Part shown: positions 1-64,000 of the stretch, piece by piece
Layout of the letters: every line of letters begins with the position of its first letter
How positions within the stretch are numbered: the first letter of the stretch is position 1
Source of the DNA: Actinomycetota bacterium
GTDB lineage: Bacteria > Actinomycetota > UBA4738 > HRBIN12
Direction of reading: 5' to 3'
DNA: 64,000 bases
Assembly (NCBI GenBank): GCA_035697485.1
Contig: DASSCU010000037.1
Location: 1-64,000 of the forward strand
Notes under the pieces: generated by a model
What the model was told of the DNA's origin: nothing
The model's database searches: none
What the model saw: the letters and a program-made list of their open reading frames with translations, nothing else
Position numbers and translations under genes: made by a program

Positions 1-142
1 GGAGATGGTCATGCCCGGGGACAACGTCGAGATGACGGTCGAGCTGATCGCCCCGATCGCGATGGAAGAGGGCCTGCGCTTCGCGATCCGCGAGGGCGGA
101 CGCACCGTCGGCGCCGGCCGCGTGACCGAGATCATCAAGTAA
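1..142 (+). CDS. tuf: Elongation factor Tu, C-terminal end (partial)
   Basis: The last 46 residues of EF-Tu, the GTPase that delivers aminoacyl-tRNA to the ribosome; the gene begins before the window. The frame from base 2 shows the domain III end, with PGDN, then [20 protein letters not shown] and VTEIIK, ending at TAA 140-142. This is the canonical EF-Tu C terminus. It lies 39 bp before rpsJ, the usual str-to-S10 junction in actinobacteria. Confidence 0.96.
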
Positions 143-181
143 CCGAGCGACGAGCGAAGAGACCGGAGAGAAGGCGCGACC

Positions 182-490
182 GTGGCAGGACCCAAGATCC
201 GCATCAAGCTCCGGGCCTACGACCACCGCATGCTCGATGTCGCCGCGCGCGACATCGTCGAGCACGTCACCCGCACGGGTGCCAAGGTGATCGGCCCGGT
301 GCCGTTGCCGACGGAGCGCGCCATCTACACGGTGATCCGCTCGCCCCACAAGTACAAGGACTCGCGCGAGCACTTCCAGATGCTCACGCACAAGCGGCTG
401 ATCGACATCGTCGACGCCACCTCGAAGACGGTGCAGGAGCTCCAACGCCTGAACCTGTCGGCCGGGGTCGACATCGAGATCAAGCTCTGA
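182..490 (+). CDS. rpsJ: 30S ribosomal protein S10
   Basis: S10 (102 aa, normal length) of the 30S head, also NusE in antitermination complexes. The N terminus [15 protein letters not shown] and the C-terminal AGVDIEIKL are typical. It starts with GTG behind a purine-rich GGAGAGAAGG. First gene of the S10-spc-alpha run, 39 bp after tuf and 7 bp before rplC. Confidence 0.98.
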
Positions 491-497
491 GGACGCC

Positions 498-1160
498 ATG
501 CCAGGAGACAGGACCGTGAAGGGGATCTTGGGGACGAAGCTGGGCATGACCCAGGTCTTCGACGACACCCGAGCCGTGCCGGTCACCGTGATCAAGGCCG
601 GTCCCTGCGTCGTGGCCCAGATCAAGACCGAGGAACGCGACGGCTACGACGCCGTGCAGCTCGCGTTCGGCGACGTGCGCCCGAGCCAGGTCACGAAGCC
701 GATGAAGGGTCACTACGAGGCGAACTCGGCCGAGCCGCGCCGTCACCTCGTGGAGCTGCGCACCGCCGACGCCGGCACGTACGAGCCGGGGCAGGAGCTG
801 CGGGCCGACCTCTTCGAGGCGGGCGACATCGTCGACGTGGTCGGGGTGTCCAAGGGCAAGGGCTTCGCCGGCGTGATGAAGCGACACGGGTTCGCCGGGC
901 TGAAGGCGAGCCACGGCACCCACCGGGTGCACCGCGCGCCCGGCGCGATCGGCGCCTGCGCCACGCCGAGCCGCGTGTTCAAGGGCATGCGCATGGCCGG
1001 CCAGCACGGCAACGAGCGCGTCACGGTCCTGAACCTCACCGTGGTGCAGGCCGACCCAGAGCGCAACCTGCTGCTCGTGAAGGGCGCGGTGCCCGGCCCG
1101 GAGGGCGGGCTCGTGATGGTCCGCTCCGCGGTCAAGACACCGGCGACGAAGGGTGCCTGA
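498..1160 (+). CDS. rplC: 50S ribosomal protein L3
   Basis: L3, an early-assembling 50S protein near the peptidyl transferase centre. [14 protein letters not shown] near the N terminus and the glycine-rich loop around [19 protein letters not shown] are diagnostic. About 215-220 aa, family-typical. ATG 498 is used here, but GTG 516 is preceded by AGGAGA at 503-508 with good spacing and gives the commoner L3 N terminus, so the first six residues are uncertain. The stop overlaps the GTG of rplD. Confidence 0.97.
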
Positions 1161-1863
1161 GATGGCGACGATCGACGTCCTCGATGCCCAGGGCAAGAAG
1201 TCCGGCTCGCGCGACCTCGCGGCCGACGTCTTCGAGGCGCCCGTGAGCGTCCCGCTGATGCACCAGGTGGTCGTCGCGGGACTCGCGGGGCTGCGCGCCG
1301 GCACGCATTCCACGAAGACGCGCGGCGAGGTCGCGGGCGGCGGCAGGAAGCCGTGGCGCCAGAAGGGAACCGGACGCGCGCGCCAGGGTTCGATCCGGTC
1401 GCCCCAGTGGGTCGGGGGCGGCGTGGCGCACGGGCCGCAGCCGCGCGACCACTCGATGCGCGTGAACAAGAAGATGCGCAAAGGCGCGCTCCGCTCGGCG
1501 CTCACCGACGCGCTGGCGAGCGGCAAGCTCGCCGTCGTGAGCGAGATCGCCTTCGACGAGCCGAAGACGAAGCGTGCCGCCGAGCTCCTCTCGACGCTCG
1601 AGCTCGACGGCAAGGTGCTCGTCGTGCTGGCCAGGCCGACCGACGACGGCGCGGCCGAGAAGTCGTTCCGCAACCTTGCCGACGTGAAGGTCGCCTACGC
1701 GGGCGGGCTCGGCACCTACGACGTGCTGCGGGCCGACCGGGTGCTGCTGACCGGCGACGCGCTCGACGCGCTCGAGGGCAAGGGCTCCACGCCCGAGGCG
1801 CAGAAGGGCTCCACGCCCGAAGAGCAGAAGGGCTCCACGCCCGAGGCGGGTGAGGGCGAGTGA
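1153..1863 (+). CDS. rplD: 50S ribosomal protein L4 with a repeated C-terminal tail
   Basis: L4 lines the peptide exit tunnel. The signature [19 protein letters not shown] is intact near residues 60-80. GTG 1153 overlaps the L3 stop; ATG 1162 is an alternative. After the normal fold the protein has an extra tail of about 26 residues built from three copies of KGSTPEAQ-like octapeptides. The tail is in frame and ends at TGA, which overlaps the L23 GTG. It is unlike the compact neighbours and may be a disordered, non-ribosomal extension. Confidence 0.96.
1780..1851 (+). repeat. Three tandem 24-bp repeats in the 3' end of rplD
   Basis: Three consecutive 24-bp units begin at 1780, 1804 and 1828. 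Each starts AAGGGCTCCACGCCCGA and they differ only in the last seven bases. Because 24 is a multiple of three, copy-number change would keep the frame and only lengthen or shorten the L4 tail. Confidence 0.93.
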
Positions 1864-2147
1864 AGACGCACCGCGACGTGATCATCCGGCCGATCGTCTC
1901 GGAGAAGTCCTATGCCGGCCTCGAGCAGAACACCTACACGTTCCTGGTCGACAAGCGGGCGAACAAGACCGAGATCAAGGAAGCCGTGCAGGCGATCTGG
2001 GAGGTCCGCGTGACCTCGGTGAACACGCTGCACCGCCGGGGCAAGGTGAAGCGCCGCGGCTACACGAAGGGCAAGCGTCCCGACGAGAAGCGGGCCATCG
2101 TCACCCTCGCCGAGGGCGACGCGATCGAGATCTTCGAGGGTGGATGA
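1860..2147 (+). CDS. rplW: 50S ribosomal protein L23
   Basis: L23 (95 aa) sits at the exit of the peptide tunnel and docks trigger factor and SRP. The pattern [15 protein letters not shown], then [20 protein letters not shown], is canonical. GTG 1860 overlaps the rplD TGA (GTGA), which implies translational coupling. The stop overlaps the first possible start of rplB. Confidence 0.97.
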
Positions 2148-2149
2148 GC

Positions 2150-2980
2150 ATGGCCGTCCGTAAGTACAAGCCGACGACCCCGGGCCGCCGCGGCGCGAGC
2201 GTCTCGTCGTTCGACGAGGTCACGCGCACGACCCCCGAGAAGTCGCTGCTGCAGAAGAAGCACCGCAAGGCCGGGCGCAACGTGCACGGCCGCATCACGA
2301 CGCGCCACCAGGGCGGCGGCACGAAGCAGCGCTACCGGGTGATCGACTTCAAGCGGAACAAGGACGGCGTGCCGGCCAAGGTCGCGCACATCGAGTACGA
2401 CCCCAACCGCAGCGCGCGCATCGCCCTGCTGCACTACGCCGACGGCGAGAAGCGCTACATCCTCGCGCCGCAGGGCGTGAAGCAGGGCGATCGCCTGATG
2501 AGCGGCCCCGATGCCGAGATCCGTCCCGGCAACGCCCTGCAGCTGCGCAACATCCCCGTGGGCACGGTCGTGCATGCGATCGAGCTCAAGCCGGGAGCGG
2601 GCGCCAAGCTCGCGCGCTCGGCCGGGGCGAGCGTGCAGCTGATGGCCAAGGAAGGCTCGATGGCCACCGTTCGCCTGCCCTCGGGTGAGACGCGTCTCGT
2701 GCCCGCCGCGTCCAAGGCCACGGTCGGCACGGTGGGCAACCCCGAGCACGAGCTGATCTCGCTCGGCAAGGCGGGCCGCGCCCGCTGGAAGAACAAGCGC
2801 CCGACCGTCCGCGGCGTGGCGATGAACCCCGTCGACCACCCGCTGGGTGGTGGCGAAGGCAAGTCCTCGGGCGGCCGGCACCCCGCGTCGCCGTGGGGGA
2901 AGAAGGAAGGCCGTACCCGCAAGAAGAACAAGGCGTCGAACAAGTACATCGTCCGCCGCCGTGGGAAGGGGCGTGGCTAG
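2150..2980 (+). CDS. rplB: 50S ribosomal protein L2
   Basis: L2 (276 aa) is a core 50S protein needed for subunit joining and peptidyl transfer. [15 protein letters not shown] at the start and the C-terminal [20 protein letters not shown] signature are canonical. ATG 2150 gives the usual N terminus and lies 9 nt after GAGGG (2136-2140). ATG 2144, which overlaps the L23 stop, would add two residues. The stop abuts the S19 GTG directly. Confidence 0.97.
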
Positions 2981-3262
2981 GTGCCCAGGTCGGTCAAGAA
3001 GGGTCCGTTCGTCGACGAGCACCTCATGGTCAAGATCGACGACATGAACAAGAAGGGCGACAAGCGCGTCGTCAAGACGTGGTCGCGCCGGTCCACGATC
3101 GTGCCCGACATGCTCGGGCACACGATCGCCGTGCACGACGGTCGCAAGCACGTGCCGGTCTTCATCTCGGAGTCGATGGTGGGGCACAAGCTCGGCGAGT
3201 TCGCGCCGACGCGCACCTTCCGTTCGCACTCCCGCGACGAACGCCGGACCGGAGTGAGGTAA
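2981..3262 (+). CDS. rpsS: 30S ribosomal protein S19
   Basis: S19 (93 aa) of the 30S head, contacting S13 and the tRNAs. [15 protein letters not shown] and the C-terminal [17 protein letters not shown] are diagnostic. GTG start immediately after the rplB stop, so it is probably translated by re-initiation. Confidence 0.97.
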
Positions 3263-3266
3263 GTAC

Positions 3267-3611
3267 GTGGAAGCGCGAGCCACCATGAAGTACGTGCGCA
3301 CGTCGCCGCGGAAGATGCGGCGCGTGATCGACATGATCCGCGGCCAGCACGTGGTCGAGGCGCGGCGCATCCTGCGCTTCTCGCCGCTCGGGCCCACGCC
3401 CGAGGTCGAGAAGCTGCTGAACTCGGCGATCGCCAACGCCGAGCAGCAACCCGGCGTGATCGAGGACAACCTGATGGTGTCGCGCGCCTGGGTCGACGAG
3501 GGCCCGACGCTGCGGCGGTACCGGCCGCGCGCGTACGGCCGCGCCACGCGGGTGCGCAAGCGCACGTCGCACGTGACGCTCGTGGTGGAGACGATGGGAG
3601 AGGAAGCCTAG
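3267..3611 (+). CDS. rplV: 50S ribosomal protein L22
   Basis: L22 (114 aa) lines the exit tunnel with L4 and is a macrolide-resistance hotspot. ARATMKYVRTSPRKMRRVID and the beta-hairpin tip around PRAYGRATRVRKRTSH are typical. GTG start 4 nt after rpsS; the stop TAG shares one base with the GTG of rpsC. Confidence 0.97.
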   Translation: MEARATMKYVRTSPRKMRRVIDMIRGQHVVEARRILRFSPLGPTPEVEKLLNSAIANAEQQPGVIEDNLMVSRAWVDEGPTLRRYRPRAYGRATRVRKRTSHVTLVVETMGEEA

Positions 3612-4507
3612 TGGGTCACAAGGTCAACCCGTACGGGTTCCGGCTGGGGGTCATCTACCCCTGGAAGTCCAACTGGTACGCCGGCAGGCGTGAGTACGCC
3701 GGTCAGCTGCACGAGGATATCTGGATCCGCAAGCACATCCGGTCCCGCCTGTCGCGCGCCGGCATCAGCTCGATCGACATCGAGCGCAAGGGCGACCAGA
3801 TCTGGGTGTTCATCCGCACGGCCCGGCCCGGCATCGTGATCGGCCGCAAGGGCGCCGAGGTCGATCGGCTGCGCAAGGACGTCGAGCGCTACACGAAGAA
3901 GCGGGTCGACGTGAAGGTCGAGGACATGAACCAGGCCGCGAGCGAGTCGCGCCCCGAGACCGACGCCACCCTGTTGGCCCAGGGCGTCGCCGAACAGCTC
4001 GCCGGGCGCGTGGCGTTCCGCCGCGCGATGCGCCGCGCCGTGCAGACGGCGATGCGCTCGGGCGCCCTCGGCGTGCGCGTGGCGACCGGCGGCCGTCTCG
4101 GTGGCTCGGAGATGGGCCGGCGCGAGTGGTACCGCGAGGGCCGCGTGCCCCTGCACACCCTGCGTGCCAAGGTCGACTTCGGCACGGCCGAGGCCAAGAC
4201 CACGTTCGGCATCATCGGCGTGAAGGTCTGGGTTTACCACGGCGACGAGGTGCCCCATCGAGAGCAGCAGACCGAGCGGGCCCTCGCGCGCGCGCACGCA
4301 TCGGCCCAGCAGGTCGAGACCGGCGGACGAGGCGGCTCCACGCCTGCCCCGGCGCCGCCCGAGGCTGCAGCGCCGGCCGAGGCTGCAGCGCCGGCCGAGG
4401 CCGAGGCGCCGGTTGCGCCCGTCGAGAGCGAGACCGCTCCCGCCGCCGAGGCCGCCGCACCGGAGACCGCCGAGACGCCGACGCCCACCGAAGGTGGCGA
4501 CGCCTGA
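3611..4507 (+). CDS. rpsC: 30S ribosomal protein S3 with an Ala/Pro/Glu-rich tail
   Basis: S3 lies at the mRNA entry channel and contributes to helicase activity. [13 protein letters not shown] and the KH-domain loop [13 protein letters not shown] (near residue 75) are canonical. At 298 aa it is far longer than the 210-240 aa common in the family. From about residue 240 it continues as a low-complexity tail of [14 protein letters not shown]-type repeats ending EGGDA. Acidic tails on S3 occur in several actinobacteria. GTG 3611 and the stop both overlap neighbours by one base. Confidence 0.97.
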
Positions 4508-4920
4508 TGCTGGCCCCGAAGAAGGTCAAGCACCGCAAGGTCCATCGCGGGCACCGCCGCGGCATGGCCAAGGGCGGCACCGAGATCCACTTCGGCGACT
4601 ACGGCTTGGTCGCGCTCGAGGCGGCCTGGATCACGAACCGCCAGATCGAGGCGGCGCGCGTCGCGATCACGCGACACATCCGCCGCGGCGGGAAGGTGTG
4701 GATCAACATCTTCCCCGACAAGTCGGTGACCAAGAAGCCCGCCGAGACTCGCATGGGCTCGGGCAAGGGCAACCCCGAGGGGTGGGTCGCCGTCGTGAAG
4801 CCCGGCCGGGTGATGTTCGAGCTCGCCGGGGTGCCGGAGTCGCTGGCCCGCGAGGCCATGAAGCGCGCGCAGCACAAGCTGCCGATCAAGACCAAGTTCA
4901 TCAGCAGGGACGGGGAGTAG
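4507..4920 (+). CDS. rplP: 50S ribosomal protein L16
   Basis: L16 (137 aa) organises the A-site region of the 50S subunit. [15 protein letters not shown], the arginine-rich loop, and [19 protein letters not shown] are diagnostic. ATG 4507 shares one base with the rpsC stop, which fixes the start. It is 3 nt from rpmC. Confidence 0.97.
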
Positions 4921-4923
4921 CGG

Positions 4924-5175
4924 ATGCCCAGCAAGGCCGCAGAGCTGCGAGAGCTGCCGGACGACGAGCTCCTGGTGCGCGTCGACGCCGCCAAGGAGGA
5001 GCTGTTCAACCTGCGCTTCCAGCTGGCGACGGGTCAGCTCGACAACCCGACCCGCATCAGGGAGGTGCGCCGCGAGGTGGCGCGCATCGCCACCGTGCTG
5101 CGCGAGCGCGAGATCGAGGCGGAGCTCGACGCGATCGCCGCGGCCCGCGAGGTGGCATCCGAGGAGGAGCAGTGA
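4924..5175 (+). CDS. rpmC: 50S ribosomal protein L29
   Basis: L29 (83 aa, slightly longer than the usual 65-75) sits near the tunnel exit beside L23. [20 protein letters not shown] and [19 protein letters not shown] are family hallmarks. The C terminus is extended by an acidic helix ending EVASEEEQ. The stop TGA overlaps the GTG of rpsQ. Confidence 0.96.
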
Positions 5176-5459
5176 GCGAGGAGCAGACCGTGACCGACAC
5201 CGCCGCCGAGCGCGGGCGCCGCAAGGTGCGCACCGGCGTCGTCGTGTCGGACAAGATGGACAAGACCGTGCTGGTGCGCGTCGACCGCAAGGTCACCCAC
5301 CCGCTCTACCGCAAGACGGTGCGGCGCTCGTCGAAGCTCGCCGCGCACGACGAGCAGAACGAGGCGCACGTGGGCGACACGGTGCGGCTGATGGAGACGC
5401 GCCCGATCTCGAAGAGCAAGCGCTGGCGGGTCGTCGAGATCGTCGAACGGGCGAAGTGA
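5172..5459 (+). CDS. rpsQ: 30S ribosomal protein S17
   Basis: S17 (95 aa), an OB-fold primary binder of 16S r[22 protein letters not shown] and [20 protein letters not shown] are diagnostic. GTG 5172 overlaps the rpmC stop; GTG 5190 is a possible later start that would drop a short, acidic, non-conserved N terminus. Confidence 0.96.
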
Positions 5460-5493
5460 CCGCCGAGACAGAGGGAACGCGAGGGAGTCGGAC

Positions 5494-5862
5494 GTGATCC
5501 AGCAGGAGACGCGCTGCAAGGTCGCGGACAACACGGGAGCCAAAGAGGTCCTGTGCATCCGCGTGCTGGGCGGCTCGGGCCGTCGCTACGCGGGGGTCGG
5601 CGACGTGATCGTCGGCACCGTGAAGGACGCCCTGCCCGGCGGCGGCGTGAAGAAGGGCGAGGTCGTGCGTGCCGTCGTCGTGCGCACGGCCAAGGAGCGC
5701 CGTCGCCCCGACGGGTCCTACATCCGGTTCGACGACAACGCGGTCGTGATCATCAACGAGCAGAAGAACCCGCGCGGCACCCGCATCTTCGGACCGGTGG
5801 CCCGCGAGCTCCGCGAGAAGCGGTTCATGAAGATCATCTCGCTCGCGCCGGAGGTGCTGTAG
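5494..5862 (+). CDS. rplN: 50S ribosomal protein L14
   Basis: L14 (122 aa, exact family length) forms an intersubunit bridge. [19 protein letters not shown] and the end [12 protein letters not shown] are canonical. GTG start with AGGGAG about 8 nt upstream. A 34-bp spacer from rpsQ is one of the longer gaps in this block; no clear promoter is visible in it. Confidence 0.97.
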
Positions 5863-5865
5863 CCG

Positions 5866-6204
5866 ATGCCAGGGGTCGACATCAAGAGGGACGACACGGT
5901 CCGCGTGATGGCGGGCAAGGACCGCGGCAAAGAAGGCCGCGTGGTCCGTGTGCTGCCGCGTGAGGGCAGGGTCATGGTCGACGGTGTCGCGCTGGCCAAG
6001 AAGCATCAGCGCGCCACCGGGCGCGCCAGCGGCTCGAGCCAGGCGATCCAGCAGGGTGGCATCATCGACGTCGAGATGTTCCTCGACATCTCCAACGTGC
6101 AGCCGGTCTGCCAGAGCTGCGGCAAGCCGACGCGCGTCGGGCACCGGGTCGACCAGGACGGCTCCAAGGTGCGCATCTGTCGGAAGTGCGAGGCGGAACT
6201 ATGA
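5866..6204 (+). CDS. rplX: 50S ribosomal protein L24
   Basis: L24 (112 aa), an assembly initiator with a KOW motif ([18 protein letters not shown]). The C-terminal part has a four-cysteine pair, CQSCGKPT and CRKC, the zinc-type arrangement found in many L24 proteins. It starts 3 nt after rplN, and its stop overlaps the rplE ATG (ATGA). Confidence 0.97.
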
Positions 6205-6779
6205 GCGACGACTACACCCCGAGGCTGAAGCAGCGCTACCGCGACGAGATCGTGCCGGCGCTGCAGCGCGAGCTCGGGCTCGACAACGTGATGCAGGTGC
6301 CCCGCCTCGACAAGATCGTGGTGAACATGGGCATCGGCGACGCCGTCAAGGACGGGCGTCTGCTCGAGGCCGCGCTCGAGGACCTCACGATCATCACCGG
6401 CCAGAAGCCGGTCGTGACGAAGGCTCGCCAGTCGATCGCCGGGTTCAAGCTGCGCGAAGGCATGGCGATCGGCGCCAAGGTCACGTTGCGGGGCAACCGC
6501 ATGTGGGAGTTCTACGACCGGTTGGTCTCGCTCGCGCTCCCGCGCATCCGTGACTTCCGGGGCATGAGCCCGAGCTCGTTCGACGGGCACGGCAACTACA
6601 CGCTGGGTGTCACCGAGCAGCTGATCTTCCCGGAGATCGACTACGACAAGGTGGCGCTGGTGCGCGGCATGGATATCACGATCGTCACCACCGCCGCGAC
6701 CGACGACGAGGCGCGAAGCCTGCTGATCGCGCTCGGCTTCCCGCTCGCGGGCGTCGAGCAGGTCGCACAGGCAGGGTAG
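6201..6779 (+). CDS. rplE: 50S ribosomal protein L5
   Basis: L5 (192 aa) binds 5S rRNA and bridges to S13. Typical motifs are [37 protein letters not shown] and [11 protein letters not shown] 6201 overlaps the rplX TGA; an in-frame extension upstream is not homologous and was excluded. Confidence 0.97.
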
Positions 6780-6791
6780 GAGAACGCACAC

Positions 6792-6977
6792 ATGGCCAAG
6801 AAGGCATTGAAGAACAAGCAGCAGCGCCAGCCGAAGTTCCGCGTGCGCGGGTACACGCGCTGTCAGCGGTGCGGGCGATCCCGCGCCGTCTACAAGCGGT
6901 TCCTGCTGTGCCGCATCTGCTTCCGAGAGCTGGCGCACGCCGGCGAGCTGCCGGGGGTGACGAAGGCATCATGGTGA
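6792..6977 (+). CDS. rpsN: 30S ribosomal protein S14, zinc-binding type
   Basis: S14 type Z (61 aa) with the CxxC...CxxC zinc site (CQRCGR and CRIC). [19 protein letters not shown] and the end [10 protein letters not shown] match the short zinc form rather than the 100-aa zinc-free form. RBS AGGAG sits about 9 nt upstream. The last 7 nt overlap rpsH. Confidence 0.97.
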
Positions 6978-7396
6978 CCAAGGAACGGCGGTTCTCGAGC
7001 AACGTCAACGATCCGGTCGCCGACCTGCTCACGCGCATCCGCAACGCGAACCTGGCGTACAAGGACGACCTTGCCGTGCCGGTCTCGAAGGTGAACGAGG
7101 CCGTGCTCGGGATCCTCGACGCCGAGGGATACATCGACGGCTTCGAGCGCGAGGGCGAGGGCGTGCACCAGGCCTTCCACGTGCGCCTGAAGTACGGCAA
7201 GCAGCGGCAGCGCACGATCTCCGGCATCAAGCGCGTCTCCAAGCCGGGACGCCGGGTCTACACGGGGCGGCACGAGCTGCCGCGGGTGCTCGGCGGGCTG
7301 GGCGTGGCGATCGTCTCCACGTCGCACGGCGTGATGACCGACAAGGACGCCTCCCGCAGAGGCATCGGCGGCGAGGTGCTGGCCTACGTCTGGTAG
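6971..7396 (+). CDS. rpsH: 30S ribosomal protein S8
   Basis: S8 (141 aa) binds 16S helix 21 and represses the spc operon in E. coli. [15 protein letters not shown] near residue 13 and the C-terminal [20 protein letters not shown] are diagnostic. ATG 6971 overlaps rpsN by 7 nt. The N terminus is about ten residues longer than in most S8 proteins. Confidence 0.97.
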
Positions 7397-7423
7397 GCGG
7401 GCACACACGAGGGAACGGACACG

Positions 7424-7975
7424 ATGAGTCGTATCGGCAAGCAGCCCATCGAGATCCCCGGCGGGGTCGAGATCACGGTCGGCGACGGCAACGTCGTCAC
7501 GGTCGAGGGTCCCCGCGGGACCCTCACCCAGGCGATGCACGAGAACATGACGATCGTGGTCGACGGAGGCCTCGCGCGCGTCGAGCGCCCCGACGACCAG
7601 GGGTTCAACCGCGGGCTGCACGGGCTTACACGCTCGCTGCTGGCCAACATGGTCGAGGGCGTGACGAAGGGCTACGAGAAGAAGCTCGAGATCGTGGGCG
7701 TGGGTTATCGGGTCGCGATGAAGGGCAAAGACATCGAGGTGCAGGCGGGATTCTCGCACCCCGTGCTGGTGCCGGTGCCCGAGGGCATCGAGTTCGAGGT
7801 GCCGGCCCCGACCCAGATCGTGGTGCGGGGCAACGACAAGCAGGCGGTCGGTGAGATCGCCGCGAAGATCCGCAAGATCCGCAAGCCCGAGCCGTACAAG
7901 GGCAAGGGCATCCGGTACGAGGGCGAGTACGTCCGGAAGAAGGCCGGCAAGGCCGCGAAGACTGGTGCTGCGTGA
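7424..7975 (+). CDS. rplF: 50S ribosomal protein L6
   Basis: L6 (183 aa), near the sarcin-ricin loop and L7/L12 stalk. [15 protein letters not shown], the [10 protein letters not shown] motif and the end [20 protein letters not shown] are canonical. The stop overlaps the GTG of rplR. Confidence 0.98.
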
Positions 7976-8322
7976 TGGCGAGGAACGAGAAGCGTGCGGC
8001 GCGCGAACGCCGCCACGACCGGGTCCGCAAGAAGGTCTCGGGCGACGGCACGCGGCCGCGGCTGGCCGTGTACCGGTCGAACAAGTTCATCTACGCGCAG
8101 CTGATCGACGACGTCGGCGCCCGCACGCTCGCCCAGGCGAGCGACCGCGAGGTCTCCGGCGAGGACAAGACGGCGCGTGCGAAGGCGGCCGGCGAGCTGC
8201 TGGCGAGCCGCGCGAAGGACGCCGGCATCGAGCGTGCCGTCTTCGATCGCGGCGGTCGGCTGTACCACGGCCGTGTGGCCGCGCTCGCCGATGGCGCGCG
8301 CGAGGGAGGACTCCAGATCTGA
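7972..8322 (+). CDS. rplR: 50S ribosomal protein L18
   Basis: L18 (116 aa) binds 5S rRNA with L5. [20 protein letters not shown] and [24 protein letters not shown] are diagnostic. GTG 7972 overlaps the L6 stop; ATG 7975 follows one codon later and is equally possible. Confidence 0.97.
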
Positions 8323-8323
8323 C

Positions 8324-8974
8324 ATGAGCAGGCGATACGACTCGAATCAGCAGGACCGCAGCCCGTTCGAGGAACGGGTGATCTCGATCAACCGAGTGGC
8401 CAAGGTCGTCAAGGGTGGTCGGCGGTTCTCCTTCGCCGCGCTCGTCGTCGTCGGCGACGGCGCGGGTCGGGTCGGCCTGGGCTACGGCAAGGCCAAGGAG
8501 GTGCCCGCGGCGATCGCCAAGGGCGTCGAGGAGGCCCGCAAGCGCATGTTCGAGGTGCCGATGATGGGCACGACGATCCCGCACGAGGTGGTCGGCGAGG
8601 CCGGCGCCGGCGTGGTGCTGCTGAAGCCGGCCGCCCCGGGAACCGGCGTGATCGCCGGCGGTCCGGTGCGCGCGCTGGTCGAGGCCGCGGGCATCAAGGA
8701 CATCCTGTCGAAGTCCATGGGCAGCTCGAACCAGATCAACATCGTGAAGGCGGCCGTGGCCGGGCTCCGGTCGCTCCGTCGACCCCAGCAGGTGGCCCAG
8801 CTCCGCGGGCGCGACGTCCACGAGATCGCGCCCAAGCCGATGCTCGAGGCCGTCGCCGCCGCCGACGTGCGCCTGCAGGCCGCCCGGACGGCGGCGCTCG
8901 AGGAGGTCTACTCCGACCAGCCCCCGGGCCGTGACCAGCGACGCGGCCAGGGCCCACGCGGAGGCCGCCGATGA
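8324..8974 (+). CDS. rpsE: 30S ribosomal protein S5
   Basis: S5 (216 aa) acts in decoding fidelity and mRNA unwinding. [20 protein letters not shown] and the fidelity region [15 protein letters not shown] are typical. The C terminus after [14 protein letters not shown] carries about 30 extra residues rich in Arg and Gly ([11 protein letters not shown]). ATG is 1 nt after rplR; the stop overlaps rpmD. Confidence 0.97.
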
Positions 8975-9159
8975 GTCAGCTCAAGGTGACGCAGGTGCGC
9001 AGCGTGATCGACCGTCCCCGTGACCAGAAGGACACGGTGCGCCGGCTCGGCCTGCACCGCATCAATGACAGCGTGATCAAGGACGACCGCCCCGAGATCC
9101 GCGGCATGATCGAGAAGGTGCGGCACCTCGTGCGGGTCGAAGAGGTCGAGGGCGCCTGA
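8971..9159 (+). CDS. rpmD: 50S ribosomal protein L30
   Basis: L30 (62 aa). [20 protein letters not shown] and [14 protein letters not shown] match the family, which is absent from some bacteria but present in actinobacteria. ATG overlaps the rpsE TGA. Confidence 0.96.
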
Positions 9160-9184
9160 GGCGTCCCTGCGGAGAGGAACCGAC

Positions 9185-9625
9185 ATGAAGCTCCATCACT
9201 TGAAACCGGCCGAGGGCGCGAAGCAGGATCGTAAGCGCGTCGGCCGAGGGCGTGCCGGCGTTCGCGGCAAGACGGCCGGACGCGGCACGAAGGGCACCGG
9301 GGCCCGCAAGAACGTGCCCGCGTGGTTCGAAGGCGGCCAGATGCCGCTGCAACGCCGCGTGCCCAAGCTCAAGGGCTTCACGAACGTGAACCGCGTCGAA
9401 TACGCCGTGGTCAACGTGGAGGTGCTCTCGAAGTACTACGAGAGCGGCGAGGTGACGCCCGAGGCGTTGGCGGCGCACGGCCTCGTGCACAAGAGCCTGC
9501 CGGTGAAGATCCTCGCCCGCGGCGAGCTCGACCACGCGCTCACGGTGAAGGCCCACGCGTTCTCCAAGGCGGCGAAGGCCAAGATCGAGCAGGCGGGCGG
9601 CACCGCCCAGCTCATCGAGGGCTAG
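9185..9625 (+). CDS. rplO: 50S ribosomal protein L15
   Basis: L15 (146 aa), a late-assembling 50S protein. [20 protein letters not shown] and the glycine-rich [14 protein letters not shown] are diagnostic. RBS GAGAGGA at 9172-9178. The next gene, secY, begins 23 bp downstream behind a -10-like TACGAT (9635-9640). Confidence 0.97.
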
Positions 9626-9648
9626 ATGCCGGGGTACGATAGACGCCC

Positions 9649-10932
9649 GTGCTGAAGGCCTTCCTCAACGCGTTCCGGCTTCCGGATCTCCGCAACAAGA
9701 TCCTCTTCACGCTGTTCATCATCGCCATCTACCGGTTCGGCTCGTACGTGCCGGTGCCGGTCGTCGACTTCGGACCGATCCGCGACGCGATCGAGGCCGG
9801 CGAGGGCGGGTTCCTGCAGCTGATCAACCTGTTCTCGGGCGGGGCGCTCGGGCAGATGGCGGTCTTCGGGCTGGGCATCATGCCCTACATCACGAGCTCG
9901 ATCATCATGCAGCTGCTCACGGTCGTGATCCCCAAGCTGCAGGCGTTGCAGGACCAGGGTGAGGTCGGCGTCAAGAAGATCAACCAGTACACGCGTTACG
10001 TCACGGTCGTGCTGGCGGTCCTGCAGTCGACCGGCATCGTGTTCCTGTTCCACTCGGGCGGCACCGGTCTGCCCGACCCGTTCCCGCCCGAGACGTTCAC
10101 CGCCCCCAACATCGGGCTGATCGTGCTCACGCTCACCGCGGGCACGGCGATGATCATGTGGCTCGGGGAGCTGATCACGCAGCGCGGCGTCGGCAACGGC
10201 ATGTCGATCCTGATCTTCACGAGCGTGATCGCGTCGCTGCCGGGCGAGGGGAGCTCGATCCTGCGCCAGGGCGGCGCGTTCAAGTTCAGCGTGATCATGC
10301 TGATCGGCCTGGGCATCATCGTCGCCGTCGTCTTCATGGACCAGGGGCAGCGCCGCATCCCGATCCAGTACGCCAAGCGCATCGTGGGCCGCAAGATGAC
10401 GACCGGCGGCAGCACCTACCTGCCGCTCAAGGTGAACCAGGCGGGCGTGATCCCGATCATCTTCGCCACGTCGGTGATGTACATGCCGGTGCTGCTCGCG
10501 AGCATCGTGCCGTGGGAGGGGTTCCAGAACTTCGTCGACACGTACCTGAACGCCGGGAACCCGACCTACGTGTACATGATCGTGCTCGCGTCGATGATCG
10601 TGTTCTTCGCCTACTTCTACACGGCGATCCAGTTCGACCCGGTCAAGCAGGCGGACAACCTGCGCAAGCAGGGCGGCTTCATCCCCGGCATCCGCCCGGG
10701 CGGTCCCACGGCCACCTACCTCAACGACATCCTCGTGCGCATCACGCTGCCGGGCGCGCTCTTCCTCGCGGCGATCGCCCTGATCCCCACGATCGTCTTC
10801 AAGATCTGGGACTTCCAGCAGTTCCCGTTCGGCGGCACGTCGGTCCTGATCGCGGTCGGCGTCGCGCTCGAGACGATGAAGCAGATCGAGTCCCAGCTGC
10901 TGATGCGACACTACGAAGGCTTCCTGAAGTAG
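9649..10932 (+). CDS. secY: Protein translocase subunit SecY
   Basis: SecY (427 aa) is the ten-helix pore of the Sec translocon in the plasma membrane. The N terminus AFLNAFRLPDLRNKILFTL, the plug-region FSGGALGQMAVFGLGIMPYI, the cytosolic loop QAGVIPIIFATS and the end ESQLLMRHYEGFLK are all present. It starts with GTG and has no Shine-Dalgarno; a TACGAT hexamer ends 8 nt before the start, so a leaderless transcript from an internal promoter is possible in addition to read-through from rplO. Confidence 0.98.
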   Translation: MLKAFLNAFRLPDLRNKILFTLFIIAIYRFGSYVPVPVVDFGPIRDAIEAGEGGFLQLINLFSGGALGQMAVFGLGIMPYITSSIIMQLLTVVIPKLQALQDQGEVGVKKINQYTRYVTVVLAVLQSTGIVFLFHSGGTGLPDPFPPETFTAPNIGLIVLTLTAGTAMIMWLGELITQRGVGNGMSILIFTSVIASLPGEGSSILRQGGAFKFSVIMLIGLGIIVAVVFMDQGQRRIPIQYAKRIVGRKMTTGGSTYLPLKVNQAGVIPIIFATSVMYMPVLLASIVPWEGFQNFVDTYLNAGNPTYVYMIVLASMIVFFAYFYTAIQFDPVKQADNLRKQGGFIPGIRPGGPTATYLNDILVRITLPGALFLAAIALIPTIVFKIWDFQQFPFGGTSVLIAVGVALETMKQIESQLLMRHYEGFLK

Positions 10933-10938
10933 GCGCCG

Positions 10939-11589
10939 ATGCGGCTGGTGCTGCTCGGACCGCCGGGGGCCGGCAAGGGAACGCAGGCCCAGCTGTTGGT
11001 GGATCGCTTCGGCATCCCGCAGATCTCGACCGGTGACATCCTGCGCGAGCACGTGCAGCGTGGCTCGGGGCTCGGCATCCGGGCCCGGGCATTCATGGAC
11101 CGCGGCGAGTACGTCCCCGACGAGCTCGTCGTGCGCATGGTGATGGATCGCCTCGCCCAGCCCGACGCACGGCAGGGCTTCATCCTCGACGGGTTCCCGC
11201 GGACGGTGCCCCAGGCGGAGGCGCTCGAGAGCGCGCTCGAACAGACCGAGCAGCCGCTCTCGGCCGTGCTGAAGTTCGCGATCAGCGACGACATGGCCGT
11301 GCGGCGACTGTCCAACCGATGGACCTGCCCGGCGTGCAAGCGCACCTACAACATGGAGTTCAAGCCGCCGGCGAACGATCGGGTCTGCGACACCGACGCC
11401 ACCCCGCTGGAGCGGCGCTCCGACGACGACGAGCTCACCGTGCGCCGTCGCCTCGCCCTCTACCGGGAGCAGACGGCCCCGCTCGAGGCGTTCTATCGTG
11501 AGCGCAAGCTGCTCGTCGAGATCGACGCCGAGGTGCGAGAGGGTGCCGTCGCGGCCCGCACGTTCGAGGCGCTGGAGGACGTGACGTGA
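10939..11589 (+). CDS. adk: Adenylate kinase
   Basis: Adenylate kinase (216 aa) interconverts ATP, ADP and AMP in the cytosol. P-loop GPPGAGKGTQA at residues 7-17, the AMP-binding DGFPRT motif, and a long LID are present. The LID has CPAC, then C and an Asp sixteen and nineteen residues later, the Cys3-Asp zinc-like arrangement also known in Bacillus. It begins 6 nt after secY and its stop overlaps map. Confidence 0.98.
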   Translation: MRLVLLGPPGAGKGTQAQLLVDRFGIPQISTGDILREHVQRGSGLGIRARAFMDRGEYVPDELVVRMVMDRLAQPDARQGFILDGFPRTVPQAEALESALEQTEQPLSAVLKFAISDDMAVRRLSNRWTCPACKRTYNMEFKPPANDRVCDTDATPLERRSDDDELTVRRRLALYREQTAPLEAFYRERKLLVEIDAEVREGAVAARTFEALEDVT

Positions 11590-12347
11590 TCATCAGGAAG
11601 TCGCCCGAGGAGCTCGATCGCATGCGGCGGGCCGGCCGCATCGTGGCCGGCACGATCTCCTGCGTGCTCGAGGCGGTGCGCCCGGGGGCCACCACCGCCG
11701 ACCTCGACCGTGTGGCCGAGGCGTACATCCGCGAGCAGGGCGCGACGCCGTCGTTCCTCGGGTACCGGGGCACCTACCCGGCCACCATCTGCGCCTCGAT
11801 CGACGACGAGATCGTGCACGGCATCCCCTCGCCCGCCCGCCGGCTCGAGGAGGGACAGCTGCTCTCCCTCGACTTCGGAGCGATCTGGGAAGGGTTCCAC
11901 GCCGATTCGGCGGTCACCGTCGTCGTCGGGGGCGTCGCGCCGACCGAGGACGCCGCCCGGCTGGTGAAGACGACCGAGGAGGCCCTGTACGCGGGCATCG
12001 CCGCGGTGCAACCCGGCGGCCGGATCTCCGACATCGGCCACGCGATCGCGTCGGTCGCCGAGGCCGCGGGCCTGGGCATCGTGCGCGAGTACGGCGGCCA
12101 CGGCATCGGACGGTCGCTGCACGAGGATCCGTTCATCCAGAACTTCGGCCGTCCCGGGCGGGGCCCCGACCTGCGGCCCGGCCTGGTGATCGCGATCGAG
12201 CCGATGCTGATGCTCGGCGAGGAGCAGACCAAGGTGCTCGCCGACGAGTGGACGGTCGTCACGGCCGACGGCTCGCTGTCGGCGCACTTCGAGCACACCG
12301 TGGCGGTCACCGAGGACGGGCACCAGGTGCTCACGGCGCGCGGATGA
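11586..12347 (+). CDS. map: Methionine aminopeptidase, type I
   Basis: MetAP (253 aa) removes the initiator Met from nascent proteins. The metal ligands are recognisable in [17 protein letters not shown] (two Asp), [13 protein letters not shown] (His), AIEPMLMLG (Glu) and the final [14 protein letters not shown] (Glu). GTG start overlaps the adk stop. The secY-adk-map order is standard for the spc/alpha junction. Confidence 0.98.
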
Positions 12348-12356
12348 GCCCGTTCG

Positions 12357-12386
12357 TGGACGTTCGCGCCGGGCGGCCCCTATACT
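12357..12386 (+). promoter_or_regulatory. Promoter for infA-rpmJ-rpsM-rpsK
   Basis: -35 TGGACG (12357-12362), 18-nt spacer, -10 TATACT (12381-12386). This starts a roughly 80-nt leader before infA. The leader can form a long-range stem GGGTGTTCG (12408-12416) with CGAGCACCC (12438-12446), nine pairs including one G-U. The promoter separates translation initiation factor 1 and the alpha operon from the spc genes. Confidence 0.7.
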
Positions 12387-12469
12387 GACCGTTCGCCCCC
12401 TCCCGGAGGGTGTTCGTGCACGTCCCGGGAGCCAGGGCGAGCACCCGTTCGAGAGGGAACAGCTGGAGC

Positions 12470-12688
12470 GTGCCGAAGAAAGACGCGATCGAGGTCGAGG
12501 GGACGGTCATCGAGCCGTTGCCCAACGCCATGTTCCGGGTGGAGCTCGAGAACGGACACAAGGTGTTGGCCCACATCTCCGGGAAGATGCGCATGCACTA
12601 CATCCGCATCCTGCCGGGCGATCGGGTCCTGGTGGAACTGTCGCCGTACGACCTCACCCGAGGCCGTGTGGTGTACCGCTACAAGTAG
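12470..12688 (+). CDS. infA: Translation initiation factor IF-1
   Basis: IF-1 (72 aa, exact family length) binds the 30S A site during initiation. [39 protein letters not shown] and the end [12 protein letters not shown] are canonical. GTG 12470 is preceded by GGAG four nt upstream. An in-frame extension reaching back to 12410 is non-homologous leader sequence and was excluded. Confidence 0.97.
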
Positions 12689-12735
12689 GAGATGGGTCCT
12701 CGAGGCGAGGACCGAGAAGCAGGAGATCTGAGCGG

Positions 12736-12849
12736 ATGAAGGTTCGGCCCAGCGTCAAGAAGATCTGCGACCGCTGCCGTGTGATCCGGCGCCGGGGCAA
12801 GATCCTCGTCATCTGCACGAACCCGCGGCACAAGCAGCGGCAGGGCTGA
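12736..12849 (+). CDS. rpmJ: 50S ribosomal protein L36
   Basis: L36, 37 aa: [16 protein letters not shown] at the start and [12 protein letters not shown] at the end. The C-x2-C-x12-C-x4-H zinc ribbon is complete, so this is the zinc-binding L36 form. It lies 47 bp after infA with GGAG upstream, and 21 bp before rpsM. Confidence 0.96.
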
Positions 12850-12870
12850 GAAGGAAGAGGGGACCGTCCA

Positions 12871-13251
12871 GTGGCTCGTATCGCAGGCGTCGACCTTCCG
12901 CGCGACAAGCGGCTCGACATCGCGCTGACCTACATCTACGGCATCGGGACGCCGGGGGCCGAGGCCATCGTGTCGGGGGCCGGCGTCGAGGGCGCCACCA
13001 AGGTGCGCGACCTCTCCGAGGACGAGGTGCTGAAGATCCGCGCCTACATCGACGCGAACTTCAAGGTCGAGGGAGACCTGCGCCGCGAGGTGGCCCAGGA
13101 CATCAAGCGCAAGATCGAGATCGGCTGCTACCAGGGCATCCGACACCGCCGGGCGCTGCCGGTCCGCGGTCAGCGCACGCACACGAACGCCCGTACGCGC
13201 AAGGGTCCGAAGAAGGCGATCGCCGGCAAGAAGAAGGCGACCAAGAAGTAG
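12871..13251 (+). CDS. rpsM: 30S ribosomal protein S13
   Basis: S13 (126 aa) of the 30S head, contacting P-site tRNA and L5. [20 protein letters not shown] and [20 protein letters not shown] are diagnostic; the C terminus is a Lys-rich tail. GTG start behind GGAAGAGGGG. Confidence 0.98.
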
Positions 13252-13276
13252 CGAGACGCGAGGGAGCTGCACACGC

Positions 13277-13669
13277 ATGGCGAAGCCCAAGGCCAAGAAG
13301 ACCAAGCGCCGCGAGAAGAAGCACGTCGTCCACGGCCAGGCCCACATCAAGTCGACGTTCAACAACACGATCGTCACGATCACCGACCTGCAGGGCAACA
13401 CCGTGTCCTGGGCGAGCGCCGGCAACGTGGGCTTCAAGGGCTCGCGCAAGTCGACGCCGTTCGCCGCGCAGCTGGCCGCCGAGAAGGCAGCGCGCGCCGC
13501 GCAGGAGCACGGGTTGCAGAAGGTCGACGTGTTCGTGAAGGGCCCGGGTTCGGGCCGAGAGACCGCGATCCGATCGCTCGCCGCCGCGGGCCTCGAGGTC
13601 ACGGGGATCCAGGATGTGACGCCGGTACCGCACAACGGTTGCCGGCCGCGCAAGCGCCGCCGGGTCTGA
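13277..13669 (+). CDS. rpsK: 30S ribosomal protein S11
   Basis: S11 (130 aa) of the 30S platform. [29 protein letters not shown] and the end [15 protein letters not shown] are canonical. In most actinobacteria rpsD (S4) follows; here no S4 gene is present and a 90-bp spacer leads to rpoA. Confidence 0.98.
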
Positions 13670-13683
13670 CCCGGGGGCGCATC

Positions 13684-13705
13684 CCCGCGGAGCACGTTCC
13701 GCGGG
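13684..13705 (+). promoter_or_regulatory. Hairpin between rpsK and rpoA
   Basis: Perfect 8-bp stem CCCGCGGA (13684-13691) and TCCGCGGG (13698-13705) with the loop GCACGT. There is no T-run, so it is not a standard intrinsic terminator. It occupies the place where rpsD would normally be, and may stabilise or partly attenuate the transcript between rpsK and rpoA. Confidence 0.6.
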
Positions 13706-13759
13706 ACAGACGACGCGGGGTAGGAATGGTTGATCCCCCGCCGAAGGAGGAACCACCGC

Positions 13760-14689
13760 ATGTTCACCGTCGCGAGACCTCAGATCTCCGAAGAGGTCGT
13801 CTCGCCGACCCGCTCCCGGTTCGCGATCGAGCCGCTCGAGCCCGGGTTCGGCTACACCGTCGGCAACTCGCTCCGCCGCACGCTGCTCTCCTCGATCCCC
13901 GGCGCCGCCATCTCGTCGGTCCGCATCGACGGGGTGCTCCACGAGTTCTCGACGATCCCCAAGGTGACCGAGGATGTCACCGACATCATCCTGAACCTGA
14001 AGGAGCTGGTCGCCCGCTCCGAGCTCGAGGAGCCGACCACGGTCTACCTGAAGGCGAAGGGGCCGGCCGAGGTCACCGCCGGCGACATCGCGCCACCCGC
14101 GGGCGTCGAGATCCTCAACCCCGACCTGCACCTCGCCACGCTCGGCAAGGGCGCGAGCCTCGAGATGGAGATGACGGTCGAGCGCGGGGTCGGCTACCGC
14201 ATGGCCGATAAGAACAAGAAGCCCCGCGACCCGATCGGCGTGATCCCGGTCGACTCGATCTTCTCGCCGGTGCGCAAGGTGAGCTACACGGTGGAGAACA
14301 CCCGCGTGGAGCAGATGACCGACCGCGACCGCCTGATCCTCGACGTGGAGACCGAAGGCTCGGTCACGCCGCGCGAGGCCGTGGCGTCGGCCGGTGGCAC
14401 GCTGCTCGAGCTGGTCACGCTCTTCAGCGAGCTGGCCGAGGCGGCGAGCGTCACCGTCGGCCCCGCCGAAGACGACGAGGTGCCCGGCGACTACGCGATC
14501 ACGATCGAGGAGCTCAACCTGTCGGTGCGCTCCTACAACTGCCTGAAGCGCGAGGGCATCAACACGGTCGGCGACGTGATCCTCAAGAGCGAGTCCGAGC
14601 TCATGGACATCCGGAACTTCGGCCAGAAGTCGATCGACGAGGTGAAGGCCAAGCTCGAGGAGCTGGGTCTCGGACTGCGGGAGGAGTAA
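13760..14689 (+). CDS. rpoA: RNA polymerase alpha subunit
   Basis: RpoA (309 aa) nucleates RNA polymerase assembly and contacts UP elements and activators through its C-terminal domain. N-terminal dimerisation motif [21 protein letters not shown]-terminal helix-hairpin-helix region [20 protein letters not shown] and [23 protein letters not shown] 13760 follows a perfect AAGGAGG (13744-13750), which decides this start over an in-frame codon at 13730. Confidence 0.98.
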
Positions 14690-14692
14690 CCG

Positions 14693-15055
14693 GTGCCCAA
14701 GCCCAAGAAGGGCCCTCGCCTCGGCTCGAACCCGGGCCATCAGCGCCTGCTGCTCTCCACGCTGGCGGCACAGCTCTTCACGCACGAGGCGATCGACACC
14801 ACCGAGGCCAAGGCCAAGGCGCTCCGTCCCTACGCCGAGAAGCTGATCACGAAGGCGAAGAAGGGCGACCTGGCGGCCCGTCGCGACGTGCTCAAGGACA
14901 TCCCCGATCGCGACGTCGTCGCGCGCCTGTTCCACGAGATCGGGCCGCGATTCGAGGACCGCAACGGCGGGTACACGCGCATCCTGAAGCTGGGCCCCCG
15001 CAAGGGCGACGCCGCCCCGATGGCGCGCATCGAGCTGGTGGAGCGCGGCGACTGA
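14693..15055 (+). CDS. rplQ: 50S ribosomal protein L17
   Basis: L17 (120 aa). [20 protein letters not shown] and the C-terminal [21 protein letters not shown] are diagnostic. GTG start 3 nt after rpoA. Transcription of the alpha operon probably ends at the strong hairpin 30 bp downstream. Confidence 0.97.
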
Positions 15056-15084
15056 CCGGCGTCTCTGGGTGACCGACGCTGCGA

Positions 15085-15113
15085 TGAGGCCGGGGCATCG
15101 AGCCCCGGCCTCA
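15085..15113. terminator. Bidirectional terminator-like hairpin after rplQ
   Basis: Perfect 12-bp GC-rich stem with an ATCGA loop: TGAGGCCGGGGC (15085-15096) pairs with GCCCCGGCCTCA (15102-15113). It lies between convergent rplQ and the cupredoxin gene and has no T-run on either side, the common form in high-GC actinobacteria. Confidence 0.8.
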
Positions 15114-15127
15114 CGCGTTCCACCGAT

Positions 15128-15646
15128 CTACTCGACGGTGAATCCCGTGCGCATGCCCTCGGCGTAGTGCGCCTCGAGCGTGCCGTCGGGCTCCTCCTGC
15201 AGGATGTTGCAGATGAGCACGTACGAGCCGGCCTCGAGATCGACCGTCAGCGTCGGCGTCTCGCCGACGGGGATGTCTTCGATCTCGTCGACGACCTCCA
15301 TGCCCTCGCCGGTCTCCTCCACGGCCCCGTCCTTGTCGGTCGGAAGGTCGGTGGGCGCGAGATCGGTCATGATCACGACGAACTCGTGCACGTCGTCGGG
15401 CCCGTCGTTCGTGACGTCGAACGTCACGGACCCGGCCGGAACCGACGCCGGGTCGGCGGACACCGCGAACTCCTCCAACGTGACGGCGACCGTCGAGGCG
15501 CCGCCCTCGGTCGCGGTCTCGGTCGCGGTCGCGGTGTCGCCTCCGGTGTCGCCGTCCTCGTCGCCACCGCACGCCGGCAGCAGCACCAACGCCATCACCG
15601 CGACCGCCCCGACGGCGATCGCGCGTGGCACGTTCCTCGGACGCAT
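15128..15646 (-). CDS. Cupredoxin-domain lipoprotein
   Basis: Secreted lipoprotein of 172 aa. Residues 1-25 are a signal peptide ending in the lipobox LLPAC (lipidated Cys26). A short Thr/Ala/Asp-rich linker follows, then a cupredoxin-like beta domain. Type-1 copper ligands are all recognisable: His87 in VHEF, Cys146 in VLICN, His160 in EAHY and Met165 in EGM. The protein is therefore probably a membrane-anchored copper electron carrier on the outer face; its partner is unknown. RBS GGAGGGAGGGG lies just upstream of ATG. It is convergent with rplQ and divergent from truA. Confidence 0.82.
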   Translation of the reverse strand: MRPRNVPRAIAVGAVAVMALVLLPACGGDEDGDTGGDTATATETATEGGASTVAVTLEEFAVSADPASVPAGSVTFDVTNDGPDDVHEFVVIMTDLAPTDLPTDKDGAVEETGEGMEVVDEIEDIPVGETPTLTVDLEAGSYVLICNILQEEPDGTLEAHYAEGMRTGFTVE

Positions 15647-15751
15647 GAGCCCCTCCCTCCGGTCCCGATGGGACCTCTCCGTTGGAGCCTCTGCCGGCCC
15701 GACGGCTCGCGCACGGGCCGTTCGACCCCTGCCGGCAGGGCCGCCTTGGAC

Positions 15752-15757
15752 GATACT
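15752..15757 (+). promoter_or_regulatory. -10 box for leaderless truA
   Basis: GATACT ends 7 nt before the truA ATG and no Shine-Dalgarno is present, the spacing expected for a leaderless transcript. A perfect 14-bp palindrome CCCTGCCGGCAGGG (15727-15740) lies just upstream and could be an operator. Confidence 0.55.
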
Positions 15758-15764
15758 CCCGACG

Positions 15765-16544
15765 ATGGATGAGCGGGTGATCCGGATGCTGCTGGCCTAC
15801 GACGGCACCGGCTTCCGCGGGTGGGCGGCCCAGCGCGACCGCTCGATCAGGACGGTCGAGGGATGCCTCGTCGATGCGCTGACCCCGGTGCTGGGGGAAG
15901 CGGTGAGGCTCTCGGTGGCCGGGCGGACCGACGCAGGGGTCCACGCGCGCGGGCAGGTCGCATCGTTCCTCACCGCCTCGCCGCGTGCGACCCGCGCGAT
16001 CCGCGACGCGGTCAACGGGCGACTCGCGCCGGAGGTCGTGGCGCTCTCGGTCGACGAGGCGGCCGACGGCTTCGACGCTCGGTTCTCCGCGACCGCCCGC
16101 GAGTACCGCTATCGCGTCGACGTCGGGCAGCTGCCCGACCCGTTCGCGGCCCGCTACGTCTGGCATCACCCGTGCACGCCCGACGTTCGCGGGATGCGGG
16201 CGGCGGCCCGTCACCTCGTGGGGGAGCGGGACTTCAGCTCGTTCTGCCGGCATCCCGGTCCGGGCAGGTCGACCGTGCGCCATCTGCAGCTGGTGAGGGT
16301 CACGCTGCGTGGCGACCGGCTCGAGGTCGGGTTCCGCGCGAACGCGTTCCTGCATCAGATGGTCCGCGCGCTCACCGGGATCCTCATCGCGGTCGGCGAG
16401 GGGAAGGTCGACCCCGACGCCGTGCCCGCGATCCTCGAGGCCCGGGACCGCGCTGCGGCCCGCCAGATCGCTCCGCCGAACGGCCTGACGCTCGAACGCG
16501 TCGTGTACGGGCGCCGTCGCTCGTCCGACGCCGCCGAGCTTTGA
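15765..16544 (+). CDS. truA: tRNA pseudouridine(38-40) synthase
   Basis: TruA (259 aa) isomerises U38-U40 in the anticodon stem of many tRNAs. The catalytic Asp56 lies in AGRTDAGVHA; YRYRVDVGQLPDPF and ANAFLHQMVRALTGIL are typical. ATG 15765 gives the family N terminus RMLLAYDGTGFRGWA. It lies between rplQ and rplM as in many actinobacteria. The rplM promoter overlaps its stop codon. Confidence 0.96.
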   Translation: MDERVIRMLLAYDGTGFRGWAAQRDRSIRTVEGCLVDALTPVLGEAVRLSVAGRTDAGVHARGQVASFLTASPRATRAIRDAVNGRLAPEVVALSVDEAADGFDARFSATAREYRYRVDVGQLPDPFAARYVWHHPCTPDVRGMRAAARHLVGERDFSSFCRHPGPGRSTVRHLQLVRVTLRGDRLEVGFRANAFLHQMVRALTGILIAVGEGKVDPDAVPAILEARDRAAARQIAPPNGLTLERVVYGRRRSSDAAEL

Positions 16545-16570
16545 CGCCCGCCTGATCACCCAGGTAGTCT
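16541..16570 (+). promoter_or_regulatory. Promoter of rplM-rpsI
   Basis: -35 TTGACG (16541-16546), 18-nt spacer, -10 TAGTCT (16565-16570): the best sigma-A match in the window. The -35 box overlaps the truA stop. Predicted start of transcription is near 16577. Confidence 0.8.
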
Positions 16571-16577
16571 GGTGCGT

Positions 16578-16599
16578 CGGCCGGGAGCCTTCCTGGCCG
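16578..16599 (+). promoter_or_regulatory. Leader hairpin before rplM
   Basis: CGGCCGGGA (16578-16586) pairs with TCCTGGCCG (16591-16599), nine pairs with one G-U, around the loop GCCT. It starts at the predicted transcript 5' end and stops 13 nt before the ATG. An L13 autoregulatory site, as known for the E. coli rplM-rpsI operon, is possible. Confidence 0.5.
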
Positions 16600-16612
16600 A
16601 TCTCCACGTCCT

Positions 16613-17290
16613 ATGAAGACCTACTCTCCGAAGCCTGAGCACATCGAGCGCCGCTGGTACGTCATCGACGCCAGCGACAAGGTGCTGGGGCGCGTCGCGT
16701 CCGAGGCCGCGGCACTGTTGCGCGGCAAGCACAAGCCGATCTTCGCGCCGCACATGGACACCGGCGATCATGTGATCATCGTGAACGCCGACAAGATCGT
16801 GCTCACGGGCGGCAAGGAGACGAAGAAGTTCGCCTACCGTCACTCGGGCTACCCGGGGGGCATCACCGCCACCCGCTACGACGAGCTGATGAGCACGCGG
16901 CCGGTGTTCGCCGTGGAGAAGGCCGTCAAGGGCATGCTGCCGAAGAACCGTCTCGGCCGGTCGATGATCCGCAAGCTGCACGTCGTGGGCGGAGCGGAGC
17001 ACCCGCACGCCGCCCAGCAGCCGGTCGACTACACGCTCGGCCAGCCCCCGATGTGGGAAGGCCTGCCCACCCCGAAGCCCGTCACGGAGCTGAAGACCCG
17101 CCATCTGACGTCGGGCGACCGGGTCGAGGCGGACGAGCCGGCAGCCGAGGAGCCCGCTGCCGAGAAGGCGGCGGCCACGAAGAAGGCGTCGGCCAAACCT
17201 GCGGCCGAGAAGACCACCGCCAAGAAGACGACGGCGAAGAAGACCGCGAAGAAGCCGGCGAAGGAATCGGCCGACACCACCGAGGAGTGA
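16613..17290 (+). CDS. rplM: 50S ribosomal protein L13 with a Lys/Ala-rich C-terminal extension
   Basis: L13, an early 50S assembly protein. Residues 1-145 are canonical ([40 protein letters not shown]). The usual length is about 147 aa but this protein has 225: from about residue 160 it continues as an alternating acidic then basic tail rich in AKKT and AAEK repeats, like histone-H1 or HU tails of actinobacteria. The extension is in frame with the stop at 17288-17290. It lies 4 nt before rpsI in one operon. Confidence 0.96.
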
Positions 17291-17294
17291 GCAC

Positions 17295-17693
17295 GTGGCA
17301 GCAGTGACCCCCGTGAAGATCAACACCGGCCGCCGCAAGGAGGCCGTGGCGCGGGTGCGCCTCGTGCCGGGCGCGGGCGAGTTCGACATCAACGGCCGCA
17401 GCCTCGAGGAGTATTTCCCGACCCGCGTGCATCGCATGGTGGCGGTGTCGCCGCTGCGCGTCTGCGGGCGCGAGAAGGACTACGACGTGATCGCGACGAT
17501 CCGAGGCGGTGGCGTCAGCGGGCAGGCGGGTGCGATCCGTCTCGGCATCGCCCGCGCGCTGATCGAGCTCGATCCGGAGCTGCGCGGCCAGATGAAGGCC
17601 GAGGGCTACCTCACACGCGACGCCCGGGAGAAGGAACGTCGCAAGTACGGGCTCAAGAAGGCCCGCAAGGCGCCCCAGTACTCGAAGCGCTGA
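17295..17693 (+). CDS. rpsI: 30S ribosomal protein S9
   Basis: S9 (132 aa); its C-terminal tail reaches the P site. [16 protein letters not shown] and the end [16 protein letters not shown] are diagnostic. GTG start 4 nt after rplM. Confidence 0.97.
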
Positions 17694-17746
17694 TCCTCCG
17701 AGCGCTTCGGGCCTCACCCGGAGCAGACGCAAGGGCGGAGAGCGCG

Positions 17747-18943
17747 ATGCCCCACGAGATCGCCCCCGGCGTGCTCAGCTGGGCGAGCGAGCTCGACGAG
17801 GCCACGCGCGAGCAGGCCGAACGCACCGCGCGGCTGCCGATCGTCGCGGGCCACATCGCCCTGATGCCCGACGCCCACCTCGGCATGGGCGCGACGATCG
17901 GGTCCGTGATCGCGACCGAGACCGCGGTGATCCCGTCGGCGGTCGGCGTCGACATCGGATGCGGCATGGCCGCCCGTCGGCTCGATCTGCGGATCGACCA
18001 GCTGCCCGACCGGGGCCTGGACGGGTGGGTGGATCGCATGCGACGCAGCGTGCCCGCGGGACTCGGACACTGGCACCGCGAGCCGTCCCCTGACGGGCTC
18101 GAGTGGTTCGCGGCACATGCGCCGCCCGAGTCCCTGACCCACCCCGACCGAGCGGCGGCTCAGCTCGGCACGTTGGGCTCGGGCAACCACTTCGTCGAGC
18201 TGGCGGTCGACGAGCAGGGCGCCGTCTGGATCCTGCTGCACTCCGGGTCGCGTGGGGGCGGGAATCAGCTCGCCACGCTGCACACGAAGGTCGCCCGGCG
18301 CCTGCACGAGGGACTCGGCACGAGGCTCGAGGATCCGGAGCTGGCCTGGCTCCAGCAGGGCACACCCGAGTTCGACACCTACATCCGCGATCTGGGGTGG
18401 TCCCAGCGCTACGCGCGTGAGAACCGACGGCAACTGCTCGTGGCCACCCATCGTGCGCTCGAGTCGGAGCTCGGGCGGGAGATCCATGCGACCGACGAGG
18501 TCAACTGCCACCACAACTACACCGAGCTCGAGGAGGTCGGAGCGCGGCGTTTGTGGATCACGCGCAAGGGTGCCATCCGCGCGGGCGTCGGCGACCGGGG
18601 TCTGGTGCCGGGCAGCATGGGGCAGCGTTCCTACGTCGTGCGGGGGCTCGGCAACGAGGCCTCGTACCGGTCGTCCGCGCACGGAGCCGGCCGCCGCATG
18701 AGTCGGACCAAGGCGCGCAAGGCGCTGTCGATCGAGTCGTTCGAAGCCCGCATGGCCGGGCGCTCCTGGCAGGCCTCCGACGCCGTGGCGCTGCTCGATG
18801 AGCACCCCGACGCGTACAAGCCGATCGACGTCGTGATGCGCGATCAGGCCGACCTCGTCGAGGTGGAACACGAGCTCGAGGGGCTGGCGAACTACAAGGG
18901 GGTCGAGGCGGCGCGGCGGGCGCGCCACGGCAGGCGGACGTAG
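17747..18943 (+). CDS. rtcB: RNA-splicing ligase RtcB family
   Basis: RtcB (398 aa) joins RNA 2',3'-cyclic phosphate or 3'-phosphate ends to 5'-OH ends using GTP and Mn. Metal and guanylate sites are visible: PDAHLGMGATIGSV, GVDIGCGMAARR, GNHFVELAVDE, HSGSRGGGNQLA, HHNYTE, PGSMGQRSYVVRG and the nucleophile His in SAHGAGRRMSR. This is the shorter actinobacterial form. No rtcA or rtcR is nearby. It starts 53 bp after rpsI with GGAGAG upstream, possibly by read-through from the ribosomal operon. Confidence 0.93.
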   Translation: MPHEIAPGVLSWASELDEATREQAERTARLPIVAGHIALMPDAHLGMGATIGSVIATETAVIPSAVGVDIGCGMAARRLDLRIDQLPDRGLDGWVDRMRRSVPAGLGHWHREPSPDGLEWFAAHAPPESLTHPDRAAAQLGTLGSGNHFVELAVDEQGAVWILLHSGSRGGGNQLATLHTKVARRLHEGLGTRLEDPELAWLQQGTPEFDTYIRDLGWSQRYARENRRQLLVATHRALESELGREIHATDEVNCHHNYTELEEVGARRLWITRKGAIRAGVGDRGLVPGSMGQRSYVVRGLGNEASYRSSAHGAGRRMSRTKARKALSIESFEARMAGRSWQASDAVALLDEHPDAYKPIDVVMRDQADLVEVEHELEGLANYKGVEAARRARHGRRT

Positions 18944-18963
18944 CTCCCGAGGCCCGACCTGGC

Positions 18964-19218
18964 TCAGGTGGTGGGCTCGCCCGGCTCCTCGAAGTCCTCG
19001 TCGAGCGCGTAGGCACCCGAGTTCACCGCTGCCACGATCTCCCTCGCGGCCGATTCGTCTTCGGCCGGCACCCACACGTAGACGGGGCCCGCTCGGTACG
19101 GGCCCTCGCCTTCCCCCTTGAGCATCGCGGCGATGCCTTCCGCTTCCAGCCGGCCACGCATCATCTCGCCGGCCACCGTGTCTCCGCTCGCGAACACCTG
19201 GACGAGTCCTTCGTTCAT
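18964..19218 (-). CDS. DUF2007-like small protein
   Basis: 84-aa acidic protein. GLVQVFASGDTVAGEMMRGR and YVWVPAEDESAAREIVAAV resemble the DUF2007 (putative signal-transducing) family, whose single alpha/beta domain resembles a ferredoxin fold. The start at 19218 is chosen because GGGAGG lies 9 nt upstream; an ATG at 19227 is too close to that site. It is convergent with rtcB. Function unknown. Confidence 0.7.
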   Translation of the reverse strand: MNEGLVQVFASGDTVAGEMMRGRLEAEGIAAMLKGEGEGPYRAGPVYVWVPAEDESAAREIVAAVNSGAYALDEDFEEPGEPTT

Positions 19219-19277
19219 GCGAGACATCCTCCCACGCAGCATCGGTCCCTACTCGGGCTCGAGCCGCTGGGGCAGAG

Positions 19278-19338
19278 ATTGACGTTCGTCGATGGATATG
19301 ACACCGTGGCGGCAAGCAAGGGATCGACAGATGTCGAT
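19278..19338 (+). promoter_or_regulatory. Paired ArsR-type operator boxes
   Basis: Two similar inverted repeats lie upstream of arsR: ATTGACG-TT-CGTCGAT (19278-19293, one mismatch) and ATCGACA-GA-TGTCGAT (19323-19338, perfect). Their centres are 45 bp apart. Both fit ATYGAC-N4-GTCGAT, the small-palindrome style of ArsR/SmtB operators. The second ends 21 nt before the arsR ATG, so ArsR bound here would block its own operon. Confidence 0.65.
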
Positions 19339-19359
19339 GGATGAACGGAGGGATGGGCG

Positions 19360-19722
19360 ATGACGGCGACGCAGATCGCGGTGATCGAGACGCCCGCCGA
19401 GTGCTGCGTGCCGATCGCCGCCGACGACATGACGTCGGACGAGGCCGCGACGATCGCCTCGCTCTTCAAGGCGCTGGGCGATCCGCACCGGGTGCGCATC
19501 GTGAACCTGCTCGCGACCGCGCGCGAGGCGGTGTGCGTGTGCGACCTGACCGACTTCCTGGGGCTCTCGCAGCCCACCGTCAGCCACCACATGCGGAAGC
19601 TGGTCGATGCCGGGCTGCTCACCAGGGAACAGCGCGGCGTGTGGGCCCACTACTCCCTGCGCCACGACGCGATCCGACGGCTCGGCGAGGTGCTGCGCTT
19701 CGAGGAAGGAGCGGAACGATGA
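19360..19722 (+). CDS. arsR: ArsR/SmtB-family arsenic-responsive repressor
   Basis: ArsR-type winged-helix repressor (120 aa). FKALGDPHRVRIVNLLA, the metal-sensing CVCDL at the start of the recognition region, and LSQPTVSHHMRKLVDAGLL (helix-turn-helix) are typical. A further Cys pair lies near the N terminus (ECC), so As(III) could be bound by three thiolates. RBS GGAGGGATGGG. It overlaps arsM by 4 nt, so the pair is an operon, and it has palindromic boxes upstream. Confidence 0.9.
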   Translation: MTATQIAVIETPAECCVPIAADDMTSDEAATIASLFKALGDPHRVRIVNLLATAREAVCVCDLTDFLGLSQPTVSHHMRKLVDAGLLTREQRGVWAHYSLRHDAIRRLGEVLRFEEGAER

Positions 19723-20480
19723 ACGATGTGCGCGACGAGGTGCGCGAGCGGTACGCGGCCGCGGCGAAGGTCGTGGCCACCGGCCGGGCGGCCGACGACA
19801 ACGGACTCGACATCACGAGCTGCGCCGACGGATGCGCTCCCGAGGACGGTCTCGGCGTCGCCCTCTACGACGTGACCACCCGGGCCGACCTGCCCGAGGA
19901 CGCCGTGCTCGCGAGCATGGGGTGCGGCAACCCGACCGTGGTCGCCGAGCTTCGTGAGGGTGAGACCGTGCTGGACCTGGGGTCCGGCGGCGGCATCGAC
20001 GTGATGCTGTCGGCCAAGCGCGTCGGCCCGACCGGCAAGGCGTACGGCCTCGACATGACCGACGAGATGCTCGCGCTCGCGCGCGAGAACGCGCGGGAAG
20101 CGGGCGCCGAGAACGTCGAGTTCCTGCAAGGATTCATCGAGGAGATCCCGATGCCCGAGCAGAGCGTCGACGTGATCATCTCCAACTGCGTGATCAACCT
20201 CTCGACCGACAAGCCTCGTGTGGTCGACGAGATGTTCCGCGTGCTGGGGCCCGGCGGTCGTCTCGGCATCAGCGACGTCGTGGCCGACGATCACCTGACC
20301 CCCGCCGATCGGGCCGAGCGCGGCTCCTACGTGGGGTGCATCGCGGGAGCGCTCTCCTTCGCGGAGTACCACGCGGAGCTGCAGCGGGCGGGCTTCGAGG
20401 ATATCGAGATCGTGGCCACGCACGAGCTCACCGACGGCATGCACGGGGCGATCGTGCGAGGCGTGAAGCCGCTGGGGTAG
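19719..20480 (+). CDS. arsM: Arsenite S-adenosylmethionine methyltransferase
   Basis: ArsM (253 aa) methylates As(III) to volatile or less retained methylarsenicals. SAM motif I is LDLGSGGGIDVMLSAKRVG (residues 86-104). The conserved arsenic-binding cysteines are present: Cys69 (MGCGN), Cys157 (SNCVIN) and Cys207 (YVGCIAG), with an additional SCADGC pair at 35/39. ATG overlaps the arsR TGA. The stop TAG forms the first half of the -10 box of glmM. Confidence 0.94.
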   Translation: MNDVRDEVRERYAAAAKVVATGRAADDNGLDITSCADGCAPEDGLGVALYDVTTRADLPEDAVLASMGCGNPTVVAELREGETVLDLGSGGGIDVMLSAKRVGPTGKAYGLDMTDEMLALARENAREAGAENVEFLQGFIEEIPMPEQSVDVIISNCVINLSTDKPRVVDEMFRVLGPGGRLGISDVVADDHLTPADRAERGSYVGCIAGALSFAEYHAELQRAGFEDIEIVATHELTDGMHGAIVRGVKPLG

Positions 20481-20483
20481 CCT
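20478..20483 (+). promoter_or_regulatory. -10 box for leaderless glmM
   Basis: TAGCCT, whose TAG is the arsM stop codon, ends 6 nt before the glmM GTG. No ribosome-binding site is visible, so the transcript is probably leaderless. Confidence 0.6.
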
Positions 20484-20489
20484 CGCGCC

Positions 20490-21818
20490 GTGACGGAACG
20501 GCTGTTCGGCACGGACGGGGTCCGCGGTCTGGCGGGCACCGAGCTCACCGAGGACATCGCGTACCGCCTCGGGCGGGCCGGCGTGCTCGTGCTCGGCCGC
20601 CAGGTGGAAGGACGCCCCACGTTCGTCGTCGGACGTGACCCGCGCGCCTCCGGGGAATGGCTCGAGGACGCGCTCGTCGAGGGCATCCGTGAGGGCGGTG
20701 GCGACGCGTTCATCGCCGGCATCGAGCCCACGCCGGCGATCGCGTTCCTCACGACCGACCTGGGGGCGACGAGCGGCGTGGTCATCTCCGCCTCGCACAA
20801 CCCGCCCGAGTACAACGGCATCAAGTTCTTCGACGCGACCGGCTCGAAGCTGCCCGACGACGTCGAGGACGAGATCGAGGGCGCGATGGACGACCTCGGC
20901 GCCGCGCCGGATCGCCGAGGTGACACCCGGGCCGTGGGCGACGGGCGCGAGCGCTACCTCACCCACCTCGTCGACGCCGCAGAGGCGCGGCTCGACGGCA
21001 TGCGGATCGCGATCGACTGTGCGAACGGCTCGGCGTCGGAGGTCGCCCCCGCGCTGCTGCGACGCCTCGGCGCCGAGGTCCACGCGATCAACGCCGAGCC
21101 CGACGGGAAGAACATCAACGACGGGTGCGGCGCGCTGTATCCCGAGGTGGTGGCCCAGGAGGTCGTGCGGGTGCGTGCCGACGCCGGCGTCTCCCACGAC
21201 GGCGACGCCGACCGGGCCCTCTTCGCCGACGCGGAGGGCGCGATCGTCGACGGCGATCAGGTGCTGGCGGCGACGGCGATCGCGCTGCTTGACGCGGGAC
21301 GGCTGCGCGGGAACACGGTCGTGACGACCGTGATGGCGAACCTCGGCTTCCACCACGCGATGCGCGAGGCGGGCATCGACGTCGTCTCGTCGAGGGTGGG
21401 CGACCGCTACGTGCTCGAGGACATGGTGCGCACGGGCGCGGTGCTCGGCGGCGAGCAATCGGGGCACGTGATCTTCCGCGACCGTGCCAGCACGGGCGAC
21501 GGCCTGCTCACCGCGGTGCGCTTCCTCTCGCTCGCGGCCGCGACCGGACGCACGGTCCGAGAGCTCGCGTCCGTGATGCGGCGCTACCCGCAGCGCATGA
21601 TCAACGTCGACGTGGCCGACCGCTCGGTCGCCCAGGCCGACGACGTGCGTCGGGCGGTCGCCGAGGCGGAGGCGTCGCTCGGTCTCGAGGGGCGGGTGCT
21701 CGTGCGCGCCTCGGGGACCGAGCCGCTCGTGCGCGTGATGGTCGAGGCCGAGACCGAGGACCTCGCGACCGAGCACGCCGACCGCATCGCCGACGTCGTG
21801 CGGGCGGCCTCGGGCTGA
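20490..21818 (+). CDS. glmM: Phosphoglucosamine mutase
   Basis: GlmM (442 aa) converts glucosamine-6-P to glucosamine-1-P for peptidoglycan and UDP-GlcNAc. The phosphoserine Ser102 lies in ISASHNPPEYNGIKFF, the metal loop is SHDGDADRALF, the sugar-binding loop GGEQSGH, and the phosphate loop VRASGTEPLVRV. It starts with GTG, followed 65 bp later by glmS, so both steps toward amino sugars are adjacent. Confidence 0.97.
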   Translation: MTERLFGTDGVRGLAGTELTEDIAYRLGRAGVLVLGRQVEGRPTFVVGRDPRASGEWLEDALVEGIREGGGDAFIAGIEPTPAIAFLTTDLGATSGVVISASHNPPEYNGIKFFDATGSKLPDDVEDEIEGAMDDLGAAPDRRGDTRAVGDGRERYLTHLVDAAEARLDGMRIAIDCANGSASEVAPALLRRLGAEVHAINAEPDGKNINDGCGALYPEVVAQEVVRVRADAGVSHDGDADRALFADAEGAIVDGDQVLAATAIALLDAGRLRGNTVVTTVMANLGFHHAMREAGIDVVSSRVGDRYVLEDMVRTGAVLGGEQSGHVIFRDRASTGDGLLTAVRFLSLAAATGRTVRELASVMRRYPQRMINVDVADRSVAQADDVRRAVAEAEASLGLEGRVLVRASGTEPLVRVMVEAETEDLATEHADRIADVVRAASG

Positions 21819-21868
21819 CGCCGTCCTTCGCTCGGAGGCGCCGTCGAGGTCGGATACCCGGCCCCTGC

Positions 21869-21874
21869 TAGGGT
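21869..21874 (+). promoter_or_regulatory. -10 box before glmS
   Basis: TAGGGT ends 9 nt before the glmS ATG, with no Shine-Dalgarno between them; a leaderless or nearly leaderless start is likely. Confidence 0.5.
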
Positions 21875-21883
21875 TGGACCCTG

Positions 21884-23713
21884 ATGTGCGGCATCGTGGG
21901 CTACGTGGGGCCCGACGAGGCCCTTCCGATCGTCCTCGAAGGTCTCCGGCGCCTCGAATACCGTGGGTACGACTCGGCGGGCGTCGCCGTGCTCGACGGC
22001 GGGCTCCGGGTCGTCAAGCGCGCCGGGAAGCTGGCCGAACTCGAGGGTGCGCTCGACGTCGAGGGCAGTCCCGCCGGGGCGGTCGGCATGGGGCACACGC
22101 GCTGGGCCACCCACGGGGCGCCGACGGATCGCAACGCCCACCCCCACCTCGACTGTGCCGGGCGGATCGCGGTGATCCACAACGGCATCGTCGAGAACTT
22201 CCAGGTGCTGCGCGACCGCCTCGAGAAGGAGGGCCACACCCTCGTCTCGGAGACCGATACCGAGTGCGTCGCGCACCTCGTGGAGGAGAAGCTGCGAGAC
22301 GGGCGGTCGCTGCCCGATGCGGTGCGTGGGGCGGTACGCGAGCTCGAGGGGGCGTACTCGCTCGTCGTCTGCTCGCTCGAGGAGCCCGACGTGCTCGTCG
22401 GCGTCAAGGTGTCGTCGCCGCTGATCGTCGGGGTGGGTGACGGCGAGACGATGCTCGCATCGGACATCCCCGCCGTGCTGGACAGGACGTCGTCCGTGAT
22501 CCCCCTCGACGAGGGCATGGTCGTCGAGGTGCGTCGCGACGGCCCCTCATTCACCGATCTCGAGGGCTCGCCGCTGCATCCCCAGCCGATCACCGTCGAC
22601 TGGGACGTCGCCCGCGCGCAGAAGAGCGGGTACGAGACGTTCATGCGCAAGGAGATCGACGAGCAACCGTCGGCGATCCGCGACACGCTGGTCGGGCGCA
22701 CGGTGGGTGAGCGGCTGGTGCTCGACGAGCTGCACGTGTCGGACGACGTCCTCCGCGAGGTGAGCAAGGTGTTCGTGGTCGCGTGCGGCACGGCGTTCCA
22801 CTCGGGACTCGTGGCGAAGTACGCGATCGAGCACTGGGCGCGCCTGCCGGTCGAGATCGAGATCGCGAGCGAGTTCCGCTACCGAGACCCGGTGCTCGGG
22901 CCCGACACGCTGACGCTCGCGGTCTCGCAATCGGGTGAGACGATCGACACGCTGGAGGCCGCTCGCCATGCCCGTCGCCAGGGCTCACATGTGATCGCGG
23001 TGACGAACACGGTGGGCTCCTCCCTGGCCCGTGAGGCCGACGGCGTGCTCTACACGCACGCCGGACCCGAGATCGGGGTCGCGGCCACGAAGACGTTCGC
23101 GACGCAGATGGTCTCCCAGTACCTCGTCGCCCTCTATCTCGCGCAGGTGCGCGGCACGAAGTTCCCCGAGGAGATCGCCGAGGTGCTGGCCGAGCTCGAC
23201 GGGTTGCCCGCCAAGGTGGAACGCGCGATCGCGCTCGACGACCAGGTGCGGTCGATCGCGGAGCGCTACCGTGACGCTCGTGACGTGCTGTTCATCGGGC
23301 GGCACACCGGGTATCCGGCGGCGCTCGAAGGGGCCCTCAAGCTCAAGGAGCTGAGCTACGTGCACGCCGAGGGCCACCCCGCCGGCGAGCTGAAACACGG
23401 TCCGATCGCGCTGATCGAGGACGGCGTGCCGGTCGTGGCCGTCGCCACCCAGTGCCACGTGTACCCGAAGATGCTCTCGAACATCCAGGAGGTGCGCGCA
23501 CGTGGCGCTCGCGTGATCGCGGTCGCCACCGAGGGTGACCTGGAGGTGGGTGCGCTCGCCGACCACGTGCTCGAGGTTCCCGCGACCCCGGAGCTGATCT
23601 CGCCGGTGGTCGTCACCGTGCCGATGCAGCTGCTCGCCTACCACGTGGCCACCCTGCGCGGCTGCGACGTCGACCAACCACGGAACCTCGCCAAGAGCGT
23701 CACGGTCGAGTAG
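21884..23713 (+). CDS. glmS: Glutamine-fructose-6-phosphate aminotransferase (isomerizing)
   Basis: GlmS (609 aa) makes glucosamine-6-P from fructose-6-P and glutamine. N-terminal glutaminase with nucleophile Cys2 (MCGIVGYVG) and GHTRWATHG; two SIS isomerase domains with ACGTAFHSG, SQSGETIDTLEA and HAEGHPAGELKHGPIAL; the end NLAKSVTVE is the canonical C terminus. No glmS ribozyme is visible; the 65-bp spacer is too short for one. Confidence 0.98.
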   Translation: MCGIVGYVGPDEALPIVLEGLRRLEYRGYDSAGVAVLDGGLRVVKRAGKLAELEGALDVEGSPAGAVGMGHTRWATHGAPTDRNAHPHLDCAGRIAVIHNGIVENFQVLRDRLEKEGHTLVSETDTECVAHLVEEKLRDGRSLPDAVRGAVRELEGAYSLVVCSLEEPDVLVGVKVSSPLIVGVGDGETMLASDIPAVLDRTSSVIPLDEGMVVEVRRDGPSFTDLEGSPLHPQPITVDWDVARAQKSGYETFMRKEIDEQPSAIRDTLVGRTVGERLVLDELHVSDDVLREVSKVFVVACGTAFHSGLVAKYAIEHWARLPVEIEIASEFRYRDPVLGPDTLTLAVSQSGETIDTLEAARHARRQGSHVIAVTNTVGSSLAREADGVLYTHAGPEIGVAATKTFATQMVSQYLVALYLAQVRGTKFPEEIAEVLAELDGLPAKVERAIALDDQVRSIAERYRDARDVLFIGRHTGYPAALEGALKLKELSYVHAEGHPAGELKHGPIALIEDGVPVVAVATQCHVYPKMLSNIQEVRARGARVIAVATEGDLEVGALADHVLEVPATPELISPVVVTVPMQLLAYHVATLRGCDVDQPRNLAKSVTVE

Positions 23714-23716
23714 CGT
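23711..23716 (+). promoter_or_regulatory. -10 box overlapping the glmS stop
   Basis: TAGCGT, with TAG being the glmS stop codon, ends 6 nt before the ATG of the secreted NTR-like protein. No Shine-Dalgarno is visible. Confidence 0.55.
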
Positions 23717-23722
23717 CGCGGC

Positions 23723-25087
23723 ATGGACCGGGTGATGATCCGTCGTCGCCCTGCGCTCAGGACCGCCGTCGCGCTGGTCGTCACGCTCTCCGTCTTCGTC
23801 TTCGCCGACGGACCGGCGCACGCGTGTTCGTGCGCGATCGGTGATCCGCGCGACGCCTTGCACGCGTCCGACGCGGCCTTCGTCGGATCGCTGACGTCCA
23901 AGCAGGACATCAGCGATCAGAAGGCGATCTACACGTTCTCGGTGGAGACATCCGTCAAGGGCGACCTCGGTGCATCGGTCGACGTCGAGTCGGCCGCGTA
24001 CGGGGCGGCGTGCGGGTTCGAGGTTCCGACGGGCAAGCGCATCGGCATCCTGCTGCGCCTGCAGGGTGACGGTGATTGGACGGGCGGCCTCTGCACCCAG
24101 ATCGACCCCGACGTGCTGATCGCCGCAGCGCAGCCGCTGCCGGTCCCGGACGGCGACGGGCCGATCAGGATGATCGTCGGTGGGAACTTCGGGGAGGCTC
24201 GGATCCTCGCGCTCGACGAGCAGGGCCGGACCCTCGGGTACGGGTACGGCGAGGGCGACGTGCTCGCGGTGTCGATGTGCCCCGGCATGGAGCGATTCGT
24301 GGAAGCCGTCTCGCACGACGGCATCGGGTTCCTCGGGGTTCGTGAGACCGCGACGCTCGACGTCGTCCGCGAGGTTCCGTTGATCACGGGGCGCTTCCCC
24401 AGCATCGATCAGGTGGCGTGCCTCTCGGAGGACGGGGCCGTGCTCGGAGCGGTCACGATCCGGCGCGGTGAGACGGCGGTCCACGTCGTTCGCGGTGACC
24501 GCGATCGGGTCGCCTTCGAGGCGGGTCGTGCCCGAGCCTGGTTCCAGCGCAAGCGCGCATACGCCGTGGTCGCATCCTCGCTCGTGCGTGTCGCCCTGTG
24601 GGGCGGCGATGACCGCGTCGTCGCCGCCGTTCCCTCGGGACTGTCGGCGCTCTCGGTGAGCCGCGACGAGCGGCACGTGGGTGGCGTGCGGTACGGAGGC
24701 TCACGTTCCGGGCATCCGCCGAGCGAGGTGGTCGTCGTGCGCGCCGACGACGGTGCGGCCCGGAGATTCTCGCTCCGCGGGTGGAACGATGGCGGCGACG
24801 TGCACTGGGTGGACAATCGCACCCTCGCGTACCTGCCGGGCGGTGGCGACGACGATCGGGCCCACGTGCTGCAGCTTCCCCGCCTCGAGCGGGTCGGCGG
24901 GTTCCGTGGTTGGTACACGGGGACGTCGTTCGTCCGCAACGGCTGCGCCGGCGGCGTGGGCTGGGGCACGATGTTCGCCGCGTGCCTGCCCGATGGGCCG
25001 GTCCGGACCCGAGCCCTCCTCGGGCCCGAGACGTTCGCCGCGACCCCGGTGTCGGGCCATGTCACGGTGGCGTCCGGCGGACCGTGA
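23723..25087 (+). CDS. Secreted protein with an NTR/TIMP-like N-terminal domain
   Basis: 454 aa. A signal peptide (about 1-32) ends at PAHA, and the mature chain would begin with CSCAIGDPR. A free N-terminal Cys followed by CxC is the hallmark of netrin/TIMP-like modules, and AAFVGSLTS and the later AACGFEV fit that OB-fold. From about residue 140 a second part with repeated beta strands (ARILALDEQGRTLGY, GVRETATLDVV) could be a propeller; I do not recognise it. Role unknown; extracellular. Possible leaderless start. Confidence 0.6.
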   Translation: MDRVMIRRRPALRTAVALVVTLSVFVFADGPAHACSCAIGDPRDALHASDAAFVGSLTSKQDISDQKAIYTFSVETSVKGDLGASVDVESAAYGAACGFEVPTGKRIGILLRLQGDGDWTGGLCTQIDPDVLIAAAQPLPVPDGDGPIRMIVGGNFGEARILALDEQGRTLGYGYGEGDVLAVSMCPGMERFVEAVSHDGIGFLGVRETATLDVVREVPLITGRFPSIDQVACLSEDGAVLGAVTIRRGETAVHVVRGDRDRVAFEAGRARAWFQRKRAYAVVASSLVRVALWGGDDRVVAAVPSGLSALSVSRDERHVGGVRYGGSRSGHPPSEVVVVRADDGAARRFSLRGWNDGGDVHWVDNRTLAYLPGGGDDDRAHVLQLPRLERVGGFRGWYTGTSFVRNGCAGGVGWGTMFAACLPDGPVRTRALLGPETFAATPVSGHVTVASGGP

Positions 25088-25121
25088 GTCTCAGGGAGTC
25101 GCGGCGGGGCTCGCATCGGAG

Positions 25122-25127
25122 TAGCGT
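25122..25127 (+). promoter_or_regulatory. -10 box for a small membrane protein gene
   Basis: TAGCGT ends 6 nt before ATG 25134, identical in sequence and spacing to the box before 23723. Confidence 0.55.
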
Positions 25128-25133
25128 GCCCTC

Positions 25134-25232
25134 ATGACCATCATCGCTGCGGGCACACTGTTCATGCTCGGCATCGTCTTCATGGTGGGGTTGGCGATCG
25201 CCGCGGTGATCGCGTTGATCCGCATGAAGTGA
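25134..25232 (+). CDS. Small single-pass membrane protein (32 aa)
   Basis: A 32-codon reading frame begins MTIIAAGTLFMLGIV and ends ALIRMK. Almost the whole chain is one hydrophobic helix, flanked only by a basic C terminus, so insertion with the tail in the cytosol is expected. It fills the gap between two genes and has its own -10 box at leaderless spacing. No homology can be claimed. A micropeptide of this size is easily missed by gene finders. Confidence 0.55.
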   Translation: MTIIAAGTLFMLGIVFMVGLAIAAVIALIRMK

Positions 25233-25246
25233 CCCTGGGCGGCCTC

Positions 25247-25252
25247 TAAGCT
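25247..25252 (+). promoter_or_regulatory. -10 box for leaderless acpS
   Basis: TAAGCT ends 6 nt before the acpS GTG with no ribosome-binding site in between. Confidence 0.55.
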
Positions 25253-25258
25253 GGGCCC

Positions 25259-25633
25259 GTGGAGATCGTCGGGCTCGGCGTCGACATCTGTGAGATCGCT
25301 CGTATGGAGCGAGCCCTCTCGCGTCACCCGACGATGCGCGGCCGCGTCTTCACCCCCGCCGAGATCGCCTACTGCGATTCCAAGGCCCGGCCCGCGGAAT
25401 CCTACGCCGGCCGGTTCGCCGCCAGGGAGGCCACGATCAAGGCGCTCGGCGGTTACCGCGGGAAGCGGTGGCAGGACATCAGCGTCGGGCGGGCGCCGTC
25501 GGGCGCCCCGTCGATCGTGCTCGACGGTCAGGCGAAGGCCCGGGCGGACATCCTCGGCATCACGCAGGTGCTCGTCACGTTCACCCATGAGAAGACGAAC
25601 GCGGTGGCGTTCGCGATCGCCGTGCGCTCATGA
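25259..25633 (+). CDS. acpS: Holo-[acyl-carrier-protein] synthase
   Basis: AcpS (124 aa) transfers phosphopantetheine from CoA to acyl carrier protein. GLGVDICEIARMERAL with the Mg-binding Asp, FAAREATIKALGG with the catalytic Glu/Lys, and LVTFTHEKTNAVAFAIA are diagnostic. It is 24 bp before the NAD(P)HX repair gene, an order shared with many actinobacteria. Confidence 0.96.
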   Translation: MEIVGLGVDICEIARMERALSRHPTMRGRVFTPAEIAYCDSKARPAESYAGRFAAREATIKALGGYRGKRWQDISVGRAPSGAPSIVLDGQAKARADILGITQVLVTFTHEKTNAVAFAIAVRS

Positions 25634-25657
25634 GGTCGTGCCGCTCGTGAGGGATCG

Positions 25658-27181
25658 ATGAAGCCGGTCCTCACCCCCCAGGAGGCCAGCGAGCTCGATC
25701 GCGCGACACAGGATCGCGGCGTGTCCGCCGCCGATCTGATGGAGCGGGCCGGACGCGCGGTCGCCCGCGCCGCCGTCGAGGTGGCCGGTGGCGTCTACGG
25801 CCGCCGCGCCCTCGTCCTGTGCGGGAAGGGCAACAACGGTGGCGACGGGTTCGTCGCTGCGCGACACCTCGCCCGAAAGGGCATGCGCGTCGAGGTCGTC
25901 ACGGTGGATGCGGCCGCAGCCGCGTCCGGGGCTGCGGGCGCCAACCGCGCCCGCCTCGGCGAGCAGGATCTCGCGACGATCGATTGGACACCGTCGCGCG
26001 TCGGGCGTGCGCTCGCGCGCGCCGACGTCGCGGTCGACGCGCTCTTCGGCACGGGGTTCCACGGAACGCCGGAAGGCTCGTGGCGCGAAGCGATCGACGC
26101 GCTCAACGCCGCGCCGACGCCCGTGGTCGCCGTCGACATCCCCTCCGGGGTCGACGGTCGCACCGGGGGCGTCGAGGGCTCGGCCGTCTGGGCGGCGCTC
26201 ACGGTCGCGTTCGGCGCGGTCAAGACGGGCTCGGTCCTGCTGCCCGGAGCCGGACGCTCGGGCACGGTACGCGTGGTGGACATCGGGTTCCCCGACGACC
26301 TGGTGAGCCCCTCGATCGGCCTGGTCGAGCCGGCCGACGTGGCCGCGGTGCTGCCGTCGCGTTCCATGGAGGGCCACAAGCGCAGCTCCGGCGTGGTGCT
26401 CGTGGTCGCCGGGTCCCGACGCATGACGGGCGCTCCCGCCTTGATCGCGCGGGCCGCGGCCCGCGGCGGCGCCGGTCTCGTGATCGTGGCCGCACCGCGA
26501 GACGCCGTGCCCGCCGTCCAGGCACACGCGACCGAGGCGGTGTTCCTGCCGCTCGCGCAGACCGAACGTGGAACCGTCGCCCTGGCAGCGCTCGACGCCC
26601 TGCTCGACGCGGCACGAGACGCCGACGCGGTGGCGATCGGACCCGGTCTGACCACCGACGACGAGACGGCTCGCCTCGTTCGAGCCCTGGTCGGTCGGTG
26701 CCCGACGCCGATGGTGGTGGACGCCGACGGGCTGAACGCCTTCCGAGGCGGGATCGATACGCTTCGGCGCCGTGACGCCGAGGCCGTGCTGACGCCCCAC
26801 GACGGAGAGTTCGACCGGCTCATGGGGCGATCGGTGACCGAGACGGGCAGCCGGATCGACGCCGCCCGTGCGCTCGCGGAGGCGTCGGACGCCGTCGCGC
26901 TCCTGAAGGGCACGAGGACCGTGATCGCGCCGACCCGAGGTCTGGTGCGTGTGAATCCGACGGGCACGCCGGTGCTGGCCACGGCCGGCACGGGGGACGT
27001 GCTGACCGGCATCGTCGGTGGCCTGCTCGCGCGGGGGGCGGGAACGGTCGATGCGGCGACGGCCGGGGCGTACCTGCACGGGGTGGCCGGACGCATCGCC
27101 GGCCGGCGCTCGGGCGAGGGCACGCTCGCGGGCGACGTGGTCGAGCGCATCCCCGACGCGTTCTCGGCGGTCCAGCGATGA
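25658..27181 (+). CDS. nnr: Bifunctional NAD(P)HX epimerase / ADP-dependent dehydratase
   Basis: 507-aa fusion that repairs hydrated NAD(P)H. Residues 1-215: YjeF_N epimerase domain with LCGKGNNGGDGFVAARHL and VDIPSGVDGRTG. Residues 220-500: ribokinase-like dehydratase with VVLVVAGSRRMTGAPAL, GPGLTTDDET, PMVVDADGLNAF, LTPHDGEFDRLMG and the Gly-rich GTGDVLTGIVGGLLARG. The ATG has GAGGGAT before it. The stop overlaps alr by 4 nt, so these are cotranscribed. Confidence 0.95.
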   Translation: MKPVLTPQEASELDRATQDRGVSAADLMERAGRAVARAAVEVAGGVYGRRALVLCGKGNNGGDGFVAARHLARKGMRVEVVTVDAAAAASGAAGANRARLGEQDLATIDWTPSRVGRALARADVAVDALFGTGFHGTPEGSWREAIDALNAAPTPVVAVDIPSGVDGRTGGVEGSAVWAALTVAFGAVKTGSVLLPGAGRSGTVRVVDIGFPDDLVSPSIGLVEPADVAAVLPSRSMEGHKRSSGVVLVVAGSRRMTGAPALIARAAARGGAGLVIVAAPRDAVPAVQAHATEAVFLPLAQTERGTVALAALDALLDAARDADAVAIGPGLTTDDETARLVRALVGRCPTPMVVDADGLNAFRGGIDTLRRRDAEAVLTPHDGEFDRLMGRSVTETGSRIDAARALAEASDAVALLKGTRTVIAPTRGLVRVNPTGTPVLATAGTGDVLTGIVGGLLARGAGTVDAATAGAYLHGVAGRIAGRRSGEGTLAGDVVERIPDAFSAVQR

Positions 27182-28299
27182 CCCGGCTCCGCCCGACGTG
27201 GGTCGAGGTCGACCTCGCGGCGATCGCTCACAACGTGCGCGCGCTCACGTTCCCGGGCGCGGAGGTGATGGCCCTCGTGAAGGCCGACGGGTACGGGCAC
27301 GGCGATGTGGCGGTCGCTCGCGCGGCGCTGGGTGCGGGCGCCACATGGCTCGGCGTGGCGCTCGTCGAGGAGGGCCTCGGCCTGCGCGCGGCCGGCATCG
27401 ACGCCCCGATCCTGGTGCTGTCGGAGTGCCCGCCCGGCTCGGAGGTCGCGGCCGTCGCCGCCTCCCTCACGCCCACGGTGTGCTCGTCGGACGGCCTCGA
27501 TCGCCTCGCGGCGGCGGCCTCGTCGGTGCGGCCGACCGTGCGCGTGCACGTCAAGGTCGACACCGGCATGCATCGGGCGGGCCTCTGGCCGCCCGAGGGC
27601 GCCGCGGGGTTCGTGGATCGCGTGATCGCGACGGGGCTCGAGCTCGACGGCTTGTGGACGCACCTTGCCTGCGCCGATACGGATGAGATGACGACCCGAC
27701 GGCAGCTCGGTCTGTTCGCCGAGGTGGTGGAGCGCGTGCGTGCGGCGGGCCACCGGCCCAGGATCGTGCACGCCGCCAACACCGCCGGCGCGGTCCGGTT
27801 CCCGAGCGCTCGGTTCGATCTCGTGCGTGCGGGCATCGGTCTGTACGGCCTCGAGCCGGCCCCGGGTGTCGGCGACGATCTCGGCCTGCGGCCCGCGTTG
27901 ACGTGGCGCTCCGCGGTGGCCCTCGTGAAGCGATTGCCGGCCGGCAGCCGCGTCTCCTACGGGCACCGGTACGAGCTGGCCGAGGACGCGTGGGTGGCGA
28001 CCGTGCCGGTGGGGTACGCCGACGGCTACCCTCGCATGCTGTCGTCGCGTGCCGACGTGCTGATCGGCGGGCGTCGGTGTCGTGTCGCCGGGAGCGTGAC
28101 GATGGATCAACTGATCGTGGACTGCGGAGACGCCGAGCCGGCCCTCGGTGACGAGGTCGTGCTGCTCGGGCACCAGGGCTCGCAGGCCGTGACCGCATGG
28201 GAGCTGGCCGGCCTCGCGGACACGATCGCCTACGAGATCGTCGCTCGGATCGGAGCGCGGGTACCGCGGCGTACGACGAACGGGGGGGCGGTGCCATGA
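27178..28299 (+). CDS. alr: Alanine racemase
   Basis: Alr (373 aa) makes D-alanine for peptidoglycan with PLP. PLP Lys lies in ALVKADGYGHG; second-base Tyr region RVSYGHRYELAEDAWVATVP; TMDQLIVDCG is typical. ATG overlaps the nnr stop; the TGA overlaps the next ATG. First of a run of tightly coupled genes reaching tsaD. Confidence 0.96.
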   Translation: MTRLRPTWVEVDLAAIAHNVRALTFPGAEVMALVKADGYGHGDVAVARAALGAGATWLGVALVEEGLGLRAAGIDAPILVLSECPPGSEVAAVAASLTPTVCSSDGLDRLAAAASSVRPTVRVHVKVDTGMHRAGLWPPEGAAGFVDRVIATGLELDGLWTHLACADTDEMTTRRQLGLFAEVVERVRAAGHRPRIVHAANTAGAVRFPSARFDLVRAGIGLYGLEPAPGVGDDLGLRPALTWRSAVALVKRLPAGSRVSYGHRYELAEDAWVATVPVGYADGYPRMLSSRADVLIGGRRCRVAGSVTMDQLIVDCGDAEPALGDEVVLLGHQGSQAVTAWELAGLADTIAYEIVARIGARVPRRTTNGGAVP

Positions 28300-29360
28300 C
28301 CAGGAGGCGCACGGCCTTGATCGCCGGGGGTGTCGCCGCGGGAGCGATCGCGGCGGGCGCCGTCGGACGGACCGTGCTTCGACGACGCACCGAGCACGAG
28401 CTCGAGGCGCCGCTGTGGGACCTGCCGCCCGACGACCTCGGCCCCGTGCGCTCGTTCGACGGCACGCAGCTCGCCGTGCGAGCGGCGGGCGACCCGTCAT
28501 CTCCGCTGCTCCTCTTCGTGCACGGATTCAGCCTCGACATGACCACCTGGCGGGAGCAATGGGTGGACCTGTCCGTGGACCACCGGTGCGTGCTGATGGA
28601 CCAGCGAGGCCACGGGGCGAGCGAGCACCCCGCGGACGACGATCTGTCGGTGCGCTCGATGGGCCGCGACATCGCCGCGGTGCTCGAGGCCGTGGCGCCC
28701 GATCGGCGGGTCGTGATCGTGGGCCACAGCATGGGCGCGATCGCGACGCTCGCGATGGCGGAGGTCCGCCCCGACCTGATGGCGACCTCGGTGGCCGGGA
28801 TCGTGCTCGTCGGCACGTCGGCGTCCGAGCTCGTCCGTGGTGCGATGGGCTCGATCACGGATCTCGTGCGTCCGCGTCTGGGTTCCCTGCGATCGGCCGC
28901 CGAGCGCGTCGACCGCCTCCGCAAGGCGGTCCTCGCGAGCCCGACCGACCTGCGCGGCGCCGTCGTGCGCCTCACGCAGTTCGGACCCGACGCGCCCCGC
29001 CACGTGGTGGAGCACGTCGTGCACCTCGCGGAACGAGCCTCATCGGAGGTGTGGACCGACGGCCTCGCCGGGTTGCTCGAGACCGATCTGCGACATGTGC
29101 TGCCGCGCGTGCGGATGCCCGCCTTGGTCGTGGTGGGCGAGCACGACCGGGTCACGCCTCCTTCGAGCGGCATCGAGCTCGCCGCAGCGCTTCCCGACGG
29201 GCGGTTCGTGTTGCTCGATGGGGCTGGCCACATCGCGATGATGGAGCGACCGGTCGAGCTCGACCGGGAGATCCGCGCCTTCGCCCGGGCGGTGCTCACC
29301 GGGGCTCACGCCCCGCGGCCTCGGCGGCGACGGGCCTCGAAGGAGCGCGGCGGCTCATGA
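28296..29360 (+). CDS. Alpha/beta hydrolase with an N-terminal membrane anchor
   Basis: 354 aa. An N-terminal hydrophobic helix ([20 protein letters not shown]) precedes the hydrolase fold. Oxyanion [10 protein letters not shown], nucleophile Ser in VGHSMGAIA, acid Asp in [13 protein letters not shown] and His in [12 protein letters not shown] form a complete triad. The substrate is unknown. The gene sits between alr and the DNA-repair gene, a position conserved in other actinobacteria, which hints at an envelope role. Overlaps both neighbours by 4 nt. Confidence 0.88.
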
Positions 29361-30049
29361 CGCGCCCGCTCGCAGACGTCGCCGCCGAGGCCGCGGGATG
29401 CACCAGGTGTCGGCTCGCCCAGGGTCGCACCCAGGTCGTCTTCGGCGTCGGCGACCCCGGCGCCGACCTCATGTTCATCGGGGAGGGGCCGGGCTTCCAC
29501 GAGGACAAGCAGGGCGAGCCGTTCGTCGGCGCCGCGGGCCAGCTCCTGAACCGCATGCTGGGGGAGATCGGGCTGACGCGCGAACAGGTCTACATCGGGA
29601 ACGTCGTGAAGTGCCGGCCCCCCGGGAACCGCGATCCGCAGCCCGACGAGATCGAGGCGTGCACGCCGTGGTTGGTCGAGCAGATCTCCCTGATCCAGCC
29701 GCGCGTCGTCGTGACCCTCGGCAACTTCGCCACGAAGTACGTGCTGAACACCGCGACCGGCATCACGCGCCTGCGAGGGCAGGTCCACGACTGGCACGGG
29801 CGCACCGTGATCCCGACGTTCCACCCGGCCGCGATCCTTCACGGTGGCGGCGAGAAGTCGCGTCAGTTCCAGCTGTTGCTCGAGGACTTCCGTCTGGTGC
29901 GCGACACGCTGGACGCGATGTCGCGATCCGATCCGGACCTCGATCGTGACGATGCGCCTGCGGCTGCGAAGGCGACCCCGCCGGGCGTGATCGCGCTTCC
30001 CGACAGCGAGGAACCGGCCGCCGACACCTCCCAGTTGGAGCTGTTCTGA
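29357..30049 (+). CDS. Uracil-DNA glycosylase, Fe-S family (type 4/5-like)
   Basis: 230-aa enzyme removing uracil from DNA. Four Fe-S cysteines occur at Cys15, Cys18, Cys86 (KCRPP) and Cys102 (ACTPW). Motif [18 protein letters not shown] and motif [12 protein letters not shown] match family 4. The C-terminal 30 residues are a charged, variable tail. Catalytic-motif detail (GEGPG rather than GEAPG) leaves the exact subfamily open. Cotranscribed with alr and tsaE. Confidence 0.9.
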
Positions 30050-30052
30050 CCG

Positions 30053-30547
30053 ATGCGCGTCGACGTGCGGACCTCCTCGGCGGACGAGACCCGCGACGTG
30101 GGTGAGGCGATCGCCTCGATGCTGCGTGCGCGCGACGCCGTGGTGCTCACGGGCGAGCTCGGGGCGGGCAAGACGACGTTCGTCCAGGGCGTCGCGCGGG
30201 GACTGGGCATCGAGGAGCCGGTGTCGTCCCCGACGTTCACCCTCGTGAAGGAGTACTCGGGCAACCTCGATCTGGCCCATGTCGACGTCTACCGTCTCGA
30301 CCGCATCCAGGACGTGATGGACCTCGGTCTGGACGAGATCGGGGACGGCGAGGACGTGCTGCTGGTGGAGTGGGGCGACACGATCGAGGAGCTGCTCCCC
30401 GACGAGCGGCTCCGCGTTGAGCTCATGACCGACGAGGGCGGGGGCGACGATGTCCGCTCGCTCGTGATCACGGCGACGGGGGCGGGGTGGGCCGAGCGGT
30501 TCTCGGCGGTCGAGGCCGCCGTGACGCCCTGGGTGGTCGCGCCATGA
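30053..30547 (+). CDS. tsaE: tRNA t6A biosynthesis ATPase TsaE
   Basis: TsaE (164 aa) is the P-loop ATPase of the TsaB-TsaD-TsaE complex that makes t6A37 on ANN-decoding tRNAs. Walker A GELGAGKTTFVQG, SSPTFTLVKEY and VDVYRLD are diagnostic; LLVEWGD is the Walker-B region. 4 nt from UDG and overlapping tsaB. Confidence 0.94.
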   Translation: MRVDVRTSSADETRDVGEAIASMLRARDAVVLTGELGAGKTTFVQGVARGLGIEEPVSSPTFTLVKEYSGNLDLAHVDVYRLDRIQDVMDLGLDEIGDGEDVLLVEWGDTIEELLPDERLRVELMTDEGGGDDVRSLVITATGAGWAERFSAVEAAVTPWVVAP

Positions 30548-31245
30548 TCGTCGTGGGGATCGAGACGAGCACCCCGCAGACGTCGGTGGCGATCGGCACC
30601 GAGAACGAGATCCTCGCGAAGGCGAGCGTGGCCGGCGCCGCCCGGCAGGAATCCGTCACGCCTCTCTTGCAGCAGCTGCTCCGTGGGTGCGACCTGACGC
30701 TCGACCAGGTGGGCGGGATCGCGGTGGGCGTCGGGCCCGGCCTGTTCACGGGGCTCCGGGTGGGCGTCGAGACCGCCAAGACCCTCGCGCAGGTGGCCGG
30801 CGTGCCGATCGTGGGCCTGACCAGCCTCGACGCGCTCGCCTATGCGGTGCGCTACTCGTCCCGGCGCATCGCCGCCGTGATCGATGCCCGCCGGGGCGAG
30901 GTCTTCTCCGCGATCTACCGGGCCGTTCCGGGCGGCGTCGTGCGCGAGCGTGGCTACGAGGTGCACCCGCCGGACCGCCTCGTGGCGGAGCTCCAGGCGC
31001 AGCCGGACGAGGTGCTGGCGGTCGGCAACGGTGCGATGCTGTACCGACATGTCCTCGAGGAGATCGGAAGCCGGATCGAGTTCGCGTCGTCGATCGCCGC
31101 GCACCCCGACGCCGCCGCCCTGGTCGAACTCGCCGTGCCAAGGCTCCTTCGAGAGGAGCACGACCGCCTGTTCGACGTCGTCCCCCTGTACCTGAGGAAG
31201 TCCGATGCTGAGATCGCGTGGGATCGGCGAGCACGGGGCATCTAG
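30544..31245 (+). CDS. tsaB: tRNA t6A biosynthesis protein TsaB
   Basis: TsaB (233 aa), a kinase-like ASKHA-fold scaffold that pairs with TsaD. GIETSTPQTSVAI, VGVGPGLFTGLRVGVETAK and GLTSLDALAY are typical. ATG 30544 overlaps the tsaE stop. Its last 41 nt overlap rimI if that gene starts at 31205. Confidence 0.94.
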   Translation: MIVVGIETSTPQTSVAIGTENEILAKASVAGAARQESVTPLLQQLLRGCDLTLDQVGGIAVGVGPGLFTGLRVGVETAKTLAQVAGVPIVGLTSLDALAYAVRYSSRRIAAVIDARRGEVFSAIYRAVPGGVVRERGYEVHPPDRLVAELQAQPDEVLAVGNGAMLYRHVLEEIGSRIEFASSIAAHPDAAALVELAVPRLLREEHDRLFDVVPLYLRKSDAEIAWDRRARGI

Positions 31246-31756
31246 GATCGAGGTCGGGCGCATGCGCAGGCGTCACCTGCGCGGCGTCATGGCGATCGAG
31301 CGCCAGGTCTACGCGCGTCCCTGGAGCCCCAATCTCTTCGTGGCGGAGATGACCGAGCCCAACAACCGCTGCTACCTCGTCGCTCGAGTCGACAAGGCCG
31401 TCGTCGGCTACGGCGGGCTGATCTGCTACGGCGACGAGGCCCACGTGACGAACATCGCCGTCGACCCGCAGCGCCACCGCCTCGGCATCGGCACGAGGCT
31501 GCTGCACGAGCTCGTGACCCAGGCGATCGAGATGGACGGGCACGCCGTCTCCCTCGAGGTGCGGGTGACGAACTGGGGGGCCCAGCGCCTTTACGGCCGG
31601 TTCGGATTCCGGCCGGTCGGGATCCGTCGGAACTACTACCAGGAGCTCCACGAGGACGCCCTGATCATGTGGACCGACGACATCCGCACGGAGTCCTACG
31701 CGATGCGTCTGGCGGCGATCGCCTCGTCGATGCCGGATCCGGTGCGCAACACGTGA
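31205..31756 (+). CDS. rimI: Ribosomal-protein-S18-alanine N-acetyltransferase-like (GNAT)
   Basis: GNAT acetyltransferase of 183 aa. NIAVDPQRHRLGIGTRLLHEL is the acetyl-CoA loop; EVRVTNWGAQRLYGRFGF and GIRRNYYQ are RimI-like. ATG 31205 overlaps tsaB by 41 nt; the next ATG (31262) would remove the first beta strand (ASRIEVGRM), so the earlier start is preferred. The tsaB-rimI-tsaD arrangement is the classic one. Confidence 0.9.
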   Translation: MLRSRGIGEHGASRIEVGRMRRRHLRGVMAIERQVYARPWSPNLFVAEMTEPNNRCYLVARVDKAVVGYGGLICYGDEAHVTNIAVDPQRHRLGIGTRLLHELVTQAIEMDGHAVSLEVRVTNWGAQRLYGRFGFRPVGIRRNYYQELHEDALIMWTDDIRTESYAMRLAAIASSMPDPVRNT

Positions 31757-32760
31757 TCACGCTCGGCATCGAGACGTCCTGCGACGAGACCGCCGTCGCG
31801 GTGGTGGAGGACGGGTTCGAGCTGCGCGCGAACCTGATCGCGTCGCAGGTGCATCTGCACGAGCGGTTCGGCGGGGTCGTGCCCGAGGTCGCAGCGCGGG
31901 CGCACGTCGAGGCCCTGAACCCGCTGCTCGAGGAGGCGCTGGCGGTCGCGGGCATCGGGTTCGGCGAGATCGATGCCGTGGCCGTCACCACCGGGCCGGG
32001 CCTCGTCGGCGCCCTGTTGGTGGGCATGGCCGGCGCCAAGGCGGTGTCGCTCGCGACCGGCGCCGACCTCGTCGGGGTGAACCATCTCGAGGGCCACTAC
32101 TGGGCGAACTTCCTCGAGCACGGACGGCCCGAGCCCCCGTACGTCGCGCTGATCGTGAGCGGCGGACACACGATGCTCGTGCACGTGCCCGAGATGTTCC
32201 ACCACGTTGTGCTCGGCCAGACGCTCGACGACGCGGCGGGGGAGGCGTTCGACAAGGTCGCTCGACTGATCGGGCTCGGGTTCCCGGGCGGCCCCGCCCT
32301 CGATGCGATGGCGCGACAGGGCGATCCCCACGCGATCAAGTTCCCGAGGGCGATGGAGGACTCGGGCGACTACGACTTCTCGTTGAGCGGCCTGAAGACC
32401 GCGGTCCTGCGGCACGTCAAGGCAGTCAGGGCCGCCGGTCAGGACCTGCATCTGCCCGACCTGGCGGCGAGCTTCCAGGAGGCGATCGTCGACGTGCAGG
32501 TGACGAAGACGATCGCCGCGGCGAAGGACGTCCGGGCCCCGAGCGTGCTCCTCGGCGGCGGCGTCGTGGCCAACACCCGGCTGCGCGGGCGACTCGCGAC
32601 GGCCGGTGAGCAGGAGGGGCTCGAGGTGCTCTTCCCGTCGATGCCGCTGTGCACCGACAACGCGGCGATGATCGCCTGTCTGGGGGCCGCGAGATGGGCT
32701 CGCGGGGAGCGAACCTCACTCGACATCGCGGCCGATCCGCAACTAAGGTTGACCGCGTGA
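31753..32760 (+). CDS. tsaD: tRNA N6-adenosine threonylcarbamoyltransferase TsaD
   Basis: TsaD (335 aa) transfers threonylcarbamoyl to A37 of tRNA. GIETSCDETAVAVVED at the start; metal ligands His111 and His115 in NHLEGHYW; VSGGHTMLV; DDAAGEAFDKVARLIGLGFPGGP; and the metal Asp in CTDNAAMIA. GTG 31753 overlaps the rimI stop. Its stop overlaps the next GTG. Confidence 0.96.
   Translation: MITLGIETSCDETAVAVVEDGFELRANLIASQVHLHERFGGVVPEVAARAHVEALNPLLEEALAVAGIGFGEIDAVAVTTGPGLVGALLVGMAGAKAVSLATGADLVGVNHLEGHYWANFLEHGRPEPPYVALIVSGGHTMLVHVPEMFHHVVLGQTLDDAAGEAFDKVARLIGLGFPGGPALDAMARQGDPHAIKFPRAMEDSGDYDFSLSGLKTAVLRHVKAVRAAGQDLHLPDLAASFQEAIVDVQVTKTIAAAKDVRAPSVLLGGGVVANTRLRGRLATAGEQEGLEVLFPSMPLCTDNAAMIACLGAARWARGERTSLDIAADPQLRLTA
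32744..32749 (+). promoter_or_regulatory. -10 box before the epimerase gene at 32757
   Basis: TAAGGT ends 7 nt before GTG 32757, inside the end of tsaD. It would allow leaderless transcription of the sugar epimerase independent of the t6A operon. Confidence 0.5.
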
Positions 32761-33701
32761 GCACCGTCCTGGTGACCGGGGGCGCCGGGTTCATCGGCTC
32801 GCACCTCGCCGATCGTCTGCTGGCCGAGGGCCACCGCGTGATCAGCGTCGACGACCTCTCCACCGGCCGCATCGCCAACCTCGTCGACGCGCGCGGGTAC
32901 GGCAAGGAGTTCACGTTCTTCAACATGGACGTGCGGGCCGATGGCCTGCTGCCCCTGTTCGAGCGGCACCGGCCGGAGGTGGTCTTCCACCTCGCCGCGC
33001 AGTCGGGAGTTCGCCCCTCGCTTGACGACCCCACGCTCGACGCGTCGATCAACGTGATGGGCACGCTGAACGTGCTGGAGTGTGCCGCGAAGGCCGAGAC
33101 GCGCAAGGTCGTCTACGCGGCGAGCGGCGGCACGATCTACGGTGAGCCGCGCCGCCTGCCGGCGAAGGAGACCAGCGCCCAGGGCTCGCACCCGCTCAGT
33201 CCCTACGCGATCTCGAAGAAGGTCGTGCTCGACTACCTCGGCTTCTACCAGCGATATCGGGGACTCGAGCACACGGCGCTCGCCCTCGGCAACGTCTACG
33301 GGCCGCGCCAGGATCCCCACGGGGAAGCCGGCGTGGTGGCGATCTTCGCGTCGAGGATGCTCGCCGGCGAGCCGGTCACGATCTTCGGCGACGGCAACCA
33401 GACGCGCGACTACGTCTTCATCGACGACGTCGTGCATGCGTTCGTACAGGCCGCGGACCGCGGTCCGGGCAAGCTCGTGAACATCGGCACGGGACTCGAG
33501 ACCAGCGTGAACCACGTCTATCGTCAGCTCGCCGAGATCGTCGGGTACGAGCGGGAGCCCGAGTTCGGGCCTCTCCCGTCGGGGGAGCTCCGCCGCATCG
33601 CGCTCGACATACGCTCGGCCGCGAACGCGATCGCATGGAAGCCTTGGACCCATCTCGAGGACGGACTGGCCGAGACCGTGGCGTTCCTGAAGGGGGTCTG
33701 A
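32757..33701 (+). CDS. NAD-dependent sugar epimerase/dehydratase (GalE-like)
   Basis: 314-aa extended SDR. Rossmann motif VTGGAGFIGSHL, active-site Ser/Tyr/Lys in ASGGTIYG and YAISKK, and LGNVYGPRQDPHGEAGVVAIF plus FGDGNQTRDYVFIDD place it with UDP-glucose 4-epimerase-like enzymes. The substrate cannot be fixed. It may supply nucleotide sugars to the polysaccharide locus 3 kb downstream. The stop overlaps the next ATG by one base. Confidence 0.88.
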   Translation: MSTVLVTGGAGFIGSHLADRLLAEGHRVISVDDLSTGRIANLVDARGYGKEFTFFNMDVRADGLLPLFERHRPEVVFHLAAQSGVRPSLDDPTLDASINVMGTLNVLECAAKAETRKVVYAASGGTIYGEPRRLPAKETSAQGSHPLSPYAISKKVVLDYLGFYQRYRGLEHTALALGNVYGPRQDPHGEAGVVAIFASRMLAGEPVTIFGDGNQTRDYVFIDDVVHAFVQAADRGPGKLVNIGTGLETSVNHVYRQLAEIVGYEREPEFGPLPSGELRRIALDIRSAANAIAWKPWTHLEDGLAETVAFLKGV

Positions 33702-34165
33702 TGGCGGCCGGGGGTCCTGCCGTCGAGGCGTTCTGGGGGTCGTTCGCCGACGCCACCGGCGTCGACGCGCCGTACGAGGCATGGGCGTTCGGCGGCGACG
33801 AGACCCCCGAGCTCGCGACCGAGCTCGGGCTGCTCGTGCGCGATGGCCCGAAGCGCGCGACGACCGCACGCCTGGACTCGTTCGATGCCGAGGGCGAGCC
33901 GCTGCCGGTGGTCGGGGGATACAGCGTGATCCTCGACGGGGCCGGGCAGCCCGTCTGCATCATCCGCACCACGCAGGTCGACACGATGCCGTTCGGCGAG
34001 GTCGAGGAGGAGTTCGCCTGGGTCGAAGGCGAAGGGGATCGGTCGTTGGCGTACTGGCGCGCCGCACACGAGCGGTTCTTCGCGAGCGAAGGCGCGCCGA
34101 TCGCCGACGACGACCTCGTGGTGCTCGAACGGTTCGAGCTCGTCTGGCCGGCGTCAGCCGACTGA
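33701..34165 (+). CDS. ASCH-domain protein
   Basis: 154-aa protein resembling ASCH (ASC-1 homology) domains of the COG4405 type: EAWAFGGDETPELATELGLL, VVGGYSVILDGAGQPVCIIR and VEEEFAWVEGEGDRSLAYWR. ASCH domains are proposed RNA- or modified-base-binding modules related to PUA; some cleave N4-acetylcytidine. ATG overlaps the preceding TGA by one base. Confidence 0.85.
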   Translation: MAAGGPAVEAFWGSFADATGVDAPYEAWAFGGDETPELATELGLLVRDGPKRATTARLDSFDAEGEPLPVVGGYSVILDGAGQPVCIIRTTQVDTMPFGEVEEEFAWVEGEGDRSLAYWRAAHERFFASEGAPIADDDLVVLERFELVWPASAD

Positions 34166-34172
34166 GCTCGGG

Positions 34173-34178
34173 TAGCCT
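34173..34178 (+). promoter_or_regulatory. -10 box before a 60-codon gene
   Basis: TAGCCT ends 9 nt before ATG 34188; no Shine-Dalgarno lies between. Confidence 0.45.
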
Positions 34179-34187
34179 GTCCGCCCC

Positions 34188-34370
34188 ATGGCACGCACTC
34201 CCGACACCGGCGTCACCGGAACCTTCGCGCTCCACGCCCTCGACGTCGGCCCCGGCAACGTCTGCGTGCTGGAATGGGGCACCCGCACGACCTGGACGGT
34301 GCACGAAGCGCTCCGCAAGGTCTTCCAGATCACGATCCCCGACCCCGAACCGCCCGCGGGGGAGGCCTGA
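34188..34370 (+). CDS. Small hypothetical protein (60 aa)
   Basis: A 60-residue protein, MARTPDTGVTGTFALHALDV at the start, with no signal or membrane segment and one Cys. Not recognised. Codon use (strong third-position G/C) matches the neighbours, and it has its own -10 box. It lies between the ASCH gene and the FAD oxidase and may be coupled to the latter, which starts 5 nt after its stop. Confidence 0.6.
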   Translation: MARTPDTGVTGTFALHALDVGPGNVCVLEWGTRTTWTVHEALRKVFQITIPDPEPPAGEA

Positions 34371-34375
34371 GGTCA

Positions 34376-35785
34376 TTGGCCATCGTCGCCGACCGGTTGC
34401 GGCAGACCTACGCCGACGCCGCCCCCGTGCCGTTCTGGCTCGACCAGCCGGGCGCGCCCGAGGCAACGGCGCCGCTCGACGCGCCGACCGGGGCCGACCT
34501 CGCGATCGTCGGCGGCGGGTTCACCGGCCTCTGGGCGGCGATCCAGGCGAAGGAGGAGCGGCCCGATCGCGATGTGGTGCTGCTGGAGCGGGACACGGTC
34601 GCGTACGGCGCCAGCGGCCGCAACGGCGGGTTCTGCGACGCGTCGCTCACGCACGGCCTGCCCAACGGCATCGACCGGTTCCCCGATGAGATCGAGACGA
34701 TCGAGCGGCTCGCCGCCGAGAGCTTCCGCGGCATCGAGGAGACGATCGCGAGGTTCGGCATCGACTGCGACTGGAACCCCGAAGGCGAGGTGCTCGTGGC
34801 CCGCGAACCGCACGAGGTCGCGTGGATGCGTCAGGGGGTCGAGCTCACACGGCGGTTCGGACACGATTCGGCGTTCCTCGATCGCGAGCAGGTGCGTGCC
34901 GAGCTCGACTCGCCCACGTACCTCGCCGGCATGTGGAAGCGGAGCGGGTGCGCCATGGTCGATCCCGCGCGGCTCGCCTGGGGCCTGCGACGAGCCGCGG
35001 TTGAGCTCGGCGTGCGCCTGCACGAGCGGACCCCGGTCACCGGCCTCGCGAAGACGACGGCCGGCGTCGCGCTCGACACCCCCGGCGCCCGGGTCGATGC
35101 CCGGAGGGTGTTGCTCGCCACGAACGGGTTCGCACCGCTCGTCCGGTCGATCCGCCGATACGTCGTGCCGGTCTACGACTACGTGCTGATGAGCGAACCC
35201 CTCACGGCCGACCAGCTCGCGTCGATCGGGTGGGCACGCCGGCAGGGGTTCGCCGACAGCGCCAACCATTTCCACTACTACCGGATGAGCTCGGACGACC
35301 GCATCCTGTGGGGCGGCTACGACGCGGTCTACCACTGGCGGAACGCGGTGGCGCCCGGGCTCGAACAGCGGGAGTCGACGTTCTCGACGCTCGCCGCCCA
35401 TTTCTTCGAGACGTTCCCGCAGCTCGAGGGGCTGCGATTCTCGCATCGGTGGGGTGGCGTCATCGATACGTGCAGTCGCTTCTCCGTGATGTTCGGGACC
35501 GCCCTCGACGCACGGGTCGCGTACGCGGTCGGCTACACGGGGATGGGGGTCGCGGCCACGCGCTTCGGCGCTCGGACGGCGCTCGATCTGGTCGACGGGC
35601 GCGACACCGAGCGCACCAGGCTGCGGCTCGTCCGATCCAAGCCCGTGCCCTTCCCGCCCGAGCCCCTGCGCTCGGTGGGCATCGGGCTGACGACCCGGGC
35701 CCTCACGAAGGCCGACCGCAACGCGGGACGCAGAGGCCCCTGGCTGCGTATGCTCGATGCGGTGGGCCTGGGCTTCGACAGCTGA
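34376..35785 (+). CDS. FAD-dependent amine/amino-acid oxidase (DAO family)
   Basis: 469-aa DAO-fold flavoenzyme similar to gamma-glutamylputrescine oxidases. FAD motif DLAIVGGGFTGLWAAIQAKE, then YGASGRNGGFCDAS, and C-terminal YAVGYTGMGVAATRFGARTA are typical. I place the start at TTG 34376, which follows TGAGGT and GGGGGAGG; upstream in-frame codons lie in the previous gene and are not homologous. Cytosolic. The substrate is unknown. Confidence 0.86.
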   Translation: MAIVADRLRQTYADAAPVPFWLDQPGAPEATAPLDAPTGADLAIVGGGFTGLWAAIQAKEERPDRDVVLLERDTVAYGASGRNGGFCDASLTHGLPNGIDRFPDEIETIERLAAESFRGIEETIARFGIDCDWNPEGEVLVAREPHEVAWMRQGVELTRRFGHDSAFLDREQVRAELDSPTYLAGMWKRSGCAMVDPARLAWGLRRAAVELGVRLHERTPVTGLAKTTAGVALDTPGARVDARRVLLATNGFAPLVRSIRRYVVPVYDYVLMSEPLTADQLASIGWARRQGFADSANHFHYYRMSSDDRILWGGYDAVYHWRNAVAPGLEQRESTFSTLAAHFFETFPQLEGLRFSHRWGGVIDTCSRFSVMFGTALDARVAYAVGYTGMGVAATRFGARTALDLVDGRDTERTRLRLVRSKPVPFPPEPLRSVGIGLTTRALTKADRNAGRRGPWLRMLDAVGLGFDS

Positions 35786-35819
35786 GATCGCGTTCCTCGG
35801 CGGTCGCCATTTCCGCCCG

Positions 35820-35855
35820 AACGGTCTAATACCGTTGCCGTAGCCAAGTGCTACG
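35820..35855 (+). promoter_or_regulatory. Two tandem inverted repeats upstream of the GDP-mannose epimerase
   Basis: AACGGT-CTAAT-ACCGTT (35820-35836) and CGTAGC-CAAGT-GCTACG (35839-35855), each a perfect 6-bp repeat around 5 nt. The first contains a -10-like TAATAC. The second has the CGTAG/CTACG half-sites of the EPS palindrome but 2 bp further apart. Either an operator pair or a structured leader of the gene at 35980. Confidence 0.5.
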
Positions 35856-35979
35856 TCATCGGGTACAACGGACGCACGCGAGGACGACACCATCCGGCGG
35901 GGTCCCCCCGGAACGTGAGCCGGTGGTGGAGGGATCGCCCACGATGGGTCGGGGCTCGGACGAAAGGAACGGATCAGCG

Positions 35980-36969
35980 ATGCAGAGACGCGCGGTCGTC
36001 GGCGGGGCCGGAGGGTTCATCGGACACCACATGGTCAGGTACCTGAAGGACAAGGGGTACTGGGTCCGCGGTGTCGACATCAAGGAGCCGGAGTACGAGG
36101 CCACCGCGGCCGACGATTTCCTGGTGCTCGACCTCCGCGAGTGGGAGAACTGCCTGAAGGCCACCGAGGGCGTCGAGGAGGTCTACCAGCTCGCCGCCGA
36201 CATGGGCGGCATCGGCTACATCACGGGCAACCGCGTCGACATCGCGCGCAACAACGTGCTGATCAACGCGCACATGCTCGAGGCCGCGTACCGCAACGGC
36301 GTGCAGCGTCACTTCTACTCGTCGAGCGCGTGCATCTACCCGATGTACAAGCAGCACGACCCCGACGTGACCCCGCTGAAGGAAGAGGACGCCTACCCGG
36401 CCGACCCGGAGGAGGGCTACGGTTGGGAGAAGCTCTACTCCGAGAAGCTCTGCCAGTACTACCAGGAGGAAGGCAAGCTCGAGACGCGGGTCGCCCGCTT
36501 CCACAACATCTACGGTCCTCTCGGCACCTACGAGGGCGGGCGCGAGAAGGCTCCCGCGGCGATCAGCCGCAAGGTCGCGCTCGCCGACGACGGCGCCGAC
36601 ATCGAGATCTGGGGCGATGGTCAGCAGACCCGCTCCTTCACCTACATCGACGACTGCGTCGAGGGCATCTACCGCATCGCGCAGAGCGATCACTGGGAAC
36701 CGTTGAACCTCGGCTCGGACCGGCTCGTCACGATCGACCAGCTGGTCGATCTCGTCAGCGAGGTCGCCGGCAAGACACTCGTGAAGCAGCACGACCTGAC
36801 GAAGCCGCAGGGCGTGCGCGGTCGCAACAGCGACAACGACCGCTGCAAGGAGACGCTCGGATGGGCCCCCGAGGTCACGCTCGAGGACGGCCTCAAATCC
36901 ACCTACGCGTGGATCGAGCGACAGCTCGAGGAAGCCGGGCGACTGCAGGTGACGGCGAAGAGCGTGTAG
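35980..36969 (+). CDS. GDP-mannose 3,5-epimerase-like enzyme
   Basis: 329-aa extended SDR very close in motif pattern to plant GDP-mannose 3,5-epimerase (GDP-L-galactose/gulose synthesis). Glycine loop GGAGGFIGHH; LAADMGGIGYI; Cys118 in SSSACIYP and Lys190 in REKAPAA correspond to the plant acid/base Cys and Lys; Tyr147/Lys151 in YGWEK; RFHNIYGPLGTYEGG; WGDGQQTRSFTYIDDCVEGI; GVRGRNSDN. RBS AAAGGAA. First gene of the EPS locus, with a terminator directly after it. Confidence 0.9.
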   Translation: MQRRAVVGGAGGFIGHHMVRYLKDKGYWVRGVDIKEPEYEATAADDFLVLDLREWENCLKATEGVEEVYQLAADMGGIGYITGNRVDIARNNVLINAHMLEAAYRNGVQRHFYSSSACIYPMYKQHDPDVTPLKEEDAYPADPEEGYGWEKLYSEKLCQYYQEEGKLETRVARFHNIYGPLGTYEGGREKAPAAISRKVALADDGADIEIWGDGQQTRSFTYIDDCVEGIYRIAQSDHWEPLNLGSDRLVTIDQLVDLVSEVAGKTLVKQHDLTKPQGVRGRNSDNDRCKETLGWAPEVTLEDGLKSTYAWIERQLEEAGRLQVTAKSV

Positions 36970-36992
36970 GCACCGGGTTGCACCGCAAAGGC

Positions 36993-37020
36993 CGAGGGGC
37001 CCCCTGACGGGGGCCCCTCG
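36993..37020 (+). terminator. Strong terminator hairpin after the GDP-mannose epimerase
   Basis: 12-bp perfect stem, CGAGGGGCCCCC (36993-37004) with GGGGGCCCCTCG (37009-37020), loop TGAC. It isolates the epimerase transcript from the downstream EPS genes. Confidence 0.85.
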
Positions 37021-37064
37021 TGCATCTCGAGGCCGAGTCCGATCCGGCGATCTCATCCATCCGA

Positions 37065-37079
37065 CGTATGCCCGCTACC
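37065..37079 (+). promoter_or_regulatory. EPS palindrome, site 1 (one mismatch)
   Basis: CGTATGCCCGCTACC, i.e. CGTA-N7-TACC. The centre (37072) is 42 bp upstream of the -10 box TACGTT (37114-37119) that serves the gene at 37158. Fourteen of the fifteen bases, including the spacer, are identical to site 5 at 53113. Confidence 0.7.
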
Positions 37080-37157
37080 GCATCGAGCGGCGGCGATCGG
37101 GGCCGCCTCGGGCTACGTTCCGACGGTCCTCGTGCCCGTTCGCTCGATCGCCCGGAG

Positions 37158-38696
37158 GTGTCCTTGGTCACGACAGCGCACGAGCGAGATGCTCACGCGA
37201 CGCTCCCGCCGTCGGTCGACGTCGACGCGGATGCCGTCCCACCACTCGATCTCGTGACGAGGCTCTGTCGGGGCCTGGACGACGCTCGGGTGCCCTACTG
37301 CCATTTCAAGAGCAACGAGGCGATCGATCGTTCCCTCAGCGGGGAGAACGACCTCGACCTGTTGATCGGCGCCGAGGGAGCCGGCCGATTCCTCCAGGTG
37401 CTCTCGGAGCTGGGGTTCAAGGAAGGGGTGCCGAACCGGGTCCGGCGGATGCCGGGGGTCGCGCAGTACTACGGGCACGACGAGCCGAGCGGTCGTCTCG
37501 TCCAGGTGCACGCGCATCGACGGCTCGTCTTCGGCGACGACATGACGAAGAACTTCGCGCTCGATATCGAGGACGACTACATCGCCGCGGCCGTGCGGGA
37601 GCCAGGGACGCTGGCGGTGGCCTCGCCCGAGCACGAACTCCTGCTGTTCGTCCTGCGGATGGTCGCGAAGCACTGCACGGTCGACGCCATGGTGATGATG
37701 CAGGGCCGGCTCAGCCCCTCGGAGCGGCGCGAGCTGATGTGGCTCTCGGAGCGAGCCGATCTCGACCGCGTCGCGGAGATCGTCGGCTCGCAGCTTCCGT
37801 TCCTCGGGTCCGATCTGTTCGGAGCATGTCTCGCCGCGATCCAGCCACGAGCGCGTCCGTGGCGCAAGGCTCGGGCGGCCGGGAGGCTGCACCGCGCGTT
37901 CGCCGAGCATCGCAAGCACGGCCGGATCGCCGACGCGTTCCTTCGGATCGAGCGCAGGATCGGGCGGGTGGCGCGGCGCGTCCTGCGAGGTCGATCGAAG
38001 AAGCGCCTCGCAGGAGGGGGCGCCTTGATCGCCTTCGTCGGCGGCGATGGAGCGGGCAAGTCCACCGCCGAGCGCGCGATCGCCGGATGGCTGTCGGGAC
38101 CGTTCGGGGTCGAGCGCATCCACCTCGGCAAACCCCCGCCATCGCTGTTGACGATCGTGATCAAAGGCCCCATGTACGTGCTCCGCACGATGGGCATGCT
38201 TCGGAGCACTCGGGTGCCCGCGGATCACCTTCGAGAGCGGGGTGAGAACCCGGGCAGGGCCTGGGTGGTATGGCACGTGCTCACGGCTCGGGACCGGTGC
38301 CGGCTCTATCGCAAGGCCACCCGAGCGGTCCTCCGGGGCTCGATCGTCGTGTCGGACCGCTTCCCGCTCGCCGAGGTGCGGACGATGGACGGAGCGAAGA
38401 CCGGCTGGTTGGCGGATCACGAACGATCGGGACCCGGCGTCCGATGGCTCGCGTCGCTGGAGCGGCGCTACTACGAATCCTTCACACCCCCCGATGTCCT
38501 GATCGTCCTGCGCGTGGATCCCGACGTCGCCGTGGAGCGGAAGCGTCATGAGGAGCCGCCGGAGTTCGTGCGACCCAGATCGGAGGAGATCTGGCGCACT
38601 GACTGGAGCGGGACGTCCGCCCTCGTGGTGGATTCCGGTCAGGATCTCCGAGAGGTCGAGCGCGACGTCCGACATCTCGTGTGGTCGAGGCTGTGA
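37158..38696 (+). CDS. Nucleotidyltransferase-like / thymidylate-kinase-like fusion
   Basis: About 512 aa in two parts. Residues 30-290 resemble a nucleotidyltransferase fold (YCHFKSNEAIDRSL, then an acidic NDLDLL motif). Residues 325-512 are a P-loop kinase: Walker A FVGGDGAGKSTAERAI, DRFPLAE, and a lid-like VERKRHEEP, related to thymidylate kinase. Such fusions occur in polysaccharide loci, function unknown. GTG 37158 is used; TTG 37164 has better spacing from GGAGG (37153-37157). A -10 TACGTT and palindrome site 1 lie upstream. The stop overlaps the next gene. Confidence 0.75.
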   Translation: MSLVTTAHERDAHATLPPSVDVDADAVPPLDLVTRLCRGLDDARVPYCHFKSNEAIDRSLSGENDLDLLIGAEGAGRFLQVLSELGFKEGVPNRVRRMPGVAQYYGHDEPSGRLVQVHAHRRLVFGDDMTKNFALDIEDDYIAAAVREPGTLAVASPEHELLLFVLRMVAKHCTVDAMVMMQGRLSPSERRELMWLSERADLDRVAEIVGSQLPFLGSDLFGACLAAIQPRARPWRKARAAGRLHRAFAEHRKHGRIADAFLRIERRIGRVARRVLRGRSKKRLAGGGALIAFVGGDGAGKSTAERAIAGWLSGPFGVERIHLGKPPPSLLTIVIKGPMYVLRTMGMLRSTRVPADHLRERGENPGRAWVVWHVLTARDRCRLYRKATRAVLRGSIVVSDRFPLAEVRTMDGAKTGWLADHERSGPGVRWLASLERRYYESFTPPDVLIVLRVDPDVAVERKRHEEPPEFVRPRSEEIWRTDWSGTSALVVDSGQDLREVERDVRHLVWSRL

Positions 38697-39475
38697 GCGT
38701 CGAAACCCGGCTGTCGCGTGCGGTGATCGTCGAGCTGTGCGGGCTCCCGGGTGCCGGGAAGACCTCCCTCGCATCGGCCCTCGGGCACGTGCAGGACGGT
38801 GCCTCCTTCCTTCGCCCGACCCTCGGGATCGCGCCCGACGTCTCGGCCGAGCGTCGCCTCGCTCGTAAGCTCGGCCTGGTCGCGGTCGAAACGATCCGAC
38901 GCCCGGTCCTCGAAGCGAAGATCGCCAGCCGGATCGGGCGATCCGGGCAGCCGGGAACGGTGGAGGCCGTGTCGCGCTGGGTGCAGTGGGCGAGCACGCA
39001 GTCGCTGATGGGCAGGGCACGAGGTACACCCCAGGTCCACTTGTTCGATGAGGGCGTGGTCCAGGCGCTGTGGTCCCTCGCCCTGCGTGGAGATCCCGCC
39101 GCGACCCTCGGGACGCTCAGCGGCTCGGTCGGTCGATGGTCGTTCCCCGACGTCGTGATCGTGCTGGATCCGCCCGTCGAGCTGCTGGTTCGCCGGCTCC
39201 GCGATCGGCGGTCGGCGCACAGCCGCCTGCAGCGGCTCTCCGATGATGCTGAGCTCCACGCCGAGCTCGTTCGAGGGCGTGCGCTCCTGGACCGGCTCAT
39301 CACCTGGTGGCGATCGGCGGCGCCCGACGAGGCATCGGTGATCCGGATCGGAGGGGCGTATCACGACCCCGGCGTGGTGATGCATGCGATCGATGCGGCC
39401 GTACACCGGATCGATGCGAAGCCACCCATCGTCGCCGTAGGCGGGCGCGAGGGGGCATCGGCCGCCGGACCGTGA
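38693..39475 (+). CDS. P-loop kinase, EPS-locus type
   Basis: 260-aa P-loop protein. Walker A GLPGAGKTSL near residue 18; VHLFDEGVVQAL and FPDVVIVLDPPVELLVRRL give Walker-B and lid regions like those of nucleotide or small-molecule kinases. The substrate is unknown. GTG 38693 overlaps the stop of the fusion kinase (GTGA), so both are translated together and may act on the same sugar or lipid. Confidence 0.72.
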   Translation: MSVETRLSRAVIVELCGLPGAGKTSLASALGHVQDGASFLRPTLGIAPDVSAERRLARKLGLVAVETIRRPVLEAKIASRIGRSGQPGTVEAVSRWVQWASTQSLMGRARGTPQVHLFDEGVVQALWSLALRGDPAATLGTLSGSVGRWSFPDVVIVLDPPVELLVRRLRDRRSAHSRLQRLSDDAELHAELVRGRALLDRLITWWRSAAPDEASVIRIGGAYHDPGVVMHAIDAAVHRIDAKPPIVAVGGREGASAAGP

Positions 39476-39487
39476 TGCTGCATACGA

Positions 39488-39502
39488 CGTAGACGACCTA
39501 CG
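39488..39502 (+). promoter_or_regulatory. EPS palindrome, site 2
   Basis: CGTAGACGACCTACG, a perfect CGTAG-N5-CTACG. Its centre (39495) is 43 bp upstream of a -10 TAGATT (39538-39543) that would start transcription of the polymerase-flippase genes near 39550. Symmetry extends outward to CGACGTAG and CTACGTCG. Confidence 0.75.
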
Positions 39503-39644
39503 TCGCCGACCGCGTGTATCCGTCGTCGGGGACCGCCTAGATTGACGAACCCTGCGCGGTCCGGGTCCGCGCATCAGGCCGTGGTGAGGCGGGGACGGTC
39601 CCGCGCCGGCCCGACGCCGCATCGACGGAGGTGGAAGGGAGAGC

Positions 39645-40976
39645 GTGGATCTGAACGAAGCGTTCCGGCGCATCTTCTACGCCCACCGACGTGCGATCGT
39701 CTTGTGCGTCGTCCTCGGCATCGGGGCAGGGGTGGCCCTGGCGTCGATCGGTCCGCCCTCCTACACGGCGCGTTCGCGGGTCACGATCGGCGATCGCTCC
39801 GCCGACGCGACCGGAGAACTGGTGTCGATCGCGGATGCGGCCGAGGCGATTGCGACCAGCCGCTCGGTGCTCGCGAGCGCGACGCAGGCCGCGGGGCTGA
39901 ACGGCGCCCCGGTCGTCATCGACCCGGCTGCGGTCTCGGTCAAGACGCTGGGGTCATCGGAGTTCCTGGAGCTCTCGGTCACCGCCGATGATGTGACCAC
40001 CGCAACCGCCATCGCGAACAGTCTGGCCGACGAGGTCGTCGAGCGGTGGGCGGAGGTGAGCGGCGGGTCGAGCGGCCAGGCGTTCGCGCTCGTCGAGGAG
40101 ACACTCAACGGGGTACTCGAGAAGACCGCGACGCTCGACGAGCAGATCACCCTCCTCGGGCTGAAGCTGAACGAGGGAGGTCCCGACCGGGAGCAGGTCC
40201 AGGCTCGTCGCGACGCATTGGTCGCCGAGCGAGAGGCGTTGGATCGACAGCGGGTGTCGTACGAGGCGCAGCTGAGCGCCTTGTTGGTCGAGGCCGCGAG
40301 CCGTACCGCGCCTCAGGTCATCGACCCGGCGGTGCCGCCGCCCGCTGCGGACTCACGACACACCGTGCCGATGGCCGTGCTCGGAGCCCTCCTGGGCTTC
40401 CTCGTCGGCGCGGGCGTCGCGGGGCTGATCGAGGCGGTCAGCCCCACGCTCGTGGGGGCCTCCGCGGTCGGCGACGCGCTCGGGGTGCCCGTGCTCGGAA
40501 CGTTGTCGAGGCTCAGCGATCGGGACTCCGTGGCATCCGAACGGGCGGTCGTGAACACACGGCTCGCCGCGTCGAGGGCGAAGGCGTCGACGCTGGAGCT
40601 CGTTGCGATGGGTCCGGCGATCGACCTCGAGTCGATCTCATCCACCCTCGAGGGCGACGATGGGCCGAGCGCTTCGGACCGAGCCGCGGGAAGGCGCGGG
40701 CGCGGTCAGCTCGTGGTCCGCAGCTTCGGCGCCGATGTGACGGGTTCCGTGAACCTGTCGAGGACGGCGGTGCCCGCGGCTGCGGCCCTGGTCGCGGTGG
40801 CGCCATCGGTGGTCAAGCGGTCGTTCGTCCGAGAGATCCGCAATGCCCACGCGGTCACGGGGTGGGAGATCCTCGGCGTGCTCGTCTACGACCACGCCGG
40901 CAGGCGGGCCGTTCGGCGTCGGAAGCAGCGAGCACCAGGGGTGCCGGCCCGAGAGCTCGCCCCCAAGGCGAGCTGA
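39645..40976 (+). CDS. Wzz-like polysaccharide co-polymerase
   Basis: 443-aa inner-membrane protein. TM1 near residues 18-36, a periplasmic-type region with a coiled coil around residues 145-205, TM2 near 246-268, then a cytosolic part. VPVLGTLSRL after TM2 is the linker usual before a BY-kinase domain, but no Walker A is present, so the cytosolic domain is a degenerate or regulatory version. Likely sets polymer chain length. GTG start; first gene after palindrome site 2; 5 nt from the polymerase. Confidence 0.82.
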   Translation: MDLNEAFRRIFYAHRRAIVLCVVLGIGAGVALASIGPPSYTARSRVTIGDRSADATGELVSIADAAEAIATSRSVLASATQAAGLNGAPVVIDPAAVSVKTLGSSEFLELSVTADDVTTATAIANSLADEVVERWAEVSGGSSGQAFALVEETLNGVLEKTATLDEQITLLGLKLNEGGPDREQVQARRDALVAEREALDRQRVSYEAQLSALLVEAASRTAPQVIDPAVPPPAADSRHTVPMAVLGALLGFLVGAGVAGLIEAVSPTLVGASAVGDALGVPVLGTLSRLSDRDSVASERAVVNTRLAASRAKASTLELVAMGPAIDLESISSTLEGDDGPSASDRAAGRRGRGQLVVRSFGADVTGSVNLSRTAVPAAAALVAVAPSVVKRSFVREIRNAHAVTGWEILGVLVYDHAGRRAVRRRKQRAPGVPARELAPKAS

Positions 40977-40981
40977 CCCCG

Positions 40982-42298
40982 ATGACCCCGGAGCTCGTTG
41001 CGGCTCCGCCCATGACTGCGGGGCGAGAGACGGCGGCGCTCGCCGCGCATCGATGGGCCGCCATGGCGGTCGGGGTCAGCATCTGGCTGGTGCCGGTCCT
41101 CCAACCTGGTCTGGGGCCGGTGCGACCTGCCGATTTCGCCATCGTCGGTGCGACGGCCGTCGTCTTCCTCTGGCTCGGCTGGAGCCAGGTGCCCCTGCAG
41201 ATGCCGTTCGTGGCGTCGATGACCCTGTTCTGCATCGCCGGGCTCGTCGCGGCCCTCGCGAGCCACCATCCGACGGTCGGGGTCATCGCCGTCGTGCAGG
41301 ACCTGGTCTTGCTGGCGTGGGGTCTGGCGATCGCGAACGTGTGCAGGACCCCCGAGACGCTCGCCTCGATCCTCAGGGCGTGGGTGTGGAGCGCGACGGT
41401 CGCAGCCTCGATCGTGATCGTCGGAGGGGTGACCGGGATCTCGGCGCTCTCGGGGCAGGAGATCGCCGGAGGGCGTGCGTCGCTCGCGTTCGACAATCCG
41501 AATCAGGCCGGCGCCTACTTCGCGTGCGCCTTCTTCGTGATCCTGAGTTCGGGCTCGATCCTCACGCGGCGTCGGAAGACCGTGACGGCGACCATCGTCG
41601 CGGTGGGGGTGCTGTTCTCCGCATCGAACGCGGCCATCGGTGGGATCCTGCTCGGCCTCGTCCTCGCGGGCATCCTGTCGATCGCGAGGCGTCGCGACAT
41701 CGTGAGCGCGATCGCCGCCGCGTCGATCGCCGCGGTCGCGGTCGTGGGGGTGGCGGTGGCGTTCGTGCGCCTCGACGTCGCGGCGGCGGCTCAGGAGAGC
41801 GACATCAGGCTCCTGAGGAACACGCTCGGACGAGGTGAGGAGAGCGCCGGCGATCGCCTCGGACGCTGGGAGAGTCTCGGCGACGCGTACCTCCAGTACC
41901 CCGTCTCGGGCTACGGAGCCGCCGCGACCAAGGCGGTGCTGGACGAAGGGCCGTTCAACGACGCCAAGGGGGCCCACAACGACTACGCGGCCGCACTCGT
42001 GGAACGGGGTCTGATGGGATCGATCGCCCTCATCCTCCTGATCGCATCGGTGGCGAGGAGGATGGCGTCGTTCGCGATCCGGCCCCTCGCCCCGGCGTAC
42101 GCGGCCGTGCTGGGCGCCCCGCAGTTCCTCGCGGGCGCCTTGCTCGTCCTGGCGATCTCCTCGCTCACCCACGAGATCCTTCATTTCCGCAACGTGTGGG
42201 CCTTGCTCGGCCTGATCGCCGCCGTCTCCCTCTGGGCGCGGCCCGACGGGGCACGTGCCACCACCACCGAGGGCATCGGCGAGGAGGCCGGGTCGTGA
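40982..42298 (+). CDS. O-antigen ligase/Wzy-like polymerase
   Basis: 438 aa with about 11-12 hydrophobic segments. The large extracytoplasmic loop near residues 275-345 contains RLGRWESLGDAYLQYPVSGY and FNDAKGAHNDYAAALVERGL, matching the Wzy_C motif (arginine plus HNDY). Polymerises lipid-linked repeat units. Overlaps the flippase by 4 nt. Confidence 0.85.
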   Translation: MTPELVAAPPMTAGRETAALAAHRWAAMAVGVSIWLVPVLQPGLGPVRPADFAIVGATAVVFLWLGWSQVPLQMPFVASMTLFCIAGLVAALASHHPTVGVIAVVQDLVLLAWGLAIANVCRTPETLASILRAWVWSATVAASIVIVGGVTGISALSGQEIAGGRASLAFDNPNQAGAYFACAFFVILSSGSILTRRRKTVTATIVAVGVLFSASNAAIGGILLGLVLAGILSIARRRDIVSAIAAASIAAVAVVGVAVAFVRLDVAAAAQESDIRLLRNTLGRGEESAGDRLGRWESLGDAYLQYPVSGYGAAATKAVLDEGPFNDAKGAHNDYAAALVERGLMGSIALILLIASVARRMASFAIRPLAPAYAAVLGAPQFLAGALLVLAISSLTHEILHFRNVWALLGLIAAVSLWARPDGARATTTEGIGEEAGS

Positions 42299-43776
42299 CG
42301 TCGTCGGCCGATCCGATCGGCGCCGGTCGTTCGGTCGGGCTCGTGCTGGCCTCGAACACCGGCTGGCGGCTCCTGGCGTTCGGCGCCCGGACGCTGGGCG
42401 GACTGCTCGCCACCGTGCTGCTCGCCCACCTCGAGGGACCGGCCGGCCTGGGCCGGTTCCAGTTCGCGCTGACGCTGACACTGCTGCTGAGCTTCGCGGT
42501 GGCGTTCGGCCTGCCCAAGCTCCTCGTGCGAGAGCTCGCCAGGCGTCCGGGCGAGATGCGGGACGTGGTCGAGACCGCGATGACGACCGCCGGGCTCGCC
42601 GGAGTCGCCGTGACGGCGCTCATGTTCGTGTTCGGGCTGCTCTTCGATGCGGGCACCACGGTGCTGGTGCTGGCCGGCCTCGCGCTCATGGTCGATTCGG
42701 TGATGCGGATCACGATGGCGCCGTTCTGGGCCCTGGAGAGGATGCGGTACGAGGCGCTGGCGGTGGGGGTGCAGGAGGGCGCGTTCGTGCTCCTGACGAT
42801 CGGGGTGTTGGTCGGCGGGGCCGGCGCCGCGGGGGTGATGGCTGCCTACCTCGCGTCGCGTCTGGTCGGTCTCGTCGCGGCGTGGCTGATCGTGGCCACG
42901 AAGCTCCGCATCACGCTGGTCCCTCGATGGCATGCGGGAGCCGTGGCGCCGCTGCTGAAGAAGTCCATGCCGTTCGCGCTCGACGACGCGTTGTCGCTCG
43001 CGTACATCCGGCTCGACACGATCCTGCTGGGGATCATGGTCGGCCCCCACGCCGTCGGCCTCTACCAGTCCGCCACGAACCTCGTCCTGTACCTCAACAT
43101 CCTTCCTCGGATGCTCAACATGTCGATGTACCCGCGCATGAGCCGCGCCTGGCCGGGGCGGGTCGCGGAGCTCCGCCGGCTGCTCGACTCCTCCGTGTTG
43201 ATCCTCGGCGCCATCGCGATGCCGATCACCGTCGGATCGTTCCTGCTCGCGCCCAGGGTCTTCGAGGTGCTGTACGGAAGCAGCTTCGAGCGGGCGGTGC
43301 TCGCCTACCAGCTCCTCGTCCCGATCATCCCTCTGCGCATGCTCGGGAACTCCCTCGGCACCGCCCTGACGGCCGCCGACCATCAGACGCAGCGAACCGT
43401 TGCCGTCGGCGTCGCCGCGGCCGTGAACCTCGGGCTGAACCTCGCGCTGATCCCGCAGTGGTCCTACTTCGGAGCGGTCGCAGCGACGATCGTGACCGAG
43501 ACCGGCCTGTTCGTGGCGTATGCGGTGATGGTTCGTCGGGTGTCGGGCGCCACCTGCCTCTTCACCGCGGTCCTCGTTCCAGGGCTCGCCTGCATCCCGC
43601 TCGCCGCCGCGGTCGTGCTGCTCGCTGATCTGCCCCTGGCCGTCGTCGTGGTCGCGGCCGGCTGTGTCTACGTCGTGGCCTTGTGCGGGCTCGTCGTCAT
43701 CAGCGCTCGCGAGCGTAGCCTGCGGCCTCGTGCGGTCGCGACCGCCTTCCTCAAGCTGTCGCCACGGATGACCTGA
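42295..43776 (+). CDS. Wzx-like polysaccharide flippase
   Basis: 493-aa MATE/Wzx family membrane protein with about 14 helices. RLLAFGARTLGGLLATVLLA at the N terminus and FALDDALSLAYIRLDTILLG mid-protein are typical of polysaccharide exporters. It flips undecaprenyl-linked repeat units. GTG 42295 overlaps the polymerase stop; the three genes form a transport-polymerisation unit. Confidence 0.88.
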   Translation: MTSSADPIGAGRSVGLVLASNTGWRLLAFGARTLGGLLATVLLAHLEGPAGLGRFQFALTLTLLLSFAVAFGLPKLLVRELARRPGEMRDVVETAMTTAGLAGVAVTALMFVFGLLFDAGTTVLVLAGLALMVDSVMRITMAPFWALERMRYEALAVGVQEGAFVLLTIGVLVGGAGAAGVMAAYLASRLVGLVAAWLIVATKLRITLVPRWHAGAVAPLLKKSMPFALDDALSLAYIRLDTILLGIMVGPHAVGLYQSATNLVLYLNILPRMLNMSMYPRMSRAWPGRVAELRRLLDSSVLILGAIAMPITVGSFLLAPRVFEVLYGSSFERAVLAYQLLVPIIPLRMLGNSLGTALTAADHQTQRTVAVGVAAAVNLGLNLALIPQWSYFGAVAATIVTETGLFVAYAVMVRRVSGATCLFTAVLVPGLACIPLAAAVVLLADLPLAVVVVAAGCVYVVALCGLVVISARERSLRPRAVATAFLKLSPRMT

Positions 43777-43888
43777 AGCGAACCTGGGGAGAACTCGGTG
43801 GGTAAGATTCTCCACAGGAAGAGACCCTGCTCCGCAGTGTTTCACATGCTGGGTCGCTGAAACGGCCTAGCCCGTTTCCCCTACATCC

Positions 43889-43918
43889 TTTACAGCGTGA
43901 AGTTGTTTCAAATAGACT
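43889..43918 (+). promoter_or_regulatory. Promoter of the histidine kinase gene
   Basis: -35 TTTACA (43889-43894), 18-nt spacer, -10 TAGACT (43913-43918). The spacer region is unusually AT-rich for this window. No EPS palindrome lies at the expected distance. The 194-bp gap also contains CATAC-N10-GTATG (43934-43953). Confidence 0.65.
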
Positions 43919-43970
43919 CCCCCCCTAGAGACTCATACGCGATCTGCTGTATGGGAACGGGGGGAGAGGT

Positions 43971-45581
43971 TTGGGGCGAACGGCGGAGGCGGCACTTCAG
44001 CGGACCGCTCACGACGACTCGGCACTGCTCCTGGGCATGTGCCATGCGTTCGGGTCAGAGCCCGATGTCGAGAGTCTCCTGCGGGCGTCGGGACGATGGA
44101 TCGCCGCGGCCCTCCTCGGGGAGGTGGTCGCGCTGCGGTTCATCGTGGTCGACCACCTCGGTCGGCTCCGCTCCGTCGATGAATCAGGCGAGGACATCTG
44201 GGGCGATCCGTCCTTCCGACGCGCCAGGCACGCGGTCGAGACGAAGGCGGCGCGGCTCGGTGAAGCCCGCGCGTTCGGGGGAGCCCGGATCCGGACCATC
44301 CCTCTCGTGTCCCGGGGCACGGCTCTCGGGGCCGTCGAGATCGCGACGACCTCGTCCGAACGTCCTGAGCGCTGGGGAACCGTGGATGCCGTGATCAGTC
44401 AGACGGCCGTGGCTCTTGCCAACCTCACGTCGCGCTCGTCGATCGATCGAAGCCGAGCGTCGATGCGACAGGCGATCGGGCTCGGCGCACGGATGGTGGG
44501 CGAGGATTCCCGCGACGGAGCGATCCGCGTCCTCGTTCGGGGTCTGCACCGCGATCTCGGTGTGCGGTCCGTCGGCTGGATCGTCGAGCGTGGTTGGTCG
44601 CCCCGCCTCGTGTCGACGGGGGGGCTGGGTTCGCGCCGGCGCGACCGGCTGCGCTCCCCGGCGCTGTCCGACGACGGCGACGTCGTCGAGCAACTCGTCG
44701 CCGCGTTCCGTTCGGAGATCGGCGACCGCCGGGTCGATGTGACCGGAGGGGGTGGTGCCGTGGTGCTGGTGGAGGCGCCGGCAGATCCGGCGGCGATCGA
44801 GGCCGTGGCGTCCCTCCGCGACCTCGCGAGCGAATGGTTCGACTGGATGTCGTCGTTCGAGGGTGCCGAGCGACGCGTCGACTGGTACGGCACCGCGCTG
44901 GCGGTGACGGCCCACGAGATCCGAGGGCCGATGCTGGCCGCCAAGGCGACGATCGACGGGATGCTGGAGGAGGGCGGGCACGCCTCCGCGGATCGGGCGA
45001 AGCTTCGGCGTTCCAGGCGGCAGCTCGAGGACCTGGCGGAGACCGTCGATGTCCTGCTGCGTTGGTCGCGTCCCGAAGAGGCGATGCGGCGCCGCGGAGC
45101 CGATCTGTCGCGCGTGGTGGGCGCCGCCGTCGAGTCGGTCGCGCGTGAGACGGGCGAGCGGCGGGTGGCGTTCGAGCCGTCCCCGATCCAGATCAAGGTT
45201 CCCATCTCCCGTCGCCACGTGTCGCTCGCGGTCGCCAACCTGGTCCGCAACGCCCTCGCATTCTCACCGCCCGGATCACCGGTCGAGGTCGGGGTGACCA
45301 TCGACGAACCGTGGGCGAGGATCACCGTTCGTGATCTGGGCCCGGGGATCGCCGACGGCGACGTCGACGCGATCTTCGAGCCCTTCGTGCGGGGTCGGTC
45401 CGTCCGTTCGGCACGTGCGGGGAGCGGTCTCGGACTCTTCGTCGTGAGACGCGTCGCGGAGGCGCACGGCGGACAGGTCTGGGTCGCCCGAGGGCGGTCG
45501 GAGACGACGTTCAATCTGGCGCTGCCCCTCCGCGTGGGTGGGGTCGAGGCAGAGGAAGCGGGGTCGCCATCGACGCGCTGA
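43971..45581 (+). CDS. Cytosolic GAF-type sensor histidine kinase
   Basis: 536 aa with no signal or membrane segment. Residues 20-150 resemble a GAF sensor (ALLLGMCHAFGSEPDVESLL). A second linker region follows, then a HisKA-type dimerisation domain with phosphorylatable His near 315 in TAHEIRGPMLAAK, N-box LVRNALAFSPPGSP, G1 DLGPGIADGD and G2 GSGLGLFVVRRVAEAHGG. TTG 43971 follows GGGGGAGAGG directly. Overlaps the first response regulator by 4 nt, its probable partner. Confidence 0.86.
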   Translation: MGRTAEAALQRTAHDDSALLLGMCHAFGSEPDVESLLRASGRWIAAALLGEVVALRFIVVDHLGRLRSVDESGEDIWGDPSFRRARHAVETKAARLGEARAFGGARIRTIPLVSRGTALGAVEIATTSSERPERWGTVDAVISQTAVALANLTSRSSIDRSRASMRQAIGLGARMVGEDSRDGAIRVLVRGLHRDLGVRSVGWIVERGWSPRLVSTGGLGSRRRDRLRSPALSDDGDVVEQLVAAFRSEIGDRRVDVTGGGGAVVLVEAPADPAAIEAVASLRDLASEWFDWMSSFEGAERRVDWYGTALAVTAHEIRGPMLAAKATIDGMLEEGGHASADRAKLRRSRRQLEDLAETVDVLLRWSRPEEAMRRRGADLSRVVGAAVESVARETGERRVAFEPSPIQIKVPISRRHVSLAVANLVRNALAFSPPGSPVEVGVTIDEPWARITVRDLGPGIADGDVDAIFEPFVRGRSVRSARAGSGLGLFVVRRVAEAHGGQVWVARGRSETTFNLALPLRVGGVEAEEAGSPSTR

Positions 45582-46258
45582 TCGTCGACGACCACCGGCT
45601 GTTCGCCGAAGCGATCCGCCCCACGCTGCAGCGGCTCGGCATGGAGGTCACGATCGTGACGAGCGGATCTGCGGCGATCGAGGTGGCCGTGCGCCGGCAG
45701 ATCGACGTGGCGCTGGTGGACCTGGGGTTGCCCGACATGCGTGGCGAGGAGGTCGGCTCGCGCCTACTGGGGATCAGGCCCGAGACGGTCGTCATCGCGC
45801 TGACCGCGTTGGACGACGAGCGCAAGGCGAAGGACCTGATCGCGGGGGGCTTCCGCGGATACCTCACGAAGGATCTGCGCGTCGCGACGCTCTCGAGAGC
45901 CATCAGGTCCGCGATGGCGGGGGAGACGGTGGCGCTCTCCCGGCCTCCGCGACGGCCCGACCCTTCGGCCGCGTCGCCCGATCGGCTCGTGGAGCTGCTC
46001 GTCTCCACCCTCACCCCTCGGGAACGTCAGGTCTTGGAGTTGCTCGCTCGAGGGAGCGGGGGGCCGGACATCGCTCGAGAGATGGAGATCAGCGTGAACA
46101 CGGTGCGGACCCACGTGCAGAGCATCCTCACGAAGCTGCAGGTCCATTCGCGGCTCGAGGCTGCCGCCTTCGCCGTGCGGCACGGGTTGTTCGAAGGTCC
46201 CACTTCCATCGACGACGCGCGGGCCGGCGGGGCCGGTCGCCTCGCGCGCACGACGTAG
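45578..46258 (+). CDS. NarL/LuxR-type response regulator 1, non-canonical start
   Basis: 226 aa if read from CTG 45578. Receiver domain: LIVDDHRLFAEA with the acidic pair, phosphoacceptor Asp48 in VDLGLPDMRG, Thr/Lys in LTALDDE and FRGYLTKDLR. Linker 115-135, then LuxR HTH LTPRERQVLELLARG and SVNTVRTHVQSILTKL. No ATG/GTG/TTG lies upstream of the receiver in this frame: CTG overlaps the kinase stop (CTGA) and ATC 45569 sits 11 nt from AGAGGAA. The first ATG (45641) would remove strand 1 and the acidic pair. Confidence 0.85.
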   Translation: MIVDDHRLFAEAIRPTLQRLGMEVTIVTSGSAAIEVAVRRQIDVALVDLGLPDMRGEEVGSRLLGIRPETVVIALTALDDERKAKDLIAGGFRGYLTKDLRVATLSRAIRSAMAGETVALSRPPRRPDPSAASPDRLVELLVSTLTPRERQVLELLARGSGGPDIAREMEISVNTVRTHVQSILTKLQVHSRLEAAAFAVRHGLFEGPTSIDDARAGGAGRLARTT

Positions 46259-46268
46259 CGGCTCTACG
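46254..46268 (+). promoter_or_regulatory. EPS palindrome, site 3
   Basis: CGTAGCGGCTCTACG, a perfect CGTAG-N5-CTACG overlapping the end of regulator 1. Its centre (46261) is 42 bp upstream of a -10 TAACGT (46303-46308) just before regulator 2. This suggests autoregulation of the regulator gene. Confidence 0.78.
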
Positions 46269-46328
46269 GCGGGCATCGCGTGTCCATGGGCCAGGCGACG
46301 CGTAACGTCCGGACGTCGGGGGGCAATC

Positions 46329-47030
46329 ATGGATGATCGACAGCGCCACGTTCGGGCCGTGCTCGCAGACGGGCACGCGCTGTTCCGCGAGGCGATCACG
46401 TCCGCCCTCGAAGCCCACGACGGGATCGTCGTCGTCGCCGATGTCGGAGACGGGCCGGGCGCCATCGCGAAGGCGATGCAGCTCCGACCCGATTGCGCCT
46501 TCATCGACGTCGAGCTCCCCGGCATCGACGGCATCGAGGTCACGCGCCGGATCAAGGAGCGACTCCCGGACTGCGCGGTGATCGTGCTGGCGCCCAGCGA
46601 GGACGATGCCCCGCTCGTCGCAGCGATCGAGGCCGGGGCGAGCGGTTTCCTGACGAAGGACTGCCCCCTGACCGACCTCATCACCGCGGCGCACGCGGTG
46701 CTGGACGGGGAGATGGTCGTGCCCCCCCGTCTACTCGCCCCGCTGCTGTCGGGGCTGATGCGCCATCGGAAGGAACAGGATGAGGCGATGCGACGGCTCG
46801 CTCGGCTGACCCGCCGCGAGCGCGAGGTCCTGGCCCTGCTCGCGCAGGGGGCAGGGAACGACCGCATCGCCGAGGACCTCGTGATCAGCCCGCAGACAGC
46901 ACGGACGCACGTCCAGAACCTGATCACGAAGCTCGGGGTCCACTCGAGGTTGGAGGCGGCGATGTTCGCGGCCCGGAACGACGTCGTGCGCGATCCTGAC
47001 GACGAGGAGCTCGCGCACGTCGGCGGATAG
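46329..47030 (+). CDS. NarL/LuxR-type response regulator 2, altered acidic pocket
   Basis: 233 aa. Receiver domain with phosphoacceptor Asp60 in FIDVELPGIDG and Lys in SGFLTKDCPL; but the usual DD acidic pair is AD-G (Asp14-Gly15) in VLADGHALFREA, so Mg binding may be weakened. C-terminal LuxR HTH: LTRREREVLALLAQGAGNDR and SPQTARTHVQNLITKL. It may respond weakly or in a phosphorylation-independent way. Palindrome site 3 and a -10 TAACGT precede it; it is 4 nt from the GT4 gene. Confidence 0.9.
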   Translation: MDDRQRHVRAVLADGHALFREAITSALEAHDGIVVVADVGDGPGAIAKAMQLRPDCAFIDVELPGIDGIEVTRRIKERLPDCAVIVLAPSEDDAPLVAAIEAGASGFLTKDCPLTDLITAAHAVLDGEMVVPPRLLAPLLSGLMRHRKEQDEAMRRLARLTRREREVLALLAQGAGNDRIAEDLVISPQTARTHVQNLITKLGVHSRLEAAMFAARNDVVRDPDDEELAHVGG

Positions 47031-47034
47031 GGCC

Positions 47035-48180
47035 GTGGCCTCGCCGCAGCGTCGTCCGCAGGTGATCCACGTGGCGACCCGGTTCCTGCGTGGAGGGTCG
47101 GAGGCTCGGATCAGGGACATCGCCCGGGCGATCCCCTCGGCCGACCATCACCTGATCGTCGGCCCCGAGTCCGATCTCGACCTGGCCCGGGAGCGCGTCG
47201 CTCCCGCATCGCTGAGGGTGATCCGCTCCCTGGTTCGCCGGCCTCAGCCGGTCCTTGACGTCGCCGCATTCATGCAGCTCTCGCGGCTGCTCCGGACCGA
47301 GCCCTACGATCTCCTGATCACGCACCAGTCGAAGGCGGGCGTCCTCGGGCGCGCGGCTGCGGCCTCGATGCCGCGAGGCGAGGTCGTCCACTCGTTGTCG
47401 ATGGCCAGCTTCGGCCCGGGGTATCCACGTGTGCAGGATCGGGTCTTCCGAGCGCTGGAACGACGGCTCGGTGCCCACACGGGTGCCTACGTCGTGGTCG
47501 GCGCCGATCTCGTCCGCCGGTACACCGAGCTCGGGATCGAGCCGGTGAAGTTCCACGTGGTCCGATCCGATGCCCACGTGCACACCGCGCACGGCCCCGA
47601 CGCCGTCCGCGTCCGGCGGGATGCCGGACTGCCGGATGACCGGCCGGTCGTCCTCTACCTGGGGAGCCTGGACCCGCGCAAGAACGTCCTGCAGCTCGTC
47701 GACCTCCTGGAACACCTGATGGACGTGCCCCTGCCGGCGCGGCCCTTCCTCGCCGTGGCCGGGCAGGGTCCGCTCCGACGGGAGCTGGAGCACGCGTTGG
47801 TCGATCGCGGTCTCACGGGAGACGCCGCGGTGCTCGGCTTCGTCGACGAGCCGACTTCCCTGGTGGCCGCGGTCGAGGCGCTCGTCCTTCTCAGCGGGGT
47901 CGAGGGCCTGCCGCAGGTGTTGGTCCAGGCGGCAGCCGTCGGCACGCCGTTCGTGGCCTACGACGTCGACGGCGTGCAGGAGCTCCTCGAGCTGGGGGCC
48001 GTAGGCCGGGCGGTCGCTCCCGGGGCGCTCGAGGATGCCGCTGAGGCGATCCAGGCCGTTCTGACGGCGGAGCGCCCTCCTCCCGCGGCGGACCTCTCCT
48101 CGTGGTCGCCCGATGAGATCGCCCGGAGGTATCGCGAGGTGATCGAGCCGCTCATCGAAGCTCCCCTCGTTCGGGCGTGA
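47035..48180 (+). CDS. Glycosyltransferase family 4
   Basis: 381-aa GT-B glycosyltransferase. N-terminal VIHVATRFLRGGSEARI resembles the acceptor-domain start of GT4; the C-terminal donor site has VVLYLGSLDPRKNVLQLVDL, LAVAGQGPLRREL and the EX7E-like segment GVEGLPQVLVQAAAVGTP. Probably cytosolic and membrane-associated, extending the lipid-linked repeat unit. GTG start, cotranscribed with regulator 2. Confidence 0.88.
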   Translation: MASPQRRPQVIHVATRFLRGGSEARIRDIARAIPSADHHLIVGPESDLDLARERVAPASLRVIRSLVRRPQPVLDVAAFMQLSRLLRTEPYDLLITHQSKAGVLGRAAAASMPRGEVVHSLSMASFGPGYPRVQDRVFRALERRLGAHTGAYVVVGADLVRRYTELGIEPVKFHVVRSDAHVHTAHGPDAVRVRRDAGLPDDRPVVLYLGSLDPRKNVLQLVDLLEHLMDVPLPARPFLAVAGQGPLRRELEHALVDRGLTGDAAVLGFVDEPTSLVAAVEALVLLSGVEGLPQVLVQAAAVGTPFVAYDVDGVQELLELGAVGRAVAPGALEDAAEAIQAVLTAERPPPAADLSSWSPDEIARRYREVIEPLIEAPLVRA

Positions 48181-48212
48181 GGGGACGGGAACGAGGGTGC
48201 GCGAGTGCGCGT

Positions 48213-49190
48213 CTACGTGCCCGCCGCCGATGCGGCGAGTGCAGGACGAACGGTCCGATCGAGGTGCCACGAGACCTGCCGCGCGAGGCCGTCGCGGAGC
48301 CCGACGTTCGGGGTCCAGCCGAGGACCGAGGCCGCGCGTTCCGCCGAGCCCCCCGTCCGCTGCACGTCACCGGCGGCCTGCGGTCGTTGATCGAGCGAGA
48401 TCGTCGCACGGGTCAGCTCCTCGACGATCGCGATGACTTCCAGCACGGTCGTGGCCGTGCCGCCGGCGACGTTGAGCACGGTGCCGGGCGCCACGTCGGC
48501 GCGTGACGCCAGCACGTTCGCCTCCACGATGTCGCCGACGAACGTGAAGTCGCGGATCTGCTGCCCGTCCCCGTACAGCGGGAACGGGCGTCCGGAGCGC
48601 GCTGCCTCGATCAGGCGATGCATGGCCATGTCGGGGCGCTGCCTCGGACCGTAGACCGTGAAATACCGGAGCGACACGACCGGCAGTCCGTGATTGCGCG
48701 CGTACACACCGCAGAGGTGCTCGGCCGCGAGCTTCGTCACGCCGTACGGGCTCTGCGGCCGGGGAAGGTCGTCCTCCGTCGTCGGGTAGGCGGGGGCGTT
48801 GCCGTAGACCGAGGAGCTGGACGCATACACGACCCGTCCGACCTCGGATCCGCTCGCGGCTTCGAGGAGCCGCTGGGTCACGAGCACGTTCTGTCGCAGG
48901 TACGATTCGAAGCCATCACGCCACGATGCCCGGACACCCGGTTGCCCGGCCTGGTGAAACACCACATCCACGCCGTCGAGCAGCTCCCCGAGGTCCGCGG
49001 TCGCGAGGTCACCCTCGATCAGCCGGCAGGCACCGAGGCCGCTGAGCGCCTCCCAGTTCGCCCGCTTCTGCTCCAGGTCGTAGTACGGGGAGAAGGCATC
49101 GATCGCGACGACGTCGTGTCGATCGGCGACGAGTCGCTCGACCAAGGTGCTCCCGACGAAGCCGGCCGCGCCGGTGACGAGCGCTCGCAT
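48213..49190 (-). CDS. NAD-dependent UDP-sugar epimerase (UDP-glucuronate 4-epimerase-like)
   Basis: 325-aa extended SDR on the minus strand. VTGAAGFVGSTLVERLVAD, YYDLEQKRANW, ASSSSVYGNAPAYP with YGVTKLAAEHL, and LRYFTVYGPRQRPDMAMHRL resemble UDP-GlcA 4-epimerase or UDP-GlcNAc C4-epimerase enzymes. ATG 49190 is preceded by GGAGG-rich sequence. Convergent with the GT4 gene (32 bp). Its -10 (TAGCGT, minus strand, 49293-49288) lies 42 bp from the centre of palindrome site 4. Confidence 0.88.
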   Translation of the reverse strand: MRALVTGAAGFVGSTLVERLVADRHDVVAIDAFSPYYDLEQKRANWEALSGLGACRLIEGDLATADLGELLDGVDVVFHQAGQPGVRASWRDGFESYLRQNVLVTQRLLEAASGSEVGRVVYASSSSVYGNAPAYPTTEDDLPRPQSPYGVTKLAAEHLCGVYARNHGLPVVSLRYFTVYGPRQRPDMAMHRLIEAARSGRPFPLYGDGQQIRDFTFVGDIVEANVLASRADVAPGTVLNVAGGTATTVLEVIAIVEELTRATISLDQRPQAAGDVQRTGGSAERAASVLGWTPNVGLRDGLARQVSWHLDRTVRPALAASAAGT

Positions 49191-49327
49191 GCGTCTCCGC
49201 TCCTCCCTCCACGAGATCGACGCGCCCGGAGCGGCTTCTCGGCTCCTCTTGCGCACGTCGTACGCACGTCGATCCGCGACCGCATCGACGCTACCGAGCG
49301 GCCGGCGGCCGCACATCCTGCGGATCG

Positions 49328-49342
49328 CGTAGCCGCCGTACG
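49328..49342 (-). promoter_or_regulatory. EPS palindrome, site 4
   Basis: CGTAGCCGCCGTACG, CGTA-N7-TACG. Centre 49335; 42 bp from the first base of the minus-strand -10 TAGCGT (49293-49288), which drives the UDP-sugar epimerase. The plus-strand dioxygenase starts 67 bp away on the other side. Confidence 0.75.
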
Positions 49343-49408
49343 ACGCTCGTCGTCCCGGTGACGGTCTGCCGGTGGAACACGCTGGGCTCCCGATGCGTTG
49401 CGACGATC

Positions 49409-50197
49409 ATGCCCGCCGACGCGACCACGATGCCCGCCCTCTACCTTGGCCACGGTGCTCCGCCGCTGCTCGACGACGAGCGGTGGAAGAGCGAGCTCAC
49501 GCGGTGGGCCGGCGAGCTGCCGCGACCGCGAGCGGTGCTGATCGTCTCGGCGCATTGGGAGTCGGCGCCATTGACCCTCGGAGCGACGGAGACCGGCACG
49601 CCGCTCACGTACGACTTCTACGGGTTCCCTGAGCGCTACTACCGGATGACATATCCGTCGCCCGGGGCGCCCGGGCTCGCCGCTCGCGTCAAGGCGCTGA
49701 TGCCCGATGCCGAGACCGTGGCAGAGGCGCCGGGGTACGGGCTGGATCACGGCGCATACGTGCCGCTGATGGTGATGTACCCGGAGGCCGACGTGCCCGT
49801 GCTGCAGATGTCGATGCCGTCCCTCGACCCGCAGCGTCTCTTCGACCTCGGGCGTCGGCTCCGACCGCTGCGCGACGAGGCGGTGCTGGTGATCGGCTCG
49901 GGCTTCCTGACGCACGGGCTCCCGTTCCTCACCGACTGGCGCACCGACGCGGCGCCGCCGGGGTGGTCGCGCGAGTTCGACCTGTGGGCCGCCGAGGCAC
50001 TCGCGCGGGGAGCGGTCGACGAGCTGATGGACTTCCGCCGTCGCGCGCCGGGCATGCCCTACGCGCACCCGACCACCGAGCATCTCGCGCCGCTGTTCGT
50101 CACGCTTGGTGCGGCGGGCGACCCCGAAGCCGCTCCCGACACGGCGATCGAAGGCTTCTTCATGGGCCTCGCCAAGCGTTCGGTCCAGATGGCCTGA
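49409..50197 (+). CDS. Extradiol dioxygenase, LigB/YgiD (4,5-DOPA dioxygenase-like)
   Basis: 262-aa class III extradiol dioxygenase. The metal ligand histidines are recognisable in LYLGHGAPPLL, VSAHWES, YGLDHGAYVPLMVMYP and near the C terminus YAHPTTEHLAPLF. Related enzymes cleave catechols such as DOPA. ATG 49409 gives the family start MPALYLGHGAPP after seven residues; an earlier in-frame start is not homologous. Its role beside an EPS locus is unclear. Converges with the secreted phosphoesterase. Confidence 0.88.
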   Translation: MPADATTMPALYLGHGAPPLLDDERWKSELTRWAGELPRPRAVLIVSAHWESAPLTLGATETGTPLTYDFYGFPERYYRMTYPSPGAPGLAARVKALMPDAETVAEAPGYGLDHGAYVPLMVMYPEADVPVLQMSMPSLDPQRLFDLGRRLRPLRDEAVLVIGSGFLTHGLPFLTDWRTDAAPPGWSREFDLWAAEALARGAVDELMDFRRRAPGMPYAHPTTEHLAPLFVTLGAAGDPEAAPDTAIEGFFMGLAKRSVQMA

Positions 50198-50218
50198 CCG
50201 CCGCGGCGCGCGGATCGG

Positions 50219-53065
50219 CTACGGCAGCAGGGTGACGACCAGCTGGGGGGTGAACCCCGGATCGCCGTTGCGCGACGTCCACTTCGCCCCGTCGGTCGAG
50301 GGCGTGGTGATGCGGAGGCTGTACACGCCGTCGGCGCGGATCAGGCTCGAGAGGTCGACCTCGTACCAGGTGTTGGTGCCCACCGAACCGAGGGTGGCGA
50401 CAGGGGTGCCGACGGCCGCGGGAGCGTTGTCCCAGGTCACGCCCGTCTCGGTCCAGCTCGCATCCGACGTCGCCGAGAACACGCCCCCGGTGTCGGACGC
50501 ACCGACGTTGAACATGCGGAGCTTCGCCGTCGCGACGGTGCGCGGGCCGATGCCGGTCACCGAGAACTTCATCAGCCCGTGTTCGCTCGGGGAGGAGTCG
50601 ATCGAGAGCGACGAGCTCGTGCCGTAGTTCGTCGTCGGCGCCCCCGCGCGGATCGTGGCGTCGGCGGTCGGCGCGAACGTGAGCTCGCTTCCGGGTGCGG
50701 TCGTGGCGACCGCGGTGTTGGAGGCAGCCGAGACGTTCCCCGCGAGGTCGACGGCCCTGACCACGTACGAGTACGTCGATCCCGGCGTCAGCGACCCGTC
50801 GAGGTAGGTCGTGCCGTGGGCCGTGTCCACCGCGACGCCGTCGCGGACGATCGTGTAGTGGTCGACGGCGACGTCGTCGGTGCTGGCGGTCCATGACAGG
50901 TCGACCTGGTCGCCCCCGACCGGTGTCGCGACGAGGCCCGTCGGAGCCGTCGGCGGGGTCGAGTCGCCGTTCGATGGCCCGCCCGAGCTGATCGTGAAGG
51001 AGTCCGCGACGCTCCCGACGCTCGGCACGAAGGTGGCGTCCAGTCGATCGGCGGTCACCCTGTAGCTCATGATGCCGTTCCCGGCGCCGGCCGTCGTCGC
51101 GAAGTACGGAAGCTCAGGATCGTCGAGCTTGATCGAGGAGCCGGACCGCCCGAAGGTCCCGACCACCTGGACGACCGTCCCCGCGCCCTTGTCCATCAAT
51201 TCCGCGCCGCTGGCGGCGACGCAGTCCTGATCGAACCCGCCGAGCACGAACGACGGGCACGTCCCCGGCTGGAGGGCGAGTTGCTTGCTGCGTTGGTAGT
51301 TGTGGTGGTGTCCCCCGAGGATCAGGTCGACCTTCTTCTGGAGGAGGAGGTTGAACAACGGCTGGCCGATCGGACAGCCGGAGTTCGATGCGGAGATGCA
51401 CGGGTAGTGCATGCCGACGACGATCCACCGGATCCCCTCCGCGCGAGCTGCGTCGATCGAATCGGAGAGCCACCGGTAGTGGACGTCATTCATCCCGTAC
51501 GTGTAGTTGACGTTCTCGATCGTGAGGTCGGGCGAGATCATGAACACCCGCATCAGGGGAGCCCCCGCCGGGTAGTCGAAGTAGTACTCGGCGCCGTAGT
51601 CCCGTTCCACACCCAGGGTCGCTCCCAGCCGGTCCGGCAGGCACGCGGCATGGTTCATGATGTAGCCGTCGGCACCGTTCTGGTCCTCGTGGTTCCCGGC
51701 GACGATCTCGAAGGGGTACGTCGGACCGAGATCGGGCAACCCGGCCTTCACCCAGTCGCACCACGCTTCGTCGGTCGGCGTCTCGTCGTAGTCCAGATCG
51801 CCCAGCGCGAGGAAGAAGTCGGTCCCGGAAGCGTTCAGGGTCGCGAGGCTCGCGGTCGCCCTCGACGTCGTACCGAAGTCCCCCGCGGCGGCGAAGGTGA
51901 ACGACGTGGGCGCCGGGGGAGCGGGAGGGGTCGTCACGTCGGCGGGGTCCGAGGGAACCGACCGGTTCCCGGACGGATCCACCGCGACCACCGTGTATCG
52001 ATAGGTGGCCTCGGCGGTCACCCCGTCGTCGATGTACGTGGTGCCCGCGGTGGTGTCGATCTCAGCATCGTCGCGAACGATCAGGTACCCGGCCACGCCG
52101 ACGTCGTCATCGCTCGCCGTCCAGCTGAGGTCCACGCGGGTCGGACCGGTCGCCGTGGCCACCAGGCCGGTCGGGGCCGTGGGTGGGTCGACGTCAACCA
52201 CGTTGTCGACGAGCACCGCGACCGGCTGAGAGGCGCCCGCGTTCCCGACGGCATCTCGTGCGATCGCCGTGAGCTCGTGGGCGCCGTTGGCGACGGAGGA
52301 CGAATCCCATGGGATCACGTAGGGAGCGGTCGAGTCGGTCCCGACGGTCTGGCCGTCGACCTGCAGGTCCACAGCGACGACCCCCACGTCGTCCGTGGCG
52401 TCCACCCCGACGTCGATCGACCCGTTGACGGTCGCGCCCGGGGAGGGCGAGGTGATCGAGGCGGTCGGTGTCGCCACGTCCGGCGATGGAGCGACCGTGA
52501 CCACGAGTTCCGGCCGGAAGCCCACCTTCCCTTCCTTCGACCTGAAGGAGATCTTGTTGCTCGTCGGGGTGGCGATCCGCAGGCCGAACTGGCCGTCTCC
52601 GGTCACGAGCGTGGACAGGTCGACCTCGTGCCAGGTGGCGGTCGTGATCGCGCCCAGCGTGGCCAGCGGCGTGGGGTCGGCCGGCGGCGCCGTGTTCCAG
52701 TTCATCGTGCTCTCGCTCCACGTCGTGTTCGCCACACGGGAGAACACGCCGCCGACGGACGCGCCATCGGTCACGTAGAGACGGAGCTTCGCACTCTCGA
52801 CGATGTCGGTACCCACGCCCGAGACGGTGAACCGCATGAAGGAGTACCGCACGGGTGAGTTGTCGGCCGCGAGCGATGTCTCCGAGCCACCGGTCGCTGT
52901 CGGCTGATCGGCCCGCACCGTCGTATCGGCGGCCGGCAGGAAGGAGAGGATCCTGGGCGCTGCGGGAGCCGGCAGAGCGGTCAGCAGGCTCGCGACCATG
53001 GCGGAGAGCGTGAGTGCGACGAAGATCGCCGATCGCGTCCCTCTCTTACCGTCGCCGCGTCGCAC
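50219..53065 (-). CDS. Large secreted multidomain metallophosphoesterase with DNRLRE and FN3 modules
   Basis: 948 aa. Signal peptide 1-37 (ALPAPAAP cleavage). DNRLRE/CBM96-like domain about 45-195; Ig-like 200-295; FN3 300-385; calcineurin-type metallophosphoesterase 388-690 with GDFG, LGDLDYD, GNHED, GMHYP and GGHHHNYQRS; FN3 705-790; second DNRLRE 795-948 ending QLVVTLLP. GTG 53065 is chosen because a minus-strand -10 TAGGGT (53078-53073) ends 7 nt upstream, giving a leaderless gene. Likely a surface or matrix-attached phosphatase/nucleotidase. Confidence 0.86.
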   Translation of the reverse strand: MRRGDGKRGTRSAIFVALTLSAMVASLLTALPAPAAPRILSFLPAADTTVRADQPTATGGSETSLAADNSPVRYSFMRFTVSGVGTDIVESAKLRLYVTDGASVGGVFSRVANTTWSESTMNWNTAPPADPTPLATLGAITTATWHEVDLSTLVTGDGQFGLRIATPTSNKISFRSKEGKVGFRPELVVTVAPSPDVATPTASITSPSPGATVNGSIDVGVDATDDVGVVAVDLQVDGQTVGTDSTAPYVIPWDSSSVANGAHELTAIARDAVGNAGASQPVAVLVDNVVDVDPPTAPTGLVATATGPTRVDLSWTASDDDVGVAGYLIVRDDAEIDTTAGTTYIDDGVTAEATYRYTVVAVDPSGNRSVPSDPADVTTPPAPPAPTSFTFAAAGDFGTTSRATASLATLNASGTDFFLALGDLDYDETPTDEAWCDWVKAGLPDLGPTYPFEIVAGNHEDQNGADGYIMNHAACLPDRLGATLGVERDYGAEYYFDYPAGAPLMRVFMISPDLTIENVNYTYGMNDVHYRWLSDSIDAARAEGIRWIVVGMHYPCISASNSGCPIGQPLFNLLLQKKVDLILGGHHHNYQRSKQLALQPGTCPSFVLGGFDQDCVAASGAELMDKGAGTVVQVVGTFGRSGSSIKLDDPELPYFATTAGAGNGIMSYRVTADRLDATFVPSVGSVADSFTISSGGPSNGDSTPPTAPTGLVATPVGGDQVDLSWTASTDDVAVDHYTIVRDGVAVDTAHGTTYLDGSLTPGSTYSYVVRAVDLAGNVSAASNTAVATTAPGSELTFAPTADATIRAGAPTTNYGTSSSLSIDSSPSEHGLMKFSVTGIGPRTVATAKLRMFNVGASDTGGVFSATSDASWTETGVTWDNAPAAVGTPVATLGSVGTNTWYEVDLSSLIRADGVYSLRITTPSTDGAKWTSRNGDPGFTPQLVVTLLP

Positions 53066-53072
53066 GCTCCGG

Positions 53073-53078
53073 ACCCTA
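53073..53078 (-). promoter_or_regulatory. -10 box for the secreted phosphoesterase
   Basis: TAGGGT on the minus strand, 7 nt before GTG 53065 and 42 bp from the centre of palindrome site 5. Confidence 0.65.
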
Positions 53079-53112
53079 TCCAGCGGCCGCGGCCCCCACC
53101 CCATGCATGTCG

Positions 53113-53127
53113 CGTATGCCCGCTACG
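53113..53127 (-). promoter_or_regulatory. EPS palindrome, site 5
   Basis: CGTATGCCCGCTACG, with symmetry extending to GCGTA and TACGC. Centre 53120, 42 bp from the minus-strand -10 at 53078. Its spacer is identical to that of site 1, sixteen kilobases away. Confidence 0.78.
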
Positions 53128-53165
53128 CATCCGGTCCGTCGGCCGGTGCGCTCCCGATCGCTTCC

Positions 53166-53180
53166 CGTAGCGCATCTACG
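53166..53180 (+). promoter_or_regulatory. EPS palindrome, site 6
   Basis: CGTAGCGCATCTACG, a perfect CGTAG-N5-CTACG. Centre 53173; 42 bp downstream lies GAGACT (53215-53220), a weak -10 for the plus-strand glycosylphosphotransferase. It is 53 bp (five helical turns) from site 5, so the divergent promoters may be bound cooperatively. Confidence 0.7.
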
Positions 53181-53339
53181 ACGATCCACGGATGCTCCGT
53201 CGCCGTCCGAGGGCGAGACTCCCTGCTACGTCGTGGCCCGGGGCACCCGATTGTCTTCCGGGCGGCGCGAGACGGAGGTCGGGCGCGCGTGGAGATCGCA
53301 CAGCGGAGAACGGGCATGGCCCCGAGGGGGCGGTAGCAC

Positions 53340-54695
53340 GTGGCGGTGCATCCCCTTCCCGCGGCATCGACGGTCAGAGGCCAGGCGCTCGACCGTGGCT
53401 GGCTCCTGCGGGCCGCCGTCCCGGTGACCGACGTCTGCGCACTCGCCGCCGCCGTCGTGATCGCGGGGGTCACTCCCTGGAGCATCCTCTACACCGGCAT
53501 CGTCCTGTTGGGGATGCATCTCGATCCGGCACGCGCGGGGAGGATCTGTCCGCAGCTGTCGACCGACGCCGGATGGCTGCTCGCGAGGGGAGCTGCGCCC
53601 CTGATCGTGCTCATGCCGGCGGCGGCGGCACTCGGCGCCGATCCGAACTGGGCCTTGTTGGGCCCGATGACCGTCACCCTGCTCCTCCTCGGGCGCGGAG
53701 CGGCCTATGCGCTCGCACGCAGGGCACGGGCCGAGGGCGTGCTCGCCGAGCCCACGCTCATCGTGGGTGCCGGCGAGGTCGCGGACCGACTGGCCGACGT
53801 CCTCTCCCAGCACCCGGAGTACGGCCTGCGTCTCGTCGGCTCCGTCGACGCCGAGGGACGCAGGGTGGGGAACCTGCCGTTGCTGGGGGATCCGCGCGAC
53901 ATCGGGAAGCTCATCGAGGCCCAGGGCGTGCGTCGCGTCGTGATCGCCTTCGGCGTCTCGGAGCGGGAGCTGGTCGCCGCCTTGCGGTCGGCCGAACGGT
54001 CGTCCGCGGAGTTCCACGTCGTGCCGCGCCTCTGGGAGGCCAGCGCCATGGCCCCGGGGGCGGGCAACGTGGACGACGTCTGGGGCATCCCGCTCGTGCA
54101 GCTGCGCCGACCGACGACGCGTTCACGAAACCAGCTCGTGAAGCGGTGCTTCGATGTCGTGGTGGCCTCGCTGCTGCTGCTGCTGACCTCGCCGCTCTTG
54201 TTGCTGCTCGCGATCGCCGTTCGGCTCTCCGGCCCGGGTCCGATCCTGTTCCGTCAGAAGCGCGTGGGCCTCGACGGCACGCCGTTCGAGATCCTGAAGT
54301 TCCGTTCGATGCACGAGATCGCGGACTCGGACACGAGATGGACGGTCGGCGACGACGGGGTCACCCGCGTCGGCAAGGTGCTGCGCACCACGAGCCTGGA
54401 CGAGTTGCCGCAGCTGGTGAACGTGCTGAGAGGCGAGATGTCGATCGTCGGTCCCCGCCCGGAGCGGCCGCACTTCGCCGATTCGTTCGCCGCGAGGGTG
54501 CCCCGGTACGAGGACCGGCATCGCGTGCGTGCCGGCATGACCGGGCTCCCACAGGTCTGCGGTCTGCGCGGTGACACATCGATCGACGATCGCGTTCGCT
54601 TCGACAACGCCTACATTGAGGGATGGAGCCTCTGGGCGGACTGCTCGATCGTGGTCCGGACCGCGAAGTGCGTCCTGACTGGACAGGGTGCGTGA
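53340..54695 (+). CDS. Exopolysaccharide polyprenyl glycosylphosphotransferase
   Basis: 451 aa. N-terminal hydrophobic helices (about 20-120), a Rossmann-like CoA-binding region (TLIVGAGEVADRLADVL), and the C-terminal bacterial sugar transferase domain starting at KRCFDVVVASLLLLLTSPLL. Catalytic motifs KRVGLDGTPFEILKFRSM, TSLDELPQLVNVLRGEMS and VGPRPERPHF are complete. It transfers the first sugar-1-P onto undecaprenyl phosphate. GTG start; its stop overlaps the sulfotransferase GTG. Confidence 0.93.
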   Translation: MAVHPLPAASTVRGQALDRGWLLRAAVPVTDVCALAAAVVIAGVTPWSILYTGIVLLGMHLDPARAGRICPQLSTDAGWLLARGAAPLIVLMPAAAALGADPNWALLGPMTVTLLLLGRGAAYALARRARAEGVLAEPTLIVGAGEVADRLADVLSQHPEYGLRLVGSVDAEGRRVGNLPLLGDPRDIGKLIEAQGVRRVVIAFGVSERELVAALRSAERSSAEFHVVPRLWEASAMAPGAGNVDDVWGIPLVQLRRPTTRSRNQLVKRCFDVVVASLLLLLTSPLLLLLAIAVRLSGPGPILFRQKRVGLDGTPFEILKFRSMHEIADSDTRWTVGDDGVTRVGKVLRTTSLDELPQLVNVLRGEMSIVGPRPERPHFADSFAARVPRYEDRHRVRAGMTGLPQVCGLRGDTSIDDRVRFDNAYIEGWSLWADCSIVVRTAKCVLTGQGA

Positions 54696-55600
54696 GCACA
54701 CGCCTCTCCCGACCCCCCGCCCTCGACGAGCGAGGTGGAGCCCTGCCCAACTTCCTGCTCATCGGGGCGATGAAGTGCGGCACGACGAGCCTGTATCACT
54801 ACCTGCGTGATCACCCCCAGGTCTTCATGCCGTCGATCAAGGCGCCGGAGTTCTTCGCGGAGGAAGGCAACTGGGGCCGAGGGATCGGGTGGTACCGACG
54901 ACAGTTCGAGGGAGCCCCGCCCGGTGTCGTCGCGATCGGCGAGGCATCGAACGTGTACACGAAGTACCCGCGATACCAGGGCGTCCCGGCCCGCATCGCC
55001 GACCACATCCCCCACGCTCGCCTCCTGTACGTGGTCCGAGATCCGATCGACCGGATCCGTTCCCATTACCAGACCCGCCTCACCGAGGGAACGGAGCGAG
55101 CGCCGATCGGCCGTGCGGTGCGCGAGAACCCGATCTACCTCGACTACAGCCGATACGCGATGCAGCTGGATCGTTATCTCGACCATTTTCCCCGCGAGCA
55201 GCTGCTGGTCATCACGGCCGAGGACCTGCGCGGCGATCGTCGCGAGGCGATCAAGCAGGTCTACGCGTTCCTAGGGGTCCGCCCCGATCATGTCCCCGAC
55301 GACATCGATCGGACCTTCTACGAGACGAGGCACCGCGCGCCGAGGTCACCGGTGCCGCTGTGGCTCCGCAAGGGGCTGAAGCGTCATCTGCCGGCGGCCA
55401 AGCGCGCGAAGGAGCTCGAGAACAACGTGATCCGCGCCCTCCGGAGCATCCGCCGCACGTCCGAGGCGCCGCCGCAGCTGCCCGACCGACTGGTGATCCC
55501 CGACGAGGTGCGCGCCGAGCTCTCCGACGCTCTGCGCGAGGACGTGCGGAGGGTCCGCACCTTCCTCGGGCCCGATTTCGACGGTTGGGGGATCGCTTGA
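54692..55600 (+). CDS. PAPS-dependent sulfotransferase
   Basis: 302-aa cytosolic sulfotransferase-1 family protein. 5'-phosphosulfate loop NFLLIGAMKCGTTSLYHYL (Lys28), acceptor-side IGEASNVYTKYP, and 3'-phosphate loop VVRDPIDRIRSHY, followed by the helix RYAMQLDRYLDHFPREQLLV, match heparan-sulfate-type sulfotransferases. It would transfer sulfate from PAPS to a sugar. GTG 54692 overlaps the preceding stop, so it is cotranslated with the priming transferase. cysC 8 kb downstream could supply PAPS. Confidence 0.9.
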   Translation: MSTRLSRPPALDERGGALPNFLLIGAMKCGTTSLYHYLRDHPQVFMPSIKAPEFFAEEGNWGRGIGWYRRQFEGAPPGVVAIGEASNVYTKYPRYQGVPARIADHIPHARLLYVVRDPIDRIRSHYQTRLTEGTERAPIGRAVRENPIYLDYSRYAMQLDRYLDHFPREQLLVITAEDLRGDRREAIKQVYAFLGVRPDHVPDDIDRTFYETRHRAPRSPVPLWLRKGLKRHLPAAKRAKELENNVIRALRSIRRTSEAPPQLPDRLVIPDEVRAELSDALREDVRRVRTFLGPDFDGWGIA

Positions 55601-55857
55601 ACCAGAGCCATGACGAGGCGATGCGTAGGCCGAGGAGCCTGCGCGCCCGGATTTCCTACGTCATCGGCACGGTCCCCTCGACGTTCATCGCTGTTACAGA
55701 TGCGGGGTTGGCCTGCTGACCCGATGGATCCGGAGGGGGAGCGGGAGAGGCCTCGCGTCGGGGAGCGGCAGGGCCGTCGGCGTGAGCATGCCTTGAAGGG
55801 GCATCCCGCCGGGGCGGCGTTGCTGCGTGAGGAACCGGCCATGGGGAGGGTCAGGGG
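55601..55857 (+). other. 257-bp leader or spacer, no confirmed gene
   Basis: No convincing ORF. The sequence is GC-rich and purine-biased, with several short stems (for example CATGCC with GGCATC-like pairs near 55788-55806). TTACAG (55692-55697) is the only -10-like box. It may be a structured 5' leader of the secreted protein at 55858; no known riboswitch fold could be matched by eye. Confidence 0.4.
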
Positions 55858-57456
55858 ATGCGGGGTCGAGCTCGGCGATCGGTCGCACGCTCACTGAGCG
55901 TGGTTCTTGCCTTGGCGGTGGTCGGGACGGGCACCGCGCACGCCCTGATCAGCACGAGTCAGCCACAGCTCACCCTCAACCACCTGATCCGAACGTCGCC
56001 GTTCCAGGGATCCTCGACCTCGGTCCGTGACAACGAAGGCAGCGCGTACGTCGCGAGCGACGACGCCCTGTGGATGGCGTCCGACAACGACGACGCGCTG
56101 TTCGAGGTCGACCGCACGACGGGAGCGCTGCGCCGGAAGATCGCGCAGTCGGACTTCATCAACGCGCCTCGCTTCGGGGTCGGCGGCACGGCCGGTCAGG
56201 CGCGCACCGAGGACCTCGAGGCGCTCGCCTACGACGCGAACGCCGACATCCTCTACGCCTTCTCCGGGAGCACGAGCGCGACCCCGACCGTGTTCCGTCT
56301 GACACGAGGCGGCAACAACCGATTCCAGGTGCAGTCGTGGCAGCCGATGCCGTCGGAGTGGACCGGTGCGGGGTGGCGCTCGGCCGACGGCCTCACCTAC
56401 GTGGCGAACGGCTCGACGATCCGCACCTATGACTTCACCACGAACACCTTCGGGCCCTCGTTCTCGATCTCGGGGCTCTCCAAGATCTTCGGCGTCGACT
56501 TCGACGACGCGACCGGCGACCTGCTGGCCGTCAACGGCAGCGAGCGCCTCTACCGGGCGTCGATGGCCACCAGGACGCTCCTGCCCGGTTGGAGCGGCAT
56601 CAGCCTCACCGGTCTCGGCCTCCTCGACACCCGGGCGGTCGAGGTCATCGGCGAACAGGTGCTCGTCACCGACGGCGCCGACTCCAGCGCGCGGCCGACA
56701 TCGGATCCCAAGTCCCACGCCGTCTTCGTGCTCGACGTGACCGGACCCGGCGGCTCGGCCCCGACCGCGAGCTTCATCGCCACGCCGACAAGCGGAGGTG
56801 CGCCTCTCGTCGTCAACTTCACGGACACGAGCAGCGGCTCGCCGACGAGCTGGGCTTGGACCTTCGGGGACGGCGGCACGTCGACCGTGCGCTCGCCCTC
56901 GCACACGTACAACACGACCGGGACATTCACCGCAACCTTGATCGCGACGAACGCCCTTGGGTCCAGCTCGACCTCGCAGACGATCACCGTCAGCACCGCG
57001 GCCGTCATCGCCCCTTCCGACGACGCCCAGGTCAACCTGTCGGGGACGGCGGTTTCGGGGTCCGCTCCGAGCTTCAGCGTGGACGGCTCGCCGGTGAGCG
57101 ACGGCCTGCTCAAGTTCAACGTCAACGTCTCCGGCCAGATCACAGGCGCCAAGCTCCGCCTGTTCTGCGTGGATTCCTCCTCCGCGGGCGGCACCTTCTA
57201 CGCCGCCGCCGAGACCAACCCACCGTGGAGCGAGGGCACGGTGACGTGGGCGACCGCCCCGGTCGCCGGTGCGAGCTACGGCTCCCTGGGCGCGGTCAGT
57301 GCGGGGACCTGGTACGAGGTCGACCTCACGGCCCTCGTGACGGCGAACGGCACCTACAGCCTCCGGATCAAGAACGCCTCGAGCAACGGCGCCGACTACG
57401 CCACGAAGGAGGGGGCGGCCGGATCCGCTCCCCAGCTCGTGGTGACGACCGCCTGA
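55858..57456 (+). CDS. Secreted PKD- and DNRLRE-domain protein
   Basis: 532 aa. Signal peptide 1-30 (GTAHA cleavage). Residues 35-295: beta-rich region with repeats of DALFEVDRTTGALRRKIAQ style, propeller-like (SMP/NHL-like). PKD domain 300-380 with SWAWTFGDGGTST. DNRLRE/CBM96-like domain 385-532 ending PQLVVTTA, the same module as in the phosphoesterase at 50219. GGGGA-rich RBS; ATG 55858. Probably part of the extracellular matrix. Confidence 0.85.
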   Translation: MRGRARRSVARSLSVVLALAVVGTGTAHALISTSQPQLTLNHLIRTSPFQGSSTSVRDNEGSAYVASDDALWMASDNDDALFEVDRTTGALRRKIAQSDFINAPRFGVGGTAGQARTEDLEALAYDANADILYAFSGSTSATPTVFRLTRGGNNRFQVQSWQPMPSEWTGAGWRSADGLTYVANGSTIRTYDFTTNTFGPSFSISGLSKIFGVDFDDATGDLLAVNGSERLYRASMATRTLLPGWSGISLTGLGLLDTRAVEVIGEQVLVTDGADSSARPTSDPKSHAVFVLDVTGPGGSAPTASFIATPTSGGAPLVVNFTDTSSGSPTSWAWTFGDGGTSTVRSPSHTYNTTGTFTATLIATNALGSSSTSQTITVSTAAVIAPSDDAQVNLSGTAVSGSAPSFSVDGSPVSDGLLKFNVNVSGQITGAKLRLFCVDSSSAGGTFYAAAETNPPWSEGTVTWATAPVAGASYGSLGAVSAGTWYEVDLTALVTANGTYSLRIKNASSNGADYATKEGAAGSAPQLVVTTA

Positions 57457-57534
57457 TCAGCCTCGACTTCGTTCGGCCACGCGGCTCCTGGCCGCGACGG
57501 GGTCCGTCCAGCTCGCCTGAACCCGTCGCCGACG

Positions 57535-57564
57535 TTGACCACTTGGCACTCCCGTGGCTATCCT
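57535..57564 (+). promoter_or_regulatory. groESL promoter
   Basis: -35 TTGACC (57535-57540), 18-nt spacer, -10 TATCCT (57559-57564). CIRCE begins 2 bp downstream, so HrcA would cover the transcription start. Confidence 0.85.
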
Positions 57565-57565
57565 G

Positions 57566-57592
57566 TTAGCACTCACCCGGCGTGAGTGCTAA
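57566..57592 (+). promoter_or_regulatory. CIRCE operator (HrcA binding site)
   Basis: Perfect TTAGCACTC-N9-GAGTGCTAA. Repression by HrcA with induction by heat or misfolded protein is the known mechanism; hrcA itself is not in the window. Confidence 0.96.
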
Positions 57593-57635
57593 CGAGACGG
57601 GACGGACCGCAGACCGCAAGGAGGAGACGAGTCAG

Positions 57636-57935
57636 ATGGCGGACTTCAAGCTGAAGCCTCTCGACGACCGCATCATCGTGCAGGCCAACGAGGGTGACCA
57701 GACCACCGCGTCGGGCCTGGTGATCCCCGACACCGCGAAGGAGAAGCCCCAGGAGGGCACCGTGGTCGCGGTCGGCCCGGGCCGCTTCAACGAGGACGGC
57801 GACGAGCGCGTGCCGATGGACGTCGCGGTCGGCGACACGGTGATCTACTCGAAGTACGGCGGCACCGAGGTCAAGGTCGAGGGCGAGGACTATCTGATCC
57901 TGTCGGCCCGCGACGTGCTGGCCGTCGTCTCGTAG
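57636..57935 (+). CDS. groES: Co-chaperonin GroES
   Basis: GroES (99 aa) caps the GroEL folding chamber. [20 protein letters not shown], the mobile-loop [15 protein letters not shown], and [20 protein letters not shown] are canonical. ATG 57636 is preceded by AAGGAGG about 12 nt upstream; an in-frame upstream codon (57582) lies inside CIRCE and was excluded. Confidence 0.98.
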
Positions 57936-57956
57936 GGAACACACCGTTGGGAACCC

Positions 57957-57985
57957 GGGACCCGCACGCACGAGCGTCGGGTCCC
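57957..57985 (+). promoter_or_regulatory. Hairpin between groES and groEL
   Basis: GGGACCCG (57957-57964) pairs with CGGGTCCC (57978-57985); ACG/CGT inside extend the stem. No T-run. Such intercistronic hairpins mark RNA processing or partial attenuation that changes GroES:GroEL ratio. Confidence 0.6.
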
Positions 57986-57996
57986 ATCCCGTCTGA

Positions 57997-59646
<1,650 letters not shown>

Positions 59647-59689
59647 CCGACGCACGCGGCGGGCATCGGTGCCGCCGTGGGAAGCACCT

Positions 59690-59720
59690 CGTGGGGCGGG
59701 CCATCTCGGCCCGCCCCACG
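59690..59720 (+). terminator. Terminator hairpin after groEL
   Basis: 13-bp perfect stem: CGTGGGGCGGGCC (59690-59702) with GGCCCGCCCCACG (59708-59720), loop ATCTC. Confidence 0.88.
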
Positions 59721-59736
59721 CGTGTTCCCTCAGGAA

Positions 59737-59742
59737 TACACT
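59737..59742 (+). promoter_or_regulatory. -10 box for the dehydrogenase gene
   Basis: TACACT ends 7 nt before ATG 59750; no Shine-Dalgarno, leaderless spacing. Confidence 0.6.
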
Positions 59743-59749
59743 CACCCCG

Positions 59750-60808
59750 ATGTTCGAGGATCTGATCCGCGGGTGGGACGGCGAGCACGTGGTCGTGCGG
59801 TTCGACGAATCGTCGACCACGTGGATGCTCGTGGGGGTCCACTCCACCGTGCTCGGACCGGCGATGGGGGGCACCCGCATGAAGGCCTACCGAACGCCCG
59901 ACGACGGCCTGCATGACGTGCTCCGCCTCTCGCAGGCGATGACCATGAAGCAGGCCGCCGCCGGGCTCGACTTCGGCGGTGGCAAGGCGGTGCTCGCCGT
60001 GCCGGAGGTGCCGGCGCCGGGCTCGGTGCGACGGCGCGACGTGCTGCTGCGGTACGGAGACCTCGTGGACTCGCTCGGCGGCAGCTACGTGACGGCCGCC
60101 GACATGAACACGGGCGAGGCCGACCTCGACGTGGTCGGCGAGCGGACCCCGCACGTGCTCGGGCGCTCGGTGGCCTGTGGCGGTTCAGGGAGTTCGGCCG
60201 GTGCCACGGCCCTCGGGGTCTTCCACGGCATCAGGGCCAGCGTGCGCCGCGCCTTCGGCGACGACGACCTCTCCGAGCGACACCTGCTCGTGCAGGGCGT
60301 CGGGGCGGTCGGGTCACGGCTCGCCGCGCTGCTCCACGAGGCGGGAGCCTCGCTCACGCTGGCCGACCTCGACGGCGAGCGCGCCGCCCGGGTCGCAGAG
60401 TCGCTCGGCGCCGGGTCGACGACGGCCCATCACGTGTTCGACACCGAGTGCGACGTGTTCTCCCCGTGTGCGACCGGGGCGCTCCTCTCGGCCGAGTCGA
60501 TCCCGTTGCTCCGGTGCCGGGTGGTGGCCGGCGCCGCGAACAACCAGCTCGCCACGTCGTGGGACGCCGACCGCCTGCACGCCCGCGGCATCCTGTACGC
60601 GCCCGACTTCGTGATCAACGCGGGCGGGGTGATCCATCTCGCCGGCTACGAGCGGCTCGGCTGGGACGAGGCACAGATGACGACGCGGCTCGCCGGCATC
60701 GGCCAGACGTTGACCGATCTGTTCGATCGGGCGGAACGCGAGGGCATCACGCCGGCGGCCGCGGCGGATCGGCTCGCGACCGAGCGCATCGAAGCCGCCA
60801 GGGCCTGA
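59750..60808 (+). CDS. Leu/Phe/Val dehydrogenase family enzyme
   Basis: 352 aa, NAD-dependent oxidative deamination family. GPAMGGTRMKAY, the catalytic Lys in LDFGGGKAVLAV, VTAADMNTGEADLDVV, Rossmann motif LVQGVGAVGSRLAALL and PDFVINAGGVIHLA are diagnostic of valine/leucine/phenylalanine dehydrogenases. Amino-acid specificity cannot be fixed. Independent transcription unit after the groEL terminator. Confidence 0.92.
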   Translation: MFEDLIRGWDGEHVVVRFDESSTTWMLVGVHSTVLGPAMGGTRMKAYRTPDDGLHDVLRLSQAMTMKQAAAGLDFGGGKAVLAVPEVPAPGSVRRRDVLLRYGDLVDSLGGSYVTAADMNTGEADLDVVGERTPHVLGRSVACGGSGSSAGATALGVFHGIRASVRRAFGDDDLSERHLLVQGVGAVGSRLAALLHEAGASLTLADLDGERAARVAESLGAGSTTAHHVFDTECDVFSPCATGALLSAESIPLLRCRVVAGAANNQLATSWDADRLHARGILYAPDFVINAGGVIHLAGYERLGWDEAQMTTRLAGIGQTLTDLFDRAEREGITPAAAADRLATERIEAARA

Positions 60809-60811
60809 GCC

Positions 60812-61210
60812 TCACACGAACGGCTTCTCCTGGCCCCCGATGCCCATGCCCACCAGCAGGCCGGCCCCGAACGCGCCGTTCACGGATGCGAGCGCCCAGA
60901 ACGGCCACGCGTCGGCGCCCTCGGGCACACCGAAGATCGCGTTGATCGCGAACACGGTGGCGGTGCCGACCTCGAGCACCGCGAACGCCCACGACCACCA
61001 CCAGAGCTCGTCGATCTTCTGAGCGACGAGCACCATCAGCAGGGCCAGCACCATGCCCATCACGGCCGCCGCTCGCACCCAGACGTAATCGGCGAGCACG
61101 GGTTGGCCGAAGAGATCCTCCATCACCCAGCGCGGGAACAGCCCGATCGCCAGGCTCCAGAGCAGCCACAGCGCGGCCTGCACCTTCAACAACCGTCGCA
61201 GAAGCTTCAC
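60812..61210 (-). CDS. Four-helix integral membrane protein, unknown
   Basis: 132 aa with four hydrophobic segments (about 9-25, 42-62, 68-90, 100-122) and a Lys/Arg-rich N terminus, so N-in topology. WWWSWAFAVLEVGTA is distinctive but not assigned. GTG 61210 follows AGGA about 13 nt upstream. Convergent with the dehydrogenase (3 bp gap), divergent from the phosphodiesterase. Confidence 0.7.
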   Translation of the reverse strand: MKLLRRLLKVQAALWLLWSLAIGLFPRWVMEDLFGQPVLADYVWVRAAAVMGMVLALLMVLVAQKIDELWWWSWAFAVLEVGTATVFAINAIFGVPEGADAWPFWALASVNGAFGAGLLVGMGIGGQEKPFV

Positions 61211-61264
61211 GAGCGTCTTCCTGTCCTCGCGCCTGTGCAGGTGGGCCGGGGTTCGGCCGGTTGG

Positions 61265-61270
61265 TAGGAT
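61265..61270 (+). promoter_or_regulatory. -10 box shared in a divergent region
   Basis: TAGGAT on the plus strand; the opposite strand of the same place reads TATCCT. It may drive the phosphodiesterase-cysC operon with a leader of about 110 nt and, reversed, the small membrane protein. Confidence 0.5.
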
Positions 61271-61386
61271 ACGCCCACCGCGGAGCCGCCCCGCGCGCCA
61301 GCGCGTCTGCTCGCGACCTCCGCCCGTTCCGACACCCGAGAGGACGCACGCATGCAACGAGCGCTCAAGGACCGAAGGGGTAGCGC

Positions 61387-62784
61387 ATGAACGATGGACC
61401 CAGGGTCGCGGTCATCGGCCTCGACTGCGGTGCACCGAAGCTCCTGTTCGAAGACCTCGCCGACGAGGTGCCGAACCTGCGGAAGATCTTCGCCAACGGC
61501 ATGTACGGTGATCTCGCGAGCATCACGCCGCCGATCACCGTGCCTGCGTGGGCCTGCGGCATGACCGGGATGACGCCCGGCCAGCTCGGGATCTACGGGT
61601 TCCGCAACCGCAAGGACACGAGCTACGAGGGCCTGCAGGTCGCGACCTCGTTGAGCGTCAAGGAACCGGCGGTCTGGGACATGCTGGGTGCCACCGGCAA
61701 GCGGTCGCTCCTGATCGGGGTCCCCCCCGGATTCCCGCCGCCCAAGGAGTTCCCGGGCTGGCGTGTGGCGTGCTTCCTCACGCCTCCCAGCGCCGACCGG
61801 TACGCGTTCCCGGCCGAGCTGGAGACCGAGATCGAGGAAGAGCTGGGGGAGAACGAGTACATCTTCGACATCCCGAACTTCCGGCAGCAGGGTCCGGACT
61901 TCGTGATGGATCAGATCTTCAAGATGACGGAGCGGCGGTTCCAGGTCGCGCGTCGGCTGATCAAGACCAAGCCGTGGGACTTCTTCATGATGGTCGAGAT
62001 GGGTCTCGACCGGCTGCATCACTGCTTCTGGCAGTTCTACGACCCGCGGCACCCGCTCTACGAGCCCGGCAACAAGTACGAGACGTCCTTCCACGACTAT
62101 TACCGCTTCCTCGACCAGCAGATCGGCACGCTGCTCGAGGTGCTGCCCGAGGATGTCATCACGATCGCGATGAGTGACCACGGCGCCCGACCGATGATGG
62201 GCGGCCTCTGCTTCAACGACTGGCTGATCCAGGAGGGCTACCTGGTCCTCAAGGAGCCGGTGCGCGAGATCACACCGATCGCGAAGGCCGACATCGACTG
62301 GAACCGCACGGTGGCCTGGGGCGACGGGGGCTACTACGGGCGCTGCTTCCTGAACATCAAGGGGCGCGAACCCAAGGGCATCGTCGAGCCGGCCCAGTAC
62401 GAGACGCTGCGGAACGAGATGATCACGAAGCTCGAGGCGTTGCCGGGACCTGACGGCGTACCGATGGGCACGAAGGTGCACAAGCCCCAGGACGTCTACC
62501 CCGAGGTGCGGGGCGTCGCGCCCGACCTGATCGTGTACTTCGGCGACCTCGACTGGCGCTCGGTGGGCGCGGTCGGCAATCCCAGCATCTTCACGTTCGA
62601 GAACGACACCGGCACCGACGGCGCCAACCACGACCGCACCGCGTTCTTCTCCATGGTGAACCTGCCCGGGCAGCAGATGGGCCGGGTGGACGGCATGAAC
62701 CTCGTCGACGTGGGTCCGTCGATCCTGTCCCTGTACGACATCGAGGCGCCGGCCGGCGCCGCCGGAAGGAGCTTCCTGCAGTGA
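61387..62784 (+). CDS. Alkaline-phosphatase-superfamily phosphodiesterase/nucleotide pyrophosphatase
   Basis: 465 aa. The metal and nucleophile sites are visible: GLDCGAP (Asp), TPPITVPAWACGMTG (Thr nucleophile), MGLDRLHHCFWQF (Asp, His), IAMSDHGARPMMGG (Asp, His) and HDRTAFF (His). Similar genes sit beside cysC in other genomes. A sulfate- or phosphate-nucleotide hydrolysis or polymer-processing role is possible but not proven. Translationally coupled to cysC (4-nt overlap). Confidence 0.84.
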   Translation: MNDGPRVAVIGLDCGAPKLLFEDLADEVPNLRKIFANGMYGDLASITPPITVPAWACGMTGMTPGQLGIYGFRNRKDTSYEGLQVATSLSVKEPAVWDMLGATGKRSLLIGVPPGFPPPKEFPGWRVACFLTPPSADRYAFPAELETEIEEELGENEYIFDIPNFRQQGPDFVMDQIFKMTERRFQVARRLIKTKPWDFFMMVEMGLDRLHHCFWQFYDPRHPLYEPGNKYETSFHDYYRFLDQQIGTLLEVLPEDVITIAMSDHGARPMMGGLCFNDWLIQEGYLVLKEPVREITPIAKADIDWNRTVAWGDGGYYGRCFLNIKGREPKGIVEPAQYETLRNEMITKLEALPGPDGVPMGTKVHKPQDVYPEVRGVAPDLIVYFGDLDWRSVGAVGNPSIFTFENDTGTDGANHDRTAFFSMVNLPGQQMGRVDGMNLVDVGPSILSLYDIEAPAGAAGRSFLQ

Positions 62785-63407
62785 GCGAGCAGCAAGGATT
62801 CACCGTCTGGTTCACGGGCCTGTCGGGCGCGGGCAAGTCCACGATCGCCGAGATGCTCTACCACGAGTTCCAGTCGCGCGGGCTGAAGACCGAGATCCTC
62901 GACGGCGACGAGGTGCGCAAGAACCTGTCGAAGGGCCTGGGCTTCTCCAAGGAGGACCGCGACACGAACATCCTGCGCATCGGGTTCGTCGCGAACCTGC
63001 TCACTCGCAACGGCGTGGTGACGATCTGCTGCCCGATCAGCCCCTACAAGGAGACGCGCGACGCCTGCCGCGAGCTGATCGGCGAGTTCGTGGAGGTCTA
63101 CGTGCACGCGACGGTCGACGAGATCGCCGCGAACCGCGACCCCAAGGGCCTCTACAAGAAGGCGCTCGCCGGAGAGATCACGGGCTTCACCGGGGTGGAC
63201 GACCCCTACGAGGTGCCCGAGGACCCCGAGATCACGGTCGACACGCTCTCGCAGACGCCCGAGGAGTCGCTGCAGCACGTGCTCATGCGGCTGCAGGAGC
63301 TCGGTCACGTCGACGACGACACCGTGCACGTCACGGGTGACCGGGTGCACTCCGGCCTGACCGACCTGCGCGTGAGCGAGGCGGGCACGGTCGTCAAGGA
63401 GCACTGA
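62781..63407 (+). CDS. cysC: Adenylyl-sulfate (APS) kinase
   Basis: CysC (208 aa) makes PAPS from APS and ATP. P-loop GLSGAGKSTIAEML (residues 13-26), ILDGDEVRKNLSKGLGFSKEDRD, RIGFVANLLTRNGVVTICCP and YVHATVDEIAANRDPKGLYK are diagnostic. The C-terminal 25 residues extend beyond the usual fold. GTG start overlaps the phosphodiesterase stop. No cysDN (sulfate adenylyltransferase) is in the window. Confidence 0.94.
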   Translation: MSEQQGFTVWFTGLSGAGKSTIAEMLYHEFQSRGLKTEILDGDEVRKNLSKGLGFSKEDRDTNILRIGFVANLLTRNGVVTICCPISPYKETRDACRELIGEFVEVYVHATVDEIAANRDPKGLYKKALAGEITGFTGVDDPYEVPEDPEITVDTLSQTPEESLQHVLMRLQELGHVDDDTVHVTGDRVHSGLTDLRVSEAGTVVKEH

Positions 63408-63409
63408 CC

Positions 63410-64000
63410 TCAGGGGTCGGCGACCCCGGCGACCCGCAGCGCCAGCTCGAGGTGCGCCGAGAGGAAGTGCGGGGCGAGGAATCGGCTGCGCACCCGCTGA
63501 CGGGCGGCGTGGCCGATCTCGACCGCGAGGGGCTCGTCGCGCAGCAGCATCGAGAGCGCCTCGCCGAAGGCCGCCAGATCGGTCGGCTCGACGAGCAGTC
63601 CGCTCTTCCCGTGCTCGATCTGCTCGGCGATGCCGCCGAGGCGTGAGCCGACGACCGGGCGCTCCTTCCACATCGCCTCGGTCACGGTCAGGCCGAAGCC
63701 CTCGGCCAGGCTCTTCTGCACCACGACGTCGGCGCGTCGCTGCAGCGCGTTCACGACCACTGCGTTCTCCGTGAGGTCGTGCACCGGGAGGCTGGCGAGG
63801 TGGGTGCGAGCGCGGTCGTGGGGAAGCAATGCCTGCCACGCCCCACTCACCTCGGCCAACACCTCCGCCCCTTCCGGGTCGTCGGACACCGTCTGGACGT
63901 GGGGTCCGGCGAGCACGAGGTGCGCGCCTGTGTCGAGCGGCACCTCGGTTGCGAAGCCGGTGAGCACGCCGATCGGATCCTTCAGCCGGTCCCATCGGGA
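63410..64000 (-). CDS. GT4 glycosyltransferase, trehalose-synthase-like (partial)
   Basis: C-terminal 196 residues of a GT-B enzyme that continues past the window. SRWDRLKDPIGVLTGF at the edge, ADVVVQKSLAEGFGLTVTEA (EX7E motif) and VGSRLGGIAEQIEHGKSGLL match the retaining trehalose synthase/GT4 group. Convergent with cysC, 2 bp between stops. Trehalose-type specificity is an inference. Confidence 0.82.
   Translation of the reverse strand, partial: SRWDRLKDPIGVLTGFATEVPLDTGAHLVLAGPHVQTVSDDPEGAEVLAEVSGAWQALLPHDRARTHLASLPVHDLTENAVVVNALQRRADVVVQKSLAEGFGLTVTEAMWKERPVVGSRLGGIAEQIEHGKSGLLVEPTDLAAFGEALSMLLRDEPLAVEIGHAARQRVRSRFLAPHFLSAHLELALRVAGVADP

Follow-up and report, generated by a model that had tools for sequence, protein, structure and literature searches.

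How might an EPS gene cluster be governed by regulators encoded in its own midst, and which of them would read a palindrome that recurs before its genes? The window considered here, the whole stretch of 64,000 nucleotides that was analysed (contig C37:1-64000), belongs to a 3.4 Mb genome in 64 contigs, coded G000, and contains an EPS island that spans 37-58 kb. The genome is taken to be that of an actinobacterium, since among solved structures its RNA polymerase alpha subunit is closest to mycobacterial chains. Among the island genes scanned, the sole regulators recognised are a kinase and two NarL-type regulators, REG1 and REG2, and the island is laid out as follows:

37020, nucleotidyltransferase-like gene
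39645, Wzz-like chain-length gene
about 40934, Wzy_C
42196, flippase, followed by the kinase-REG1-REG2 trio
43889..43918, + strand, sigma-70-like kinase promoter, TTTACA (43889) and TAGACT (43913) separated by 18 bp
43971..45581, + strand, soluble histidine kinase with a TTG start, two GAF-like domains, a HisKA-like helix with the motif TAHE, and HATPase_c
45569..46258, + strand, REG1, NarL-type response regulator with an intact receiver, probable ATC start (alternatives GTC 45563 and CTG 45578)
46329..47030, + strand, REG2, NarL-type regulator with an ATG start and a degenerate receiver
47035, glycosyltransferase, after REG2
48213-49316, minus strand, epimerase gene
49358, LigB-like gene
minus strand, metallophosphoesterase/CBM96 gene, a surface phosphoesterase
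53340, sugar transferase (Bac_transf)
54623, sulfotransferase
55858, PKD-CBM96 protein, after which comes GroEL

The first gene of the trio has the two features of a sensor histidine kinase, a HATPase_c domain (Pfam, 1.1e-22) and an H-box histidine, the latter within a TAHE motif that is invariant in eight kinase orthologues. No transmembrane helix was found, and the highest 19-residue hydropathy value, 1.81, falls within the first predicted GAF-like domain. An AlphaFold model (pLDDT 78, pTM 0.46) comprises two GAF-like domains and the kinase core, with sensor kinases and bacteriophytochromes as its nearest folds in Foldseek, and a homologue scan of public genomes returned distant kinases only. 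Both regulators have the NarL/FixJ order of a receiver followed by a GerE/LuxR helix-turn-helix, with Pfam matches above the cut-offs (Response_reg 1.5e-20 and GerE 1.9e-18 for REG1; 6.3e-23 and 6.7e-19 for REG2). Pfam domains, hydropathy and gene content thus bear out the initial annotation of a soluble kinase and two NarL-type regulators inside the EPS genes.

The two regulators fall in separate, well-supported clades (support for the REG2 clade, 99/94) and differ in their receivers. The pocket of REG1, consisting of paired acids, the phospho-Asp, a Thr/Ser and a Lys, is kept in the aligned orthologues, and is predicted to be a functional phosphorylation pocket. In the alignment of REG2 orthologues no such pocket is retained: G, E, R, A, Q, S, N or K stands in place of the acidic pair's second acid, Ala often takes the position of the switch Thr, and three members (G049, G289 and G219) have lost the phospho-Asp. 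Because a Glu at the place of the second acid may still bind metal, the degeneracy of REG2 may differ in degree between members. A receiver domain that is kept while its pocket is lost across the clade makes REG2 a pseudo-receiver, or atypical response regulator, and for this reason it is probably not switched by phosphorylation. REG1 is the likely target of the kinase, given the gene order and its intact receiver.

The window has six copies of the palindrome in the form CGTA-N7-TACG, where 0.17 would be expected, and none of 100 shuffles reached six. Its stronger core is CGTAG-N5-CTACG, of which the G000 genome has four copies, three of them in the EPS island, and 26 relatives of the order have 0-1 copies per genome, several on the regulator's contig. 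A relaxed palindrome is uninformative genome-wide unless joined to a -10 box, since its 36 copies across G000 are outnumbered by the 69 of a reversed control. The six copies in the window, and the -10 box that belongs to the REG2 promoter, are:

39488..39502, operator upstream of the Wzz-like gene (39645), -10 box TAGATT at offset 35
46254..46268, REG2 operator CGTAGCGGCTCTACG, starting 75 bp before the REG2 ATG
46303..46308, + strand, -10 box TAACGT in the promoter of REG2, at offset 34 from the operator
49328..49342, operator for the epimerase gene (minus strand), -10 box TAGCGT at 49293-49288
49608..49622, palindrome within the LigB-like gene, with no -10 box at offset 34 or 35, probably a chance copy
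53113..53127, operator for the metallophosphoesterase/CBM96 gene (minus strand), -10 box TAGGGT at 53078-53073
53166..53180, second operator between the divergent genes, before the sugar transferase (Bac_transf, 53340), with no TANNNT at the fixed distance

As had been claimed at the outset, REG2 therefore has a promoter of its own that carries the EPS palindrome, and it is probably co-transcribed with the glycosyltransferase at 47035. The companion claim, that the kinase promoter lacks the palindrome, also stands: the best partial match in 43700-44050 agrees at 6 of 10 positions. With its good -35, the kinase promoter reads by its anatomy as activator-independent, beside others that read as activator-dependent. 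The palindrome also precedes the kinase in G018 and G010, so the wiring varies.

The spacing between palindrome and -10 box is what suggests an operator for an activator. When 46 oriented palindrome sites were scanned for TANNNT at 50 offsets, the motif began at offset 34 in ten cases and at offset 35 in five (15 of 46 sites), with four occurrences at the other 48 offsets together. An alignment of 17 promoters has a TG at +13/+14 past the palindrome, in 15 of 17 and 16 of 17 respectively, which reads as a degenerate -35 (nTGnnn) separated by a 17-18 bp spacer from a TANNNT -10 box, the centre of the palindrome lying near -55. Because the distance to the -10 box is fixed and the TG marks a weak -35, the palindrome is predicted to be an activator operator near -55. 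Composites of operator and -10 box number four in the window, versus none in 200 dinucleotide shuffles. Judged from sequence, these promoters have the form of activator-dependent sigma-70-type promoters, a site at fixed distance before a weak -35 and a -10 box, and from this architecture we infer activation by an operator-bound regulator.

The palindrome is conserved along with REG2. Of 15 REG2-clade genes, 9 have it upstream, across seven genera, at -75 to -135, although three of the nine sites (G004, G014 and G016) come from one genus and are not independent, so that about seven are independent; upstream of other NarL genes it was found in 0 of 37 cases. The REG2 operator keeps the same position in G007, G004/G014/G016, G010, G289 and G219, and the exact upstream palindrome is absent at REG2 of G056, at the first copy in G049 and at REG2 of G021. 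Relatives in which protein identity has fallen to about 50% still have the palindrome between REG1 and REG2, and even in distant families it is found directly before REG2 genes.

The initial annotation had proposed that REG1 or REG2 was the natural candidate for the palindrome's reader. A NarL-type regulator of the trio is indeed supported by the retention of the site upstream of REG2 across genera and before EPS genes, and the choice between the two can be sharpened to REG2 as the likelier. Predicted base contacts cannot separate them, as the recognition helices are near-identical (NTVRTHVQSIL in REG1, QTARTHxQNxL in REG2), and the argument comes instead from genomes that have one regulator only. 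No REG1 orthologue was found in G021, G219 or G289, nor in G023 and G025, where the absence is based on genomes 61-73% complete. REG2 of G289 and of G219 still has the palindrome immediately before it; G023/G025 have two copies on the downstream side of the REG2 gene cluster; and the second REG2 copy of G049, which has no adjacent REG1, has a composite site beside it. Conversely, G091 has the kinase and REG1, REG2 was not found there, and neither a palindrome nearby nor a composite was detected. Because the site is kept at REG2 where REG1 is missing, and the REG1-only genome lacks it, the palindrome is assigned to REG2 as its probable reader.

A search for the composite pattern in 45 genomes is consistent with this assignment. 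The initial annotation had named persistence of the palindrome in genomes lacking both regulators as a refutation, and this did not come about: within the order, composites number 25 in the 10 genomes with REG2 and 3 in the 17 without it (0.18 per genome). The REG2-bearing counts are five in G000, four each in G004, G007, G014 and G016, three in G010 and one in G018, with none in G021, G023 or G025. The six same-family genomes with the trio have 3-5 composites each, nearly all within their EPS islands; the one composite of G000 outside the island is at C62:30042. Targets in G004 are Wzz/AAA_31, an NTP-transferase and a sugar transferase, and in G049 the target is a Polysacc_synt_2 gene adjoining the second REG2. 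Co-occurrence alone is weaker than it appears, because the palindromes, sitting in the island, may have been passed on together with it. Among the genomes without REG2, G006 and G009 lack the island between a conserved epimerase and groEL, and G008 has a decayed REG1-REG2 pair at the same place, with neither kinase nor palindrome; the loss of the island and the loss of the regulators are therefore partly confounded.

Taken together, these observations favour, with a probability of roughly two in three, a reading of the trio as an activator module dedicated to the EPS cluster of its own island. The soluble two-GAF kinase would sense a cytoplasmic cue and phosphorylate REG1. A REG2 dimer would bind CGTAG-N5-CTACG, as phylogenetic footprinting suggests, including in genomes that have REG2 without REG1, and the bound regulator would aid RNA polymerase where a promoter has no good -35. 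The operator precedes REG2 itself and the genes for Wzz, the epimerase and the surface phosphoesterase, and in relatives those for NTP-transferase, sugar transferase and Polysacc_synt_2; with the operator before both REG2 and EPS genes, REG2 is probably self-amplifying, a single switch for the whole island. Phosphorylated REG1 would enter through the same operator at the REG2 promoter, with which its shared predicted base-contacting residues agree, or by pairing with REG2.

The pairing could also be the rule rather than one route of entry. It is possible, with a probability of about one in four, that phosphorylated REG1 and the pseudo-receiver REG2 read the palindrome as a heterodimer, with REG2 homodimers taking over where REG1 has been lost. 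That one operon encodes both a canonical NarL regulator and a pocket-degenerate one, that their recognition helices are near-identical, and that BldM-WhiI (PMC4125116) offers an actinobacterial precedent all speak for such a pair, but the sites are near-symmetric rather than composed of two different half-sites, and REG2 keeps its site in genomes without REG1. A strict cascade, the model first put forward for this locus, is unlikely. Here phosphorylated REG1 would be the sole reader of the palindrome and would switch on REG2 and the EPS promoters, leaving REG2 some other role, and it is true that REG1 is canonical, adjoins the kinase, has an intact receiver and shares its predicted recognition residues with REG2, and that the kinase promoter has no site; yet palindromes accompany REG2 in the absence of REG1 (G289, G219, G023/G025 and the second copy in G049), and the REG1-only locus of G091 has neither a palindrome nearby nor a composite. 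The single step in which REG1 switches on REG2 may be real: the intact receiver of REG1 and the degenerate one of REG2 agree with it, but also with self-activation of REG2 or a REG1-REG2 heterodimer.

More improbable still is a reader encoded elsewhere in the genome, with the trio as a mere resident of the island; the composite beyond the island at C62:30042 would suit such a reader, but the site tracks REG2 across genomes, sits directly before REG2 even in distant families, and is missing from other NarL genes. Least probable of all is that the palindromes are repressor sites or RNA or terminator structures, for although an inverted repeat may fold into a hairpin and an operator may serve repression, a position near -55, before a degenerate -35 and at fixed spacing to the -10 box, is the geometry of activation, and the 5-bp stem precedes the transcription start and so is outside the target's mRNA.

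For the favoured reading, an activator module centred on REG2, comparisons with known systems are instructive. When the literature was searched for a NarL pair acting on an EPS palindrome, BldM-WhiI was the only relevant precedent to emerge. In Streptomyces, a 16-bp palindrome in promoters is the site read by BldM homodimers, and BldM and WhiI are orphans with no adjacent kinase that govern sporulation (PMC4125116). The likeness, drawn by setting the proteins side by side by description, is that of an actinobacterial response-regulator pair and is the closest available; the present pair differs in the kinase that neighbours one partner, in its EPS targets and in the site CGTAG-N5-CTACG. The published sites of BldM and BldM-WhiI, TCACcCgnncGgGTGA and TGnnCCGnnCGGGTGA, are of a TCAC type (PMC4125116), and the operator described here differs from them. 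As in classical NarL/FixJ two-component systems, a histidine kinase adjoins a regulator with receiver and GerE domains; unlike them, a second, pseudo-receiver regulator follows, and an operator stands before REG2 and EPS genes. RcsB-RcsA of enterobacteria is likewise a LuxR-type pair, with one partner unphosphorylated, that controls polysaccharide (capsule) genes as well as the partner's own gene, but RcsA has no NarL-type receiver, and the phosphorelay and the site differ. The trio would thus be a second actinobacterial case, beside BldM-WhiI, of a pocket-degenerate regulator with a partner, here a partner predicted to be phosphorylatable and with a kinase attached. For an uncultured actinobacterial lineage, it also yields predictions of the operator, the promoter geometry and the targets that serve polysaccharide production, all of which can be tested in vitro without culture.

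One further peculiarity concerns the junction of the kinase and REG1 genes, which had been described as overlapping by 4 nt. That overlap is doubtful, as it needs REG1 to start at CTG 45578. From the in-frame stop, 81 codons upstream, as far as ATG 45641 within the receiver domain, the REG1 frame of G000 contains no ATG, GTG or TTG; this internal ATG was rejected as a start because it would delete the paired aspartates conserved in orthologues. Since relatives place the start at the usual N-terminus of the receiver, the likely start is ATC 45569, with an overlap of 13 nt (45569-45581). The ATC by itself was not accepted as proof of initiation, because many response regulators carry an Ile there, in an IRVLIVDD motif. 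A frameshift fusion of kinase and REG1 was also considered: the frames differ by -1, no slippery heptamer was seen near the junction in orthologues, and separate initiation is simpler, given that two orthologues have ordinary ATGA/GTGA starts.

These two, G056 (ATG) and the C83 locus of G018 (GTG), are the only orthologues with normal REG1 starts, and it is there that 4-nt overlaps, ATGA and GTGA, occur. A canonical start is also missing upstream in G007 (90 codons), G049 (28) and the second locus of G018 (26), and in six further orthologues the only canonical codons are within the kinase gene, 15-28 codons before the receiver motif. Where the start is expected, the other REG1 orthologues mostly have ATC, ATT, GTC or CTC. 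Every REG2 orthologue examined has a canonical start no more than 20 codons from the receiver motif. Strong Shine-Dalgarno matches, of -10 to -11 kcal/mol, lie about 7 nt upstream of REG1 in G004, G014, G016 and G049, and the match in G000 is weaker (-5.8, spacing 10).

Near-cognate initiation is credible in this lineage because infC has no in-frame ATG, GTG or TTG in G000, G001, G004, G014 and G018. Tentatively, and with the odds rather against it, REG1 may be translated from an infC-like near-cognate start (ATC, ATT, GTC or CTC) that lies within the last part of the kinase gene, after a Shine-Dalgarno sequence, a two-component system gated at the start codon. If so, termination coupling and discrimination by initiation factors would limit how much REG1 is made, and REG2 would meanwhile amplify its own expression through the EPS operator. 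In G000, REG1 and infC are alike in lacking ATG, GTG and TTG starts, with only ATC- or GTC-class codons and a purine-rich stretch upstream that could serve as a Shine-Dalgarno sequence, and differ in that REG1 encodes a response regulator and overlaps the gene of its kinase. Near-cognate starts beyond infC, predicted to recur in REG1 orthologues, would be mis-started by gene callers limited to ATG, GTG and TTG.

Variant and decayed versions of the module that contains the NarL-type regulator genes REG1 and REG2 are found in relatives:

About 8390-10816 in locus L106 (genome G023): run of small genes led by REG2, with paired palindromes.
About 17585-18831 in locus L212 (genome G008): REG1-REG2 pair in a decayed state, at the corresponding chromosomal position.
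171-4463 in locus L112 (genome G018, contig C188): kinase, then three NarL genes.

Both in L106 and in L105 of genome G025, REG2 occurs without REG1 as the first gene of the run, two members of which appear PqqD-like by eye, and the paired CGTA-N7-TACG palindromes lie upstream of the gene for a protein of 145 residues whose start is twin-arginine-like. Kinase and palindrome are both absent from the decayed pair in L212. The palindrome in L112 is located at 3490, ahead of the last of the three NarL genes; G018 also possesses a normal module, that in L112 being a second, rearranged version.

Outside the EPS island, the composite of operator and -10 element was found once, at 30042-30096 of contig C62 (L221) in the window's own genome, and may be a chance occurrence or a distant member of the regulon. 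The sixth palindrome of the window (49608-49622), positioned within a LigB-like coding region with no -10 element at the fixed distance, is likely a chance copy.

Predicted promoters also bear on the starts of operator-linked minus-strand genes. Because the predicted -10 (53078-53073) falls within the longer ORF that begins at 53104, the metallophosphoesterase/CBM96 gene is probably translated, nearly leaderless, from the GTG at 53065 (codon 53063-53065), which is followed by a signal-peptide-like sequence. Similarly, a predicted -10 at 49293-49288 suggests that the epimerase probably starts with MRALVTG at about 49190, instead of 49316.

No ATG, GTG or TTG is available as a start for REG1 (start region 45563-45580 in the window). 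Comparison of orthologues in L079, L080, L081, L082, L085, L087 and L112 showed that the codon where translation is expected to begin is ATC, ATT, GTC or CTC, and in several of them a strong Shine-Dalgarno sequence lies ~7 nt upstream. In infC of the same lineage, the in-frame start candidates, located at position 1501 and upstream in L200-L203 and L206, are of the GTC/ATC class only, and sit 3' of an AGGAGG-like stretch.
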